Shown here piece after piece: positions 1 through 64,000 of a DNA stretch of 64,000 bases. The DNA is taken from positions 53,836,501 through 53,900,500 of the forward strand of contig CP142452.1 in NCBI GenBank assembly GCA_038049695.1. The letters run 5' to 3'. The stretch's first letter is position 1, and each line of letters starts with the position of its first letter. The position numbers and the translations under genes are program-made. The notes under the pieces were generated by a model. That model was not told the origin of the DNA. It saw only the letters and a program-made list of their open reading frames with translations, and made no database searches. Source of the DNA: Cinnamomum chago. Taxonomy: Eukaryota > Streptophyta > Magnoliopsida > Laurales > Lauraceae.

Positions 1-1337
1 TCCATTTGCCATAATCAAGGGGGAATTAAAAACCATTGATCCCATTTCCAAAACAATAGATGATTTAGCAAAACTCATTAAATGAGCATCTATTTCAAAT
101 CAATGCAAGCTAGTAAACATAAACATGAATGGGAAACCAACCCCATTCATTTTAAAATCATATGAGCAAACCTTGACCAAATGAAAGCACATTTTTCCAA
201 GAAATTAACAAGAGATAAACCACCATTAATATGCAATTTCGAAATCAATAGAAATATGACAAGAAGCATGCGTAGAAACATATATCACATTATCAAGAAC
301 AAGTAATAAAACTTAGGATTTTCTCATAAAACTTTGATAACATTAAAACCATCCATTCATCCACTTGCCTTGGGTCCCAAGCTAGCAAATCAAGCTTCTA
401 ATCACCTCTCAAGCTCAAGATCCACAATCTCTACAAAAACCCCCAAAACAAACCCTAAAATGGGTTAAACAAAGGAAGACAATGAATGGGCTCAAATCAA
501 ACTAAGAAATAGAGCCTAAGGGAAAGCCATAGCACATACAAGGAAAATGGGAAGGATTCTTTACCTCTAAGGCCATGAATGAACAAGAAGAAGTTTGCAA
601 TAGGGGCTGCCCACCTTGGTTTCCCACAAAAATGGTGTCAAACAAGAGAGGAGATGAAGGAGAAGAAGTTGCTGGAGTTCCCTCGTCGGATTGGTGGCTC
701 GGAGGCTCCATTAGAGCAAGAGAAACGGAAGAAATGGAGAAGAGGGCTGCTGGCACTGTAGCTGGGAAGTTTCAGTCGATGGAATGGAGAAATGAGGGAG
801 AAAGGGAGTGGAGAGACCTCTTATAACATGGGTGGGTGTGGGTCCTACTTCACTTAACACTTGCCAAGGGTAAAACATCTCTTTGTGGGCCTCGGATGGA
901 TTCGACGAAGAAGGAAGAAATGATCGTCGAAATATCTAGTTTCCAAAAAGTATAAGTTTCACGGATTTCGGGAATATCGAGTTTTGGGTACAGATTTGGC
1001 GTGAAAAGACTATTTTGCCCTCAAGGCCAAGAAATCGGGTTTCGGGTTCTCAAATGGATGCGGGATCAACATGAAAGTTGTAGGATTCCTCAAGATGAAT
1101 GCAACGGGCCAAAAACACAATACGAAGCAAATCGGGAAAATCTCACAAGTAAATGCAAAGCCGAAAAAGGAACCCCCAAAGGGCCCCACAAGCTACCAAA
1201 GTACTCAAAAGCCCAAAACTAGAAGAAAACCCATTCTAGCTCACAAACTCAACCCAACAAATACTAATCCCACTAAAAGAAACTAATCCTCAAATAAAAC
1301 AACACTAATCCAAGAGATTAGGGGTCGGGTTCTCACA
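1..1337 (-). mobile_element. Tekay-like LTR, terminal part, inserted in the Tat-1 3' LTR
   Basis: This is the right-hand end (on the + strand) of a Tekay-like LTR in - orientation. It aligns by eye with the right parts of the two other Tekay LTR copies (24685-27650 and 44690-49695): the same block around 900-1340 with GACGAAGAAGGAAGAAATG, GTTTTGGGTACAGATTTGG and CAACATGAAAGTTGTAGG. It ends GGGTTCTCACA, which reads TGTGAGAACCC on the - strand. The next bases, GCCGT (1338-1342), are the candidate TSD, and beyond them the Tat LTR begins mid-repeat. The other end lies left of the window, so solo or full-length status cannot be judged. No coding frame is supported inside it. Confidence 0.8.
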
Positions 1338-1882
1338 GCCGTAAAAGGCGATTTTTTTTGGCATTTATAGTCGATTTGTGGCGTTTATAGCCGATTTACA
1401 ATTCTCATCAATAATGAAAGACAAGAGTTGTGGTTTTTTGTCTCTTTAAAAAAAATACAAAATACAATGAAAAGCGAGAAAGGAAGAATCTAACTTTTCA
1501 GGAGATTGTGGGAGGGACCCGTTTAGATTGACGGTCGCGAGTCATGTATGGACTCCGCCATCATCCATGCAAATGAGAACGTCGGATGCTTTGGATTCGC
1601 TTGGCTTGGCTATATCCTCAGACTTTTAGAGAACAAAGACCGAGAGAAGGTCTTATGTTCAATAAAAAGCCGAGTAGAAGGGCTGAAGAGCCATGTCTAA
1701 GCCACTTTTGTTGAAGTAGAAGGTAAAGGACCTTGGGGGGAGTGCCCCGCAAGGGACTTTTGTCACCTTGTAGTGGAGGCTGCTGCGGAATTCCGACAGA
1801 GGTTTCTCTCTCTCTGAGCTTCTGGATCTCTAGAGCAGGAATTGCTGATGATTTCGATCCCCCAGAATGCTTGGAGGGGACT

Positions 1883-1894
1883 CCTATTTATAGG
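1883..1894 (-). promoter_or_regulatory. TATA box of the Tat LTR promoter
   Basis: The - strand reads CCTATAAATAGG. The same box is present in the other two Tat LTR copies at 5923-5934 and 28940-28951, in otherwise alignable sequence. It places U3 to the right (+ coordinates) and R/U5 to the left. Transcription would start about 30 bases beyond it on the - strand. Confidence 0.7.
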
Positions 1895-2596
1895 CCTTTA
1901 GGTAGCCTTTAGGAGTGATTTATGAGCCTTTATGGTAATAAAGCTCATTAAGGGAGGAGTTACAAGTTTAATTGTCTCTTGCTTTGTAACTCCTGCCCCT
2001 TGGATTTCATTGGCCGGAGGAGAGTCATGGGCATTTAATCGCCTTTAATCTCCATTATGTTAGGAGTTTCATGGCTTGAATGCCATGATTGTTTGGACTT
2101 GTAACTCCTGAACAGAGGCTTCTGATTGGGCCGTCCAAGATAATGGGTTAATGACTGCGTTAACTTGCCATAAACGGGCCAATTGATAGCATTAAGTGGC
2201 CGCCTTAGTAGCTGAAGAGTCGCGGGCCATGTTGCGTCTTTTGGAATCCCCTTTGCGATGATCATCGATGGATCCTTATGTAAATCAACATCAGATGATC
2301 ATGTAGTTTCAGACATTGGTTGTACCAGCGGGCCGGCAGCATCTGTCCAGTTGATTTCACGATCGGGTGGGCAGAAAGTGCACTTTTTTGGTTGTTCGGC
2401 TGGCGATCAATGAAGTTTTTGAAGTTCTGGAAAGGAGTCCTGTGATCTTGATGAATATCAGTGAATTTGGAGCCTCAAAAGCCTGAATCTGGAAAAATCA
2501 CAGGGACAGAACAACTCGTCTCGGGAAAATGGACGAAACGGGGGGTCCCGGGGCGAAATCGGCGCCCCGGACCTCCCAGGGTCGCCGGGCCCATGG

Positions 2597-2626
2597 CCCA
2601 GGGTCGCAGGGGCCTGCGACCCTGGG
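2597..2626. repeat. Perfect 14 bp inverted repeat in a GC-rich block of the Tat LTR
   Basis: Arms CCCAGGGTCGCAGG (2597-2610) and its exact complement (2613-2626) are separated by two bases, inside a GC-rich block at about 2550-2655. The same palindrome is at 29654-29683. In the solo LTR the block (about 6590-6725) is enlarged by CGACCATGG-type repeats. Confidence 0.8.
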
Positions 2627-2846
2627 GGAAAAATCCATTCCCGGGGCCCCTTTTTTGCCGTTTCTCGTCGTTTTTCGCTTCCGTTTTTTTTTTCTTGTTT
2701 TCTCTGACATTTCTCCACATTATTTGGCTTGATTTCCCTCTGAAAAACCTGATGAGAATCCTTGCAAATTGGTTTGCAAAGTTTCTGATTTTCCGGGAAA
2801 AGCCGAACGCAGAACTGCTGATTTTCCGCCAGAAGCTGAAACAGGA

Positions 2847-3830
2847 TCAAACGATGTCGGAATGACCTGAAATTTGAGGTGAAGCTTCTTGAGCATTAAA
2901 TAAGACCAACCATGGGCTTTCGTTTGAGTTTTGAAGCCATTTGGGGTCATGCAAATGCTTGCCTTTGATTTCACCGCGAGGGAAATGCCGAGCTTTGACT
3001 TTTGGTCAAACGATGTCCGATTGACCTGAAATTCGAGGGTGACTCCCTCATCAGTAGATAAGACCAACCACAGGCTTTTGTTTGAGTTTTGAAGCCATTT
3101 GGAGTCATGCAAACGCTTGCCTTTGATTTCACCGCGAGGGAAATGCCGAGCTTTGACTTTTGGTCAAACGATGTCCGATTGACCTGAAATTCGACGGGTG
3201 ACTCCCTCATTTGTAGATAAGACCAACCATAGGCTTTCGTTTGAGTTTTGAAGCCATTTCGCGTCATGCAAACGCCTGCCTTTGATTTCACCGCGAGGGA
3301 AATGCCGAGCTTTGACTTTTGGTCAAACGATGTCCGATTGATCTGAAATTCGACGGGTGACTCCCTCATGAGTAGATAAGACCAACCACAGGCTTTCGTT
3401 TGAGTTTTGAAGCCATTTGGAGTCATGCAAACGCTTGCCTTTGATTTCACCGCGAGGGAAATGCCGAGCTTTGACTTTTGGTCAAACGATGTCCGATTGA
3501 CCTGAAATTCGACGGGTGACTCCCTCATCAGTAGATAAGACCAACCATAGGCTTTCGTTTGAGTTTTGAAACCATTTGGAGTCATGCAAACGCTTGCCTT
3601 TATTTCACCGCGAAGGAAATGCCGAGCTTTGACTTTCGGTCAAACGATGTCCGATTGACCTGAAATTCGACGTGTGACTCCCTCATCAGTAGATAAGACC
3701 AACCACAGGCTTTCGTTTGAGTTTTGAAGCCATTTGGAGTCATGCAAACGCTTGCCTTTATTTCACCGCAAGGGAAATGTCGAGCTTTGACTTCTGGTCA
3801 AACGATGTCCGATTGACCTGAAATTCGACG
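2847..3830 (-). repeat. Tandem repeat of 158-159 bp in Tat LTR U3
   Basis: The marker GGTCAAACGATGTCC recurs at 3004, 3162, 3321, 3480, 3638 and 3796, with diverged units at 2847 and near 3945 and 4091. Each unit carries TTGAC/GGTCA cores, a TGACTCCCTCAT segment and TTTGAGTTTTGAAGCCATTTGG. The matching array in the other outer LTR runs about 29901-30880. The solo LTR (6941-7450) has fewer units, so copy number has changed. Where the period is 159 (3 x 53) the - strand stays open across several units. Confidence 0.9.
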
Positions 3831-4280
3831 AGGAGCCTATTGGAGTCATTTTGAGATGATCAACAAGCTCCGAATTGGGTGCCATGGTCCCGGGGTGCTC
3901 TGCCGCTGGTAGGCTTGATTCAGCCGTTGGAGAGTTGATGATGGGTCAAACGTTGCTGGTTTGACTTGAGACTTGACGTGGAGCCCTTTGGACATATTTT
4001 GAGAACATCCATAGGCCCTGATCGAAGATTTGGTGCCTCCGATTCTGCCGCCGCCGGGAGGGCTTGTTTAGCTGTTGGAGAAGTGAAGCTAGGCCAAATG
4101 ATGTCGGAATGGCCCGAAACTTCATGTGTACCTCTCTTTTGGTTGTTTTGAATGACCTTGCAGTTTTATTTGATTCTGACAAGATCTGATGCTTGAAGTG
4201 GCGCCTGCCTATTTTTGGTAGGATGCGGCTCCATGTAGCTTTTGGTGTAAAGAGGCAAAGTGACATTTTTGGTGTCAACA

Positions 4281-4292
4281 AATGCCCCCTCG
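4281..4292 (-). promoter_or_regulatory. Polypurine tract of Tat-1
   Basis: The - strand reads CGAGGGGGCATT directly before the LTR start TGTTGACACC. The position next to the 3' LTR and the G-rich run identify it as the plus-strand primer site and confirm that 1338-4280 is the 3' LTR. Confidence 0.75.
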
Positions 4293-5064
4293 AGGTACAT
4301 CGACGATATAGCTTTTGCAGTCGATGTGCCTCGAAGAGAATCTTGAAGAAGAGCTTCTGACTTGACCAAGAGTCTTTGAGCTTTTTTTTTTTTTTTTTTT
4401 TGATGGAGTAGCCTTTTGAGCTTCCAGTGGATTTGTATGGTAGTGATAGGAATCATGTACCATCTTGAGGTAAAGTATTGAAGATGACATCAGGGATGCG
4501 GATTTGGATTTTTGTTTTGACCTTGAGTCCTAACAGGCTGTATGTGGCAAGTTAGGGGGTCGGATTTGGTTTTGACCGTGTGACCCAACAAGCTGTATGT
4601 GGAATGTTGGGGGGGTCTGGTTTTGGTTTTTGGTTTTGGTCTTGTGACCTAACAAGCTGTATGTGGAATGTTAGGGGACCGGTTTGATTTTTGGTGAAAT
4701 GTCAATTTCAAGGTTTGGCTCAATTTGGCTCATGAGGTGAGATGGTTAGGTTTCTTGGAAGCTCATGAGGCTTGGAATTTTTGTATGGTCAAATCAACTC
4801 AAAAGAGGCATGGAACCATTTTTTTTTTTTTTATGCTCTTGGTAAGAGGAATTTTGACTAAAAGCCACTTTTAGTGCCTAGGTGGTCAGACCTGGCTCAT
4901 ATGGGCTAACCCATGGGACCTTTAAGCTTTGAAGATGGCTTAGATCTCATATGGTGTCATTTTGTAAAGAATATCTAAAAATATTTCCTTTGGATGGAGA
5001 ATATCTAAAAGTATCCTTACTTTGAGAGATTTTCTCAAGTTTCCTTGATTTTGGGAAAGATTCT
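4293..5064 (-). other. Tat-1 noncoding tail with a small tandem repeat
   Basis: This lies between the polypurine tract and the nested Tat solo LTR; the tail continues at 7755-7950 beyond it. It contains a three-copy repeat, marker AACAAGCTGTATGTGG, at about 4529, 4584 and 4648 (about 55-64 bp apart), a poly-T run at 4381-4401 and AGAATATCTAAAA-type repeats that also occur on the far side of the solo LTR. No coding frame is supported. Confidence 0.6.
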
Positions 5065-7754
5065 TGATGGTCCCGGCTTTTGTCTTTTTCCAAAGCTGCC
5101 TCCGCCCCGGGGCTGACGGGGTATGGTGGAGGGAAAAAGGAAAAGCGGGCATCAGTTTTTTTGTACGGGTATGCCAATTTCTCTTTAATACTTGGAATTT
5201 AGAAATGGTGATCCGGAGATCCACCTTCACAAGTAAAAAGGGAAATGAAACTTTTTTCTAGTTTTCCATTGCATACATATTTTAATAAAAGAGACAGTTT
5301 TGTTTGAATGCCGTGAAAGGCGTTTTTGTGCCGTAGAAGGCGGTTTGGTGCCGTTGGAGGCGATTTTGCCATGAAAGGCGATTTACAAATCTTATCAATA
5401 ATGAAAGACAAGAGATGTGATTTTTTGTCTCTTTAGAAAAAATACAATTTACAACAGAAAAGTAAGAAAAAGGAATCTAACTTCTCATGCGATTGTGGGA
5501 GGGCTCGTTCAGATCGATGGTCGCGAGTCATGTATGGGCTCCGCCATCGTCCTTCAGATGAGAACATAGTGCTTGATTTCTTGGCTTGGCTCCAACCTCA
5601 GATTTTTAGAGGATAAGGACCAAGATAAGGTCCTATATCCGGTAAAAAACTGAGTAGACGGGCTGAAAAGCCGCATCTAGCCATGTTGGATAGAAGGAGA
5701 GGTGGTCTTTGGGGGGGGGGGGGGGTGGCCCCCCAAGGGGCTTCAATCACCTTGTTGAACTTGTTGCAGCAGAGTTTTCTTGAAGGAGCAGGGTTGTAGA
5801 GATTTCTCCAAGGATTTTTGAATGATTTTCTGGCGATTTTTCCGGATCTGTGGCGATTTTCTCGGATCCTTCTGTGTGTGTCCCCCCTCTCTTTCTTTTT
5901 TTTGGAATGCTTGGAGAGGACTCCTATTTATAGGCCTTTTGGTAGCCTTTAGGAGTGATTTATGAGCCTTTATGGTAATAAAGCTCATTAAGGGAGGAGT
6001 TACAAGTTTAATTGCTTTTTGTTTTGTAACTCCTGACCCTTGGATTTCATTGGCCGGAGGAGAGTCATGGGCATTTAATCGCCTTTAATCTCCATTATGT
6101 TAGGAGTTTCATGGCTTGAATGCCATGATTGCTTGGACTTGTAACTCCTGAACGGAGGCTTCTGATTGGGCCGTTCAAGATAATGGGTTAATGACCGCAT
6201 TAACTTGCCATAAACGGGCCAATTGATTGCACTAAGTGGCCACCTTGGTAGCTGAAGAGTCGCGGGCCATGTTGCGTCTCTTGGAATTCCCTTTGCGATG
6301 ATCATCGATGGATCCTTATGTAAATCAACATCAGATGATCATGTAGTTTCAGACATTGGTTGATACTAGCGGGCCGGCAGCATCTGTCCAGTCGATTTCG
6401 CGATCGGGCGGGCAGAAAGTGCACTTTTTGGTTGTTCAGCTGGCGATCAACGAAGTTTTTGAAGTTCTTGGAAGGATTCCTGTGATCTTGGCGAATATCG
6501 GCGAATTTGGAGCCTCAAAAGTCTGAATCTGGAAAAATCACAGGGACAGAACAACTCGTCTCGCGAAAACGGACGAAACGGGGGGTCCCGGGGCGAAATC
6601 GGCGCCCCGGACCTCCCAGGGTCGCCGGCCCCATGGTCTCCGGCGACCATGGGCCATGGTCGCCGGCGACCATGGCCCAGGGTCGCAGGCCTGGCCCAGG
6701 GTCGCGGGGCTCTGCGACCCTGGGGGGAAAATTGCTTCCCTGGGCCCGTTTCTGGCCGTTTTTCGTCGTTTTTCGCTTCCGTTTTTTTTGTTTGTTTTCT
6801 ATGACATTTCTCCACATTTTTGGCTTGATTTCCCTCTGAAAAACATGATGAGAATCCTTGCAAATTGGTTTGCAAAGTTTCCGATTTTCCGGGAAAAGCC
6901 GAGCGCAGAACTGCTGATTTTCCGCCAGAAGCTGAAACAGGGTCAAACGATGTCGGAATGACCTGAAATTTGAGGTGAAGCTTCTTGAGCATTAAATAAG
7001 ACCAACCATGGGCTTTCTTTTGAGTTTTGAAGCCGTTTGGGGTCATGCAAATGCTTGCCTTTGATTTCACTGCGAGGGAAATGCCGAGCTTTGACTTTTG
7101 GTCAAACGATGTCCGATTGACCTGAAATTCGACGTGTGACTCCCTCATCAGTAGTTAGGACCAACCATAGGCTTTCGTTTGAGTTTTGAAGCCGTTTGGA
7201 GTCATGCAAACGCTTGCCTTTGTTTTCACCGCAAGGGAAATGTCGAGCTTTGACTTTCGGTCAAACGATGTCCGATTGACCTGAAATTCGACGTGTGACT
7301 CCCTCATCAGTAGATAAGACCAACCATAGGCTTTCGTTTGAGTTTTGAAGCCATTTGGAGTCATGCAAACGCTTGCCTTTGATTTCACCGCAAGGGAAAT
7401 GCCGAGCTTTGACTTTCGGTCAAACGATGTCCGATTGACCTGAAATTCGACGAGGAGCCTATTGGAGTCATTTTGAGATGATCAGCAAGCTCCGAATTAG
7501 GTGCCATGGTCCCAGGGTGGTCCGCCGCCGGGAGCTGCTGCTTAGCTGTTGGAGAGTGAAGTTAGGCCAAATGATGTTGTAATGGCCCGAAACTTCATGT
7601 GTACCTCTCTTTTGGTTGTTTTGAATGACCTTGCAGTTTTTGTTTGATTCTGACAAGATCTGATGCTTGAAGTGGCGCCTGCCTATTTTTGGTAGGATGC
7701 GGCTCCATGTAGCTTTTGGTGTGAAGAGGCAAAGTGACATTTTTGGTGTCAACA
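5065..7754 (-). mobile_element. Tat solo LTR nested in the Tat-1 tail
   Basis: Both ends are visible: + strand TGATGG at 5065 and TGTCAACA ending at 7754, giving TG..CA termini on the - strand. It is flanked by a perfect 5 bp duplication ATTCT (5060-5064 and 7755-7759). It is homologous to the outer Tat LTRs but clearly more diverged from them than they are from each other, with fewer 158 bp repeats and an expanded GC block. No primer site or polypurine tract adjoins it, which identifies a solo LTR left by LTR-LTR recombination. It is a relative of Tat-1, not one of its own ends. Confidence 0.88.
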
Positions 7755-7959
7755 ATTCTCTCAAAATATCTTTATTTGGGAGAGAATATCTATCATTCCC
7801 TTTCTTTTTGGAGAGAATTTCTCAAGGAATCTTTGTTTTGGGAGAAAATATCCCAAGTTTCCTTTTCTTTCTTTTTTTTTTCTTTTTGTGGGAAGGTTGC
7901 TAATTTTTAGCACTTACCTCGTTGCTTTTCTCCTTTTTCCTCTTTTGGTTTGCTCTCTT

Positions 7960-7968
7960 CTATAAAAG
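7960..7968 (+). promoter_or_regulatory. TATA box of the antisense PMD gene in Tat-1
   Basis: CTATAAAAG lies about 120 bases before the first ATG of the PMD gene and is followed by a CT-rich, leader-like stretch. It is on the strand opposite to Tat-1 transcription, so the gene appears to have its own promoter. This is inferred from sequence only. Confidence 0.5.
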
Positions 7969-8086
7969 CAAGGGAGGTGGGATCTCTTGTTCCTATTGCT
8001 TTCTTTTTGCAAAAGTCTTCAAGAGTTGCTCCAAGTGCAAGAGTTCTCCTTCTTCAAGAGTCTTCAAGTTCTTCTTCTTCTCCATC

Positions 8087-8165
8087 CATGGATTCAAGTA
8101 AGTTACCCTTTTTTTTTTCTTTTACAAGAAATCCATGTAGAAATAGGATGGGGAAAAAGAAAGTG

Positions 8166-8212
<47 letters not shown>

Positions 8213-10718
8213 AGAAAGTTTTCTTTCTTCTTTTTTCTCATCATGACAATGCATCCCTTTTTTTTTTTGTTGCATATCAAGATGTTCATACATGCTTTTG
8301 TTTTTGTAACAATTGATAGCATGATGTGGTGACATACCTGAAAACCTTTGCAAAGTTAGGAATTTGGAGCTTGCAGCAATGTTGAGCCCTTCCTGATTTT
8401 GCGGAGTTTTTCAAGGTTTCGAAAGTTTGGAGTTTTGGAGCTCGCAGTGATGTTGAGCCTATCTCCAAGCTTTCTATTTCTGTCGGGGTACTTCTTTTTC
8501 TTTGGAATTGCCCCGAGGTCATGCCGAAATTTCGCCAGATTTTTTTTAGCAAAATTTCGTCATTTTGATGATAATTCTTTCCTCCTTTTTTTTTTTTGAC
8601 CTTTTGCAGGTGGTCCTTCCAGAACAGACAAGGGTAAAGAACCTATCACAAGCGTACCTCGTCGATCTGCGCAATCTTCTAATCCGGCCGTCCAGCAGGC
8701 CTGGGAGAAGGTGCAATACATCGAGCAGCACCTCGAGGAGTGTGACTCCCTCAATAGAGAGGAGGCGCGGCAGGCACTGATTGCTCGCAAAGGAGAGGAT
8801 TTCTATAAAATCATGGTAAGCAGCCGTCCCTGGGTGATAGAGGATCAGAGGGTGTTGCCCAAGCCTACCTTCTTCTTTGGTGATGCAGCCCCAGCCGATA
8901 TGACGTATCGAAGGAGATGCTTCCAGTTTTCCTACACAGTTGATGGTGTGAAGAAAACTGTTGCCACCCGATCGACTTTTGATCGTACTATCTCGATCAT
9001 GAGTCTCTCTCCCACGTGCCTGAAGAGGGAAGATCCTCCAAGATGGGTGAGGAGGACCAACGTGGTCAAGACCCGGGTTTTCATTGGTGGTTCTCCTGGA
9101 CATATGGAGAAGTCGCCTGCTGACATGGACATCTTGATGCCGGCCAGCAACTACCAGGGCACAGATTATCCATCGGTTGATTTGAAACCGATGGGCCTTG
9201 GCATCTTCAGTGGTGACGGCAGCAACTGGGTGAAGCCTTTTCGACTCCGCGGCCGCTTCAGTGCTGACTCCGAGTGGAAGTCTTGGACTGACCATATCTT
9301 GTTTGTTGGGGGCACCATTTTGAAGGAAGCCGGGATCTTTGATGCGGTCCGTGCATTTAGGGAGACCGTGATCTTTTCCGACGAGGCCTTCATGGCCATG
9401 CTTGAGTCATTCCTCCCTCAAACCAATACCTTCATAGTGACGAATGGTGAGATTGGTTTTTCTCTGAAGGAACTGAGTGCCGTTACCGGGTTGCCCATCC
9501 TCGGGAAACTCTATGAGGAGTTCATGCCGATTGACAGCGTCCTTGAGGAGAGGTCAGAGGAATTCAGGCTTTTATACTTTCAGCTCGTCATCTTCTACGA
9601 TTTTTTGAAGGAGAAGGAGGGCTCGAAGGTAAGGTCTAGCAGCTGGAAGAGTTTCGGCTCTTCTTTTCTCAGTTTCCTTGACAGCAAGGGGCCTTCTACC
9701 AGTATGTCCAGGGAGGACAAGAAGACTGCGGCCATGCAAGAGGAGCTGAAGGGTTTCTTCGCAGGTACCAGTAGTATTTGTTCTGATATCGCACTACGGA
9801 GAGATCTTGCTGTTTACCTCACATATTGGTTTGGTGAGGCTATTTTTGCTGGAGGAGATGGGACGCACATCCGGCCGCATTGTATTTTTCCGGCTTGTCA
9901 GATGGCGTTTGGAGAGCAGCTAGCTTTGGTGCCAGCTTTATACTCCTATTTGTGCACTGAACTGCAGGCAGCTGCTTTCTTGGTCCGGCTTGGGCAACCC
10001 ATGAACAGGGTATTTTCCGCCCATGTTTTCTATTCGTGGTTTGTATACCACTGTCCCGGCTTCCATCGGCTGGGTGCTGCGCAGGACGACGACCCTTTGA
10101 TGATTCGATTGGCTAAGGGAAAAGCCGTAGTCGAATCTCTTTTGTTTGCCCGCATGAGGATCCGACGATTCAGGGACGTCGAGATGGGGCAGTCTTCAAT
10201 GAAGCTTTCTCCGGAGTTGCGGAAGAAGGCTTTTGATTTTGGTGCCTCCCGCGACTCTACCAGGGCAGGATCTGGAAGGCACTACTCCTTGACGAATGCA
10301 GAGAAGGAGTGGCTTTTTAGCATACGAGTCGGCACGATGGTATACCGCAGACATCTTTTTGTCGACATCCAACCGTATGTGCCTTCCCGCTTTGCACTGC
10401 AGCTGGGCTTTTCTCAAGGCGTTGTTGGAGCGCCTTCAAGCATGATGAAGCGCTTTGGAAGCTTGCAGGATGGGAGAAACGCATGGGCTTTCTATAGCGC
10501 TAAGGACACTACTTCCATGATTTCCTATCCTGTACTGCCGACTTCCCGGACTGCCGGTTTCACGAAGTGGTTCGTGGAGAGCTTCATGGCATACCGGGGT
10601 TTTTCCAAGAGGGAGCTTGATGTGAAGCTGTCATCTGGAAAGGGCCTTGGAAAATCAGATGGCGTCCGGCGGGAGGAAGTTTGGGCCTTCCTTTCCGGAG
10701 AGAAGCACAAGATAGGCT
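8087..10718 (+). CDS. Plant mobile domain (PMD) protein, 5' part, antisense in Tat-1 (interrupted)
   Basis: A short first exon (ATG at 8087-8089, ten coding bases) ends at a GTAAGT-type donor at 8097. A T-rich intron runs to a TTTTGCAG acceptor at 8609, and the main exon is then open from 8610 to 10718, where a nested SIRE-like element interrupts it. I recognise the family from motifs: PQTNTFIVTNGE followed by FSLKELSAVTGLP (about 170-200 codons into the main open stretch counted from 8711), a YEEF segment, and RPHCIFPACQMAFGEQ further on. These are typical of PF10536 (aminotransferase-like plant mobile domain). PMD proteins occur as host genes (MAIN/MAIL family) and inside retrotransposons; their molecular role is poorly known. 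The gene runs against gag and occupies the usual place of an additional ORF between pol and the 3' LTR. Apart from the large insertion this stretch is fully open. The PMD family call is firm; the exon-intron model is an inference. Confidence 0.78.
8097..8609 (+). other. Predicted first intron of the PMD gene
   Basis: The donor is AAGTAAGTT at 8095-8103 and the acceptor CTTTTGCAG ends at 8609. It contains long poly-T tracts (8172-8212, 8258-8269, 8588-8597), as in the gene's other introns. A downstream exon begins in frame with the long open stretch. It is not tested by transcript data. Confidence 0.55.
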
Positions 10719-11216
10719 TGTTAGGGATTTTGTATTTGCAATTTGATGGATGCATTTGCACTTTAGCATCATTTGAATTCACACACTAGCATTGTTTTTA
10801 GAAACCTTGAAATCTAGTTTTATTCATGCATAGCTTTTAAGATTTGGAAAAGCTTTTGTTTTATGCATGGTTTGGTTTTAAACTTGGATGCATTGGTTTT
10901 GAAACTCAAACTCTTTTGAAAACCTAATTCATTGTGCATTATATTTGGAAAATCATCTTGTCAATTTAGGTTTGAACTTTGCATACATACATCCCTTCAT
11001 AATCATATATGTATGCATTGTTTTTGAAAAAGGAGTTTTTAGAAATCAAGCTAGCCTATGGTTTAAAGTTTTGAATCTTTTTAGGCTTTGTGTGTTTCAT
11101 GTTTTTATACATCTTTGAATGATTTAAAACATGTGAAAAAGCTTGATTTTAATGGCCCAAAAGATCCCCAAAGAAAATCTTCAAGAAACCCAAAATATGG
11201 GAAAATCTGGGCAGGC

Positions 11217-11370
11217 CCGGTCAACCAGCCATGTGTGGCCGGTCAACCGGCCAAGAGGCCCGGTCAACCGGCCAGACTGCCGGTTAACCGGGTTTCTGAA
11301 GCTCAAACGGGCATTTTTATGACCGTTGTGCTTGGCCGGTCAACCGGCCTGTCATGGCCGGTCAACCGGG
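11217..11370 (+). promoter_or_regulatory. Cluster of GGTCAACC palindromes upstream of the SIRE-1n TATA box
   Basis: GGTCAACC occurs at 11219, 11241, 11262, 11338 and 11360, mostly inside CCGGTCAACCGG, with a related GGTTAACCGG at 11282. The complementary strand reads GGTTGACC, which contains the W-box core TTGACC bound by WRKY factors. The TATA box follows within about 40 bases. The 3' LTR has four copies after losing one. The regulatory role is inferred. Confidence 0.6.
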
Positions 11371-11397
11371 GATATAGCCGTTGGGCTGTTTTGGGGA

Positions 11398-11403
11398 TAT
11401 AAA
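11398..11403 (+). promoter_or_regulatory. TATA box of the SIRE-1n LTR
   Basis: TATAAA in GGGGATATAAATGAG, identical in the 3' LTR. It lies just downstream of the GGTCAACC cluster and upstream of the 34 bp repeats, as expected for the U3/R boundary. Confidence 0.65.
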
Positions 11404-12210
11404 TGAGTTCTTTCCTTTGTCTTTGGTTGGAGATTTTGAAACCCTCTTTGAGGAGCTTTGAGAGAAGACAAATGGGATGATCTAAGAGACATCAAGGGGT
11501 CATTAAGTAAAGCTTAAGCTTGGATCAACTAAGTTAAATCTCCAAGTAAGTTTTACTTTTAATTAATCATTTGTTATGTGCTTTATTTGAATCTTTGGAA
11601 AATGATTTCAAGCATGATAACAATGATGTGTTGAATCCTTTCTTCCTTTAATCTTTGATATTCAAGATTGGATTCATCACTTTGTTTTCAACCCAAGTTT
11701 TGTTTTAAACTTTCTTAATCATGCTTTGCCTAAATCTTTGATTTCCTTTACATAGCATGATTCTTTTTCTTGGTTGAAACATTGCTTGTTGTTTTCATTC
11801 ATTTAAACATTAGTTAAATTAATTTGGTTTTGAAAACAACATGCACATGCATCACATGTTCTAAATTAGTCATTTTCATACAACTTGTTAGTCTTTGATT
11901 TTCATGTCATTAACAAGTTGAATTTCATACATGTGATTTGCATAAGACTTCAATCAAATCTTTTATGAGCTTTAAACTTTGAATTGCTTTAAGCAATATA
12001 TTGAATGAGCTTTCTTTTTAAACTTGATTGGAGTCATCACACACACACTTCATAAGCATACATCTTTGCATTCATTGAGTGTTTGTGTGAATTAGGATTT
12101 TAACTTTCATATTAGCCTATTCAAGAGGCAATTTCATTTGAGCTTCAATTGTAATCTCTTAGAGTGATCTTTTGTGAAGACACTTGCTTTGAGAAATCTT
12201 CATTGTGTAA

Positions 12211-12335
12211 GGTTATTGCTTAGCCTTTGAAAAGCATCTTGTAAGGTTATTGCTTAGCCTTTGAAAAGCATCTTGTAGGGTTATTGCTTAGCCTTTGAAA
12301 AGCATTTTGTAAGGGTTATTGCTTAGCCTAGTTAA
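12211..12335 (+). repeat. 34 bp tandem repeat with hairpin core GGTTATTGCTTAGCC
   Basis: Cores lie at 12211, 12245, 12279 and 12314; the same array in the 3' LTR is at 18203, 18237, 18271 and 18306. In sense RNA each core can fold as GGUUA / UAGCC around a five-base loop with one G-U pair. The other SIRE-like element has five diverged copies at the same place (35606-35758). Confidence 0.85.
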
Positions 12336-12605
12336 AAGCATAAATAGTGGAAATCCGGTGGGGTGATTGGTTCACAAGCCGGTAGTGGATGTAGGCACGT
12401 TGGCCGAACCACTATAAATATTGTGTTGTGGTGATTGCTTTTGTGGTGATTGTTTATTTGAGCTTCCGCATATTGTATGTATAATCATCACATGTGACTA
12501 GTTTTTATTAAGAAGTTAAAATTGGTTTAAATTGGTCATAGTTGTAGCTCACCCTATTCACCCCCCCCCCCCCCTCTAGGGTTAGGATCCTCGTGGACTT
12601 TCAAT

Positions 12606-12618
12606 TGGTATCAGAGCC
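12606..12618 (+). promoter_or_regulatory. Primer-binding site of SIRE-1n (initiator tRNA-Met)
   Basis: TGGTATCAGAGCC, complementary to the 3' end of plant initiator tRNA-Met, begins three bases after the LTR. This is the standard Ty1/copia primer site. Confidence 0.92.
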
Positions 12619-12718
12619 AAGTGCTCTATCCCTTAAGATCAAGTGTTTGGAACTCTTGATTAGGTGTAAAAACCTAGAGTAAAAACCCTAGAGTTGTGCT
12701 TATTTGAAAATCATTAAA

Positions 12719-14293
12719 ATGGACTCCACTATGCTAGACTTTGTAGATTCTTCTAGACCCCTCATTCTTCCTTCTATTGGAGATTCAAACCCTCACTTAA
12801 ATGAATATCAATTTGACTCAAAAGAGGAAGAAAATGAGTATGATGAAGATGATCTTCAACAAGCCTATAATGAATTATATACATTATCTTCAAAGCTTGA
12901 TAAAAGAAATAGAAGTTTAAGAGAAGAATCTATAAAACTAAACAAAGAGCTAGTCTCTTCTAAAGATGAACTTAGAGAGAAAGAAGAAGTCATTAATTGT
13001 TTAGAATCTAAGTTCATGATCTCTTTAAATAACCAATCTAACATTCAAGATGAACTAAGAGAATTAAAGATGGGTTATGATGATATCAATAAGGAAAATC
13101 TAAAATTAAGAGATCAATTACAAAGGCAAGATAAAGACTTTAACAATCTTGAATCTAAATTGACTATCTCTAAGGAAAATTTATCTAATACTCAAGATGA
13201 ATTAAATGAGATTAAGATAAATTGTGATGAGCTTAAAAATGAAAATTTGAACCTAAGAGATACAATTAAAAGACAAGATGAAAACATTAACTATTTAAAA
13301 TCCAAGTTGACAATTTCCAATGAAAATTTGTCTAATGCTCAAAGTAATTTAAAAACTCAAGAACTTGGATCTAGAGTTGTTAATGAACTAAAACATGAAT
13401 TAAAACTTGCCAATGAAGAGCTAAGCAATTATAAGGAAATTGAAAATGAACTTTCAAAAGTTAAAAATGAAAATTCAATCCTTATAACCAAAGTCACTCA
13501 ACTTGAAAACTATAAACAAAAGTATGAGTGCAAGGTTACCCAAAGTGAAGATAGACTTGAAAAACTATTTAAATTGGGTAAACCTCATGGAGATAGGACG
13601 GGTCTTGGATTTAATAGGAATATGACATATGACCCTAAATTCACCAACACTTTTGTGAAAGGTGAGTCCTCATTCTCTAGCACTCTTTCTCCTTTGCCCA
13701 AAACCAAATGTAATTTTTGTGGCATTGAAGGACATTTTATGTTTGAGTGCAAACTAAGAAAAAGAAGCCATGTGTCTAAACCCATCTTTGAACTCAAGAA
13801 GGGAGAATCTAAATCTATGAAGGGTAAGACACTTAAAAACAAAGAAGACTCCAAAAAGACTAAACAAGTTAAACCATTTAAAATGGAGTCTCCTAAGATA
13901 GATTCTAAAAAGCTTAAACAAGTTAAACCAAGCTTAAAAGAATCTATGAACAAAAAGCTTCTCAACCTACCTCCCTTAAGTCAAAACATGAAAGAACTTT
14001 TGAAGAAAATTACTAAGTTAAATCTAAATTTCAAAAGTCAAAGAAAGGGAGAAAATAAGAAGAAAAGAAAAATGAATCAATCCCCAAAGAAACAAACTCA
14101 CCAACATCAAAAGACTAATCACCATTCTAAGCCAAATTTAGTAAAATCTAAATATCATGGTGATAAGTTCAAATTGAAAATTTATCAAGTTAAATCTCCT
14201 ATAGTTGGTGAGAAGTCCAAAATAGACCTCAAAGTTCAACCCTCCCAAGACCTTAGGTGGATTCCTAAAGTTATCTACTTAGACAAACCTTAG
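12719..14293 (+). CDS. SIRE-type Gag (C-terminal part: coiled coil plus zinc knuckle)
   Basis: Open frame of 524 residues from the ATG in TTAAAATGGACTCC. Residues about 30-280 are a long heptad-like, Lys/Glu/Asn-rich coiled coil built from repeats such as LRDQLQRQDKD, KLTISKENLSNTQ and KLTISNENLSNAQ. Near residue 331 is one CCHC knuckle, CNFCGIEGHFMFEC, which would bind nucleic acid in the particle. A very basic region follows, and the end RWIPKVIYLDKP matches the WVPK-type end of SIRE Gag. The N-terminal UBN2-like capsid domain usual for SIRE Gag is not present, so this resembles the GAG-only proteins of TR-GAG elements. It is intact and the sole gene of its element. Whether it still assembles particles with an autonomous partner is unknown. 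Confidence 0.82.
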   Translation: MDSTMLDFVDSSRPLILPSIGDSNPHLNEYQFDSKEEENEYDEDDLQQAYNELYTLSSKLDKRNRSLREESIKLNKELVSSKDELREKEEVINCLESKFMISLNNQSNIQDELRELKMGYDDINKENLKLRDQLQRQDKDFNNLESKLTISKENLSNTQDELNEIKINCDELKNENLNLRDTIKRQDENINYLKSKLTISNENLSNAQSNLKTQELGSRVVNELKHELKLANEELSNYKEIENELSKVKNENSILITKVTQLENYKQKYECKVTQSEDRLEKLFKLGKPHGDRTGLGFNRNMTYDPKFTNTFVKGESSFSSTLSPLPKTKCNFCGIEGHFMFECKLRKRSHVSKPIFELKKGESKSMKGKTLKNKEDSKKTKQVKPFKMESPKIDSKKLKQVKPSLKESMNKKLLNLPPLSQNMKELLKKITKLNLNFKSQRKGENKKKRKMNQSPKKQTHQHQKTNHHSKPNLVKSKYHGDKFKLKIYQVKSPIVGEKSKIDLKVQPSQDLRWIPKVIYLDKP

Positions 14294-16280
14294 GGCCTTG
14301 AACATCCTTGACCAACCTATTCTTTTTAAGTTATATCATTTTGTTGGTCATGTTGCTTTGCATTTTGTTTCTTTTAGTTACATTTATTAAAATGCATTGC
14401 TTCTTTATGATCATTTGATTTTGTTTTCATGCACCTTTCTAAGTTACATGTCATGGTTTTCAAAATCTTTTGATTATAATTTCATCATGTTAGTTTTGCT
14501 CTTTGCTCACATTTAGTTTTATGTTTTGCATTGCATTTCTACATGATTAATTGATTGTGATTTCAAAAGCTTTCATAGCTAGGTTTTTCATGATCAATTG
14601 TTGTTAAATCATTTGATGAATGTCTTAGTTAGATCCTTTTTGTAAATCAAATGATTTGAATCAATTCAAGTTTTTCCATGGTTTTATAAGTTAAACTTTT
14701 ATATGGAAAATCATTGTTTTGAAAAATCAACTTGTATGTGTTTCATTTAAGTTATATCTTCTAAAATACAAAGTTGAAAATTGATCTTCAAAATCATTCC
14801 TTTTATGCTCATTGTAGGATTTTGTTGATTTGAAGATTGTTTGAATGGAAATGCTCTATAACCTCTTTAGTTATATTCATCTAAGCATGTTCCATGGTCT
14901 CATTTCCTTTTTATTTTGGTTTCATTATCTTAGAATTGGAAATGAATGTTGTTTGCATCTTTGCTTATTTAGTTATTCTTTTTATATGCTAATGACTTTT
15001 GGTTCCATGTATGGTTGTGATCTAAGTTACATTTGTAGAAACCATACTAGAACCCAAATCCATCCTCTATGCCTTATAGTCATATCTATTTGGATGGTTA
15101 TGATGTTGATTCATGTGATTTCTCTAAGTGATTTAATCCTTATACATGTTTCAACTTCATAAGTAGTGTTCTTAATCATATGAAACTCTTTGAAACCCAT
15201 TTCTCATATTTCTATATGTTTTATGAATATCTTAGATGTTGAATTCATATGATTTTGACACTTTGGAAATTATATGCTTTACCAAGTAATATCATTTTGC
15301 ATTGCAATTTACCTTGTTCATCACTATGCTCAATAGTCATATCCTTAAAAGTGATGAATATGCATTAATGATGCTTGATGGAAGTTTGTCACATCCTTGC
15401 TTTTATTCATGTTATCATATTCAATTGGTTTCATTTGGTATAACTTTCCATTGATTTCATATCCAATTGATATCTTATCTTGTGTATGTGATAGACCTTG
15501 TGTACATTGGATTGAACTTGATAGTAATATATTTTTTCCATGTCACACACCATTAGCATCATAATGTTCATGTTGCCACCTCTCTTGCTCTTATAGGTAT
15601 ATCTCATGACCACCATATTTATGTATTCATAATCTTGGTTGGTTATTAGTTGAGGTTGGCTTCATGCTTGAAATTCATTTCACTCATTCTTGCACATTAA
15701 TAGTCATATTTATTGTTTGAATGAAATGATTTCAAAACTTACATAGCATATGATTTTCATAAGTTATATTGATTGATGCTATGTTTGAATAAACCCCATT
15801 GCATCATGGATAGCTCTTATTTGGATTTTTCCTAATAGTAATATTCTTAAATCCATTTTAGAGTGATTGAGTTTATAGTCACATCCTTTAATCTCAATTG
15901 ATATGTTTATTTCAATTGGTATCCATGATCGTTTCTCTCATTAGACCTTGCTCTCTTTTGGTAATTTGATCATATGAGCCTTATAGTTAAATGAATCTAA
16001 TCCTTTCCTTGAAGTTGACCCTCACTTGGTTAAACCATCTTCTTCTTGCACCTAATAGTTATATCTTGTCAAAAGCTTGACAAAAGAAGAGAATGGATTG
16101 AGGGGGAGTGTAAACCTTCATAGGAAGTATTAGTTTGATCAAATTCACCCTTGGATTGCCTTTGAGCCCTTAGAGATAACTTTCATGCATGATAGCCTGT
16201 TATGAATTTCATTTTCAATTCCATTTGTTAACAGGTGCTACTAAAGGTATTCTTCTTGTTTCATGTGTGTAGGTACCTTT
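14294..16280 (+). other. AT-rich noncoding interior of SIRE-1n
   Basis: About 2 kb with no supported coding frame; short open frames such as 14845-15162 are hydrophobic and AT-driven. A motif AGT(T/C)ATAT(C/T) recurs roughly every 50-300 bases (about 14330, 14750, 14865, 15082, 15338, 15707, 15764, 16049). Near 16220-16280 there is weak similarity to the end of the env-like region of the other SIRE-like element (41380-41470). Confidence 0.6.
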
Positions 16281-16289
16281 GCAATTTAA

Positions 16290-16724
16290 TGTCAAAGGGG
16301 GAGAGAGAGTTCAAGTGTGACTCAAAGATCTCCTACTCTTCAAAGGGGGAGAGAGTTCGAGAGTTCAAGTACTCGAAGATCTCCTATCCATCAAAGGGGG
16401 AGAGTTGTCCAAGCTTCCAAAGGGGAGAGAATGCATACCTTGCCAAAGGGAGAAAGAGGCATGGTCAAAGGGGGAGAGTAAATAGAAGAAAGAAAGCTTG
16501 GAGCTAAAGAAGATGCTTGGCTAAAGAGAGGAAGATGAAAAGAAAGCTTGAAGAATGATCAAGCTCCAAGCATCAAGAAGATTGAAGAAAAGAGCCCAAG
16601 AGCCCAAGCTAAGAGAAGAAGCATCCAAGAGGATTTCAAGACTTGTCCAGCTTAGGGGGAGCTGAAGACTTAGTGTGAAATGTCAATGATGAGTAAGTTG
16701 CCATCAAATTGCAAAGGGGGAGAT
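16290..16724 (+). promoter_or_regulatory. Repeated polypurine tracts before the SIRE-1n 3' LTR
   Basis: CAAAGGGGGAGA-like tracts occur near 16292, 16339, 16391, 16418, 16443, 16466 and 16650, and the final one (16712-16724) abuts the 3' LTR and is the expected plus-strand primer. A similar cluster precedes the 3' LTR of the other SIRE-like element (41473-41786). Confidence 0.75.
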
Positions 16725-18592
16725 TGTTAGGGATTTTGTATTTGCAATTTGATGGATGCATTTGCACTTTAGCATCATTTGAATTCACACACTAGCATTG
16801 TTTTTAGAAACCTTGAAATCTAGTTTTATTCATGCATAGCTTTTAAGATTTGGAAAAGCTTTTGTTTTATGCATGGTTTGGTTTTAAACTTGGATGCATT
16901 GGTTTTGAAACTCAAACTCTTTTGAAAACCTAATTCATTGTGCATTATATTTGGAAAATCATCTTGTCAATTTAGGTTTGAAATTTGCATACATACATCC
17001 CTTCATAATCATATATGTATGCATTGTTTTTGAAAAAGGAGTTTTTAGAAATCAAGCTAGCCTATGGTTTAAAGTTTTGAATCTTTTTAGGCTTTGTGTG
17101 TTTCATGTTTTTATACATCTTTGAATGATTTAAAACATGTGAAAAAGCTTGATTTTAATGGCCCAAAAGATCCCCAAAGAAAATCTTCAAGAAACCCAAA
17201 ATATGGGAAAATCTGGGCAGGCCCGGTCAACCGGCCATGTGTGGCCGGTCAACCGGCCAAGAGGCCCGGTCAACCGGCCAGACTGCCGGTTAACCGGGTT
17301 TCTGAAGCTCAAACGGGCATTTTTATGACCGTTGTGCTTGGCCGGTCAACCGGCCATGACCGGGGATATAGCCGTTGGGCTGTTTTGGGGATATAAATGA
17401 GTTCTTTCCTTTGTCTTTGGTTGGAGATTTTGAAACCCTCTTTGAGGAGCTTTGAGAGAAGACAAATGGGATGATCTAAGAGACATCAAGGGGTCATTAA
17501 GTAAAGCTTAAGCTTGGATCAACTAAGTTAAATCTCCAAGTAAGTTTTACTTTTAATTAATCATTTGTTATGTGCTTTATTTGAATCTTTGGAAAATGAT
17601 TTCAAGCATGATAACAATGATGTGTTGAATCCTTTCTTCCTTTAATCTTTGATATTCAAGATTGAATTCATCACTTTGTTTTCAACCCAAGTTTTGTTTT
17701 AAACTTTCTTAATCATGCTTTGCCTAAATCTTTGATTTCCTTTACATAGCATGATTCTTTTTCTTGGTTGAAACATTGCTTGTTGTTTTCATTCATTTAA
17801 ACATTAGTTAAATTAATTTGGTTTTGAAAACAACATGCACATGCATCACATGTTCTAAATTAGTCATTTTCATACAACTTGTTAGTCTTTGATTTTCATG
17901 TCATTAACAAGTTGAATTTCATACATGTGATTTGCATAAGACTTCAATCAAATCTTTTATGAGCTTTAAACTTTGAATTGCTTTAAGCAATATATTGAAT
18001 GAGCTTTCTTTTTAAACTTGATTGGAGTCATCACACACACACTTCATAAGCATACATCTTTGCATTCATTGAGTTTGTGTGAATTAGGATTTTAACTTTC
18101 ATATTAGCCTATTCAAGAGGCAATTTCATTTGAGCTTCAATTGTAATCTCTTAGAGTGATCTTTTGTGAAGACACTTTCTTTGAGAAATCTTCATTGTGT
18201 AAGGTTATTGCTTAGCCTTTGAAAAGCATCTTGTAAGGTTATTGCTTAGCCTTTGAAAAGCATCTTGTAGGGTTATTGCTTAGCCTTTGAAAAGCATTTT
18301 GTAAGGGTTATTGCTTAGCCTAGTTAAAAGCATAAATAGTGGAAATCCGGTGGGGTGATTGGTTCACAAGCCGGTAGTGGATGTAGGCACGTTGGCCGAA
18401 CCACTATAAATATTGTGTTGTGGTGATTGCTTTTGTGGTGATTGTTTATTTGAGCTTCCGCATATTGTATGTGTAATCATCACATGTGACTAGTTTTTAT
18501 TAAGAAGTTAAAATTGGTTTAAATTGGTCATAGTTGTAGCTCACCCTATTCACCCCCCCCCCCTCTAGGGTTAGGATCCTCGTGGACTTTCA
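16725..18592 (+). repeat. 3' LTR of SIRE-1n
   Basis: Nearly identical to 10719-12603. It differs by about five substitutions, loss of one GGTCAACC unit, a two-base indel and poly-C length. It ends GTGGACTTTCA before the TSD AGGCT. Confidence 0.93.
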
Positions 18593-20257
18593 AGGCTTTC
18601 TCGGTGACCAGGGCGTCATTGGCTCTGAGGCTGCTCGGGAAATAGCTGATGAAGCTATAGAGCAGCTAGAACAGGAGGAAGCCGAACTTGATGCTTGGAT
18701 GCAAGCAGCACAGAGGCGAGTTTCCGTGGAGTCTACTGGCAAGAGCAGGCCATCCAGTGAGGAGTCAAGCGAGAGACCAGACTCTGATGGTGGGGCAGGT
18801 TCTTCTAAGAAGCGAACTCGCCGAAGTAAGAGGAAGAGGAGTCAGCATCACAATAAAGACTCTTCTGATAAAGAAGTTCCTCTTACTATCAATGAGGAGG
18901 TGCCCGAGGTTGCTGAGGAGCCTCCGGAAAAAAGGAGCCGAGAAGAAGATACCGTTGGTGGAGGTATGTTTCCACTTCTCTCTGTTCCTTTCATGGTATT
19001 TTTCCATATTTTGATTTGCTTCTGCTTCTGCTTTTTTTTTTCTTTTTTTTTTTTTATAGCAGAAGAGGAAGACATGGCGATCCCTCATGTTGCAACCGAT
19101 GAGAGGACGCCTGACCCTGTGGAGACGCCAGAAGACAAACCAAGGGACTCTGAAATGAATGCAGAATCTCCAACTGGTATTACTTTTTCCGCTTTCTTTT
19201 CTTTTTTGTCTGTGACTTGATTTGCTAACACACATTTTTTTTTTGTATCAGCTGATTTATCACAGGATTCCGACGACTTTGAACCATCGATGGACGCCAG
19301 TGTTGACGATACTTCCGATGAGTTCATGGAGAAGGAAAGCATTCCGCCAATCGTCGAAGAAGGTACTTTCATAGTAATAACCCTGATAGTGATTTTTAAC
19401 AGGATCATATTCATACCTTTTTGTGTTTGGCAGATTTTGAAGTGACAGAAGAGAGTCCATCGCTTCCTTCAGAGCCAGAGCCAGGGATGCCAGAAGTTGA
19501 CCCAGTAATTGGGACTCCTCCAGCCAATTCTGACGCGGCAGAGGCAAGACCTCATGTTGAGATTCCTTCTCCAGCGGCCCCGATTGGAAAGTGTTCTGTT
19601 GTTACTCTTCCGATGGGACATGACTTGGGCAGCCAATCCACAGAGAAAGGTGAGTCTTCATCTGGCCCATCTCTTCAATATGCGAAGAAGGTGGTGATGC
19701 GGGTTTTGAGCTCTTGGATTGAGACCCTCCTTTCTGGACACTTGGATGTTGCACGTAGCAAGATTCCGCATGTGAAGGAGATTCTCAAAGATGCTGAGGA
19801 TGATATTGGTCTAGATGTTACGGACGCCCGGGCGATCGTTGATAGGATCATTGCATTAGGCAACAGGTGGGTTGAGACCATCAGCTATCCTGATGACCAG
19901 TTCTTCCAAGAGATGTTCATGAACCCTGCTGAGAAGGCTCAATCGGAATTGAAAGAGACTGCACAGGGCAGGAAGCAGCTGGTTCGGGAGAGGAACCGAG
20001 CGGAGTTAGACATCATCAGGCTGCAGTATGACCTTAACATCCTTGATGGAGAGGTTGAGGAGGCAAGGAAGCATCTCGAACACTTAAAAGCCCAAGTCTC
20101 CAGTACGTGGACCGCTATGACAGAGGCTCGTGACAGGGAGAGTGCTTTGATTTGCCAAGTTGCAGAGGCCGATCAGATTCTCAATAGGAAGGCTAGAGAG
20201 AATGAACGATGGCAGATTGCTCGGGATAATCTTCCTGGTGTAGCAGAAGGGATATAG
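18593..20257 (+). CDS. PMD protein gene, 3' part: charged linker and coiled-coil tail (antisense in Tat-1)
   Basis: It lies beyond the SIRE-1n insertion. The coding stretches are separated by three short T-rich introns with GT-AG ends: about 18964-19059, 19177-19251 and 19363-19433. The first stretch is acidic, then strongly basic (RSKRKRS-type, a likely nuclear signal). The middle ones are acidic and Pro/Glu-rich. The last (19434-20257) ends in a coiled coil rich in Glu, Arg and Leu (ELKETAQGRKQLVRERNRAELDI onwards is the start of it, in part). The stop is TAG at 20255-20257. Coiled-coil tails are common in PMD proteins. Intron calls rest on in-frame openness and splice signals only. Confidence 0.68.
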
Positions 20258-20536
20258 CCTTCTCCAGCTACTCATGGCAGATTCTTGAAGAAGCGTGCCT
20301 TGGAGACTCTGACGGATGAAGCCAGGAGTTTGCTTGAAGAGCTGAAAGCTTGGCTGGAGAGCATTTTTGGCTGAGGCCTTGTTGTTTTTTTTTTTTTGGT
20401 ACCACATGTATTTTTTGGTACTTTTTTTTTTGTTTTCCCTACGCTCACTCAAATATTGTGATTAAAGTGATTGCTAAATGGGATGTGATCAAAAGTTTGT
20501 CATTTTGTGAGAAATCTTTTGACAAATGATTGTTTT
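20258..20536 (+). other. Downstream flank of the PMD gene
   Basis: Noncoding stretch after the PMD stop with T-rich runs (20381-20397, 20422-20431). A polyadenylation site is likely here, but no signal can be fixed. No other feature seen. Confidence 0.4.
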
Positions 20537-21005
20537 GGCATGGGAGCCAGTTTTTGAGACATGTTTTGGCATGGGAGCCAGATTTTGCTTGCGGCATGAA
20601 AGCCAATTTTTGGGTGGCATCTATAGCCGGATTTGGGTTTATGGCATGAGAGCCAAAATTTTGGATGGCGTGGAAGCCGAATTTTGAGGTGGCGTGGAAG
20701 CCGATTTTGGTGGCGTGAAAGCCAAATTTTGGGATGGCATGAGAGCCAATTTTTTGAGGTGGCATGAAAGCCGAGTTTTGAGGTGGCATGAAAGCCGATT
20801 TTTTTTTAGTGGCATGAAAGCCGGTTTTGGTATGGCATGAGAGCCAATTTTTGTTTTTGGTGTAAGAACCAGATTTTGTTTTTGGCATGAAAGCCGGATT
20901 TTTTGAAAACCGAATTTTGTTTTGTTGGCATGGAAGCCGAATTTTGATTTTTGGCATGAAAGCCGGATTTTTGGCATGGAAGCCGGGTTTTTTGGCGTGA
21001 AAGCC
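20537..21005. repeat. Array of mini-hairpins GGC-N6-GCC in Tat-1
   Basis: About 18-20 units of the type GGCATGAAAGCC separated by T-rich spacers, 20-35 bases apart. The inner six bases vary (ATGGGA, ATGAGA, GTGGAA, GTGAAA), while the GGC/GCC arms hold or change together: one unit reads GGTGTAAGAACC. The unit GGCATCTATAGCC at about 20614 matches GGCATTTATAGCC in the LTR (28418). The array lies where pol would be expected. Confidence 0.85.
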
Positions 21006-21026
21006 AGGTTTTTGGTTTTCAAAAAT

Positions 21027-21414
21027 GCAAGTATCGACTAAAAATCGCCTCCCTGCTGAATGGTATTGCAAGTATCGATGGAATGTCGCCTCCTTGCTCA
21101 TTCGGTTGCGAGTATCGATGGAATGTCGCCTCCCCGCGGATTTGGGTGCAAGTATCGACTAAGCGTCGCTTCCCTGCTTTTTTCTTCAAAAATTTTGTTT
21201 TGTGGGTATCGATGGAATGTCGCTTCCCCACGATTTTTGAATTTTGAGGTTTTTTCGAACCTTTGTTTTGTTTTTGTTTGTTTTGAAATTTGGGTTGTGG
21301 ATATCAACTGGAACGTTGCGTCTCCACGATTTTGGGGTTTTGGAAGTATCGAATGGGGTTCGCATCCTTCCGATTTTGGGTTTTGCAAGTATCGACTGAA
21401 CGTCGCTTCCCTGC
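21027..21414 (-). repeat. Array of eight about 30 bp hairpins with compensatory stem changes in Tat-1
   Basis: The units are at 21027, 21068, 21108, 21148, 21202, 21297, 21342 and 21385. Each has an outer 5 bp stem and an inner stem around a 5-6 base loop. Outer arms change together: GCAAG/CTTGC, GTGGG/CCCAC, GTGGA/TCCAC, GGAAG/CTTCC. Inner arms also do: CGAC/GTCG, CAAC/GTTG, CGAA/TTCG. In the units whose arms mismatch as A and C on the + strand (GCAAG/CCTGC, GCGAG/CCCGC) the - strand RNA has a U-G pair, so all eight outer stems close in the element's sense RNA. Function unknown. Confidence 0.82.
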
Positions 21415-21842
21415 GGTTTTTTGAAAAACCATTTTTTGTTTAAAGACACGAGGGTCGTAAATTTTGACTCAAAACCATTTTGGTGGTAAAAGCCGGGGTG
21501 GACTAGGGCTGAAATCCCTAGGTCCTGATTTTGTTTCAAACCATGAATTTTGGGTTCAAGGATCGAAAATTTTGGTCAAGTTTGGGAAGAGGCTCCTAAA
21601 CTTGGATTTTTGGATTTGCTTTTTTTTTTTGAACAATGAAACGATGAAAGAAACATTGTTTTGAGGGGTTTTTTTTTTTAGAAATTTCAACAAGAGGATG
21701 AAAATTCCAAAAGGAGTGGGTTTGACGAGCAGATACCTAGGAATAGGCTTTGGCCGTGCAGGCGTCGCTCTGACCCGATGGGGAAAGCCTTCAAGGGTAG
21801 TACCGCTTCAAGAACTTTCCATTGATGGGCAGCATACATCTG
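21415..21842 (-). other. Noncoding stretch between gag and the hairpin arrays of Tat-1
   Basis: No domain of protease, RT or integrase was recognised directly downstream of gag, and no repeat was seen. A poly-T run is at 21621-21630. Confidence 0.5.
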
Positions 21843-23795
21843 TCACCCTCCATGTTTAGAGGTTGCAATGGAAATTGGCTCCTTCTTTGATGACTTTTGA
21901 CTGTTGAGGTCTTTGATCACCGTTTCAGCCTCCATAGAAGCTTCTAGGAGTTCTCCCTGGTTTTTTGATTTGTTGCCGATGATCATGGAACGGATTCTTG
22001 TTCTCATGTTGTTACGGCAGATGTCGACTAGCGACGCTTGTGGCAATACATCTGAGCATTTGTACGCCATGGCTTTCCATTTGTGAATGAAGTCGTATGT
22101 AGACTCATTCTCCCCCTGTTTCAGGCTGCAGAGCTGAGCCATAGTAACAGGATGATCCTCACCTTTGAAGTGAGTCAAGAAGCGTGTCTCCAGCATGGCC
22201 CAATTCTGAATGGAGTTCTCTGGAAGAGTGGAGTACCAATCAAAGGCCGTACCTTTTAGGGTGCTTGCAAAGAGGCGAATCTTGAGTGCATCTTGATCCG
22301 CAATAGCTCCTGTCAGGATCTTGAAGTGGATGACATGCTGTCTGGCTGAACCTTTCCCCGTATACGTTTGGAGAGTAGGTTGCTTGAATTTTGTAGGGAA
22401 CGGGACCGAGTCCATCCACAAGGGATATGGTGGCTTGATCCCATGCTCCTTTAGCGTATCCTCTTCTTTTGCTTTGGCGAGGATATTGTCAACGTCCTTT
22501 TTGGTAAGGGCGCGTGACTCACTATTTTCCGCATTTTCCTCGTTGCCTTGGTGGCTCGGAGGAACTTCATTATTTGGCGGATGTTGGATAGTGAGAAGGA
22601 GGTTTTCCATTAGGGCCTCTATTCTCTGTTGTCCTTGTTCCAGCTGCTGGATGCGTGCAGCTACGTCATCATGTGACGGAGGTTGCTCAGCATTTGTGAC
22701 CAAGACGTTCACTCTTCGAGAGTCGAAAGAGGATACAGTCTTGGTGACTGAGCTAGAGCTCATTCTTTTAGATGAAGAGCTCGAAGAGTGATCACTCCGA
22801 TGTCCTTGGCTTGAAGGAGCGGGAGAGTTTTCTTTATGTCTTCGTGTCCGGGAGACGCTGCGGGTCACCGGACGCCTGACATGGATTTTTGTTGCTGACT
22901 TCTGGCGTCTTCTGGTTTTGCCAACCATATGGACTGCATCAATTTGGTTGGGTCTTTCTTTTTCAACCCATTTTTGGGAAACTTGGAGAGTAGGAGGTTG
23001 AGTCCTCCGTTTCTCTAGTCTCTTTTGTCGGTATGACGCGCGGCGGCGTGCTCGACGAGCGAGTTGAGCCTCGGTCAGCTCTGGCTGGGCTTTGACGATG
23101 AAGGATGTACTCCCTCGGGCGCAGCAGCCGAGCTTGTCTTCTTTGAAGTTAGGCAAGGACAGGATGCGGACCCGGTCCTTCGCCTGTTGCAGCGAGGCTT
23201 TGAATTGTGCAAGCTCGGCCCCTGTAGAGATGAAGGGTCGAACTGCAGTTTTGCAGGCCTTAGCAAACACTTGGGGAGGCCTGGTGATGTAGGATTTGAT
23301 TTTTGGCTTGTAGGAACAAGCTGGTTGATGCTGAATTGACCTGGGAGTCAGGTCAGAGATGGGTTTCTCCTCTTTCATGTAGAAGAGAGGGTAGAACCGG
23401 TTTTCTTTGAGCGGGGCCAGGTATGCTGGCTTGGCAGATGCTCGGGACCTCCTTTGTTTCGGTGAAGGCCCTGGGGACCAAGTCTTGGGACGGACCTGGC
23501 TGTTTGCGGGCTGAGGCTTCGCGGGGGTCGCCTTTGGTGTCACGGCGGTGACACATTGGGAGGCGATTTTCTGCTTCTTAGCGGGAGCAGCCTGTTCTTC
23601 AGGAAGTGGGAATGGTCCCAATGTCCCAAAGAAAATAGTCCGGGGAGTCGAGGTCGACCCGGAGTTTGGTGAATTGTTGGTGGTGTTGACGCTGTGGCAA
23701 CTAGCAGTGCGCTTATGAGTGCGCACATTCTGCTTCTGTTGAAGCATCTGCTGGTGCTTTTTCTCGTCGAAGGTGATGGTCAAGGAAGCTGCCAT
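21843..23795 (-). CDS. Tat-lineage Gag
   Basis: An intact 650-residue frame from the ATG at 23795. The N-terminal half is basic and Ser/Pro/Gln-rich without a recognised domain (KRRTQPP, RSVSRTRRHKENSP). Near residues 370-400 is a QQLEQGQQRIEALMENLL coiled segment. From about 440 to 640 is the retrotransposon gag domain (PF03732 type), with FKQPTLQTYTGKGSARQHV, AFDWYSTLP, WAMLETRFLTHF and GENESTYDFIHKWKAM. This capsid type is characteristic of the Tat/Ogre group. No zinc knuckle is seen before the stop, and no pol follows, so the element depends on others for enzymes. Its length and openness suggest recent activity. Confidence 0.85.
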   Translation of the reverse strand: MAASLTITFDEKKHQQMLQQKQNVRTHKRTASCHSVNTTNNSPNSGSTSTPRTIFFGTLGPFPLPEEQAAPAKKQKIASQCVTAVTPKATPAKPQPANSQVRPKTWSPGPSPKQRRSRASAKPAYLAPLKENRFYPLFYMKEEKPISDLTPRSIQHQPACSYKPKIKSYITRPPQVFAKACKTAVRPFISTGAELAQFKASLQQAKDRVRILSLPNFKEDKLGCCARGSTSFIVKAQPELTEAQLARRARRRASYRQKRLEKRRTQPPTLQVSQKWVEKERPNQIDAVHMVGKTRRRQKSATKIHVRRPVTRSVSRTRRHKENSPAPSSQGHRSDHSSSSSSKRMSSSSVTKTVSSFDSRRVNVLVTNAEQPPSHDDVAARIQQLEQGQQRIEALMENLLLTIQHPPNNEVPPSHQGNEENAENSESRALTKKDVDNILAKAKEEDTLKEHGIKPPYPLWMDSVPFPTKFKQPTLQTYTGKGSARQHVIHFKILTGAIADQDALKIRLFASTLKGTAFDWYSTLPENSIQNWAMLETRFLTHFKGEDHPVTMAQLCSLKQGENESTYDFIHKWKAMAYKCSDVLPQASLVDICRNNMRTRIRSMIIGNKSKNQGELLEASMEAETVIKDLNSQKSSKKEPISIATSKHGG

Positions 23796-24320
23796 TGTTA
23801 GTAAACTTCTGAAACAGGACCAGATTCATTAGTAATCACAAGAATATAATGATTATAAATGGAAAAAAAGGGCAATCTATGGGTTTGCCTTTTCAGATCG
23901 CTCAAGGGATATGACCCAGGCGACGTGAGGAAGGCAAAAGCCATAGAGGGCACAATTGTTCTGATTGCAAGTATGGTGAGCCCCAAAATGAGCGTCCCAG
24001 TGACTGCTAGAAGCAATTGTAAACCTAAATTCGACTTATCGCGTAGCAGGGCTTGCTCGAGATAAGAAGAATATAAGGTTGGAGTTTTACAAATGCGCCG
24101 GTCGCGAATACAGTAGACCCTGAAAGGGCGTACTAGCACCGCTAGACACAAATGCTGGAGATCGCATCCATGAGATGGGATCCTCTGGTTTTTGAAATGT
24201 CAAAATGGATTCATCAAGGAGAGCATGTGGTATCCCGATCCAAAGACGGACTCAACGATTTCCGCGAGCACCAGTACCCTGGAAGGAACCACAATTTCTC
24301 GGATCCGAACCCAAAATGAC

Positions 24321-24365
<45 letters not shown>

Positions 24366-24684
24366 TTAGTTTTTTTTTTTAATTTTTATTTAAAAGACAA
24401 GGGAGCACACATAGGCTTCCTAACCCGGTCTTATGAAATCACAATTGATAGAATTGCCCCCAGGTAAGGGTAGGATTACTTAATGAACCCGTTTGGAGGA
24501 CCCTTGCCTCGAACAGTCAGGCTGTCTCCACACTCTGGACAAGGCTTTTCTTGAATCAACCGACATCAAAGAACGCAGTTGGTTTGGCCTTAGCGGTCTA
24601 TGTCTTTTTTTTTTTTTTTTTTGCTTTATTTTTACTAGACTCATTGAAGAGAAACAATGATAAAAAACCTTAGTCGAACAGGCT
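23796..24684 (-). other. Tat-1 leader before gag, with a small upstream open frame
   Basis: The untranslated leader continues at 27651-28108 beyond a nested solo LTR. It has long T runs on the + strand (24328-24360, 24604-24622). A 117-codon open frame (24151-23798, -) ends two bases before the gag ATG and contains a hydrophobic stretch (LLLAVTGTLILGLTILAI). It may be only an upstream ORF or chance. CTGTTTCAG just before gag could be a 3' splice site. Confidence 0.5.
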
Positions 24685-27650
24685 TGTCGCGACCCCGGAC
24701 CGGGAATCCCAATCCGGGATCGGGACATTAGTGTGTAATGATAATTGGTGATGAGGATTACCTACATCCTCAACATACAACTTATTTAATTTCCCACAGG
24801 TGTCCGCGGTGAGGATATCAAAACCTTGCATGAATATTTCTTTTTAGTGCGGAAGCGTGTAGCAAATCAAATAGTAAGACTATCTCTAGTCATGCAAGCA
24901 TTAACATCAAATATCAAAACTGTATCAGAAAGAGCAATGATCTATAGCATGTTTCCCAATAGTTGTTAAAGTTAGACAAAATATCATTTAGTTACATTCC
25001 CCAAAATTAGAGGCCAACAAAGGCCAATATTACAAAATAATAACCCAAAGAATAGTTAACAAGTCCTCCCCAAAATGTTACGCCTCTTGGCAACCCGATG
25101 TCTACATGACATCGTCAGCACGCCACTCAACTAGAGGCTGCAGCTCACCTACCGCCTCCTCCGGCTCCTCCTCAAGGAAACCGGCAACGGGACCTGAGTA
25201 CCAAAGCAAAGGATCAGACACGACGGTCTGGCAAGAGAGTGAGAAGATACGACAACATGCAATAGATGAAATATCTCGAAAAGCAAGGAAATCTGTTAAA
25301 GCAAGAACTCTCATAAAATAGGTAAATCATTTGCTAGAAACATGTAAACAAGATAAAACATATGAGGTAACCAAGGAAATCGGGAATAACAAGGTGGCAA
25401 TCACATAAAGCTAAGTCCTCTGTCACTAAAGTGACAACAGTATCACGGGACGTTGATCTCAGTCACACAAGGTGAGGAGAAACAACGTATACATATATAC
25501 AATATAATTATACGGGAACGGGACCACGGTAGCGAACCGGGTATCGGGACGGGACCACGGTAATGACCGGGTATCGGGATCCAAACTACAGCTGGTGGGA
25601 CGGGAGAGGGATCTCCAAGTCGGTGGATCAAACCGACAAGGTATCCAAGCTTAGTGATGCCGACACATAGGTTAAATAACACATCGATACATATGCAAGT
25701 AAAACAAGTACAAGTAAAACAATGAACGGGCAAGAATATTCAATGTATAACTTTCATTTCATATCGGGCAATACTCTTCGGGACAAGTCAATGCTACTAT
25801 CATGCTTTCGGGAAAACAACTCATGACATGTAAATCTTGGAAACAGAGAAATATGATGAATTATACCAATTCGGGAAAGATAATGATTTTAAGATCTATT
25901 TGAGTGAATAGGGGTCCCGTATGTCGAACATAGATATGACTTGGTACTCCTTGAGTTTGAAGACATTCCGGGCTCCTTATGCACTTTTACTATTTTTAAA
26001 ACTTAATATGAGCTTATGGTTATAACTAGATATTATGATAGGAAAACAAGACTATAAACGGTCCACCCTAAGTAGGATGTCAACCCGGAACCATCGAGCA
26101 ACCCACTCAGTCACCGAAAGGAATAGAATTCGCGATACCCAAGGAAATAGACTTTGCATTTAGGTATGAAGAGGATATCGTGTCGTTCCATCCCGTTCAA
26201 GATTGAATCGATTGAACTTCGATGCATCCCGGACCAACCGTGAAGAGCATCGGCTCAAGACACTCTCACATATGGTCAAGTGAGTCCAAGGAGGGTAGCC
26301 AAAGTCCACCAAAAAAAAAAAAATTCAAAACCCACTACGCAGGGTCCGATCGATCGGCCGATCGATCGGCCCAAAAAGGCTTACAGCTAAAAGACAGACC
26401 GATCGATCGGCCTGTAGGTCCGATCGATCGGCACTGGGCGTGGAGCATGCCCGGGAACTTTATTTTTTCTCCTTTTTGTTTCCTTTCCTTCCAACACCTC
26501 AACAACCACAATCAACTATGAACAAGGAGACTTAAACACATGATTCCAAGACATTAAATGAGGCTATCAAGATGTGTAAAGATCATTTATTTCAACCATG
26601 GAAAAATCAATGAAAACAATCAATGAAAGCATGAAAACCATAAATGCATCTCCAAACCATTTCAAACTTAAAAACATCCAAACATTCACTTGCCTCAAGT
26701 CTTCAATTAATGATATTAAGCTCTATCAAGTCCTCCAAGAAAATGGCCCAAGCTACAAGGCAAAATCCCCAAATAAAACCCTAAAATGGGTTACACCAAG
26801 AATGAAATTGAAAGAACTTCCAATAATGCAAATGTAGCTTCCCTAAGGCTAGAAGATTAAAAGTCTAGAAGATGAGAGGGATCACTTACTTGGATGACCT
26901 TCAAATGAGAAGAACTAGTTCAAGGAAGATCTCAAGATTGATGGGTTCCTCCAAAAATGGTATCAAGATGAAGCTTGTGAGATGGGGAAGAGATTGGCAA
27001 TCTCCATTTTGAGTTTGGTGCGATATTGGTGAGGATTAGAGATGAAGAAGCAAGAAGAAGAAGAGAAACTTGCTAGCAAAACCCTAGACTCAAGTGTGCT
27101 GGAACATGAAAATGGAGGAAGAAGGGAAGGGTTCCTCTTGTTAACCATTGAGAGGTTTGGGTCCCACAACTTAAGAAGCTAAATGGACTAAAATCATCTC
27201 TCTCGGGTCCACGGATGAATTCGACGAAGAAGGAAGAAATGTTCGTCGAAATATCTAGTTTCCAAAAAGTGTATGTTTCGCGGTTTACGAGAATATCAAG
27301 TTTTGGGTACAGATTTGGTGTGAAATGACTGTTTTACCCTCAAGGCTATGAAATCGGGTTTCGGGGCCTCGAATGGACACGGGATCAACATGAAAGTTGT
27401 AAGAATCCACAAGATGAATGCAACGGGCCAAAAACACAATTCACAACCAATCGGGAAAATCTCGCAAGAAAACGCAAAGCCGAAAAGGGAAACCCCCAAA
27501 GGGCCCCACAAGCTACCAATCACTCTAAAAAGCCCAAAACTAGAAACAAGGTTATTCCAAACCCAACTAGATCAAAAACACTAATCAAGCTTAGCACTAA
27601 CACGCAACTTAATTAGCACTAATCTGGTTCACTCGGGTCGGGGTCTTACA
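24685..27650 (-). mobile_element. Tekay-like solo LTR in the Tat-1 leader
   Basis: About 2.97 kb, + strand ends TGTCGCGACCCCGG and GGGTCTTACA, i.e. TGTAAGACCCC..GGTCGCGACA on the - strand. The flanks are AGGCT on the left and (A)GGCTC on the right, a 4-5 bp duplication overlapping the last base. The sequence on both sides belongs to one Tat leader. No internal Tekay sequence is present, so it is a solo LTR. It includes a CGATCGATCGGCC palindrome cluster at 26346-26432. Confidence 0.85.
26346..26432. repeat. GATCGATCGGCC palindrome cluster in a Tekay LTR
   Basis: Four short blocks built from CGATCGATCGGC. The corresponding part of the other two Tekay LTRs (46150-46590 and 55770-56060) has a different palindromic unit, around GGTTAGCCG. 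Confidence 0.75.
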
Positions 27651-28108
27651 GGCTCAACATTTCTGCAAGCGCAATGAACGATAGGATAGGATCAAAACCT
27701 CTCAATTTTGAATCCAAGGCGAAAAGTTTTGATTTTTTTTTCTTTTTTTTTTTTTTTTTTTTGAAATCTCTAACAGACTCATCGAAGAGAAACAATGGCC
27801 CAATCCTCGATCCAAGCCGGTCTCAGCGGATAATCGCGAGCGCCAATGTCCAGAAAGGAAAGGATCAAAGTTTCTCAATTTTGAATCCAAAACGAGAAAT
27901 CTGAACTTTTTTTTTTTTTTTTTTTTTTTGAAAAGAGAAAGAATGGAAATAGATTGAAAGAATTTGAAATTTCCAAAAAATCCCATCTCATGCGAAATCC
28001 AACATAGGCCACCAGCCAAAAAGTAGCCAAGGAATTCGGAAAAGAAACATAAGCAAAGATATAATATGCGAATATTTCAATTCCAAGCATCCGGTGTTCT
28101 CAAGTAAA
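27651..28108 (-). other. Tat-1 leader, part next to the primer site
   Basis: Noncoding. It contains a partial duplication (CTCAATTTTGAATCCAA followed by a T-rich run) at about 27698 and 27876, and ACTCATCGAAGAGAAACAATG at 27776, also seen near 24639 beyond the solo LTR. No gene seen. Confidence 0.55.
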
Positions 28109-28130
28109 CGGGTCCCACCGGGTGTGCCAA
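28109..28130 (-). promoter_or_regulatory. Primer-binding region of Tat-1
   Basis: The - strand reads TTGGCACACCCGGTGGGACC two bases after the LTR end CCATCA. A TTGGCAC(G/A)CCCGGTGGGACC segment at this place is familiar from Tat-lineage elements. It defines the left (+) limit of the 5' LTR and the direction of the element. Confidence 0.7.
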
Positions 28131-28132
28131 CT

Positions 28133-31100
28133 TGATGGAACGCGCTCCAATGACCCCGGGCGCTACCGGGCGTCGGCGGACGTGGGAGTCCGTTTGGTCC
28201 GACCCTTTCGCCCCCGGAGGGCGGAGCGTGCATCAACGCTTTTGGGTGTTTGGGTGGGTGTGCCAGGTTTTCTATTTTACTTGGAATTGCAAGTGATGAT
28301 CCGGAGATCAATCTTCGCAAGTAAAAAAGGAAATCAACTTCTTTTCAAGTTTCCATTGCATATATATTTAAGAAAAGAGACAGTTTTTTATTTTGCCGTA
28401 AAAGGCGATTTTTTTTGGCATTTATAGCCGATTTGTGGCGTTTATAGCCGATTTACAATTCTCATCAATAATGAAAGACAAGAGTTGTGGTTTTTTGTCT
28501 CTTTAAAAAAAATACAAAATACAATGAAAAGCGAGAAAGGAAGAATCTAACTTTTCAGGAGATTGTGGGAGGGACCCGTTTAGATTGACGGTCGCGAGTC
28601 ATGTATGGACTCCGCCATCATCCATGCAAATGAGAACGTCGGATGCTTTGGATTCGCTTGGCTTGGCTATATCCTCAGATTTTTAGAGAACAAAGACCGA
28701 GAGAAGGTCTTATGTTCAATAAAAAGCCGAGTAGAAGGGCTGAAGAGCCATGTCTAAGCCACTTTTGTTGAAGTAGAAGGTAAAGGACCTTGGGGGGAGT
28801 GCCCCGCAAGGGACTTTTGTCACCTTGTAGTGGAGGCTGCTGCGGAATTCCGACAGAGGTTTCTCTCTCTCTGAGCTTCTGGATCTCTAGAGCAGGAATT
28901 GCTGATGATTTCGATCCCCCGGAATGCTTGGAGGGGACTCCTATTTATAGGCCTTTAGGTAGCCTTTAGGAGTGATTTATGAGCCTTTATGGTAATAAAG
29001 CTCATTAAGGGAGGAGTTACAAGTTTAATTGTCTCTTGCTTTGTAACTCCTGCCCCTTGGATTTCATTGGCCGGAGGAGAGTCATGGGCATTTAATCGCC
29101 TTTAATCTCCATTATGTTAGGAGTTTCATGGCTTGAATGCCATGATTGTTTGGACTTGTAACTCCTGAACAGAGGCTTCTGATTGGGCCGTCCAAGATAA
29201 TGGGTTAATGACTGCATTAACTTGCCATAAACGGGCCAATTGATAGCATTAAGTGGCCGCCTTAGTAGCTGAAGAGTCGCGGGCCATGTTGCGTCTTTTG
29301 GAATCCCCTTTGCGATGATCATCGATGGATCCTTATGTAAATCAACATCAGATGATCATGTAGTTTCAGACATTGGTTGTACCAGCGGGCCGGCAGCATC
29401 TGTCCAGTTGATTTCACGATCGGGTGGGCAGAAAGTGCACTTTTTTAGTTGTTCGGCTGGCGATCAATGAAGTTTTTGAAGTTCTGGAAAGGAGTCCTGT
29501 GATCTTGATGAATATCAGTGAATTTGGAGCCTCAAAAGCCTGAATCTGGAAAAATCACAGGGACAGAACAACTCGTCTCGCGAAAACGGACGAAACGGGG
29601 GGTCCCGGGGCGAAATCGGCGCCCCGGACCTCCCAGGGTCGCCGGCCCCATGGCCCAGGGTCGCAGGGGCCTGCGACCCTGGGGGAAAATCCCTTCCCGA
29701 GGCCCGTTTTTGGCCGTTTCTCGTCGTTTTTCGCTTCCATTTTTTTTGCTTGTTTTCTCTAACATTTATCCACATTATTTGGCTTGATTTCCCTCTGAAA
29801 AACCTGATGAGAATCCTTGCAAATTGGTTTGCAAAGTTTCTGATTTTCCGGGAAAAGCCGAACGCAGAACTGCTGATTTTCCGCCAGAAGCTGAAACAGG
29901 ATCAAACGATGTCGGAATGACCTGAAATTTGAGGTGAAGCTTCTTGAGCATTAAATAATACCAACCATGGGCTTTTGTTTGAGTTTTGAAGCCATTTGGG
30001 GTCATGCAAACGCTTGCGTTTGATTTCACCGCGAGGGAAATGCCGAGCTTTGACTTTTGGTCAAACGATGTCCGATTGACCTGAAATTCGACGGGTGACT
30101 CCCTCATCAGTAAATAAGACCAACCACAGGCTTTTGTTTGAGTTTTGAAGCCATTTGTTGTCATGTAAACGCTTGCCTTTGATTTCACCGCGAGGGAAAT
30201 GCCGAGCTTTGACTTTTGGTCAAACGAAGTCCGATTGACCTGAAATTTGACGGGTGACTCCCTCATCAGTAGATAAGACCAACCATAGGCTTTTGTTTGA
30301 GTTTTGAAGCCGTTTGGCGTCATGCAAACGCTTGCCTTTGATTTCACCGCGAGGGAAATGCCGAGCTTTGACTTTTGGTCAAACGATGTCCGATTGACCT
30401 GAAATTCGACGGGTGACTCCCTCATCAGTAGATAAGACCAACCATAGGCTTTCGTTTGAGTTTTGAAGCCATTTGGAGTCATGCAAATGCTTGCCTTTGA
30501 TTTCACCGCAAGGGAAATGCCGAGCTTTGACTTTTGGTCAAACGATGTCCGATTGACCTGAAATTCGACGGGTGACTCCCTCATCAGTAGATAAGACCAA
30601 CCATAGGCTTTCGTTTCAGTTTTGAAACCATTTGGAGTCATGCAAATGCTTGCCTTTATTTCACCGCGAAGGAAATGCCGAGCTTTGACTTTCGGTCAAA
30701 CGATGTCCGATTGACCTGAAATTCGACGTGTGACTCCCTCATCAGTAGATAAGACCAACCACAGGCTTTCGTTTGAGTTTTGAAGCCATTTGGAGTCATG
30801 CAAACGCTTGCCTTTATTTCACCGCAAGGGAAATGTCGAGCTTTGACTTCTGGTCAAAAGATGTCCGATTGACCTGAAATTCGACGAGGAGCCTATTGGA
30901 GTCATTTTGAGATGATCCACAAGCTCCGAGTTGGGTGCCATGGTCCCGGGGTGCTCTGCCGCTGGTAGGCTTGATTCAGCCGTTGGAGAGTTGATGATGG
31001 GTCAAACGTTGCTGGTTTGACTTGAGACTTGACGTGGAGCCCTTTGGACATATTTTGAGAACATCCATAGGCCCTGATCGAAGATTTGGTGCCTCCGATT

Positions 31101-31336
31101 CTGCCGCCGCCGGGAGCGCTTGTTTAGCTGTTGGAGAAGTGAAGCTAGGCCAAATGATGTCGGAATGACCCGAAACTTCATGTGTACCTCTCTTTTGGTT
31201 GTTTTGAATGACCTTGCAGTTTTGTTTGATTCTGACAAGATCTGATGCTTGAAGTGGCGCCTGCCTATTTTTGGTTGGATGCGGCTCCATGTAGCTTTTG
31301 GTGTAAAGAGGCAAAGTGACATTTTTGGTGTCAACA
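28133..31336 (-). repeat. 5' LTR of Tat-1
   Basis: 3,204 bp, TGTTGACACC at 31336 to CCATCA at 28133 on the - strand. It shows the same internal order as the 3' LTR: 158 bp tandem array (29901-30880), GC palindrome (29654-29683), TATA box (28940-28951), then GCC/GGC mini-hairpins (28394-28460). The flank to the right is Copia-1 gag. Confidence 0.88.
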
Positions 31337-34300
31337 GGATGCATCACAAGAAGATAAGGACCTTTACACGAAATGGGCCAAAGATGATAAGATGGCCAAT
31401 TGTTACATACGGGCATCCATGTCTAGTGTTTTGCAACACCAACATCAATCTTATAAGACTGCATAAGATATTATATCAAACTTAAAGAAAATGTTTGCGG
31501 AACAGGGCAGGCCTGCTAGGTAGGCTGCTATCATGGTTCAAAATAGCGGTATCGATCGCGGTATCGGCCGGGGCAAAAAACCGATATCATATCGGTACCG
31601 GTCGCGGTTATTGTTCCGTCGTGGTCATCGCGGTGTGAAATTTTATTTTAATCCAAAAAAATTGACAAAAATATCCAAAAAAATCCAAAATATGAGAAAA
31701 TACTGGATAACAATATTTTTTCCCTTCAGTAATAACAATAAATCAAAATAATGGCCACCATAAGTCATGAGTCCTGTCTTTGTCGTTGACTCGCTGTCTT
31801 CTCTAGTATTTTATATAATGCAACCATTATTTTGGCTGATGATCAATTTATTAGTGTAAAATATAAGAAAATAAAGATAACATATCAAGTATCATTTAAT
31901 ACTAACTCAATCATCAAATAAGTTGTGAAATCCAAGACCATGAAGATAAAATATTAAAATCTGAAACATGATGGTGAGATAAATAAATAAAAAAGCACTA
32001 GGACATCAAAAGGTTTATGCTTTACCTGAAATTAGGGGAGACTAGAGAGAGAGATTGATGAGCATGACAGCCTAATTCCAAGTGGAGTGTCGCCCAAGCT
32101 CAATATCATCATCATCATCATTTATTCGTTATGGATTGTTAAAGAATACATAATAGTTAAAATAAGGGAGTATGTTGATTTTCTTACCAAAATAAAATGA
32201 TTTGTTCAAGAAATAGTGTTGGAAATATGCAAGAGAATGAGCTAAGGAGGAGGGGTTGCTCTAAGGAGATGAGTGGAGAGGAAGAATGTGGGGGAAGAAT
32301 GAGGAAAAAAGTGAAGAATTTAGGGGTTTTCCCCCATTATTCCATCTTGGCCTATATTTTGACTGAGATGGACCGATATATCAGACGATATATCGGTTAA
32401 ACCGATATTTTCAAAATATCAGCTGAGATGGACCGATATTTTGGAGATATTTTGGTCTGCGATACCGAGACCGATATCACACCAAAATATCGGATCGGTA
32501 TGGGCCGATACCGGTTCATATCGGCCGATATGAACCGGTATCAGCATTTATTTTATACCATGGTTGCTATGAGGGTGCTTATAAGCACCAAGATGGCTAA
32601 AGGCACATCAATATAGGACCACATGCTAAAGATGATGGACTCATTGAACGAGTTAGATGTACTGGGGGCTGCGATTGATGCAGAATCACACATTGACATA
32701 ATCATCGAGTCACTGCCAGATTCATTTAACATTTTCAAGGTCAATTATAATATGAATAAGATGAATTTGACTTTAGCTGAGCTGTCTAGCGAGCTGGTAG
32801 CGACTGAGGGAATTATGAAGAAGAAGCCAACTGCCCTGAAGACAGAAAAGTCAGTTGCCTAGTCCAAGCCAAAAGGCAAAGGGCGGAAAGGCAAGAAGAA
32901 ATCAATTTCGAAGGGTCCTAAGGTGGAGAATGGTCCTAATGGTGGTGTGGCCAAGGCTAAGGGTTCGGGAACAAAAGGAAAGTGTTTCCATTGTGGTATG
33001 ATAGGACATTAGAAAAGGAATTATCCAGATTATCCGTTTAAGAAGAAGACCTCAGGTATGATTGAGTCACTTATTTCTAAAGTTAGTTTTGCAACTGGTA
33101 CTTCAGAATCCTAGTGTGTTGACTCTGGTGCAAATAATCACATCTGTAATATGTTGTAGGGGTTCAGGGAAACTAGGAGGCTTAATGACGGAGAAATCAT
33201 TGTCAACCTAGGATCTGATGCTAAGGCGGAAGCGGTCTCAGTGTGAGTTATTACCTTATGTTTTTCAGATAATACGTTGGTTTTGTCAGACACTCTATAT
33301 GTACCATCTTTAAGACGGAATTTCTCTAGTTTGGTGAATAAAAGTTATTCTATTACTTTTGGTATTGAAGTTATCATAAAGAGAAATGGTACTTTTATAT
33401 GTTCTAGCATGGTAACCAATGAAATTTATTTGTTAACTCCCACAATGTATGAGATACATGATACCGAAACAATTAATAGGCCATCAGTAAAGAGAAAGAC
33501 ACCTTCATCTAATCTAACAAAACTTTGGCACCTGAGGCTAGGTCATATAAACATAAACAAGATTAATAGGCTGGTGAAAGATGGTATCTTGCCTTCATTG
33601 GTGGTAAAACCAATGCCTGTCTGCCAATCCTGTCTGGAAGGAAAAATGACCAAAATACCCTTTTCATCTAAGGGCAATAGGGCCAAAGATTTATTGGAAT
33701 TAGTGCATAGTGATGTGTGTGGACCCATGAATGTCAGAGTCAGAGGAGGCTATGAGTACTTCATCAATTTCACAGATGATTACTTAAGATATGGATACAA
33801 ATACCTTATGCACCGCAAGTCCGAGGCTTTTGAAAAGTTCAAAGAGTTTCGAGCAGAAGCGGAAATGGAATTAGGTAAAAGTATCAAGACTCTTTGATTA
33901 GATCGAGGAGGGGAATATCTTTCTGCTGATATTATGGATACTTATTAGAAAATGGGATTCTATCATAGTTGTCTGCTTCTGGAATGCCTCAATAGAATGG
34001 AGTAGCGGAAAGAAGGAACCAGACTCTTTTAGATATGATTAGGCCTATGCTGAATTTCTCAGGATTGCCTATATCTTTTTGGTGACATGCCTTGGATACT
34101 GCAATGTACATACTAAACCTTGTACCATCTAAGTCTGTACCTAAGACTCCCCGGGAGTTGTGGTCTGGGTGAAAGTCTTGCCTACAACATTTACACATTT
34201 GGGGTTGTCCAGCACACGTGCTGAAGGTTAAGACGGATAAGCTAGAATTGAAGTCGGAAGTATGCATGTTTGTATGATATCCTAAAGGAACTAAAGGTTG

Positions 34301-34506
34301 GTTATTCTATAATCTCAGAGAGCAGAAAGTGCTTGTCAGCACCAATGTAGTTTTTCTAGAAGAAGATTATATGATAGACCGGAAATCTTTAGAAAAGGTG
34401 ATCATGGAAGAGATTTAGGAGCAATCAATTCCAAATCCAAGTATGACCGAACTTGAAGAAGAACCGCCAAGTATGACCGAAATTGAAGAAGAACCGCCCT
34501 TACCAG
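31337..34506 (+). pseudogene. Copia-1 gag, protease and integrase remnants
   Basis: Gag remnants lie at 31337-31531 and from 32571 to about 33010, with a zinc knuckle of the type CFHCGMIGH near 32985. They are followed by a protease-like segment (about 33105-33330), the GAG-pre-integrase HLRLGH..CQSCLEGK zinc region (about 33525-33645) and the integrase core to about 34290. The pieces resemble the corresponding parts of Copia-2. The stretch is interrupted by the MITE and many other breaks; it is noncoding now. Confidence 0.8.
31532..32562. mobile_element. hAT-type MITE, 1.03 kb, in Copia-1 gag
   Basis: It starts CATGGTTCAAAATA and ends with the inverted counterpart TATTTTATACCATG. It is flanked by 8 bp GCTGCTAT (31524-31531) and GTTGCTAT (32563-32570), matching at seven of eight positions, as expected for an old hAT duplication. 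Copia-1 gag similarity resumes directly on both sides. Both subterminal regions are packed with CCGATATCGG/CGGTATCGG-type motifs. No transposase frame was seen, so it is non-autonomous. MULE is a less likely alternative, because a 9 bp duplication can also be argued. Confidence 0.75.
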
Positions 34507-36016
34507 TGTTAGGATTTTTGTATGTTGCTAATTTGATGGATACACTATCTCTTTCACCGTCAATTGATCGCACACTCATGCATCTTAGTTTGGACTTTGA
34601 AATTTGAGTTCCTAGCTTGCATATGCATTTGATTTTCAAATGACTTCATCCTGCATGTTTTAGAACTTAAAATGCTCTTTAGAAAACCTAGTTCTTCATG
34701 CATGATTTTTGAAATCAAGTTAGGCATTGAGGTTCATGTTTTGCATACATCTCTCATTTTTAGAATCTTTTTAGTATGCATGAAACATATTGGCATGGAG
34801 TTCCTGTTTGCATAAAACATTTTCTCAAAAATCGTTTGGAACTACAGCCAGGCCAATGTACCCGGTTGACCGAGCCATGCACCAGGTCAACCGGGAAAAC
34901 TAGCCGTTGGCCAATATGACCGTTGGACCTGGTTGACCGAAGCAACTAGCCGTTGGACTATTTTTTTGTATAAAAGTCCATTTCATTCCTCACTTTGAAG
35001 GGGCTTGTTGGGTGAATCTTTGGAACTGTATTGAAGCCTAAGGAAGAGGAATGAGCTGAGAAAGCTAGAGGGCAAATGGAAATCCAAATGCTTGAGATTT
35101 AAAGGTATATCTTTCCAAGTTAAGTTTGATTTCCATTCCCTTTGAAATCCATGCATATTCAACTCTTTGTAAGTCCATATCAGCATGATTTCTAGCTTTA
35201 ACTGAGTCGTTTTGCAAACACCAAATCACTTAAGCATATTAGATTGTTTTGCAAACACTCATGTCTCAATCACATGTGTTTTAGTCTTTAAACTTCATAC
35301 AACTTGTGTAGTATGTCTTTCCAAGTTGTTTTGAATATTTCATGTGATTAGTTCATCACTTCAATCATCAATTTTTGTGCTTAGATTTTCAAATGCATCA
35401 AGCATACATTTAAGAGTTTCATTTTAGAAATTGATTGAAGTAAACATTCATACACTTTGAGCACACACCTTAGCTACTTGTTAATGTATGTTTGTATCTT
35501 GTTTTAACTTTCATATCAGCCTAATTAAGAGGCAAATGTATTGAACTTTAATTGTATCTCTCAAAGTGTTTGTGTAGACACTTCTTTGAGAAATTTTTTT
35601 GTAAAGGTAATTGCTTAGCCTAAGAAAAGCATATTGTAGAGGTTATTGCTTAGCCTTTGAAAATCATCTTGTTAAGGTTATTGCTTAGCCTAGAAAAGTA
35701 CAATGATAGGTTGTTGTTTAGCCTAGAAAAATATCACTATAGAGGTTATTGCTTAGCCCATTAAAAAGCATTCACAGTGGAAATCCGTTGGATCACAAGC
35801 CGGTAGTGGATGTAGTCATTGAGGCCGAACCACTATAAATCCTTGTGTGATGGTGCTTGCTTTGTGGTGATCGTTTCAGTTAGCTTCCGCGTTTATTTAC
35901 TTAATCATCACTTGTGACTAATTGAACTATAAAAGTTAAAATTGAGCATTATTGGTCACTAAATTGTACCTCACCCTATTCACCCCACCTCGAGGGTTAA
36001 GGATCACGGACTTTCA
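34507..36016 (+). repeat. 5' LTR of SIRE-2n
   Basis: Starts TGTTAGGATTTTTG, ends GGACTTTCA. It has TATAAAA at 34969-34975 preceded by three GGTTGACC/GGTCAACC sites (about 34863, 34884, 34931), a five-copy hairpin repeat (35606-35758) and the TAGTGG..CCACTA stem near 35803-35833. Confidence 0.9.
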
Positions 36017-36018
36017 AT

Positions 36019-36031
36019 TGGTATTAGAGCC
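36019..36031 (+). promoter_or_regulatory. Primer-binding site of SIRE-2n
   Basis: TGGTATTAGAGCC, one base off the initiator tRNA-Met complement, three bases after the LTR. Confidence 0.8.
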
Positions 36032-36116
36032 TTGTGTTCTATATTAGGATCAAGTGTTTTGGAACTCTTGATTAGGTGTAAAAAACCTAGAGTCAAAACC
36101 CTAGTGTTGTGTTTTC

Positions 36117-37498
36117 TTGAAGATCATTAGAAAGGACTCCACTTTGTTAGATTGTGTAGATTCTTCTAGACCCCTCGTTCCATCTATTGGAGATTTAAAC
36201 TTTCAATTTAATGAATCTCAATTTGATTTAAAAGAAGAAGAACAACAAGCTTATGATGAATTATGTACATTTTCCTTAGAGCTTGTTAAGAAAAATAAAA
36301 AATTAAAAGAAAAATCTAAAAAGCTAAACAAAGAATTAGTCTCTTCTAATGATGAACTTAGAGAAAATAAAGAGATAATACATTGCTTATACTCTAAGTT
36401 TATGATCTCTTTGCAAAACCTATCTAATGTTTAAGATGAACTAAATGAAATTAAGATAAGTTGTGATGGGCTTAATAAAGAAAATTTAAATCTAAGAGAT
36501 CAATTAAAAAGGCAAGATGAAGACATTATAAATTTAGAATCCAAATTGACTATTTCCAAGGAAAACTTGTCTAATACTCAAAGTAATTTAAAAACTCTAG
36601 AACTTGGATCTAATGTTGTTAATGAACTTAAATTTGAATTAAAAATTGCCTATGAAGAGTTAAACAACCTTAAGGGATTGAAAATGAACTCATCAAGGTT
36701 AAAAATGAAAATTCAACCCTTAAAAAACAAGTCACTAAACTTGAAAGCCACAAACAAAAGTATGAGTGCAAATTTACCCAAGGTGAAGAGAAATTTGAAA
36801 AATCATTTAGATTGGGTAAATCTCAAAGAGATAGGACGGGTCTTGGATTTGATAGGTATACTTCACATGGCCCTAATTTTACCAACCATTTGTGAAAGGT
36901 GAGTCCTCATTCTCCTTTGCCCAAAACAAAATGTCATTATTGTGGTAATGAAGGGCATTTCAAATTTGAGTGCAAATTAAGAAAAAGTCATATGTCTAAA
37001 CCCATTTTTGAACTTAAGAAAGCAAAATCTAATTCTATGAAGGGTAAGACATTGAATTCCAAGGAAGACTCTAGGAAGTTCAAACAAATTAAAACATTTC
37101 AACAAGAGTCTTCTAAGATAGATTTTAAAAAGACTAAACAAAACAAAAATAGTCAAAATAAATCTATCAAAAAGAAACTTCTCACTTTACCTCTTCTAAC
37201 GTTGGAAATGAAAGAACTCTTGAAAAAGGTTGAAAAGTTAAACCTAAAGTTCAAAAGACAAATAGAGGAGGAAAAGCTAAAAGAAATGAGAAGAATAAAA
37301 AGAAAATGAAACACCAACTTCCAAAGACTAATCATCAATCTAAATTTAAAAAGGTCAAACCTCAAACCTCAAATTTAAAAATGTCAAGTCTAAAAGAACT
37401 CAATCTTTATCTCCACTAGTTGGTAGGATTTCAAACATAGACTCCAAAGTTCAAGACCTTAGACGGATACCTAAGGTTGGACCTTTAGACAAATACTA
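36117..37498 (+). pseudogene. SIRE-type gag remnant of SIRE-2n
   Basis: It has the same layout as the intact gag at 12719-14293: Lys/Glu-rich coiled coil, a CCHC knuckle CHYCGNEGHFKFEC near 36935, SKPIFELKK and a basic tail. It is broken in a few places and is a fossil coding region. Confidence 0.8.
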
Positions 37499-37633
37499 AG
37501 GCATTTTAATTAGATAGGACCAACCATTTCTCATTGTTATATGTGTAGTTGGTCATGAGTCTAGTTCTTTCTATCTTTCTTAGTATCTTTTATAGGTTTC
37601 AGATTCATTTGTTTGAGATTTACTGGTTGAAAA
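37499..37633 (+). other. SIRE-2n noncoding interior, left of the nested solo LTR
   Basis: Short noncoding stretch after gag. No pol similarity seen. Confidence 0.5.
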
Positions 37634-39375
37634 TGTTAGATTGTATGGTCTCAATCCATCAGTTGATGTAATAAATTGATTAATTTCTTTATTCATCAAT
37701 AAAATCATGCTTTCCTTTCATGAGATGAATGATGTTTTATTACTTCATGCACATGACCAATACATATGACATAATGGTTCATGAGATGAACCGGGTCCCA
37801 TTAGTATATTAAATGTGATATATGTATATGGATGAGATCCACATACAGGAGACATGTGTTACAAATCTTATACTTAAAAATATCTTCACAACCAGTGATG
37901 AGACTGGGCATCTCATTTGATAAGGTTGCAGCACTTTGATCACTATGAGATAGTGTGATTTGTCTCGATCATTAGAATGTAAGATTCTGGATCATGGTGC
38001 TGGTACATTGGATGTATTGAAGGACCATGAGAAGCACCTTATGAAATACTGTCTTGATTTAAGGTCTGCTCTCATAATTTCCTAGCAATAGGCTCTCAAT
38101 CCTGAGACATTGATGAACTCAAGTTTCTATCTATGCATTTGGTTTGAGTCATCAATGAGTGAGGTCAACTGTAGGTCAACACCTCGGTGTCTTGGGCACG
38201 TGGTACTAGGACTGTGGGGACATCTAATGGTCAAGATGGGATCTATCTATATTATCCCCTTGTGTCAATTAATGGATTTGTCATTAGTAAGTGCGCACCC
38301 ATCTCGATTAAGAGTTAATTGGATGGTACTGATGAACACTGTGATTAATTGGGGCTCAAGGATAATAAGATGTGGATCTAAGATTGGATGAGATAGATTT
38401 ATTCCAATTAATCCATGGATAAGGATGGAGGGGCCTACTTGTGGTAATTGGGAAGTTTAGGGTCTTCATTGTAATTTATTTCTAAAACTAGAGTGCAGTT
38501 GCATTTATATAGTGGTATTATTTGCAATTAACTGTGAGCCCGGATTGCACATGAGATGTGGGGTCGCATGTCCCAGTTGGAGCCAGCTTTCTATGGAATC
38601 CCTAGTGATCCCCACGCTAGCCCAAGTTATTAGAAAGATTTTATTCTTACTTGAACTCCAAAAGAAAGGATTTAGAAAGTTACTATTTCTATTTGAAGTG
38701 AGACTTCTAATAGTGGTAATAGTAAGTTACTAATTATAATGGAAGTAAGACTTCTATTTAAATTAGAAAAAAGAGAGTTACTAATTGTTAAAGAAGTGAG
38801 ACTTCTATTTCAATTAGATAACAAAGAGGAGGTTTTGTAAAAGCTATAAATAGAGGAGATTATAGGGCTAGACGTCCTCAAGAAAATCCTCACCTAGGGA
38901 TTCACGCCCAAGCCTTGTATGTGCAGGAGTTACACATGCTTCTTCTCCTCTCTTCCCTCTTCTAGTTCTCTTCTAGTTCCTTGGGGTTTCTGTAGAGTTT
39001 TCTCTTAGAGATCCCACCCATCTTCTTGAGAAAAGAGACCTAATATATGGGTCATAGCATGGAAGATCAAAAGGTCTTGAAGATTCTTGTTTGATACGTG
39101 AAAGTGTTTCATCATCAAAGAAAGACGCAACTTCTCCATTAGAGCACAACCGGGCTCCAAAGGTATAATCTACTTCTCTACTTGTTGTAGATTATTTTGT
39201 TGCAAGTAGTTTCTGATTTCTATCTTCTAGATAGGTTATATTGCTGTACATGATTGATGAGAAGGAGGGATTGCATCCTGGATTGGGTTTTATAGCCTTC
39301 TGGATAGTTGATCCCTGAGTCAAGTGGGTCAAAAAGTTTTGAAAACCTATCCACGAGGCCCACCTATTTCCAACA
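37634..39375 (+). mobile_element. Solo Angela-like copia LTR in SIRE-2n
   Basis: 1,742 bp, TGTTAGATTGTATGG to CACCTATTTCCAACA, with a perfect TSD GAAAA (37629-37633 and 39376-39380). Same family as the LTRs at 50032-51729, 47316-49074 and 57396-59025. It has a TATA box CTATAAATAG at 38844-38853 and three palindromes GAAGT(G/A)AGACTTC at 38695, 38742 and 38793 upstream of it. Confidence 0.92.
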
Positions 39376-40672
39376 GAAAATGCATTTTGAATTTAAAAGG
39401 TATTTTATGATAAAATGGATGTTTTTGATCAATTTGATTTGAAAAAGATTTTCTTAAAAGTTACACTTTCATAGTCAATTGATTTGTTTTTCCAAATTTG
39501 TTTACATTTGAATGGATTCATAGTCAACCCATACTTGTCAAATTAATTTTTTTTGAAAAATGATTTTTCTTAGTCGTACAAGTCTTTAGTATTTTAAATG
39601 GAATTATTTAGAATTGATTTCATAAAATCTCTTTTCTAAATTTTATTAAGCTTGTAGGATAGCTGGGTTAGGGGTAGATTGTGTGTAGACCGTCCCTAAA
39701 AAATTCTGGACTTTTTACTCTGAACCTGATCAGAAAATCTGGTTTCTCCTGTTGACTCGATCGACATCATGGAGTGACTGATCGACCGGGCGTGTGCTTT
39801 CAGTGATTTAAAACTATTTAGTCTGGGCTGTTTCTGTTTCAAACAGAACTTATTCTTGTTGAGCAGGTCAACATCCTTGGGCTCGGTTTCCTCTTCCAAT
39901 CTGCTTCCTGAGTTGGTTATCGTCCTCTTAAACCTGGTTCAGCTGATGTGGTTCCTTCATCAATATTCCTAGTTGAGGACAGATCTCATTCTTGTAGCCT
40001 TGTAGCCGTTCATCTTTTTCCATCATCTTCTCTAGGCTCCAACTCATCTCCAAGTATGTAGATTACTTCTCTCTACTTGAACACCTTTTTTTTTTTTTTT
40101 GAGATCTTGCTAGCGTATCCAGAGATCAAACTTCACTCAGTCCCAATGCTGTGATGCTCGATCCAGTAGCCAGTTTATCCAAGCTCTATATTCCAATCCT
40201 TGGTTTTAGTTTCTGAAGTGTGTGGCTGATCAATTGTTTGAAGTTATGTCTTTTGCCTTCTTTGAGGAGTATTTGTAGCCATCTGTACACATATTTTGGG
40301 CATATATCATCTGTGGATTACTTAGCTTCAATTTCTGCACTCCAACTGTTTGTCAGATTGCCTAAACCACAACTCTTTCAGTCTGCTGTAGCTATGCTCA
40401 TTTTCAGCTCTTAGTTATCACTAGTAACTACTAAGGGAGCTGTGTATCTGAGTTATATTCTCTAGGAGTCAATCAAGACATCCTAAGTACTCCCCCACCC
40501 ACTGCCTTCGCCTCTTAATTGTCAATCAAATAGAAATTGTGGCTGTTGTTCTCTCTTCTTCTGGCATTAGTGTGTGCTGTCCTAAGTGCTCTTAATGATC
40601 ACTTTCTTCTCTCAAATCTATCCAGCTTTTGCTTATTAGCCTTGAGCATCCTACACTTTGATATCTTCAAGG
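39376..40672 (+). other. SIRE-2n noncoding interior, right of the nested solo LTR
   Basis: No pol domains recognised. It contains a GACTCGATCGAC/GATCGACCGGG palindrome-like segment at 39753-39790 and a poly-T run at 40087-40100. Otherwise featureless. Confidence 0.5.
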
Positions 40673-41470
40673 ATGACTCGCACCAAGCAAACGTTTAGGA
40701 GGCCAAACAAGAAGTCTAAAACAGGCCAAGCTTCATCTTCCCATAGATCTCCTTCAACCTCTCCTAAAGTTGCTCCTCCTCAAGTGATTCGATTCAATCC
40801 CATTCCTTCTCCATCTTCTGTTGTCAAATCTTTTCGGAACAAAGGAATTATAGTGGAGAAGAAGTGCATAGTTGAAGATCTAGTGGACTACGATGTCCCT
40901 GCTATTCTAGAAGCCATTGGTTGAGGTAGTATTCTGACTTGGAGTGGCAACACATATGCATCTTCTGTCCATGGCCTGTATGAGTCTATCTGTGCCTCCA
41001 CTACAAACTCATTTACAATCCGATTCTTTCATGGTGAAGAGGTGGTCACCACAGAAAAGATTTCCTCCATCTTGGGCATTCCTAGGTCTAATGGACCGAA
41101 GTTTATTTCTGAAGTTCTACCTCTTGATGAAAGAGATTCAGTGACTAGAGCTCTCTGTGGAAAATCTGAGAACTGGTCAGCCAAGAACTGACTGTAAGCC
41201 TCTTCCATGATTCCTTCCCTTCGTATCATTCATATCATTTTCACTTATTCCATCTATCCAAGGAAAGGGAATAGGACGGAAGTGACTCCTTACATGGCCA
41301 ATCTCTTGCACAAGGTGATTTCGGGTGTTCCGATGTGCTTACCTTCAGTCATCATGCACCATATCATCCGAGTTATCTGTTCTGCATTACATTTTCAATT
41401 TCATTTGGTAAGAGGTGCTGCTAAAAGGTATTTGTTTTCTCATGTATACAGGTTCCTTTGCAATTCGATG
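40673..41470 (+). pseudogene. Env-like / putative plant transposon protein remnant of SIRE-2n
   Basis: The frame opening at 40673 begins MTRTKQTFRR, is basic and Ser/Pro-rich, then has KSFRNKGIIVEKKCIV. Further right are stretches like TNSFTIRFFHGEEV, ISSILGIPRSNGP, and SLRIIHIIFTYSIYPRKGNRTEV with MANLLHKVISGVPMCLPSVI. This series resembles the extra ORF downstream of pol in SIRE/Maximus elements (env-like; putative plant transposon protein, PF20167 type). It is broken in several places. Family call from memory of motifs. Confidence 0.6.
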
Positions 41471-41472
41471 AG

Positions 41473-41786
41473 AAAGGGGGAGAAAATATCCAACAAAGGA
41501 GGAGAGAAGATTAGATCTAACTAAGGGGGAGATCTGTCCAAGGACTGAAGAGGGAGAACGCACTTGAATGCGAATCAAAGTTCAGAAAACTTAAAGGAAA
41601 AGCTTAGAGCAAGGGGAGAGCTCTAACGAAGGGGGAGAAAACTTGAAAAAGTTTAAGCTCACGCCGAATCAGTCGTTCGGACGAAGCTACATTCAAGAGG
41701 TTTCTAGAACAAATCAGTTTAGAAAAATTGAAGTCCTAGAAGTGTTGTGATCGTCTTAGTTGCCATCAAATTGCAAAGGGGGAGAT
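41473..41786 (+). promoter_or_regulatory. Repeated polypurine tracts before the SIRE-2n 3' LTR
   Basis: AAAGGGGGAGA-like tracts occur near 41473, 41499, 41523, 41550, 41605 and 41628, with the LTR-proximal one at 41774-41786. The layout parallels SIRE-1n. Confidence 0.7.
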
Positions 41787-43312
41787 TGTTAGAATTTTTG
41801 TATATTGCTAATTTGATGGATACACTATCTCTTTCACCGTCAATTGATCACACACTCATGCATCTTAGTTTGGACTTTGAAATCTGAGTTCCTAGCTTTC
41901 ATATGCATTTGCTTTTCAAATGACTTCATCCTGCATGTTTTAGAACTTAAAGTGCTCTTTAGAAAACCTAGTTCTTCATACATGATTTTTGAAAAATCAA
42001 GTCAGGCATCGAGGTTCATGTTTTGCATACATCTCTCATTTTTAGAATCTTTTTAGTATGCATGAAACATATTGGCCTAGAGTTCCTTTTGCATAAAACA
42101 TTTTCTAAAAAATCGTTTGGACCAGGCCAGTGTACCCGGTCGACCGAGCCATGCTCCAGGTCAACTAGGAAAACTAGCCGTTGGCCCGGTCAACCGAAGG
42201 GTCATGGGGTCGACCGAAGCAATTAGCCGTTGGACTGTTTTTTTTTTTTTTTTTATAAAAGTCCGTTTCATTCCTCACTTTGAAGGGGCGTGTTGGGTGA
42301 ATCTTTGGAACTGTATTGAAGCCTAAGGAAAAGGAATGAGCTGAGAAAGCTAGAGGGCAAATGGAAATCCAAATGCTTGAGATTTAAAGGTATATCTTTC
42401 CAAGTTAAGTTTGATTTCCATTCCCTTTGAAATCCATGCATATTCAACTCTTTGTAAGTCCATATCAGCATGATTTCTAGCTTTAACTGAGTCGTTTTGC
42501 AAACACCAAATCACTTAAGCATATTAGATTGTTTTGCAAACACTCATGTCTCAATCACATGTGTTTTAGTCTTTAAACTTCATACAACTTGTGTAGTATG
42601 TCTTTCCAAGTTGTTTTGAATATTTCATGTGATTAGCTCATCACTTCAATCATCAATTTTTGTGCTTAGATTTTCAAATGCATCAAGCATACATTTAAGA
42701 GTTTCATTTTAGAAATTGATTGAAGTAAACATTCATACACTTTGAGCACACACCTTAGCTACTTGTTAATGCATGTTTGTATCTTGTTTTAACTTTCATA
42801 TCAGCCTAATTAAGAGGCAAATGTATTGAACTTTAATTGTATCTCTTAAAGTGTTTGTGTAGACACTTCTTTGAGAAAATTATTTTGTAAAGGTAATTGC
42901 TTAGCCTTAGAAAAGCATAGTGTTGAGGTTATTGCTTAGCCTTTGAAAATCATCTTGTTAAGGTTATTGCTTATCCTAGAAAAGCACATCGATAGGTTGT
43001 TGTTTAGCCTAGAAAAACATCACTGTAGAGGTTATTGCTTAGCCCATTAAAAAGCATTTTTAGTAGAAATCTGGTGGGGTGTTGGATCACAAGCCGGTAG
43101 TGGATGTAGGCATTGAGGCCAAACCACTATAAATCCTTGTGTGATGGTGCGTGCTTTGTGGTGATTTTTTCAATTAGCTTCCACATTTATTTACTTAATC
43201 ATCACTTGCGAGACTAATTGAACTATAAAAGTTAAAATTGGTCATTATTGGTCACTAAGTTGTACCTCACCCTATTCACCCCCCTTCTAGGGTTAAGGAT
43301 CATGGACTTTCA
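41787..43312 (+). repeat. 3' LTR of SIRE-2n
   Basis: 1,526 bp, same layout as 34507-36016. The hairpin repeat cores are at about 42892, 42927, 42962, 42995 and 43030. It ends ATGGACTTTCA before the TSD ACCAG. Confidence 0.9.
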
Positions 43313-43317
43313 ACCAG

Positions 43318-44689
43318 ACCCAGTAGTTACACTAGTGCCTCGTCATAGTGGGAGGATTGTTAGATCCCCTAACAGGTTCTTGTTCTTGGGAAAGTCTTAC
43401 TAGGCAGTCCTGGAAAAGCAGGAACAAGATCCCTGTAACTATGATGAAGCAATCAATGACATAAATTCGGGATGTTGGCATGATGTTATGAAAGCTGAGA
43501 TGGAGTCTATATACTCCAATCAGGCCTGGACACCTGTGGACTTGCCTGCCAATATTAAACCTATTGGGTGTAAGTGGGTCTACAAGAGAAAAAGAGGACC
43601 AGATGGAAGACTAGAGACCTTTAATGCCAGGTTTGTTGCGAAAGGGTACACTCAGAAAGAGGGTATCGATTATGAGGAAACCTTCTTGCCAGTAGCCATG
43701 CTCAAGTCCATCTGGATACCATTATCCATTATGGCTCATCTTGATTACAAAATTTGGCAAATGGATGTCAAGACGGCGTTTCTCTACGACCATCTTGAGG
43801 AAGACATCTATATGATGCAGTCAGATGGTTTTGTAGCAAAAAACCAAGAGCAAAGAGTTTGCAAGCTGCAAAAGTCCATTTATGGACTGAAGCAGGCATC
43901 CCAAATCTGGAACATCCATTTTGACCAGGCAATCAAGTCATTTGGTTTTTGTCAAAATCCAGATGAGTCATGTGTATACATGAAAAATGAAGGTGACAAG
44001 GTAGTTTTTCTGGTATTATATGTCGATGACATCCTTCTCATCAGGAAAGACATAGGAATGTTGTCAATGGTAAAAGTTTGGTTAGCTAAGACTTTTGATA
44101 TGAAGGACTTGGGCAAAGCTAGCTACATCCTAGGGATCAAACTCCTTCGAGACTGTAAGAATATGATGATTGGCTTATCCCAAGCTGTGTACATAGATAA
44201 GGTTCTAGTACGGTTTGCTATGCAAGACTCCAAGAAGGGTATTACACCTTTCAGGCATGGAGTGCACCTTTCCAAGGATCAGTGTCCCAAGACACCAGAG
44301 GAAAAGGAGCAAATGAGGTCGATACCATACGCTTCGACAGTTGGTAGCCTCATGTATGCTATGCTATGTACTAGACTAGATATCTGTCATGCAGTGGGCC
44401 GAGTCAGCAGATTTCAGTCGAACCCAGGTTCTGATCATTGAGCTGCTGTAAAGTGTATTCTCAAATACTTGAGAAGGACTAGAGATTACATGCTGATTTA
44501 TGGAAGTGATGAGCTGATTCCAGTCGGATACACAGATTCTGACTTCATGTCAGATAAGGATTCCAGGAAATCCACTTCTAGTTATGTGTTTATGCTTGGT
44601 GGCGGAGCTATTAGCTGGAGGAGTATTAAACAGGAATGTACTGCTGATTCCACCTCAGAGGCTGAATATGTAGCGGCTTCTGAAGTAGC
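43318..44689 (+). pseudogene. Copia-1 reverse transcriptase and start of RNase H, remnant
   Basis: The RT domain is at about 43488-44300, with WVYKRKRGPDG, KARFVAKGYTQ-like and MDVKTAFL motifs and the catalytic YVDDILL. It is followed by the RNase H start (VGYTDSDF, SWRSIKQ, STSEAEYVAASE). Similarity stops exactly at a Tekay solo LTR and continues at 49696. The motifs suit the Angela/Tork side of plant Ty1/copia. Broken copy. Confidence 0.85.
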
Positions 44690-45672
44690 TGTCGCGACCC
44701 CGGACCGGGCCCGAAGGACTGATCCGGGATCGGGACGCTAATGGTGATGATAAGGTTGCACATCGGTTTAATGCCATACATTTATTTAATTTCCCACAGG
44801 TGTCCGCGGTGAGGATATCATAACCATATAAGAACATTTCTATTAAGTGCGGAAGCGTGTAGCAAATCAAATATTCAATCTATCTCCAGTCATAAAGATA
44901 ATAACACAAGTATAGTACTGTATCAGAATGAGCAATGATCATTAGCATGTTACCCAAAAGTAAGTTAAAGTTTATACAAAGATCATTTAAATACATTTCC
45001 CAAAAATAGAGGCCAACAAGGCCAATATGAACTAAATACCAATCCCCAAAAGAATGGTTAAAAGTTTTCCCAAAATGTTATCTCTCTAGCAATCCAATGT
45101 CTAAATGACATCATCAGCACGCCACTCAACTAACTGTTGCGGTTCTCTGACCGCCTCCTCGAGCTCCTCCTCGGGATAACCAACAACGTGACCTGAGTAC
45201 CAAAAAGTGGGTCAAACACGACGGTTTGGCAAATGGGTGAAATACAATGACAATACGATAGTAAATGAATGTACCTTCAAAAGCATTTAAACCTGTTTAA
45301 ATAACAATTTATATAAAGAGATAAAACATTTATTCAAATACAAGTATACATTATAAAACAGGTAAGGTAACCAAGGAAACGGGAAACAAGCAAGATGGCA
45401 ACCACACGAAGCTAAGTCCTCTATCACTAAAGTGACAGAGCAATAACTAGGCATTGATCTCAGTCACTCGAGGTGAGGAGAAACAGTGGATCTTATAAAT
45501 ACATATACATATACTATACATGGCCACGGTAGCGAGCCGGGCATCGGGAACTACAGTAACAATCTGCGGCATCGAGACAAGACCACAATAATAACCGGGT
45601 AGCGGGATCCAAACTGCAGCTGGCGAGACAAGAGGGGGATCTCCAAGTCGGTGGATCAAACCAACAGGGTTA

Positions 45673-46130
45673 TGTTAGGTTCTTGTTTGTTGCAATTTTG
45701 ATGGATGCACATTCACCTTCACTGTCAAATGATCACACACTCATGCTCTTAGTTTTGACTTTGGAATATGAGATTCTAACTTGCATTTACATATGTTTTT
45801 CAAATGATTTATTCATGCATGTTTTTAGAATCCAAATACTCTTTCGAAAACCTAATTCTTCATGCATTATTTTGGAAAATCAAATTAAGAATTTAGGTTT
45901 GTGATTTGCATACATTCTCCATTTTTAGAATCATTTTATTATGCTTAATCACTAGCCTTGAGTTCTAAGTGTCATCTTTGGAATTTTGAAAATCCTTCAG
46001 GAACTCATCCCAGGCCAGTTTGGTCGGTCGACCGACCCCTGTGCCCGGTCGACCGGCCCAACTGACAGCTGGGAAAACAGCAAGTGTGCCCGGTCGACCG
46101 AGCCAGGCCCAGGTCCTTTGACCGACAAAT
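45673..46130 (+). mobile_element. SIRE-like LTR fragment in the Tekay solo LTR
   Basis: It starts TGTTAGGTTCTTG directly after GGTTA and resembles the first several hundred bases of the SIRE-type LTRs (a third subfamily, with GGTCGACCG palindromes at about 46023-46125). No typical LTR end is found, so the right border is approximate. The Tekay sequence that should follow 45672 is missing, pointing to an insertion followed by deletion. Confidence 0.6.
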
Positions 46131-46149
46131 CTCAGCGCTCGAGCTCTCC

Positions 46150-46590
46150 GGAATGGTTGTCCGGGTAATTTCGGTTACCTTGCGGTCAGATGGCGGTTAG
46201 CCACCGTTGGATTCGGCGGTTAGCCGCTGGCTGACCGCGCGGCTGACTGGGTTGGCCTGACAGAAAGACAGGTTACTGGAATTGTAACCGAAATGGTTCG
46301 GTTGGCTGGCGGTTGGTTGCCGATGGGTTCGGCGGTTAGCCGCTGGCTAACCGTGTTCTCAAGAGAAAATGTTGCTCTCTGGAAAAACCACCGAATGGGC
46401 CGGTTGTCTGGCGGTTAGCCGCCGAGGGGTTCGGCGATTAGCCGCTTGCTAACTGTGAGGCTGACCGTGTTTTTAGGAGAAAAATGTTGCTCTCTGGAAA
46501 AGTCACCGCGACTGTTCGGCTAGCTGGCGGTTAGCTGCCAGTCAACAGACGGCTAGCCGACAGGTGACCGCTGGCTGACCACCAGGTGCG
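46150..46590. repeat. GCGGTTAGCCGC palindromic repeats in a Tekay LTR
   Basis: Dense, irregular repeats of GGCGGTTAGCCG(C/T)(T/C)GGCTGACCG type. A related segment lies in the Tekay-1 3' LTR at 55770-56060. The third Tekay LTR has GATCGATCGGCC at the same relative place. Confidence 0.75.
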
Positions 46591-47315
46591 AGAAACACCC
46601 ACTATGTTCAGATTTGAGCTCTTTCCTCCTCAAAACCACTCTCCACACTTCCCATTCATTTCCTGCAATAAAAATGAGCTAAAAGCTCCTCCAATACATC
46701 TATCTGCACTTCTCCAAAACCCCAATGTGTGTTCATACCATCACTTCTTCCATCAACATCCCATTCAATACCAAGAAAGAAAGAAAGAAACCATTTCACA
46801 ATAGAGTACATTTGGTACAAGCAAGAAGAAAATAAATGTCATTCACCGATACACTTATAAGCCATAAATGCACTACCAAACTCTATCATGAACATTTATT
46901 TCAAACCAATGCAATAAATAGGCATGAGTGGAAAAATACCAAAATCATTGAAAGCTTATAAAAATCAAATCATCCACTTGCCTTGGGTCTTCTAATTAAG
47001 GAAATCAAGCTCTAATACTCTTCCAAGCCAAAGATCCAAGCTATGAACAAAATCCCTAAAAACAAGCCCTAAAATGGGTCAAACAATGAATGAAGAAGAT
47101 AGAATTCACAATGATGGAGATGAAGCTTCTCTAGGACTAGAAGAACACAAATCTAGAAGAAGGGAAGGATTACTTACTTGTAGGTTCTCCAAATGGCAAG
47201 AGTTAGTTCAATGAAGATCTCAAAGTTGGTGGATTTCTCAACAAATGGTATCAAAAGGAAGCTTGCAAGGTGGGGAAGAGAATGATAACCTCCATTTCTT
47301 GATTGATGCAAGTTT

Positions 47316-49074
47316 TGTTGGAATATAGGTGGGCCTTCCAGACAGGTTTCAAAAACTTTTGACCCACTTAATGCAGGGATCAATTGTCTAGAATGCAACA
47401 AACACAATCCAGGATGCAATTCCCTCAATCTCATAGCCATGTACAGCAACAAACACTATCTAGAAGATAGAAATAAGTACATAAACATGCAATCTCGAAA
47501 TCCACAACATACAAGGATGTAGATATACCTTTGGAGCTTTGTTGTGCTCTAATGGAGGATTTGATTTCTTTACTTTAGTGATGAACAACTTCACAATCCA
47601 AATCAGAATCTTCAACTCCTTTTGATCTTCCAACGCTATGTCCCGTATTAGATCTCTTTTCTCAAGAAGATGGTGGAATCCTCAAGAGAAAACCCTACTA
47701 GTAACTCTAAGGAACCAAAGGTGAAAGAGAGGGGAACTTTGAGAAGAAGATGACTTGTACAACTCTTTCACAAGGGGACTGAAAGTGCTCTATTAATTAT
47801 GCACGAATTTGAGATGAGTATTCCTCTATTTATAGCCCTCCATAACTCCTCTTTTCCTATTTGAAATAGAAGTTTAACTCCCATTCCAAATTAGTAAACA
47901 TCTCCCTTACTAATTGCCATAGAAGTCTTACTTCCACAACTATTAGTAACTTTCTCCTTTCTAATTAAAATAGAAGTCCTACTTCCATTAATAATTAGTA
48001 GCTTACCATTACCACTATTAGAAGTCTCACTTCAAATAGAAATAGTAACCTTCCTTTTAGAGTTCAAGTAGAATTAGTATTTTTCTAATAAATTGGGCTA
48101 GCGTGGGGACCACTAGGGATTCCTTAGAAAGCTGGCTCCAACTGGGACACGTGACCCCACATCTCATGTGCAATCCGGGCCCACAGTTAATTGCAAATAA
48201 CTCCACTATATAAATGCAATTGCTCTCCAGTCTTAGGAATAAATTACAATGAAGACCCTAAACTTCCACAGTACCACAAGTAGGCCCCTCCATCGATATC
48301 CATGGATCAAATGGACCTGTCCAACAAATTAGATCCATATCTTATTATCCTTGAGCCCCAATTAATTACAATGATCATTTGGTACCGATCCAATTAACTC
48401 TTAATCGGAATGGGTGCGCACTTACCAATGATAAATCCATTAATTAGCACAAGGGGATATTAAAGATAGATTCCATCTTGACCATTGAATGTTCCCACAA
48501 CTCTACTATCAAGTACCCAAATCACCGAGGTGTTGACCTACAATTGGCCTGACTCATTGGTGACTCAAAGCAAATAAATAGATAGAAACTTGAGTTCATC
48601 AATGTCTCAGGATTATGAGCCTATTGCTAGGGAATTATGAGAGCAGACCTTAAATAAAGACAGTGTATATAAGGTGCTTCTCATGGTCCTTCAATACATC
48701 CAATGTACCAGCATCATGATCCAGAATCTTACATTCTGATGATCGAGATAAATCACACTATCTCATAGTGATCAAAATGTTGCAACCTTGTCAGATGAGG
48801 TGTCCAATCTCATCACTGGTTGTGAAGATATTTAAGTATAAGATTTGTAATACATATCTCCTGTATGTGGATCTCATCGATACACATGTATTACTTCTAG
48901 TATACTTGTGGACTCCGGTTCATCTCATGAACCATTATGTCATTTGTATTAGTTATGTGCAAGTATATAAAACACCATTCATCTCATGAAAGGAAAAACA
49001 TGAATTGTATTGATAAAAGAAATTAATCAATTTATTACATCATATACTCTTGGTATTGAGACCATAAACTAACA
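47316..49074 (-). mobile_element. Solo Angela-like copia LTR in the Tekay solo LTR
   Basis: 1,759 bp, + strand TGTTGGAATATAGGTGG to ACCATAAACTAACA, with a perfect TSD AGTTT (47311-47315 and 49075-49079). It is in the opposite orientation to Copia-1 and the same family. The TATA box on the - strand corresponds to CTATTTATAG near 47828. Confidence 0.92.
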
Positions 49075-49695
49075 AGTTTGGTGTGGATTGGAGGTGGAGA
49101 GAGCAAGAGGAAGAAGAAAAGTTGCCAAACAAACCCTAGGCTGCCTTTTGTGCCGGAAAAAGTGGAATGAGGAAGATGGGTCTCCTTATATAAGCAAATG
49201 GAGATGGGTCCCACTACTTAAGACATTCAAGGGCTGAAATCTTGCTTTTGGCGCTTCTAATGAATTCGACGAAGAAGAGAAAAGTAATCGTCGGCATATC
49301 TAGTTCCCAAAACGTATATGTTTCGCGGGTTTCGGGAATATCAAGTTTTGGGTACAGATTTTGTGTGCAATGACTGTTTTGCCCTCAAGGCTATGAAATC
49401 GGGTTTCGGGGTCTCGAACAAGGACGGGATCAACATGAAAGTTGTAGGGATTATCAATACAAATAAAACGGGATTAAAACAATGAATGCAAAATCTACGA
49501 TAAATCCTCAAGCGCATGCAAGGTCATAAAGAAGGAACCCCCAAAGGGCCCCACTAAGCACAAGCAATCAAAATTCCCCAAAACTATTTCAAAAGCTATT
49601 CCAAACCCAACTTAGTCAAAGACTGCTAATCACGCTTAAGACTAACACACAACTTAATCAACACTAATCGGGTTCACTCGGGTCGGGGTCTTACA

Positions 49696-50020
49696 GTAGC
49701 TAAGGAAGTAGTATGGCTCAAAAGATTCCTTACCGGACTTGGGGTGGTATCTTTGGTACGACAGCCGCTCATAGTTTACTGTGACACCAGTGGGACGGTT
49801 GCTCAGTCCAAGGAGCCTAGGAGCCATAAGAACCAAAAGCACGTGCAGAGGAAGTATCACTTGGTCAGAGAGATTGTGTAGAAAGGCGATATTGCAATCA
49901 CCAAGATAGCCTCTGCGGACAATCTGGCAGAGCCCATTGCTATGCCTTTGACTACCAAAGTGTTCGAGCAACATGTAGATGCGATGGGCATGAGATGCAA
50001 CTCTGACTGGCATTGAGCCC
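49696..50020 (+). pseudogene. Copia-1 RNase H C-terminus, remnant
   Basis: It continues the RNase H domain right after the Tekay solo LTR (TSD copy first). Motifs include KRFLTGLGVV, LIVYCDTSGTVAQSKEP, HVQRKYHLVREIV and FEQHVDAMG near the end. It ends a few bases before the polypurine tract. Confidence 0.8.
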
Positions 50021-50031
50021 AAGTGGGAGAT
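50021..50031 (+). promoter_or_regulatory. Polypurine tract of Copia-1
   Basis: AAGTGGGAGAT adjoins the LTR start TGTTAG. The same tract in - orientation adjoins the Copia-2 LTR (59026-59037). Confidence 0.85.
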
Positions 50032-51729
50032 TGTTAGTTTGCATGGTCTCAATCCATCAGATGATGTAATAAATTGATTAATTCTTTATTTATTAATAAC
50101 AACATGCTTTCCTTTCATGTGATGAATGGTGTTTTATTAATTTATGCACATAACCAATACATATGACATGATTGTTCATGAGATGAGTCGGGTCCCACCA
50201 GTATATTAGATGTGATATATGTGTATGGATGAGATCCACATACGGGAGACATGTGTCACAAATCTTATACTTAAATATCTTCACAACTAGTGATGAGACT
50301 GGGCATCTCATCTGATAAGGTTGCAATACTTTCATCACTATAAGATAGTGTGATTTGTCTCGATCATCTGAATATAAAATTCTAGATCACGGTGCTGGTA
50401 CATTGGATGTATTGAAGGACCATGAGAAGCACCTTATGGAATATTGTCTCTATTATTAAGGTCCGCTCTCATAATTTCCTAGCAATATGCTTTCAATCCC
50501 GAGACATTGATGACTCAGGTTTCTGTCTATTCATTTGCTGAGTCACCAATGAGTGAGGCCAATTGTAGGTCAACACCTCGGTGTCTTGGGTACATGGAAG
50601 TAGGACCGTGGGAACATTCAATGGTCAAGATGAAATCTATCTATATTATCCCCTTGTGCCAATTAATGAATTTATCATTAGTAAGTGCACACCCATCTCG
50701 ATTAAGAGTTAAATGGATGGTACTGATGATCATTGTGATTAATTGGGGCTCAAGGATAATAAGATGTGGATCTAAGATTAGAAGGGACATGTTTGGTCTA
50801 ATTGATCCATGGATAAGGATAGAGGAGTCTACTTGTGGTGATAGGGAAGTTTGGGGTCTTCTTTGTAATTTATTCTTAAGACTGGAGTGCAATTGCATTT
50901 ATATAGTGGAGTTATTTGCAATTAACTGTGGGCCTGGATTGTACATGAGATGTGGGGTCGCTGTGTCCCAGTTGAAGCCAGCTTTCTATGGAAACCCTAG
51001 TGGTTCCCACACTGGCCCAAGTTATTAAAAAGTTACTAATCCTACTTGCACTCTAAAAGGAAGGAATTAGAAAGTTACTATTTCTATTTGAAGTGAGACT
51101 TCTAACAATGGTAATAGTAAGTGACTAATTGTTGTGGAAGTGAGACTTCTATAACAATTAGAAAGAAGAAAGTTACTAATTCTTATTGGAAGAAGGACAT
51201 CTATTTCCATTAGTAAAAGAGGAGGTTGATAGGCTATAAATAAAGGAGGAGAGAGGGCTGGACGTCCAATGCATCGAAGTCCACGCCTAGCCCTCTCAAG
51301 TGCAAGAGTTGCAAGCCACTTCTCTTTCTTCTCTTCTAGTTCCTTAAGAGCTTCTAGTTGGTTTTCTTTTGAAGATCCCACTATTCTTCTTTAGGAAACA
51401 GATCTGATATAGGACATAGCGTGGAAGGTTAAGAGGTCTTGGAGATCCTAACTTTGTTACGAAGATAGAGTTTCCTCAACTAGCAAGTCTTTTTCTCCAT
51501 TAGAGCACTACCGGGCTCCCAAGGTATAATCTACTTGTTATGGTGTGTTTGTGGTTGCATGGTGTTGCTGATTTCTATCTTCTAGATAAAGTTAATTGTT
51601 GTACATGATCGATGAGATTGAGGAGTTGGATCCTGGATGTGGTTTATGGCTTTATGGGTACTTGATCCCTGAGTCAAGTGGGTCAAAGAGTTTTGAAAAC
51701 CTATCCACAAGGCCCACCTACTTCCAACA
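50032..51729 (+). repeat. 3' LTR of Copia-1
   Basis: 1,698 bp, TGTTAGTTTGCATGG to CACCTACTTCCAACA. TATA box CTATAAATAA at 51234-51243, with GAAGTGAGACTTC palindromes at 51090 and 51137. To its right is Tekay-1 RT, with AAACC as candidate TSD. Confidence 0.9.
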
Positions 51730-54370
51730 AAACCAGGTTACCATAAAAAATAAATATCCATTACCAAGAATAGATGACCTATTTGATCAGTTGCAAGGAG
51801 CAGCGTACTTTTCGGAGATTGACTTATAGTCTAGCTATCATCAGTTGAGAGTCAGAGAATCAGATGTACCGAAGATAGCTTTCAGGACTAGATACGGGCA
51901 TTATGAGTTCTTAGTGATGCCCTTTGGACAGACAAACGCACCGGCAGTATTCATGGCTCTAATGAATAAGATCCTTGCATCACACTTAGATCAATTCACA
52001 GTTGTATTCATCGATGACATTTTGTTGTACTCTAAGTCTAAGGAAGAACATGAGCAGCATTTGAGAACATCACTACAACTTTTGATGGATAATCAACTTT
52101 ATGAGAAGCTCGGAAGTATGAATTTTGGCCAGAGCAAGTTTCTTTTCTAGGCCACATCATCTCCAAGGAAGCTTTAGCAATTGATCCAGCCAAGATAGAG
52201 ACAGTTATCAGTTGGGAAGGGCTAAAGAATGTGATAGAAATTAGAAGTTTTTTGGATTTAGCAGGTTACTATAGAAGGTTTGTGCAGGGATTTTTATCTA
52301 TTGCAGCACCTTTGACCAAACTAACCCTGATAAATGTACCATTTGCTTGGAATGAGTAGTGTGAAGCTAGCTTTGAAATGTTGAAATAGAGGTTGACCAC
52401 AGCACCTATCCTCACATTACCATAGGATAGTGGTGGATTCTTGGTGTATATAGATGCTTTGAATGTAGGACTCGGTTGTGTACTGATGCAAGATGGCAAG
52501 GTTATTGCTTATGGCTTCTAGACAGTTGAAGGATCACGAGAAAAACTATGCAACCCATGACTTGGAGTTGGCAGCGATTGTCTTGGCATTGAAGATGTGG
52601 AGACATTATCTCTATGGAGAGAAATTTGAAGTCCATTCGGATCATCGAAGCTTGCAATATTTGTTTTCTCAAAAGGATTTGAACATGAGGCAGAGGAGAT
52701 GGATGGAGTATATCAAAGATTACGATTTCCCAATCAAGTACCATCTAGGGAAAGTTAATGTAGTTACAGATGCGTTGAGCAGAAAGTCTAGGAGTACGGC
52801 TAGTTTACAAGGGACTTGTATATTTCAGCAGCTTGAAGACTTGGGAGTTGAATTTCAGCCGTTAAGGAAGGGTGTGATGCTAGCAAACATATCAATGTTA
52901 GAGCCTACCTTCATTCAAAAAATCAAGGAAAATCAGTTGCAAGATTTAGACTTGGCGAAAATCGTTGAGCACATCTCTCTCAGAATGCCCGGATTTTCGA
53001 GTTGTGGATGGAGTATTATACTTCCATGACCGGCTTTGTGTTCCAAATATTGATGACTTGAGAAACGAAATCATGGTAGAGGGTCATAGCACCAGATACA
53101 CCCTGCACCCGGGGAGTACAAAAATGTATCATAACCTGAAGAGTAGATTTTGGTGGAATAATATAAAGAGAAAAATAGTAGCTTTTGTGTCTCAATACAT
53201 GACATGTCAATTGATAAAGGCAGAACATCAGAAGCTTCCAAGTCTTTTGCAACCACTAGAGATTCCGAAGTGGAAATGAGAGCATATCACGATAGATTTT
53301 ATTTCAGGCTTACGGACTACTAGCAAAGGCAACAATGTGATATGGGTTATCGTGGACCGTCTCACAAAATCATCACATTTCCTCCCGATGAAGGTAGGAA
53401 ATAAGATGCATATGTTACCTCTCGCAGAGACATTTGTCAATGAGATTGTCAGTCACATGGCTAACCAATTTTGATCACATCGGTTAGAGATAGCAGATTC
53501 GTCTCAAGGTTTTGGAAGACTTTACATGAGTCTATGGGTACAAAACTTCAGTTTAGTATCGCGTATCACCCTCAGACAGATGGTCAGTCAGAGAGGACTT
53601 TTTAGACCATGGAAGATATGCTACAAGCTTGTGTGTTGGATTTCAAGACTCAGTGGGATGAGAGCTTGGCACTTTATGAGTTTGCATACAATAATAGCTA
53701 CCACTCGAGTATTGGAATGGCACCTTTTGAGGAACTGTATGGCAGAAGATGTAGAACTCCTGTGTGTTGGGAGGAGGCCAGTGAATGCAACTTTCTTGGA
53801 CCGACATTGATTGGTGAGAGAAACAAGAAGATAAAGTTAATTCATGAAAGATTGAAAGTTGCAAGAAGCGGACAAAAGAGCTATGTAGATGTTCGAAGAA
53901 GAGATTTACAGTTTCAAGAAGGAGACAAGGTATTTTTGAAGGTTTCACCTGCTAGAGGAACTCTAAGGTTTGGGCAGAAGGGTAAGTTGTCAAGGAGATA
54001 CATTAGACTGTACGAAATTTTGAGTAGCATTGGTGATGTGGCTAACAGACTTGCCTTACCGTCAGAACTTTCTGGTGTACATAATGTTTTTCACATCTCC
54101 ATGTTGAAAAGGTATGTCCAAGACCCTTCATATGTGTTGCGACATGAACCGTTAGAGATTCGAGAAGATGCTACCTATGTTGAGAAACCAGTCAAGATCA
54201 TAGAAACGAAGGAGCAAGAGTTGAGAAATCGGACTATCCATTGGGTGAAAGTACTTTGGGAAAATCATGGGCCAAAAGAAACGACATGGGAACAACGGGA
54301 TCAAGTTCAGAGAAAGTATCCTCACTTGCTGCCAGAGGTTAGTGTTCATTTGGAGGACCAAATGCTCTAA
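51730..54370 (+). pseudogene. Tekay-1 RT, RNase H, integrase and chromodomain remnants
   Basis: RT pieces carry [28 protein letters not shown] and [10 protein letters not shown] (about 51730-52150). The RNase H-like region has [17 protein letters not shown] and [12 protein letters not shown] (about 52490-52790). The integrase zinc region and core occupy about 52965-53800, and the integrase C-terminal part has VFLKVSPARGTLRFG and HNVFHISMLKRYV. At the end is a chromodomain-like segment (IHWVKVLWENHGPKETTWE, about 54235-54295), which marks a chromovirus of the Tekay type. Broken copy. Confidence 0.85.
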
Positions 54371-54381
54371 GGGGCGGAGGA
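54371..54381 (+). promoter_or_regulatory. Polypurine tract of Tekay-1
   Basis: GGGGCGGAGGA directly precedes the LTR start TGTAAGACC, just after the end of the chromodomain coding region. Confidence 0.8.
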
Positions 54382-57300
54382 TGTAAGACCTCAACCCAGG
54401 TTTGCTTTGATTAGCATTGTTTTAGCCGAGGTTAGATCCTAAGTGCGATTAAATGACTTTTAGCTTAGAAAGTGAGCTCGATAGATTTTCCATAGCTTTG
54501 GAAAATTTTGAGAGCCGTTGAATTTAGCTAGACACGGGCCGAGGGTGACCTGTGGGACCCGTGTGCGTGTGGGGGAGCACTTATTCTTGATGCTTGGAAA
54601 ATTATGATTTTCAGTTCCTCTGATGTGTCAAAATAACATTTACAACTTTTATGTTCTCTCCATTCGTTTTCGAAACTCTGAAATCGCATTTTTCAGTAAA
54701 AAGAGCAAAACATACTTTTCACCTTGAACTTTGTGCATGAATTTCAATGTTTGCAAAATCATGCAAAAATTATATTTTTGGAAAATAGATATTTCGACGA
54801 CCATTTTACTCTCTTTTGTCGATCTCGTCCGGGACCCACATGATGGGTTTCCAAGCTTTTGAAATGAATTGGCCTGGTGAGGCCCACACCCCACCTAACT
54901 CAAATGAAACCCACGTGTGTTCTTCTTTCCCATTGTTCATTGCATGTTTTCAAACCAGCCAAGTCCAGGGAGAGAACTTGCTCTTCTTCACTACTTCTCT
55001 CCTTTGCATGTTGGATTTTTCTTGACCCAAATGGAGATTTGAGTGCACAACTGTCTTTCTCATCTCTCAAGCTTTCTATTGGTACTATTTTCAAGAGATT
55101 TCAGCTGGAATCATCTTCCTCTTGAGGCGTCTCTCCATTGTTAGAGCTTCTAGAGGTAAGCAATGGTTCCCCATCTTCCATCCATGGCCTTTTGGAGTCC
55201 ATAAGAGCTCCATTATCATGCATGCAAGGCTTCCTAAGGAGGAACCCTTTCTCTTTCAAAATTTTTTCTTGATTTTGAGCTCTTTTCATGGGGCTTCTTG
55301 TAGATTGGAGGTTCAGCTGAGAGAGGTATGTTTGGGAGACTAGCTTGAGTGCATTTTGAGCCAAGGCAAGTGAATGAATGAAATATGAATGTGCATGTGC
55401 CGATTTATGGATTTTCATCTTGATTTCGTGTTTTTGATCTAACTATGTTTAATCTTGTTTTATCTTGAAGTTTAGTTTACTAAACATGTGTTTTAATACT
55501 CATATATTTTGATGCATTTCATTGAATCCAGTTTTTTCATTGGTTTCATTTAAATTGGTATTTTTATGCTTGGATTGTTGAAAATTTGAAGTAATTGAAG
55601 GAGGTTTGGTTGGTTGGAATTGAAGTGATGAATTGGAAATGTTGAATGATGAAATGGAGGAGCTTTTGAGCTCAGTTTATGGCAGGGAAGGGATGGGTTG
55701 AAAGGAGAAATGTTTGGAGAAGAGAGAGAAATGAAACAGGTTCAGAATTGTGTTATACGTAAGTGGGCTATCAGCTAGCGATCACCAGGCGGTTAGCCGA
55801 CCAGTGATCGGCAGCTAACCAACCATAGGCCGATCACAATTCCAGAGAGCCGTTTTCCCTGTTTTGAAGGGGTGGTCAGCTGACGGTCACCCGTCGGCTA
55901 GCCGACCCTTGACAAACAGCTGACCGAACATAGTCAGTTACAATTCCAGTATGTTATATCCTGTCAGGCGACCTACGGTCAATTGTGTGGATAGCCAGTG
56001 GCTAACCGCCGAACCCCTCGAAGGCTAACGCCTGCTAACCGACAGGTAGCCGACTTTCCCCAGATTTGGAGGAATGAGTGGAAAGTGGGGTTTTCTATTC
56101 CACTCGCCTTTGGGCCCTTCTTGGTCGATGTGTACACTTTGATATCTTAAATGTCGTTGAAAAATGGGCACCATCTAAATGAGTGATCAACATGGGATTT
56201 CAAAGTATATACGATTTGACGATTTTGATCTCAAGGTATTGTTGAGGATTGGGATGTTGATTTATGACTTCTAAACCAAATTCTCGTTTTGCAATTCGTA
56301 TCGTCTTGAAAAGAATGTTTCCAAGGTTTTGATTTAAAACCCATTTGGGAATCATTGCGTGAATCGTGTTTTTATAAACATCGTGTTGGGACTACTATTT
56401 CGTGAACTGTCGCGAACGAGTATGCGTGTACTTGAATATAGAGTGAGTAGTTCCCGGATTTGAAGTGTCAAACATTGCTTTGAAAGCATGTGTATTTTGT
56501 GTCAGCTCCACTCAGCTTGGATGACCATTGTCGGTTTGATCCACTGCCTTGAGTCCTTAAATCTTGTCCAACATTAGTTTGGAAAATACGTACGTGCTTG
56601 TTTCCTAATTCAGCCCATCCGCAGCGGGACTCGTGAGTAGTTCTCAGTTATACTGAGTTACTACAATTATGATAGTGTCTACCTTCACCATTTCATGACG
56701 GAGAATATTGAGTGCTCTCGTCACTTTGTGTGACAGCGAATGGAGCTCCATGTGTTTGCCAAGGTATCGTTTTCGAATGATTGTCTTGATTTAACATCCG
56801 ATCTTATAAATGATATTGTTAATTAAATGCTTTGTTTTATTCGGATTTTCTTTATTGTACATTTTGTTTTATTCATCTCAAAACTATTGATTTATAGCAT
56901 GATTATACTTCATTCTTTTGCATGCCATACCGTCGTGTCTGACATTTTTGTTTTGGTGCTCAGATCCAAGTTTCGTTGCCTTTGAGGAGGAACACGATGA
57001 GGCGGCAGTAGAGCAGCCTGTAGAGCGTGAATGGCAGCCCAATGATGTCAATTAGATGTCGGTTTGGGTCTTGAGGTGCGAAACACTTTTGGGAACTTTG
57101 TTATTAGCCTTTGTTGGCTATCTTTTGGGATATGTAAAACTTACCTTTTTGTTTGTGTGAATGCACAACTTTAAACTTAAACTTATGGGAATGCTAGTTA
57201 TGTTTCTCCTTTGACATGAGTTCTTTTATACTCTATAATCTTATATGTGATGTTACTTGTGTGTTTGCCACTCGCTTCCGTGAATAAATCTTATGTGTGA

Positions 57301-57395
57301 TCGTGAGATGATTCAATTCTAAAAATAAAATCGTGAGTGGAATCCTCACCGCGGAAACCTGTGGGAAACGTCGCAGAGCCGGATTAGGGCCTCGG
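54382..57395 (+). repeat. 3' LTR of Tekay-1 (interrupted near its end by Copia-2)
   Basis: Starts TGTAAGACCTCAACCC; its order is the reverse complement of the Tekay solo LTRs. Near its visible end ATCCTCACCGCGGAAACCTG and CGCAGAGCCGGATTAGGGCC correspond to the first bases of 24685 and 44690 in reverse. Copia-2 starts at 57396, so a few dozen bases remain beyond the window. It contains GGTTAGCCGACC-type palindromes at 55770-56060. No gene seen. Confidence 0.82.
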
Positions 57396-59025
57396 TGTTG
57401 GAAAATAGGTGGGCCATTCAGATAGGTTTCAAAAACTTTTGATCCACTTAATGCAGGGATCAATTATCTAGAAGGCAACAAACCCAATCCAGGATGCAAT
57501 CCCTCAAACTCATAAATCATGTACAGCAATGTATCCTTTCTAGAAGATAGTAAACAGCACCTAAACATGCAACCACGAAATCTACAACATAAAAAAATGT
57601 AGATTATACCCTTTGAGCTTAGTAGTGCTCTAATGGAGAAGTTAATATCTTTCTTTGATGATGAACACCTTCACTAATCAAATCAGAATCTCCAACACCT
57701 TTCGATCTTCCACACTATGACCCGTATCAGATTCTCTTTTCTCAAGAAGATGGTGGAATCTCCATGAGAAAACCCAACTAGTAACTCCAAGGAACTAGAG
57801 GAGGAAGAGAAGAGAACTAGAAGAGGGAAGATATGTGCAACAACTTGCACAAGAAAGGAAGAGCGATGATGGGCATGAATCCCTAGGTGGAATTCTTGCA
57901 TTGGGGCATCCAACCCTCCTCTCTCTCTCTCTTTTATAGCACTTAAGTAACCTCCTCTTACTAATTGAAATAGAAGTCTTACTTCCAAAACAATTAGTTG
58001 CTTACTAAATCACAATTAGAAGTCTCACTTCAAATATGATTAGTAACTTTCTCCTTTTCTAATTAAAATAGAAGTCTCACTTCCATTAATAATTAGTAAC
58101 TTACTAATACCACTATTAGAAGTCTGACTTCAAATAGAAATAGTAACTTTCTATTTCCTTTTAGAGTTCTACTATAATTAGTATCTTTCTAATATCTTGG
58201 GCTAGCGTGGGGACCACTAGGGATTCCTTAGAAAGCTGGTTCGAACTGGGACACGCGACCCCACATCTCATGTGCAATCTGGGCCCACAGTTAATTGCAA
58301 ATAACTCCACTATATAAATGCAATTGCACTCCAGTCTTAGGAATATATTACAATGAATGGGTGCGCACTTACCAATGATAAATCCATTAATTGGCACAAG
58401 GGGATATTAAAGATAGATTCCATCTTGACCATTGAATGTTCCCACAACTCTACTACCACGTACCCAAATCACCGAGGTGTTGACCTACAATTGGCCTCAC
58501 TCATTGGTGACTCAAAGCAAATGAATAGATAGAAACTTGAGTTCATTAATGTCTCAGGATTATGAGCCTATTGCTAGGGAATTATGAGAGCATACCTTAA
58601 AGTAAAGACAGTGTATATAAGGTGCTTCTCATGGTCCTTCAATACATCCAATGTACCAGCACCATGATCCAGAATCTCACATTCCGATGATCGAGACAAA
58701 TCACACTATCTCATAGTGATCAAAGTGTTGCAACCTTGTCAGATGAGATGCCCAATCTCATCACTGGTTGTGAAGATATTTAAGTATAAAATTTGCAATA
58801 CATGTTTCCTATATATGGATCTCATCAACACACATGTATTACATCTAGTATACTTGTGGACTCCGGTTAATCTCATGAACCATTATGTCATTCGTATTAG
58901 TTATGTACAAACAAGTAATAAAACACCATTCATCTCATGAAAGGAAAGCAATAATATTTATTGATAAATAAATAAATTAATCAATTTATTCATCATATAC
59001 TGGTATTGAGACCATAAAACTAACA
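57396..59025 (-). repeat. 3' LTR of Copia-2
   Basis: 1,630 bp, + strand TGTTGGAAAATAGGTGG to ACCATAAAACTAACA. It is homologous to the three other copia LTRs and has some internal deletion relative to them near 58350. Confidence 0.9.
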
Positions 59026-59037
59026 ATCTCCCACTTG
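59026..59037 (-). promoter_or_regulatory. Polypurine tract of Copia-2
   Basis: The - strand reads CAAGTGGGAGAT directly before TGTTAG, as in Copia-1. Confidence 0.85.
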
Positions 59038-62000
59038 GGCTCAATGCCAGTCTGGGTTGCATCTCATGCAGATCCCATCTACTTACTGCTCAAAGACTTT
59101 GGTAGTCAAAGGCTTAGTAAAGGGATCTCCCAGATTATCTGCAGAGTCTATCTGGGTGATTGCAATATCACCTCTCTGCACAATCTCTCTGACCATTTGT
59201 TATAACCTCTATACATGCTTTTGGCTCCTGGGTTCCTTGGACTTATTGACTGCCCGGCTGTTATCACAGTAATCTGTGAGCGGCTGTCCTGCCGAAAGCA
59301 CCACTCCAAGTTCCATAAGGAATCTATTGAGCCAATCTGCCTCTTTGGCTGCTTTTCAAGCAGCTACAGCAGAAACACATACCCAGAAGTTGATTTCTTG
59401 GAATCCTTATCTGACTGGAAGTCAGTATCTATGTAACCTACTCATTACTGCCGTAAATCAACATATGATATTTAGTCATTCTCAAGGATTTGAGAACACA
59501 TCTTACAGCAGTCCAATGGTTAGGACCTTGGTTAGACTGATATCTGCTGACTAAGCCCAATACATGACAGATATCCGGTATAGTATATAGCATAGCATAC
59601 ATGAGGCTACCAACACCCGAAGCGGATGGTATCGACCTCATCTGCTCCTTTTCCTCAGGTGTCTTGGGACACTGATCCTTGGAAAGGTGCACTCCATGCC
59701 TGAAAGGGGCAATACCCTTCTTGGAGTCTTGCATAGCAAACCGTACCAGCACCTTATCTATGTACGCATATTGGGATAAGCCTATCAACCTATTTATCCG
59801 GTCTCAATGGAGTTTGATCCCTAGGATGTGGCTGGCTTCTCCCAAGTCCTTCATATCAAAAGTCTTAGCCAACTAAACATTTTACTGTTGACAACATCCA
59901 TATACCACTCTCTAGGAGAAGGATGTCGTCAACTAGAAAAATTACCCTGCCTCCTTCACTTTTCATGTACACTCATGACTCATCCGAATTTTGACAAAAA
60001 TCAACTGACTTGATTGCTTAGTCAAAACGAATGTTCTAGGTTCAGGATGCCTGCTTCAGTCCATAAATGGACATCTGCATGTTGCAAACTCTTTGCTCTT
60101 GGTTGTTTAGCTATAAAACCGTCTGGCTGCATCATATAGATGTCTTCGTCAAGATGGATGTTCAGAAACGCCGTTTTGACATCCATTGGCCTAATCTCAT
60201 AATCAAGATGAGCCGCAATGGATAAGAGTATCCGGATGGACTTGAGCATGGCTACAGGCAAGAAGGTTTCCTCATAATCGATATCTTCTTTCTGAGTATA
60301 TCCTTTCACAACAAGCCTGACCTTAAAGGTCTCAACTCTTCCATCTGGTCCTCTCTTTCTCTTGTAGACTCACTTGCACCCAATACATTAGATATTGGTA
60401 GGCAAGTCCACAAGTGTCCAGACCTGATTAGAGTACATAGACTCCATCTCATCTTTCATAGCATCTTGCCAATGTCCCGAATCTTTGTCATTAATTGCTT
60501 CATCATAGTTACAGGGATCTTGTTCCGGTTCTTCCGGGACTGCCTCGTAAGACTCTCTCAAGAACGAGAACCTGTCAGGGGGTCTGACAATCCTCCCACT
60601 ATGACGAGCCACTGGTGTAACTACTGGGTCCGGTAAGGGCGCTTCTTCCTCAGGTTCGGTCATACTAGGATTTGGAATTGTTTTCTCTTGAATTTCTTCC
60701 AAGATCACCTTTTCTAAAGATTTTCGGTTCATTATATAATCTTCCTCCAGAAAAACCGCATTGATGCTCACCAACACTTTCTGCTCTCTAGGATTATAGA
60801 ATAACCAACCTTTAGTTCATTTAGGATATCCTACAAACGTGCATACTTCCGACTTCGCTTCCAACTGATCCGTCTTAACCTTTAGCACATGTGCCGGACA
60901 ACTCCAAATGTGTAAATGTTGTAGACTAGGCTTTCACCCGGACCACAACTCCCGGGGAGTCTTAAGTATAGACTTAGATGGAATGAGGTTTAGTATGTAC
61001 ATCGTAGTATCCAAGGCGTATCCCCAAAAGGATATAGGTAATCCTGAGAAACTCAGCATAGACCTGATCATATCTAAAAGAGTCTGGTTCCTTCTTTCTG
61101 CTACTCCATTCTGTTGAGGCATACCAGGAGCAGACAACTGGGATAAAATCCCATTTTCTGATAAGTATCCCATAAAATCAGCGTAGAGATATCCTCCTCT
61201 AGCCCTGACATTAATGGGTCCACACACATCAGTATACACTAATTCCAACAAATCTTTGGCCATTTTACCCTTTGATAAAAAAGGGCCTTTTGGTCATTTT
61301 ACCTTCCAAACAGGACTCGCAGACAAGCATTGGTTCTACCACCAATGAAGGCAAGATACCATATTTCACTAGCCTGTCAATCCTATTTAGGTTTATATGA
61401 CCTAGCCTCAAGTGCCAAAGTTTTGTTGGATCAGATGAAGGTGATTTCCTCTTTAATGGTGGTCTATTAATTGTTTCAGTATCATGTATCTCATACATTG
61501 TGGGATTAACAAATAAATTCCATTGATTACCTTGTCAGAATACATAAAAGTACCATATCTCTTTATGACAATTTCAGTACCAAGAGTAATAGAATAACTC
61601 TTATTCACCATACTAGAAACTAAAATTGAATTCCGCCGTAAAATCGGTACATATAACGTGTCTGATAAAACCAATTTATCATTTGAAAAACATAATGTAA
61701 TAACTCCCACTGAAACAACCTCTGCCTTAGCATCAGATCCTAGGTTGACAATGATTTCTCCGTCACTGAACCTCCTAGTTTCCCTGAACCCCTGCAACGA
61801 ATTACATATGTGATAAGTTGCCCTGGAGTCCATACACCAAGATTCTGAAGTACCAGTTGCAAAACTAACTTCAGAAATAAGTGACTCAATCATACCTGAG
61901 GTCTTCTTCTTAGACAGATATTCTGGATAATTCCTTTTCCAATGTCCTGTCTTACCACAATGGAAACACTTTCCTGTTACTCCCGTACCCTTAGCCTTGG

Positions 62001-62712
62001 CCATACTACAAGTAGAACCATTCTCCACCTTAGGACCCTTGATGACTGATTTCTTCTTGCTATCTTGGTCTTTGCCTTTCGGCTTGGTCCTAGCAAATGA
62101 CTTCTCTGTCATTAGGGAATTTTGCTCTTTCTTCATGATTTCCTCAGTCACTACCAGCTGGCGAGACAGCTCAGCTATGGTCATTTCCAATTTATTATAA
62201 TTGATCTCGAAATGATTGAAAGAATCCGGTAGTGAGTGAAGGATCATGTCGATCTGCGATTCTTTATCAATCGTAACACCCAGTACACCTAACTCATTTA
62301 GTGCGAGACTCATTTTCAACAAATATTTTTGTACTGGGGTTCCCTCAATCATCTTAGTGTTTATCAGCACCTTCATAGCAGCTTGACTAGCAGGTCTAAC
62401 CTGGTCCGCAAACATCTCCTTTAAGTTCGATATAATATCGTATGCTGACTTATAGGATTGATGTTGGTGTTGTAAAACACTAGACATGGATGCCTGTATA
62501 AAACATCTGGCTACCTCATTGTCTTTTGTCCATTCAGTGTAAAGGTCCTTTTCATACTGAGGTGCATGAAGCTCAGGCTCAGGAAGGGAGGGTATGGTAA
62601 GGACATATCTGCATCCTGAAGCCGTCAGGATAATATCCAGGGTCCTTTTCCAGTCTATAAAGTTGGATTCCATCAATTTATTCTGGTTGAGGATGGTCGC
62701 AAGTGGATTCAT
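59038..62712 (-). pseudogene. Copia-2 gag-pol, broken
   Basis: Likely gag start MNPLATILNQNKLMESNF at 62712. It has a zinc knuckle CFHCGKTGHWKRN (about 61935-61970) and a protease-like WCMDSRATYHICN stretch near 61820. Next come the GAG-pre-integrase HLRLGHINLNR..CESCLEGK (about 61300-61420), an integrase core segment (about 60934-61263), an RT region with YTQKEDIDYEETFLP and MDVKTAFL (about 60100-60310), and RT/RNase H pieces down to 59040. Gag through protease is open as one stretch of about 420 codons from 62712; further on it is broken. The gene order and motifs match an Angela-like Ty1/copia polyprotein. Confidence 0.84.
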
Positions 62713-64000
62713 GCTTGAAAAAAATTGTAGCACATAACTATACATTCAATTAATGAATTTAAATGACATTAGGGTTTAGTATTCTACCAAATTTATGTGG
62801 AATCCTCATAACCACTAAATTCAGAATACATCGGAATCCGAATCTCCAGGGTATGCCTCCTTGGGGAGTGCGGATACCACCTAGATTGGTGCAGATCAAA
62901 GTTGGTCAAAATTAGGATTAAGACTAACTTTCCATGATCCCCTTCATTCATTATTATCTAGGTATCTCATACCAAATAATGAATGACTCCCGATTAGCTT
63001 CGGTTTCTAAAATAAATGAGGAAAATCCTTGGGGATACTACATCATTATTTTAGTTAAGTGTGACCCACCAACTAGCATTGCATGACACCCGTTGCGAGC
63101 ATCTCCTCCTTGGGGAGTGGGCCCCCGCCCCATCTCACCAACACTATTCATAGGAGATCCATATCTAGTAACCAGACAAATAAAAGCCCTCTGTGGGGAA
63201 CGGCCATTCTCAAGATGGTGCGAGGCTAATACTTTCCTTACAATGGACCTATAGTGGAAAACCACGAGGATTTCTAAATTTAAATGCCCCGCTCCCACTT
63301 AATATTTTATAATTGAGGATTTCCTTGTAAGGTATTAGGGCCCACATATATATATATATATGATCATCAAATCATCTTATGATATGATCAAAGATTGGTT
63401 CCAAGTTAAACTATTCTAAGGAAAGTCCAGTTGCATAAATTAGTATTACCAATGTGTCCATCTCATGAGTCATCAACACTAATTAGAACTCTTTCCAAAA
63501 TAATTTGATTTGACCAATTTTAGTAACTTGCTATGTTTGGATCAGATTTGGAAATATTCTAAATTAAGCATTCATTCATAAATAGAAAGTGCTAAAATTA
63601 GAAACTAGTCCTCTCCTCCACATGGCCCTAGCGGAATAGACTTCTTGGACTTATAGACTTTCCAAAACTTTGAAATTCCTCAAACTCTTTGGGTAACTCC
63701 AAAGCACTTTCGGTAATCTTCAAGCTCTTTGATTAGGAGTCCAACATCGCTTTCCTTCTTCGTCTCGGACATCGCCAGAATTTACAAATTTAGAAAAATT
63801 ACATAAATTCCTATGCCTCGATTACGAGACTTACATGGTAATCTAAACATGAAAATAAAAAGGCTACAAGGAAATTCATCATGCCTTGCCCTTTCACGGG
63901 AAACCAAGGAAACCATGACGCCCTTTACATTTAGCCTTAAATAAACCAATAACCATAAATAAAAAGCAAAAGACTTATGGGCCATATGGAGAGGACATGA
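62713..64000 (-). other. Copia-2 leader (5' untranslated region), to the window edge
   Basis: About 1.3 kb with no supported gene. It contains a (TA)n run at 63347-63362 and a TTTCACGGGAAACCAAGGAAACC segment near 63892, which could be a leader hairpin. A long leader between primer site and gag is normal for Angela/BARE-type elements. Confidence 0.6.

Follow-up and report, generated by a model that had tools for sequence, protein, structure and literature searches.

An array of eight short hairpins with covarying arms lies behind the end of pol in the tail of a Tat-type Ty3/gypsy retrotransposon in the window, the whole 64-kb stretch of DNA that was analysed. The pairing pattern of the array is beyond chance by most measures and the array is real. 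It is best explained, with a probability of about 40%, as a repeated module that is predicted to bind protein and to act in cis in the 3' non-coding part of the sense RNA of the element.

Results

The eight hairpin units described in the earlier note were recovered, with the arm pairs it quoted, at the positions given in Table 1. Each unit is 30 nt long with the exception of unit 6, which is 31 nt. In the sense (-) orientation a unit consists of a 5-bp outer stem, a GANG/ATA internal loop, a 3-4-bp inner stem and an apical loop of 5-6 nt when the fourth inner pair is counted, as in unit 8 (GCAGG-GAAG-CGAC-GTTCA-GTCG-ATA-CTTGC). Six forms of the outer stem are present among the eight units of the window. 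The asymmetric GANG/AUA internal loop is invariant across the same units, N excepted. Unit 1 of the window carries a private change at the fourth inner pair, where 39 of 40 copies have G.

Table 1. Positions of the hairpins and of the retrotransposon parts in the window
Feature	Position	Strand	Remarks
Eight-unit hairpin array	21027..21414	-	
Hairpin unit 1	21027..21056	-	outer GCAGG/CTTGC in sense; self-match of the unit model
Hairpin unit 2	21068..21097	-	outer GCAAG/CTTGC
Hairpin unit 3	21108..21137	-	outer GCGGG/CTCGC
Hairpin unit 4	21148..21177	-	outer GCAGG/CTTGC
Hairpin unit 5	21202..21231	-	outer GTGGG/CCCAC
Hairpin unit 6	21297..21327	-	outer GTGGA/TCCAC; inner CAAC/GTTG
Hairpin unit 7	21342..21371	-	outer GGAAG/CTTCC; inner CGAA/TTCG
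Hairpin unit 8	21385..21414	-	outer GCAGG/CTTGC
Second array, 19 small hairpins	20537..21005	-	17 are GGC-N6-GCC; conserved loop; A/C-rich sense linkers
Small hairpin GAC-N6-GTC	21445..21456	-	
6-bp hairpin CTAGGG-N7-CCCTAG	21503..21521	-	
Small hairpins in 5' LTR tail	28395..28449	-	GCC-N6-GGC, GGC-N7-GCC; AATAAA-like stretch (28387-28392) next in sense
5' LTR, part common to 3' LTR	28395..31336	-	98.3% identity; may reach below 28395
3' LTR	1338..4280	-	apparently cut at 1338 by another element
Truncated gag ORF	21843..23825	-	Retrotrans_gag PF03732
Last pol codons, remnant at gag/pol deletion junction	21791..21865	-	ends ...FLKRYYP-stop
Antisense ORF, plant mobile domain	8600..10789	+	PF10536
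Two further ORFs, 226 and 285 aa	18540..20257	+	no Pfam match at E 0.01

The arms of the units change together. The arm-to-arm covariation score of the eight window units was 0.504 compared to 0.240 +/- 0.048 in shuffled units, and none of 500 shuffles scored as high. Paired cells made up 95.8% compared to 84.5% after shuffling (0 of 500 as high), and five of nine pairs were altered on both sides compared to 2.1 in shuffles (2 of 500 as high). One of the five measures, the count of further pair types, was ordinary and not above shuffles (180 of 500 as high). When the partner column was slid by one to three columns as a control, the score was at most 0.155. Adding the units of L240, the most divergent copy read, gave 15 distinct unit rows and a score of 0.442 compared to 0.238 +/- 0.031 (0 of 500), though the rows in all of these comparisons are paralogous units, and the events are few and not independent. 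The claim of compensatory arm changes between units is thus borne out, with a score above all 500 shuffles. The further claim, that this pattern is the trace of selection on RNA structure, is supported in part by the covariation between units but not by conservation at recent depth, as between recent groups of copies the units are no more conserved than their linkers or the neighboring sequence. It is also unsupported as stated because template switching can leave the same signature.

Scanning the 64-kb window with Rfam 15 gave no matches at the gathering score, and a tRNA search found none. A self-cleaving ribozyme was considered and rejected, as no such motif was seen by eye and the Rfam scan was without a match. 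A scan of GTDB with a longer unit pattern returned no matches. In IMG/VR at least 120 stretches matched the unit motif, but among the 80 matches listed there was one per contig, and these were taken as chance.

The element that carries the array lies on the - strand between two LTR copies that can be aligned over 2.94 kb. The LTR pair and a gypsy-type gag (PF03732) place it in Ty3/gypsy, and reverse transcriptase, RNase H, a second RNase H-like domain and integrase were found in two pol-bearing relatives (L199 and L200). The second RNase H-like domain is a hallmark of the Tat lineage. The TRP28 domain (PF04195) of Retand elements was found in none of the three + strand ORFs scanned, and the antisense ORF is of the PF10536 type. 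The window gag had nine protein matches, six of them from Persea americana and one labelled Latilactobacillus sakei; the latter fragment lies on a 2.3-kb contig and is probably plant contamination of a bacterial assembly. By these matches the host is probably a member of the Lauraceae. A different LTR element of 7.9 kb, with LTRs 98.8% identical, is inserted at 10718-18593 and contains an ORF (12692-14293) with a weak zinc-knuckle match. The two further + strand ORFs are perhaps the rest of an antisense gene that was split by this insertion. Tandem repeats of 159 bases are present inside each LTR of the window element (about six copies each, 2847-3830 and 29902-30886) and in a solo LTR (about three copies, 6941-7452).

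Comparison with the relatives accounts for the missing pol. The homology of six of the nine gag relatives ends exactly at window position 21855. Four 10-kb stretches that follow related gag copies were compared with the window. In two of them, L199 and L200, similarity extends through gag as far as about 21855, breaks off, and is picked up again at 21860 after some 6.9 kb. Between the two match blocks both have RVT_1, RT_RNaseH, RVT_3 and rve, and L200 also has gag and a weak protease match; the domain scan covered these two among 12 gag-linked stretches, with the first ORF of L199 left out. Their pol frames are broken by stops or shifts, and the activity of these pol-bearing copies is only putative. 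The end of the pol frame of L200, ...MLPINGKFLKRYYP-stop, can still be read at the junction in the window (21855-21860), where the C-terminus of gag and nearly all of pol, about 6.9 kb, are gone. The same junction was crossed in all seven further window-like copies that were checked, and the absence of pol from the 40 window-like copies is stated on the basis of these seven and the window. Because the remnant of pol is readable and the junction is common to the seven further copies, the window element derives by deletion from a Tat-type Ty3/gypsy element, and this deleted form has been amplified.

The array keeps its place behind pol in these relatives, about 375 nt separating the pol stop from the start of the array (21791 to 21414 in the window, 7971 to 8346 in L200, 2067 to 1693 in L199). 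In the window it sits between the end of pol and the + strand antisense gene. L198 and L201 are interrupted by sequence similar to other repeats, and the array behind L198 was located 10.6-10.9 kb downstream (L242). The array had been proposed to stand in place of pol. This does not hold, as L199 and L200 have both pol and, behind it, the array, and it was a separate deletion that removed pol from the window copy.

A 601-base array probe gave 40 long matches at 94-100%, the window included, when 40 of 1980 first-look candidates from the 1.06-Gb assembly were scored, so there are at least 40 such copies. A second set of 40 gag-linked stretches (L202-L241) was probed at the distance expected behind pol. 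All 40 window-like copies have units, as do two of the four 10-kb stretches (L199 and L200) and 26 of the 40 position-guided stretches. The other 14 position-guided stretches were without a unit match, as were L243 and L244, the neighbors of L241. In total there were 548 unit matches in 68 of 84 sequences. Unit number was eight in 61 copies, 11 in four, nine in L240 and fewer in two; L242, in which parts of two units are lost, has seven. A three-unit block is doubled in the four 11-unit copies.

Divergence and substitutions were counted in the eight-unit arrays only (40 window-like and 21 gag-linked). Between these two groups the divergence was 0.033 for units, compared to 0.031 for linkers and 0.035 for the stretch from pol to the array. 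Inside the units it was 0.056 in apical loops, 0.036 in outer stems and 0.023 in both the internal loop and the inner stems. Over this short divergence the units, taken together, are under no special constraint. L240 differs from the window at 14 of 200 positions of stems and internal loops (outer stems 6/80, internal loop 4/56, inner stems 4/64) compared to 18 of 165 in linkers, a modest rate difference from a single copy. The corresponding counts were 6 of 41 in apical loops and 54 of 411 in the stretch from pol to the array. None of its unit columns is deleted compared to 10 linker columns, and one base is inserted in the loop of the last unit. Its internal loop is changed in three units and differs as much as the stems. 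The counterpart of unit 8 in L240 has GCGGG/CTCGC where the window has GCAGG/CTTGC. Both arms are altered, and conversion from a neighboring unit bearing those arms is possible. The direction of these differences would suit structural constraint, though they come from one copy, in which the internal loop is preserved no better than the stems.

The earlier note also argued that the structure is specific to the sense strand, with all eight outer stems closing there. The stems do close, as 40 of 40 outer-stem cells are paired on the - strand compared to 36 of 40 on the + strand, and the A-C mismatches of units 1, 3, 4 and 8 on the + strand are G-U pairs on the - strand. In the inner stems 29 of 32 cells are paired in sense compared to 31 of 32 in antisense, and the fourth inner pair of units 2, 3 and 5 is a mismatch on the - strand and a wobble on the + strand. 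Over whole units there are standard pairs at 69 of 72 positions in sense compared to 67 of 72 in antisense.

The two strands differ more in predicted folding. In context the eight-unit array had a fold z of -3.99 in sense compared to -0.01 in antisense, and the second, small-hairpin array -5.03 compared to -0.38. The mean outer-stem probability was 0.65 in sense compared to 0.37 in antisense and was higher in sense in all 15 copies examined (of 61), though in many of these 15 the outer stems of ordinal units 1, 6 and 8 were poorly formed, often below one half even in sense. The sense linkers are 55% A, with only 2.0% and 5.7% G in the two arrays, and the antisense strand of the arrays is G- and U-rich. 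The sense advantage arises in large part because A-rich, G-poor sense linkers can hardly pair. Such a composition could serve a function, or it could result from T-rich repeats. Strand-specific folding, which had been suggested as a check, therefore gave a qualified answer, in that sense RNA beats shuffles and antisense RNA does not, but partly through base composition.

Substitutions within stems did not follow the sense strand. A substitution was called shared when it was present in at least three of the 61 eight-unit copies, relative to the commonest form of each ordinal unit. Of 56 stem substitutions, 10 were shared and 46 rarer. Pairing was kept in four of the 10 shared changes in sense compared to eight in antisense, and in 21 of the 46 rarer changes in sense compared to 16 in antisense, so that pair-preserving substitutions in sense were not favored among orthologous units. 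Eight of the 10 shared changes are G-to-A in sense (C-to-T on the + strand), which is what the decay of methylated cytosines on the other strand would give. The pattern of shared substitutions speaks against recent sense-strand selection. The wobble pairs were likewise discarded as proof of such selection, as pair counts are near equal and the shared changes favor antisense. What stands of the claim of strand specificity is better sense folding in context; it does not extend to pair counts or shared changes.

The second array adjoins the eight-unit array. When its loop was searched for with no requirement for pairing, a perfect 3-bp stem was present at 18 of 24 loop matches in 20400-21600 compared to 30 of 648 elsewhere in the window. 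Stem variants GGT/ACC and GAC/GTC were present in most of the 40 copies. Micro-hairpins with a similar six-base loop and flipped stems (GCC/GGC compared to GGC/GCC) are also found in LTR tails, at 28395-28449 and in the solo LTR at 5310-5379. Those in the 5' LTR lie about 500 nt behind a TATA-like sequence (28944-28949), which may be a promoter, just as the AATAAA-like stretch beside them may be a poly(A) signal.

Discussion

Reading the array as a cis-acting RNA module is favored because no shuffle reached its covariation, the internal loop is fixed in the window, the sense RNA folds well, the sense linkers are G-poor and the units are kept in the copies. It is weakened because the units show no extra constraint, pair counts are near neutral, stems of 3-5 bp are weak and the paralogous events are few. 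The array bears on two questions, namely how the RNA of plant LTR retrotransposons is exported and packaged, and why Tat elements retain long tails with repeats behind pol. In the sense RNA the hairpins would project separately from unstructured linkers, and their internal-loop motif, present in several copies, could be bound by a protein, which may be the Gag of the element or a host RNA-binding or export factor. Docking of this protein may aid the export or packaging of the long unspliced RNA, which for pol-less copies would happen in trans of pol-bearing relatives. Small RNAs arising from the array, another function that had been proposed, are considered unlikely, given stems of at most 5 bp.

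It is almost as probable that the array is instead an ordinary tandem repeat of the region between pol and the 3' LTR, whose palindromes were made and mended in DNA by template switching or reverse-transcriptase jumps and have no selected RNA function. About half of surveyed recently active Retand elements have tandem arrays in this region according to the survey, which also notes antisense ORFs there and calls the origin and function of the arrays unknown (PMC11963269). Template switching is described as able to create and maintain hairpins and to fix compensatory changes (PMC8794818). The lack of extra constraint on units at recent divergence, the block duplication in the four 11-unit copies and the near strand-neutral pairing all agree with such an origin. 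However, on its own it leaves unexplained the fixed internal loop of the window amid changing stems, the shortage of G in the sense linkers of two distinct hairpin arrays and the uncorrected G-U pairs in four of eight outer stems. That the internal loop of L240 is no better kept than its stems weighs slightly against the RNA-module reading and in favor of template switching.

The structure might also act in antisense RNA, where it could form 3' UTR hairpins in the mRNA of the plant-mobile-domain gene, or it might serve convergent transcripts as a 3'-end module in both directions. The array does lie downstream of + strand ORFs that end at 20257, between convergent genes, and both the + strand closure of the fourth inner pair in units 2, 3 and 5 and the survival of antisense pairing through most shared substitutions are in keeping with this. 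Such a role is nevertheless improbable, as the antisense fold is no better than shuffles, its outer stems form less often and four of them contain a mismatch on that strand, and the predominance of sense G-to-A among the shared changes is as cytosine decay would give. Last, it is very improbable that the palindromes, short and repeated as they are in an element with a plant-mobile-domain ORF, are DNA sites for a dimeric silencing or transcription factor such as the product of the antisense gene itself, as their half-sites vary (GCAAG, GTGGG, GGAAG; GGC and GCC) while complementarity is kept.

The RNA-module reading can be extended, more doubtfully, to a platform of Lauraceae Tat elements. In this extension GANG/AUA hairpins and conserved-loop micro-hairpins on G-poor linkers, the latter hairpins again in the LTR tail, would recruit protein for export or packaging of full-length RNA and would be kept by deleted copies living off pol-bearing ones. 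If true, this would be a class of plant retrotransposon RNA element that was not found described in the literature searched. Searches for LTR retrotransposons with hairpins, or for compensatory change together with tandem repeats, gave no title on the subject, and none was found on packaging structure in plant elements; both are weak results, with subscription journals thinly covered. The covarying arms and conserved internal loop make the tail behind pol of one Tat element a concrete, testable RNA element, and the amplified deletion derivative, which dropped pol and kept the array, amounts to a natural experiment.

Among known systems, the constitutive transport elements of simple retroviruses are hairpins that have conserved internal loops and lie in unspliced genomic RNA, after the coding region and before the 3' LTR. 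The array resembles them, by description only, as internal-loop hairpins behind a coding region, but it consists of eight separate short hairpins whereas a constitutive transport element is one long hairpin. The animal export receptor of these elements may lack a plant counterpart. Many short hairpins are also characteristic of the mobile palindromic double-hairpin elements of organelle genomes. Unlike these, the array is nuclear and is carried along with a retrotransposon family.

Multi-base compensatory differences between arms are shared with hairpins maintained by template switching (PMC8794818), but template switching is a mutational mechanism and not a family, and it does not predict a fixed internal loop. 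The closest likeness is to Tat/Retand elements. The survey reports an antisense TRP28 (PF04195) ORF between pol and the 3' LTR in 97% of Retand clusters and cluster LTRs of 315-1,194 bp (PMC11963269), and the antisense ORFs of plant LTR elements have been reviewed (PMC7264820). The window element deviates in that its antisense ORF is PF10536 and not TRP28 and its LTR is at least 2.9 kb (compare PMC11963269). Its array units are hairpins with covarying arms, whereas the word "hairpin" is absent from the main text of both accounts (PMC11963269, PMC7264820). It agrees with them in the array region, the adjacent antisense ORF, the copies without coding domains beside pol-bearing ones (PMC11963269, PMC7264820) and, in two of its relatives, a pol with the second RNase H-like domain.
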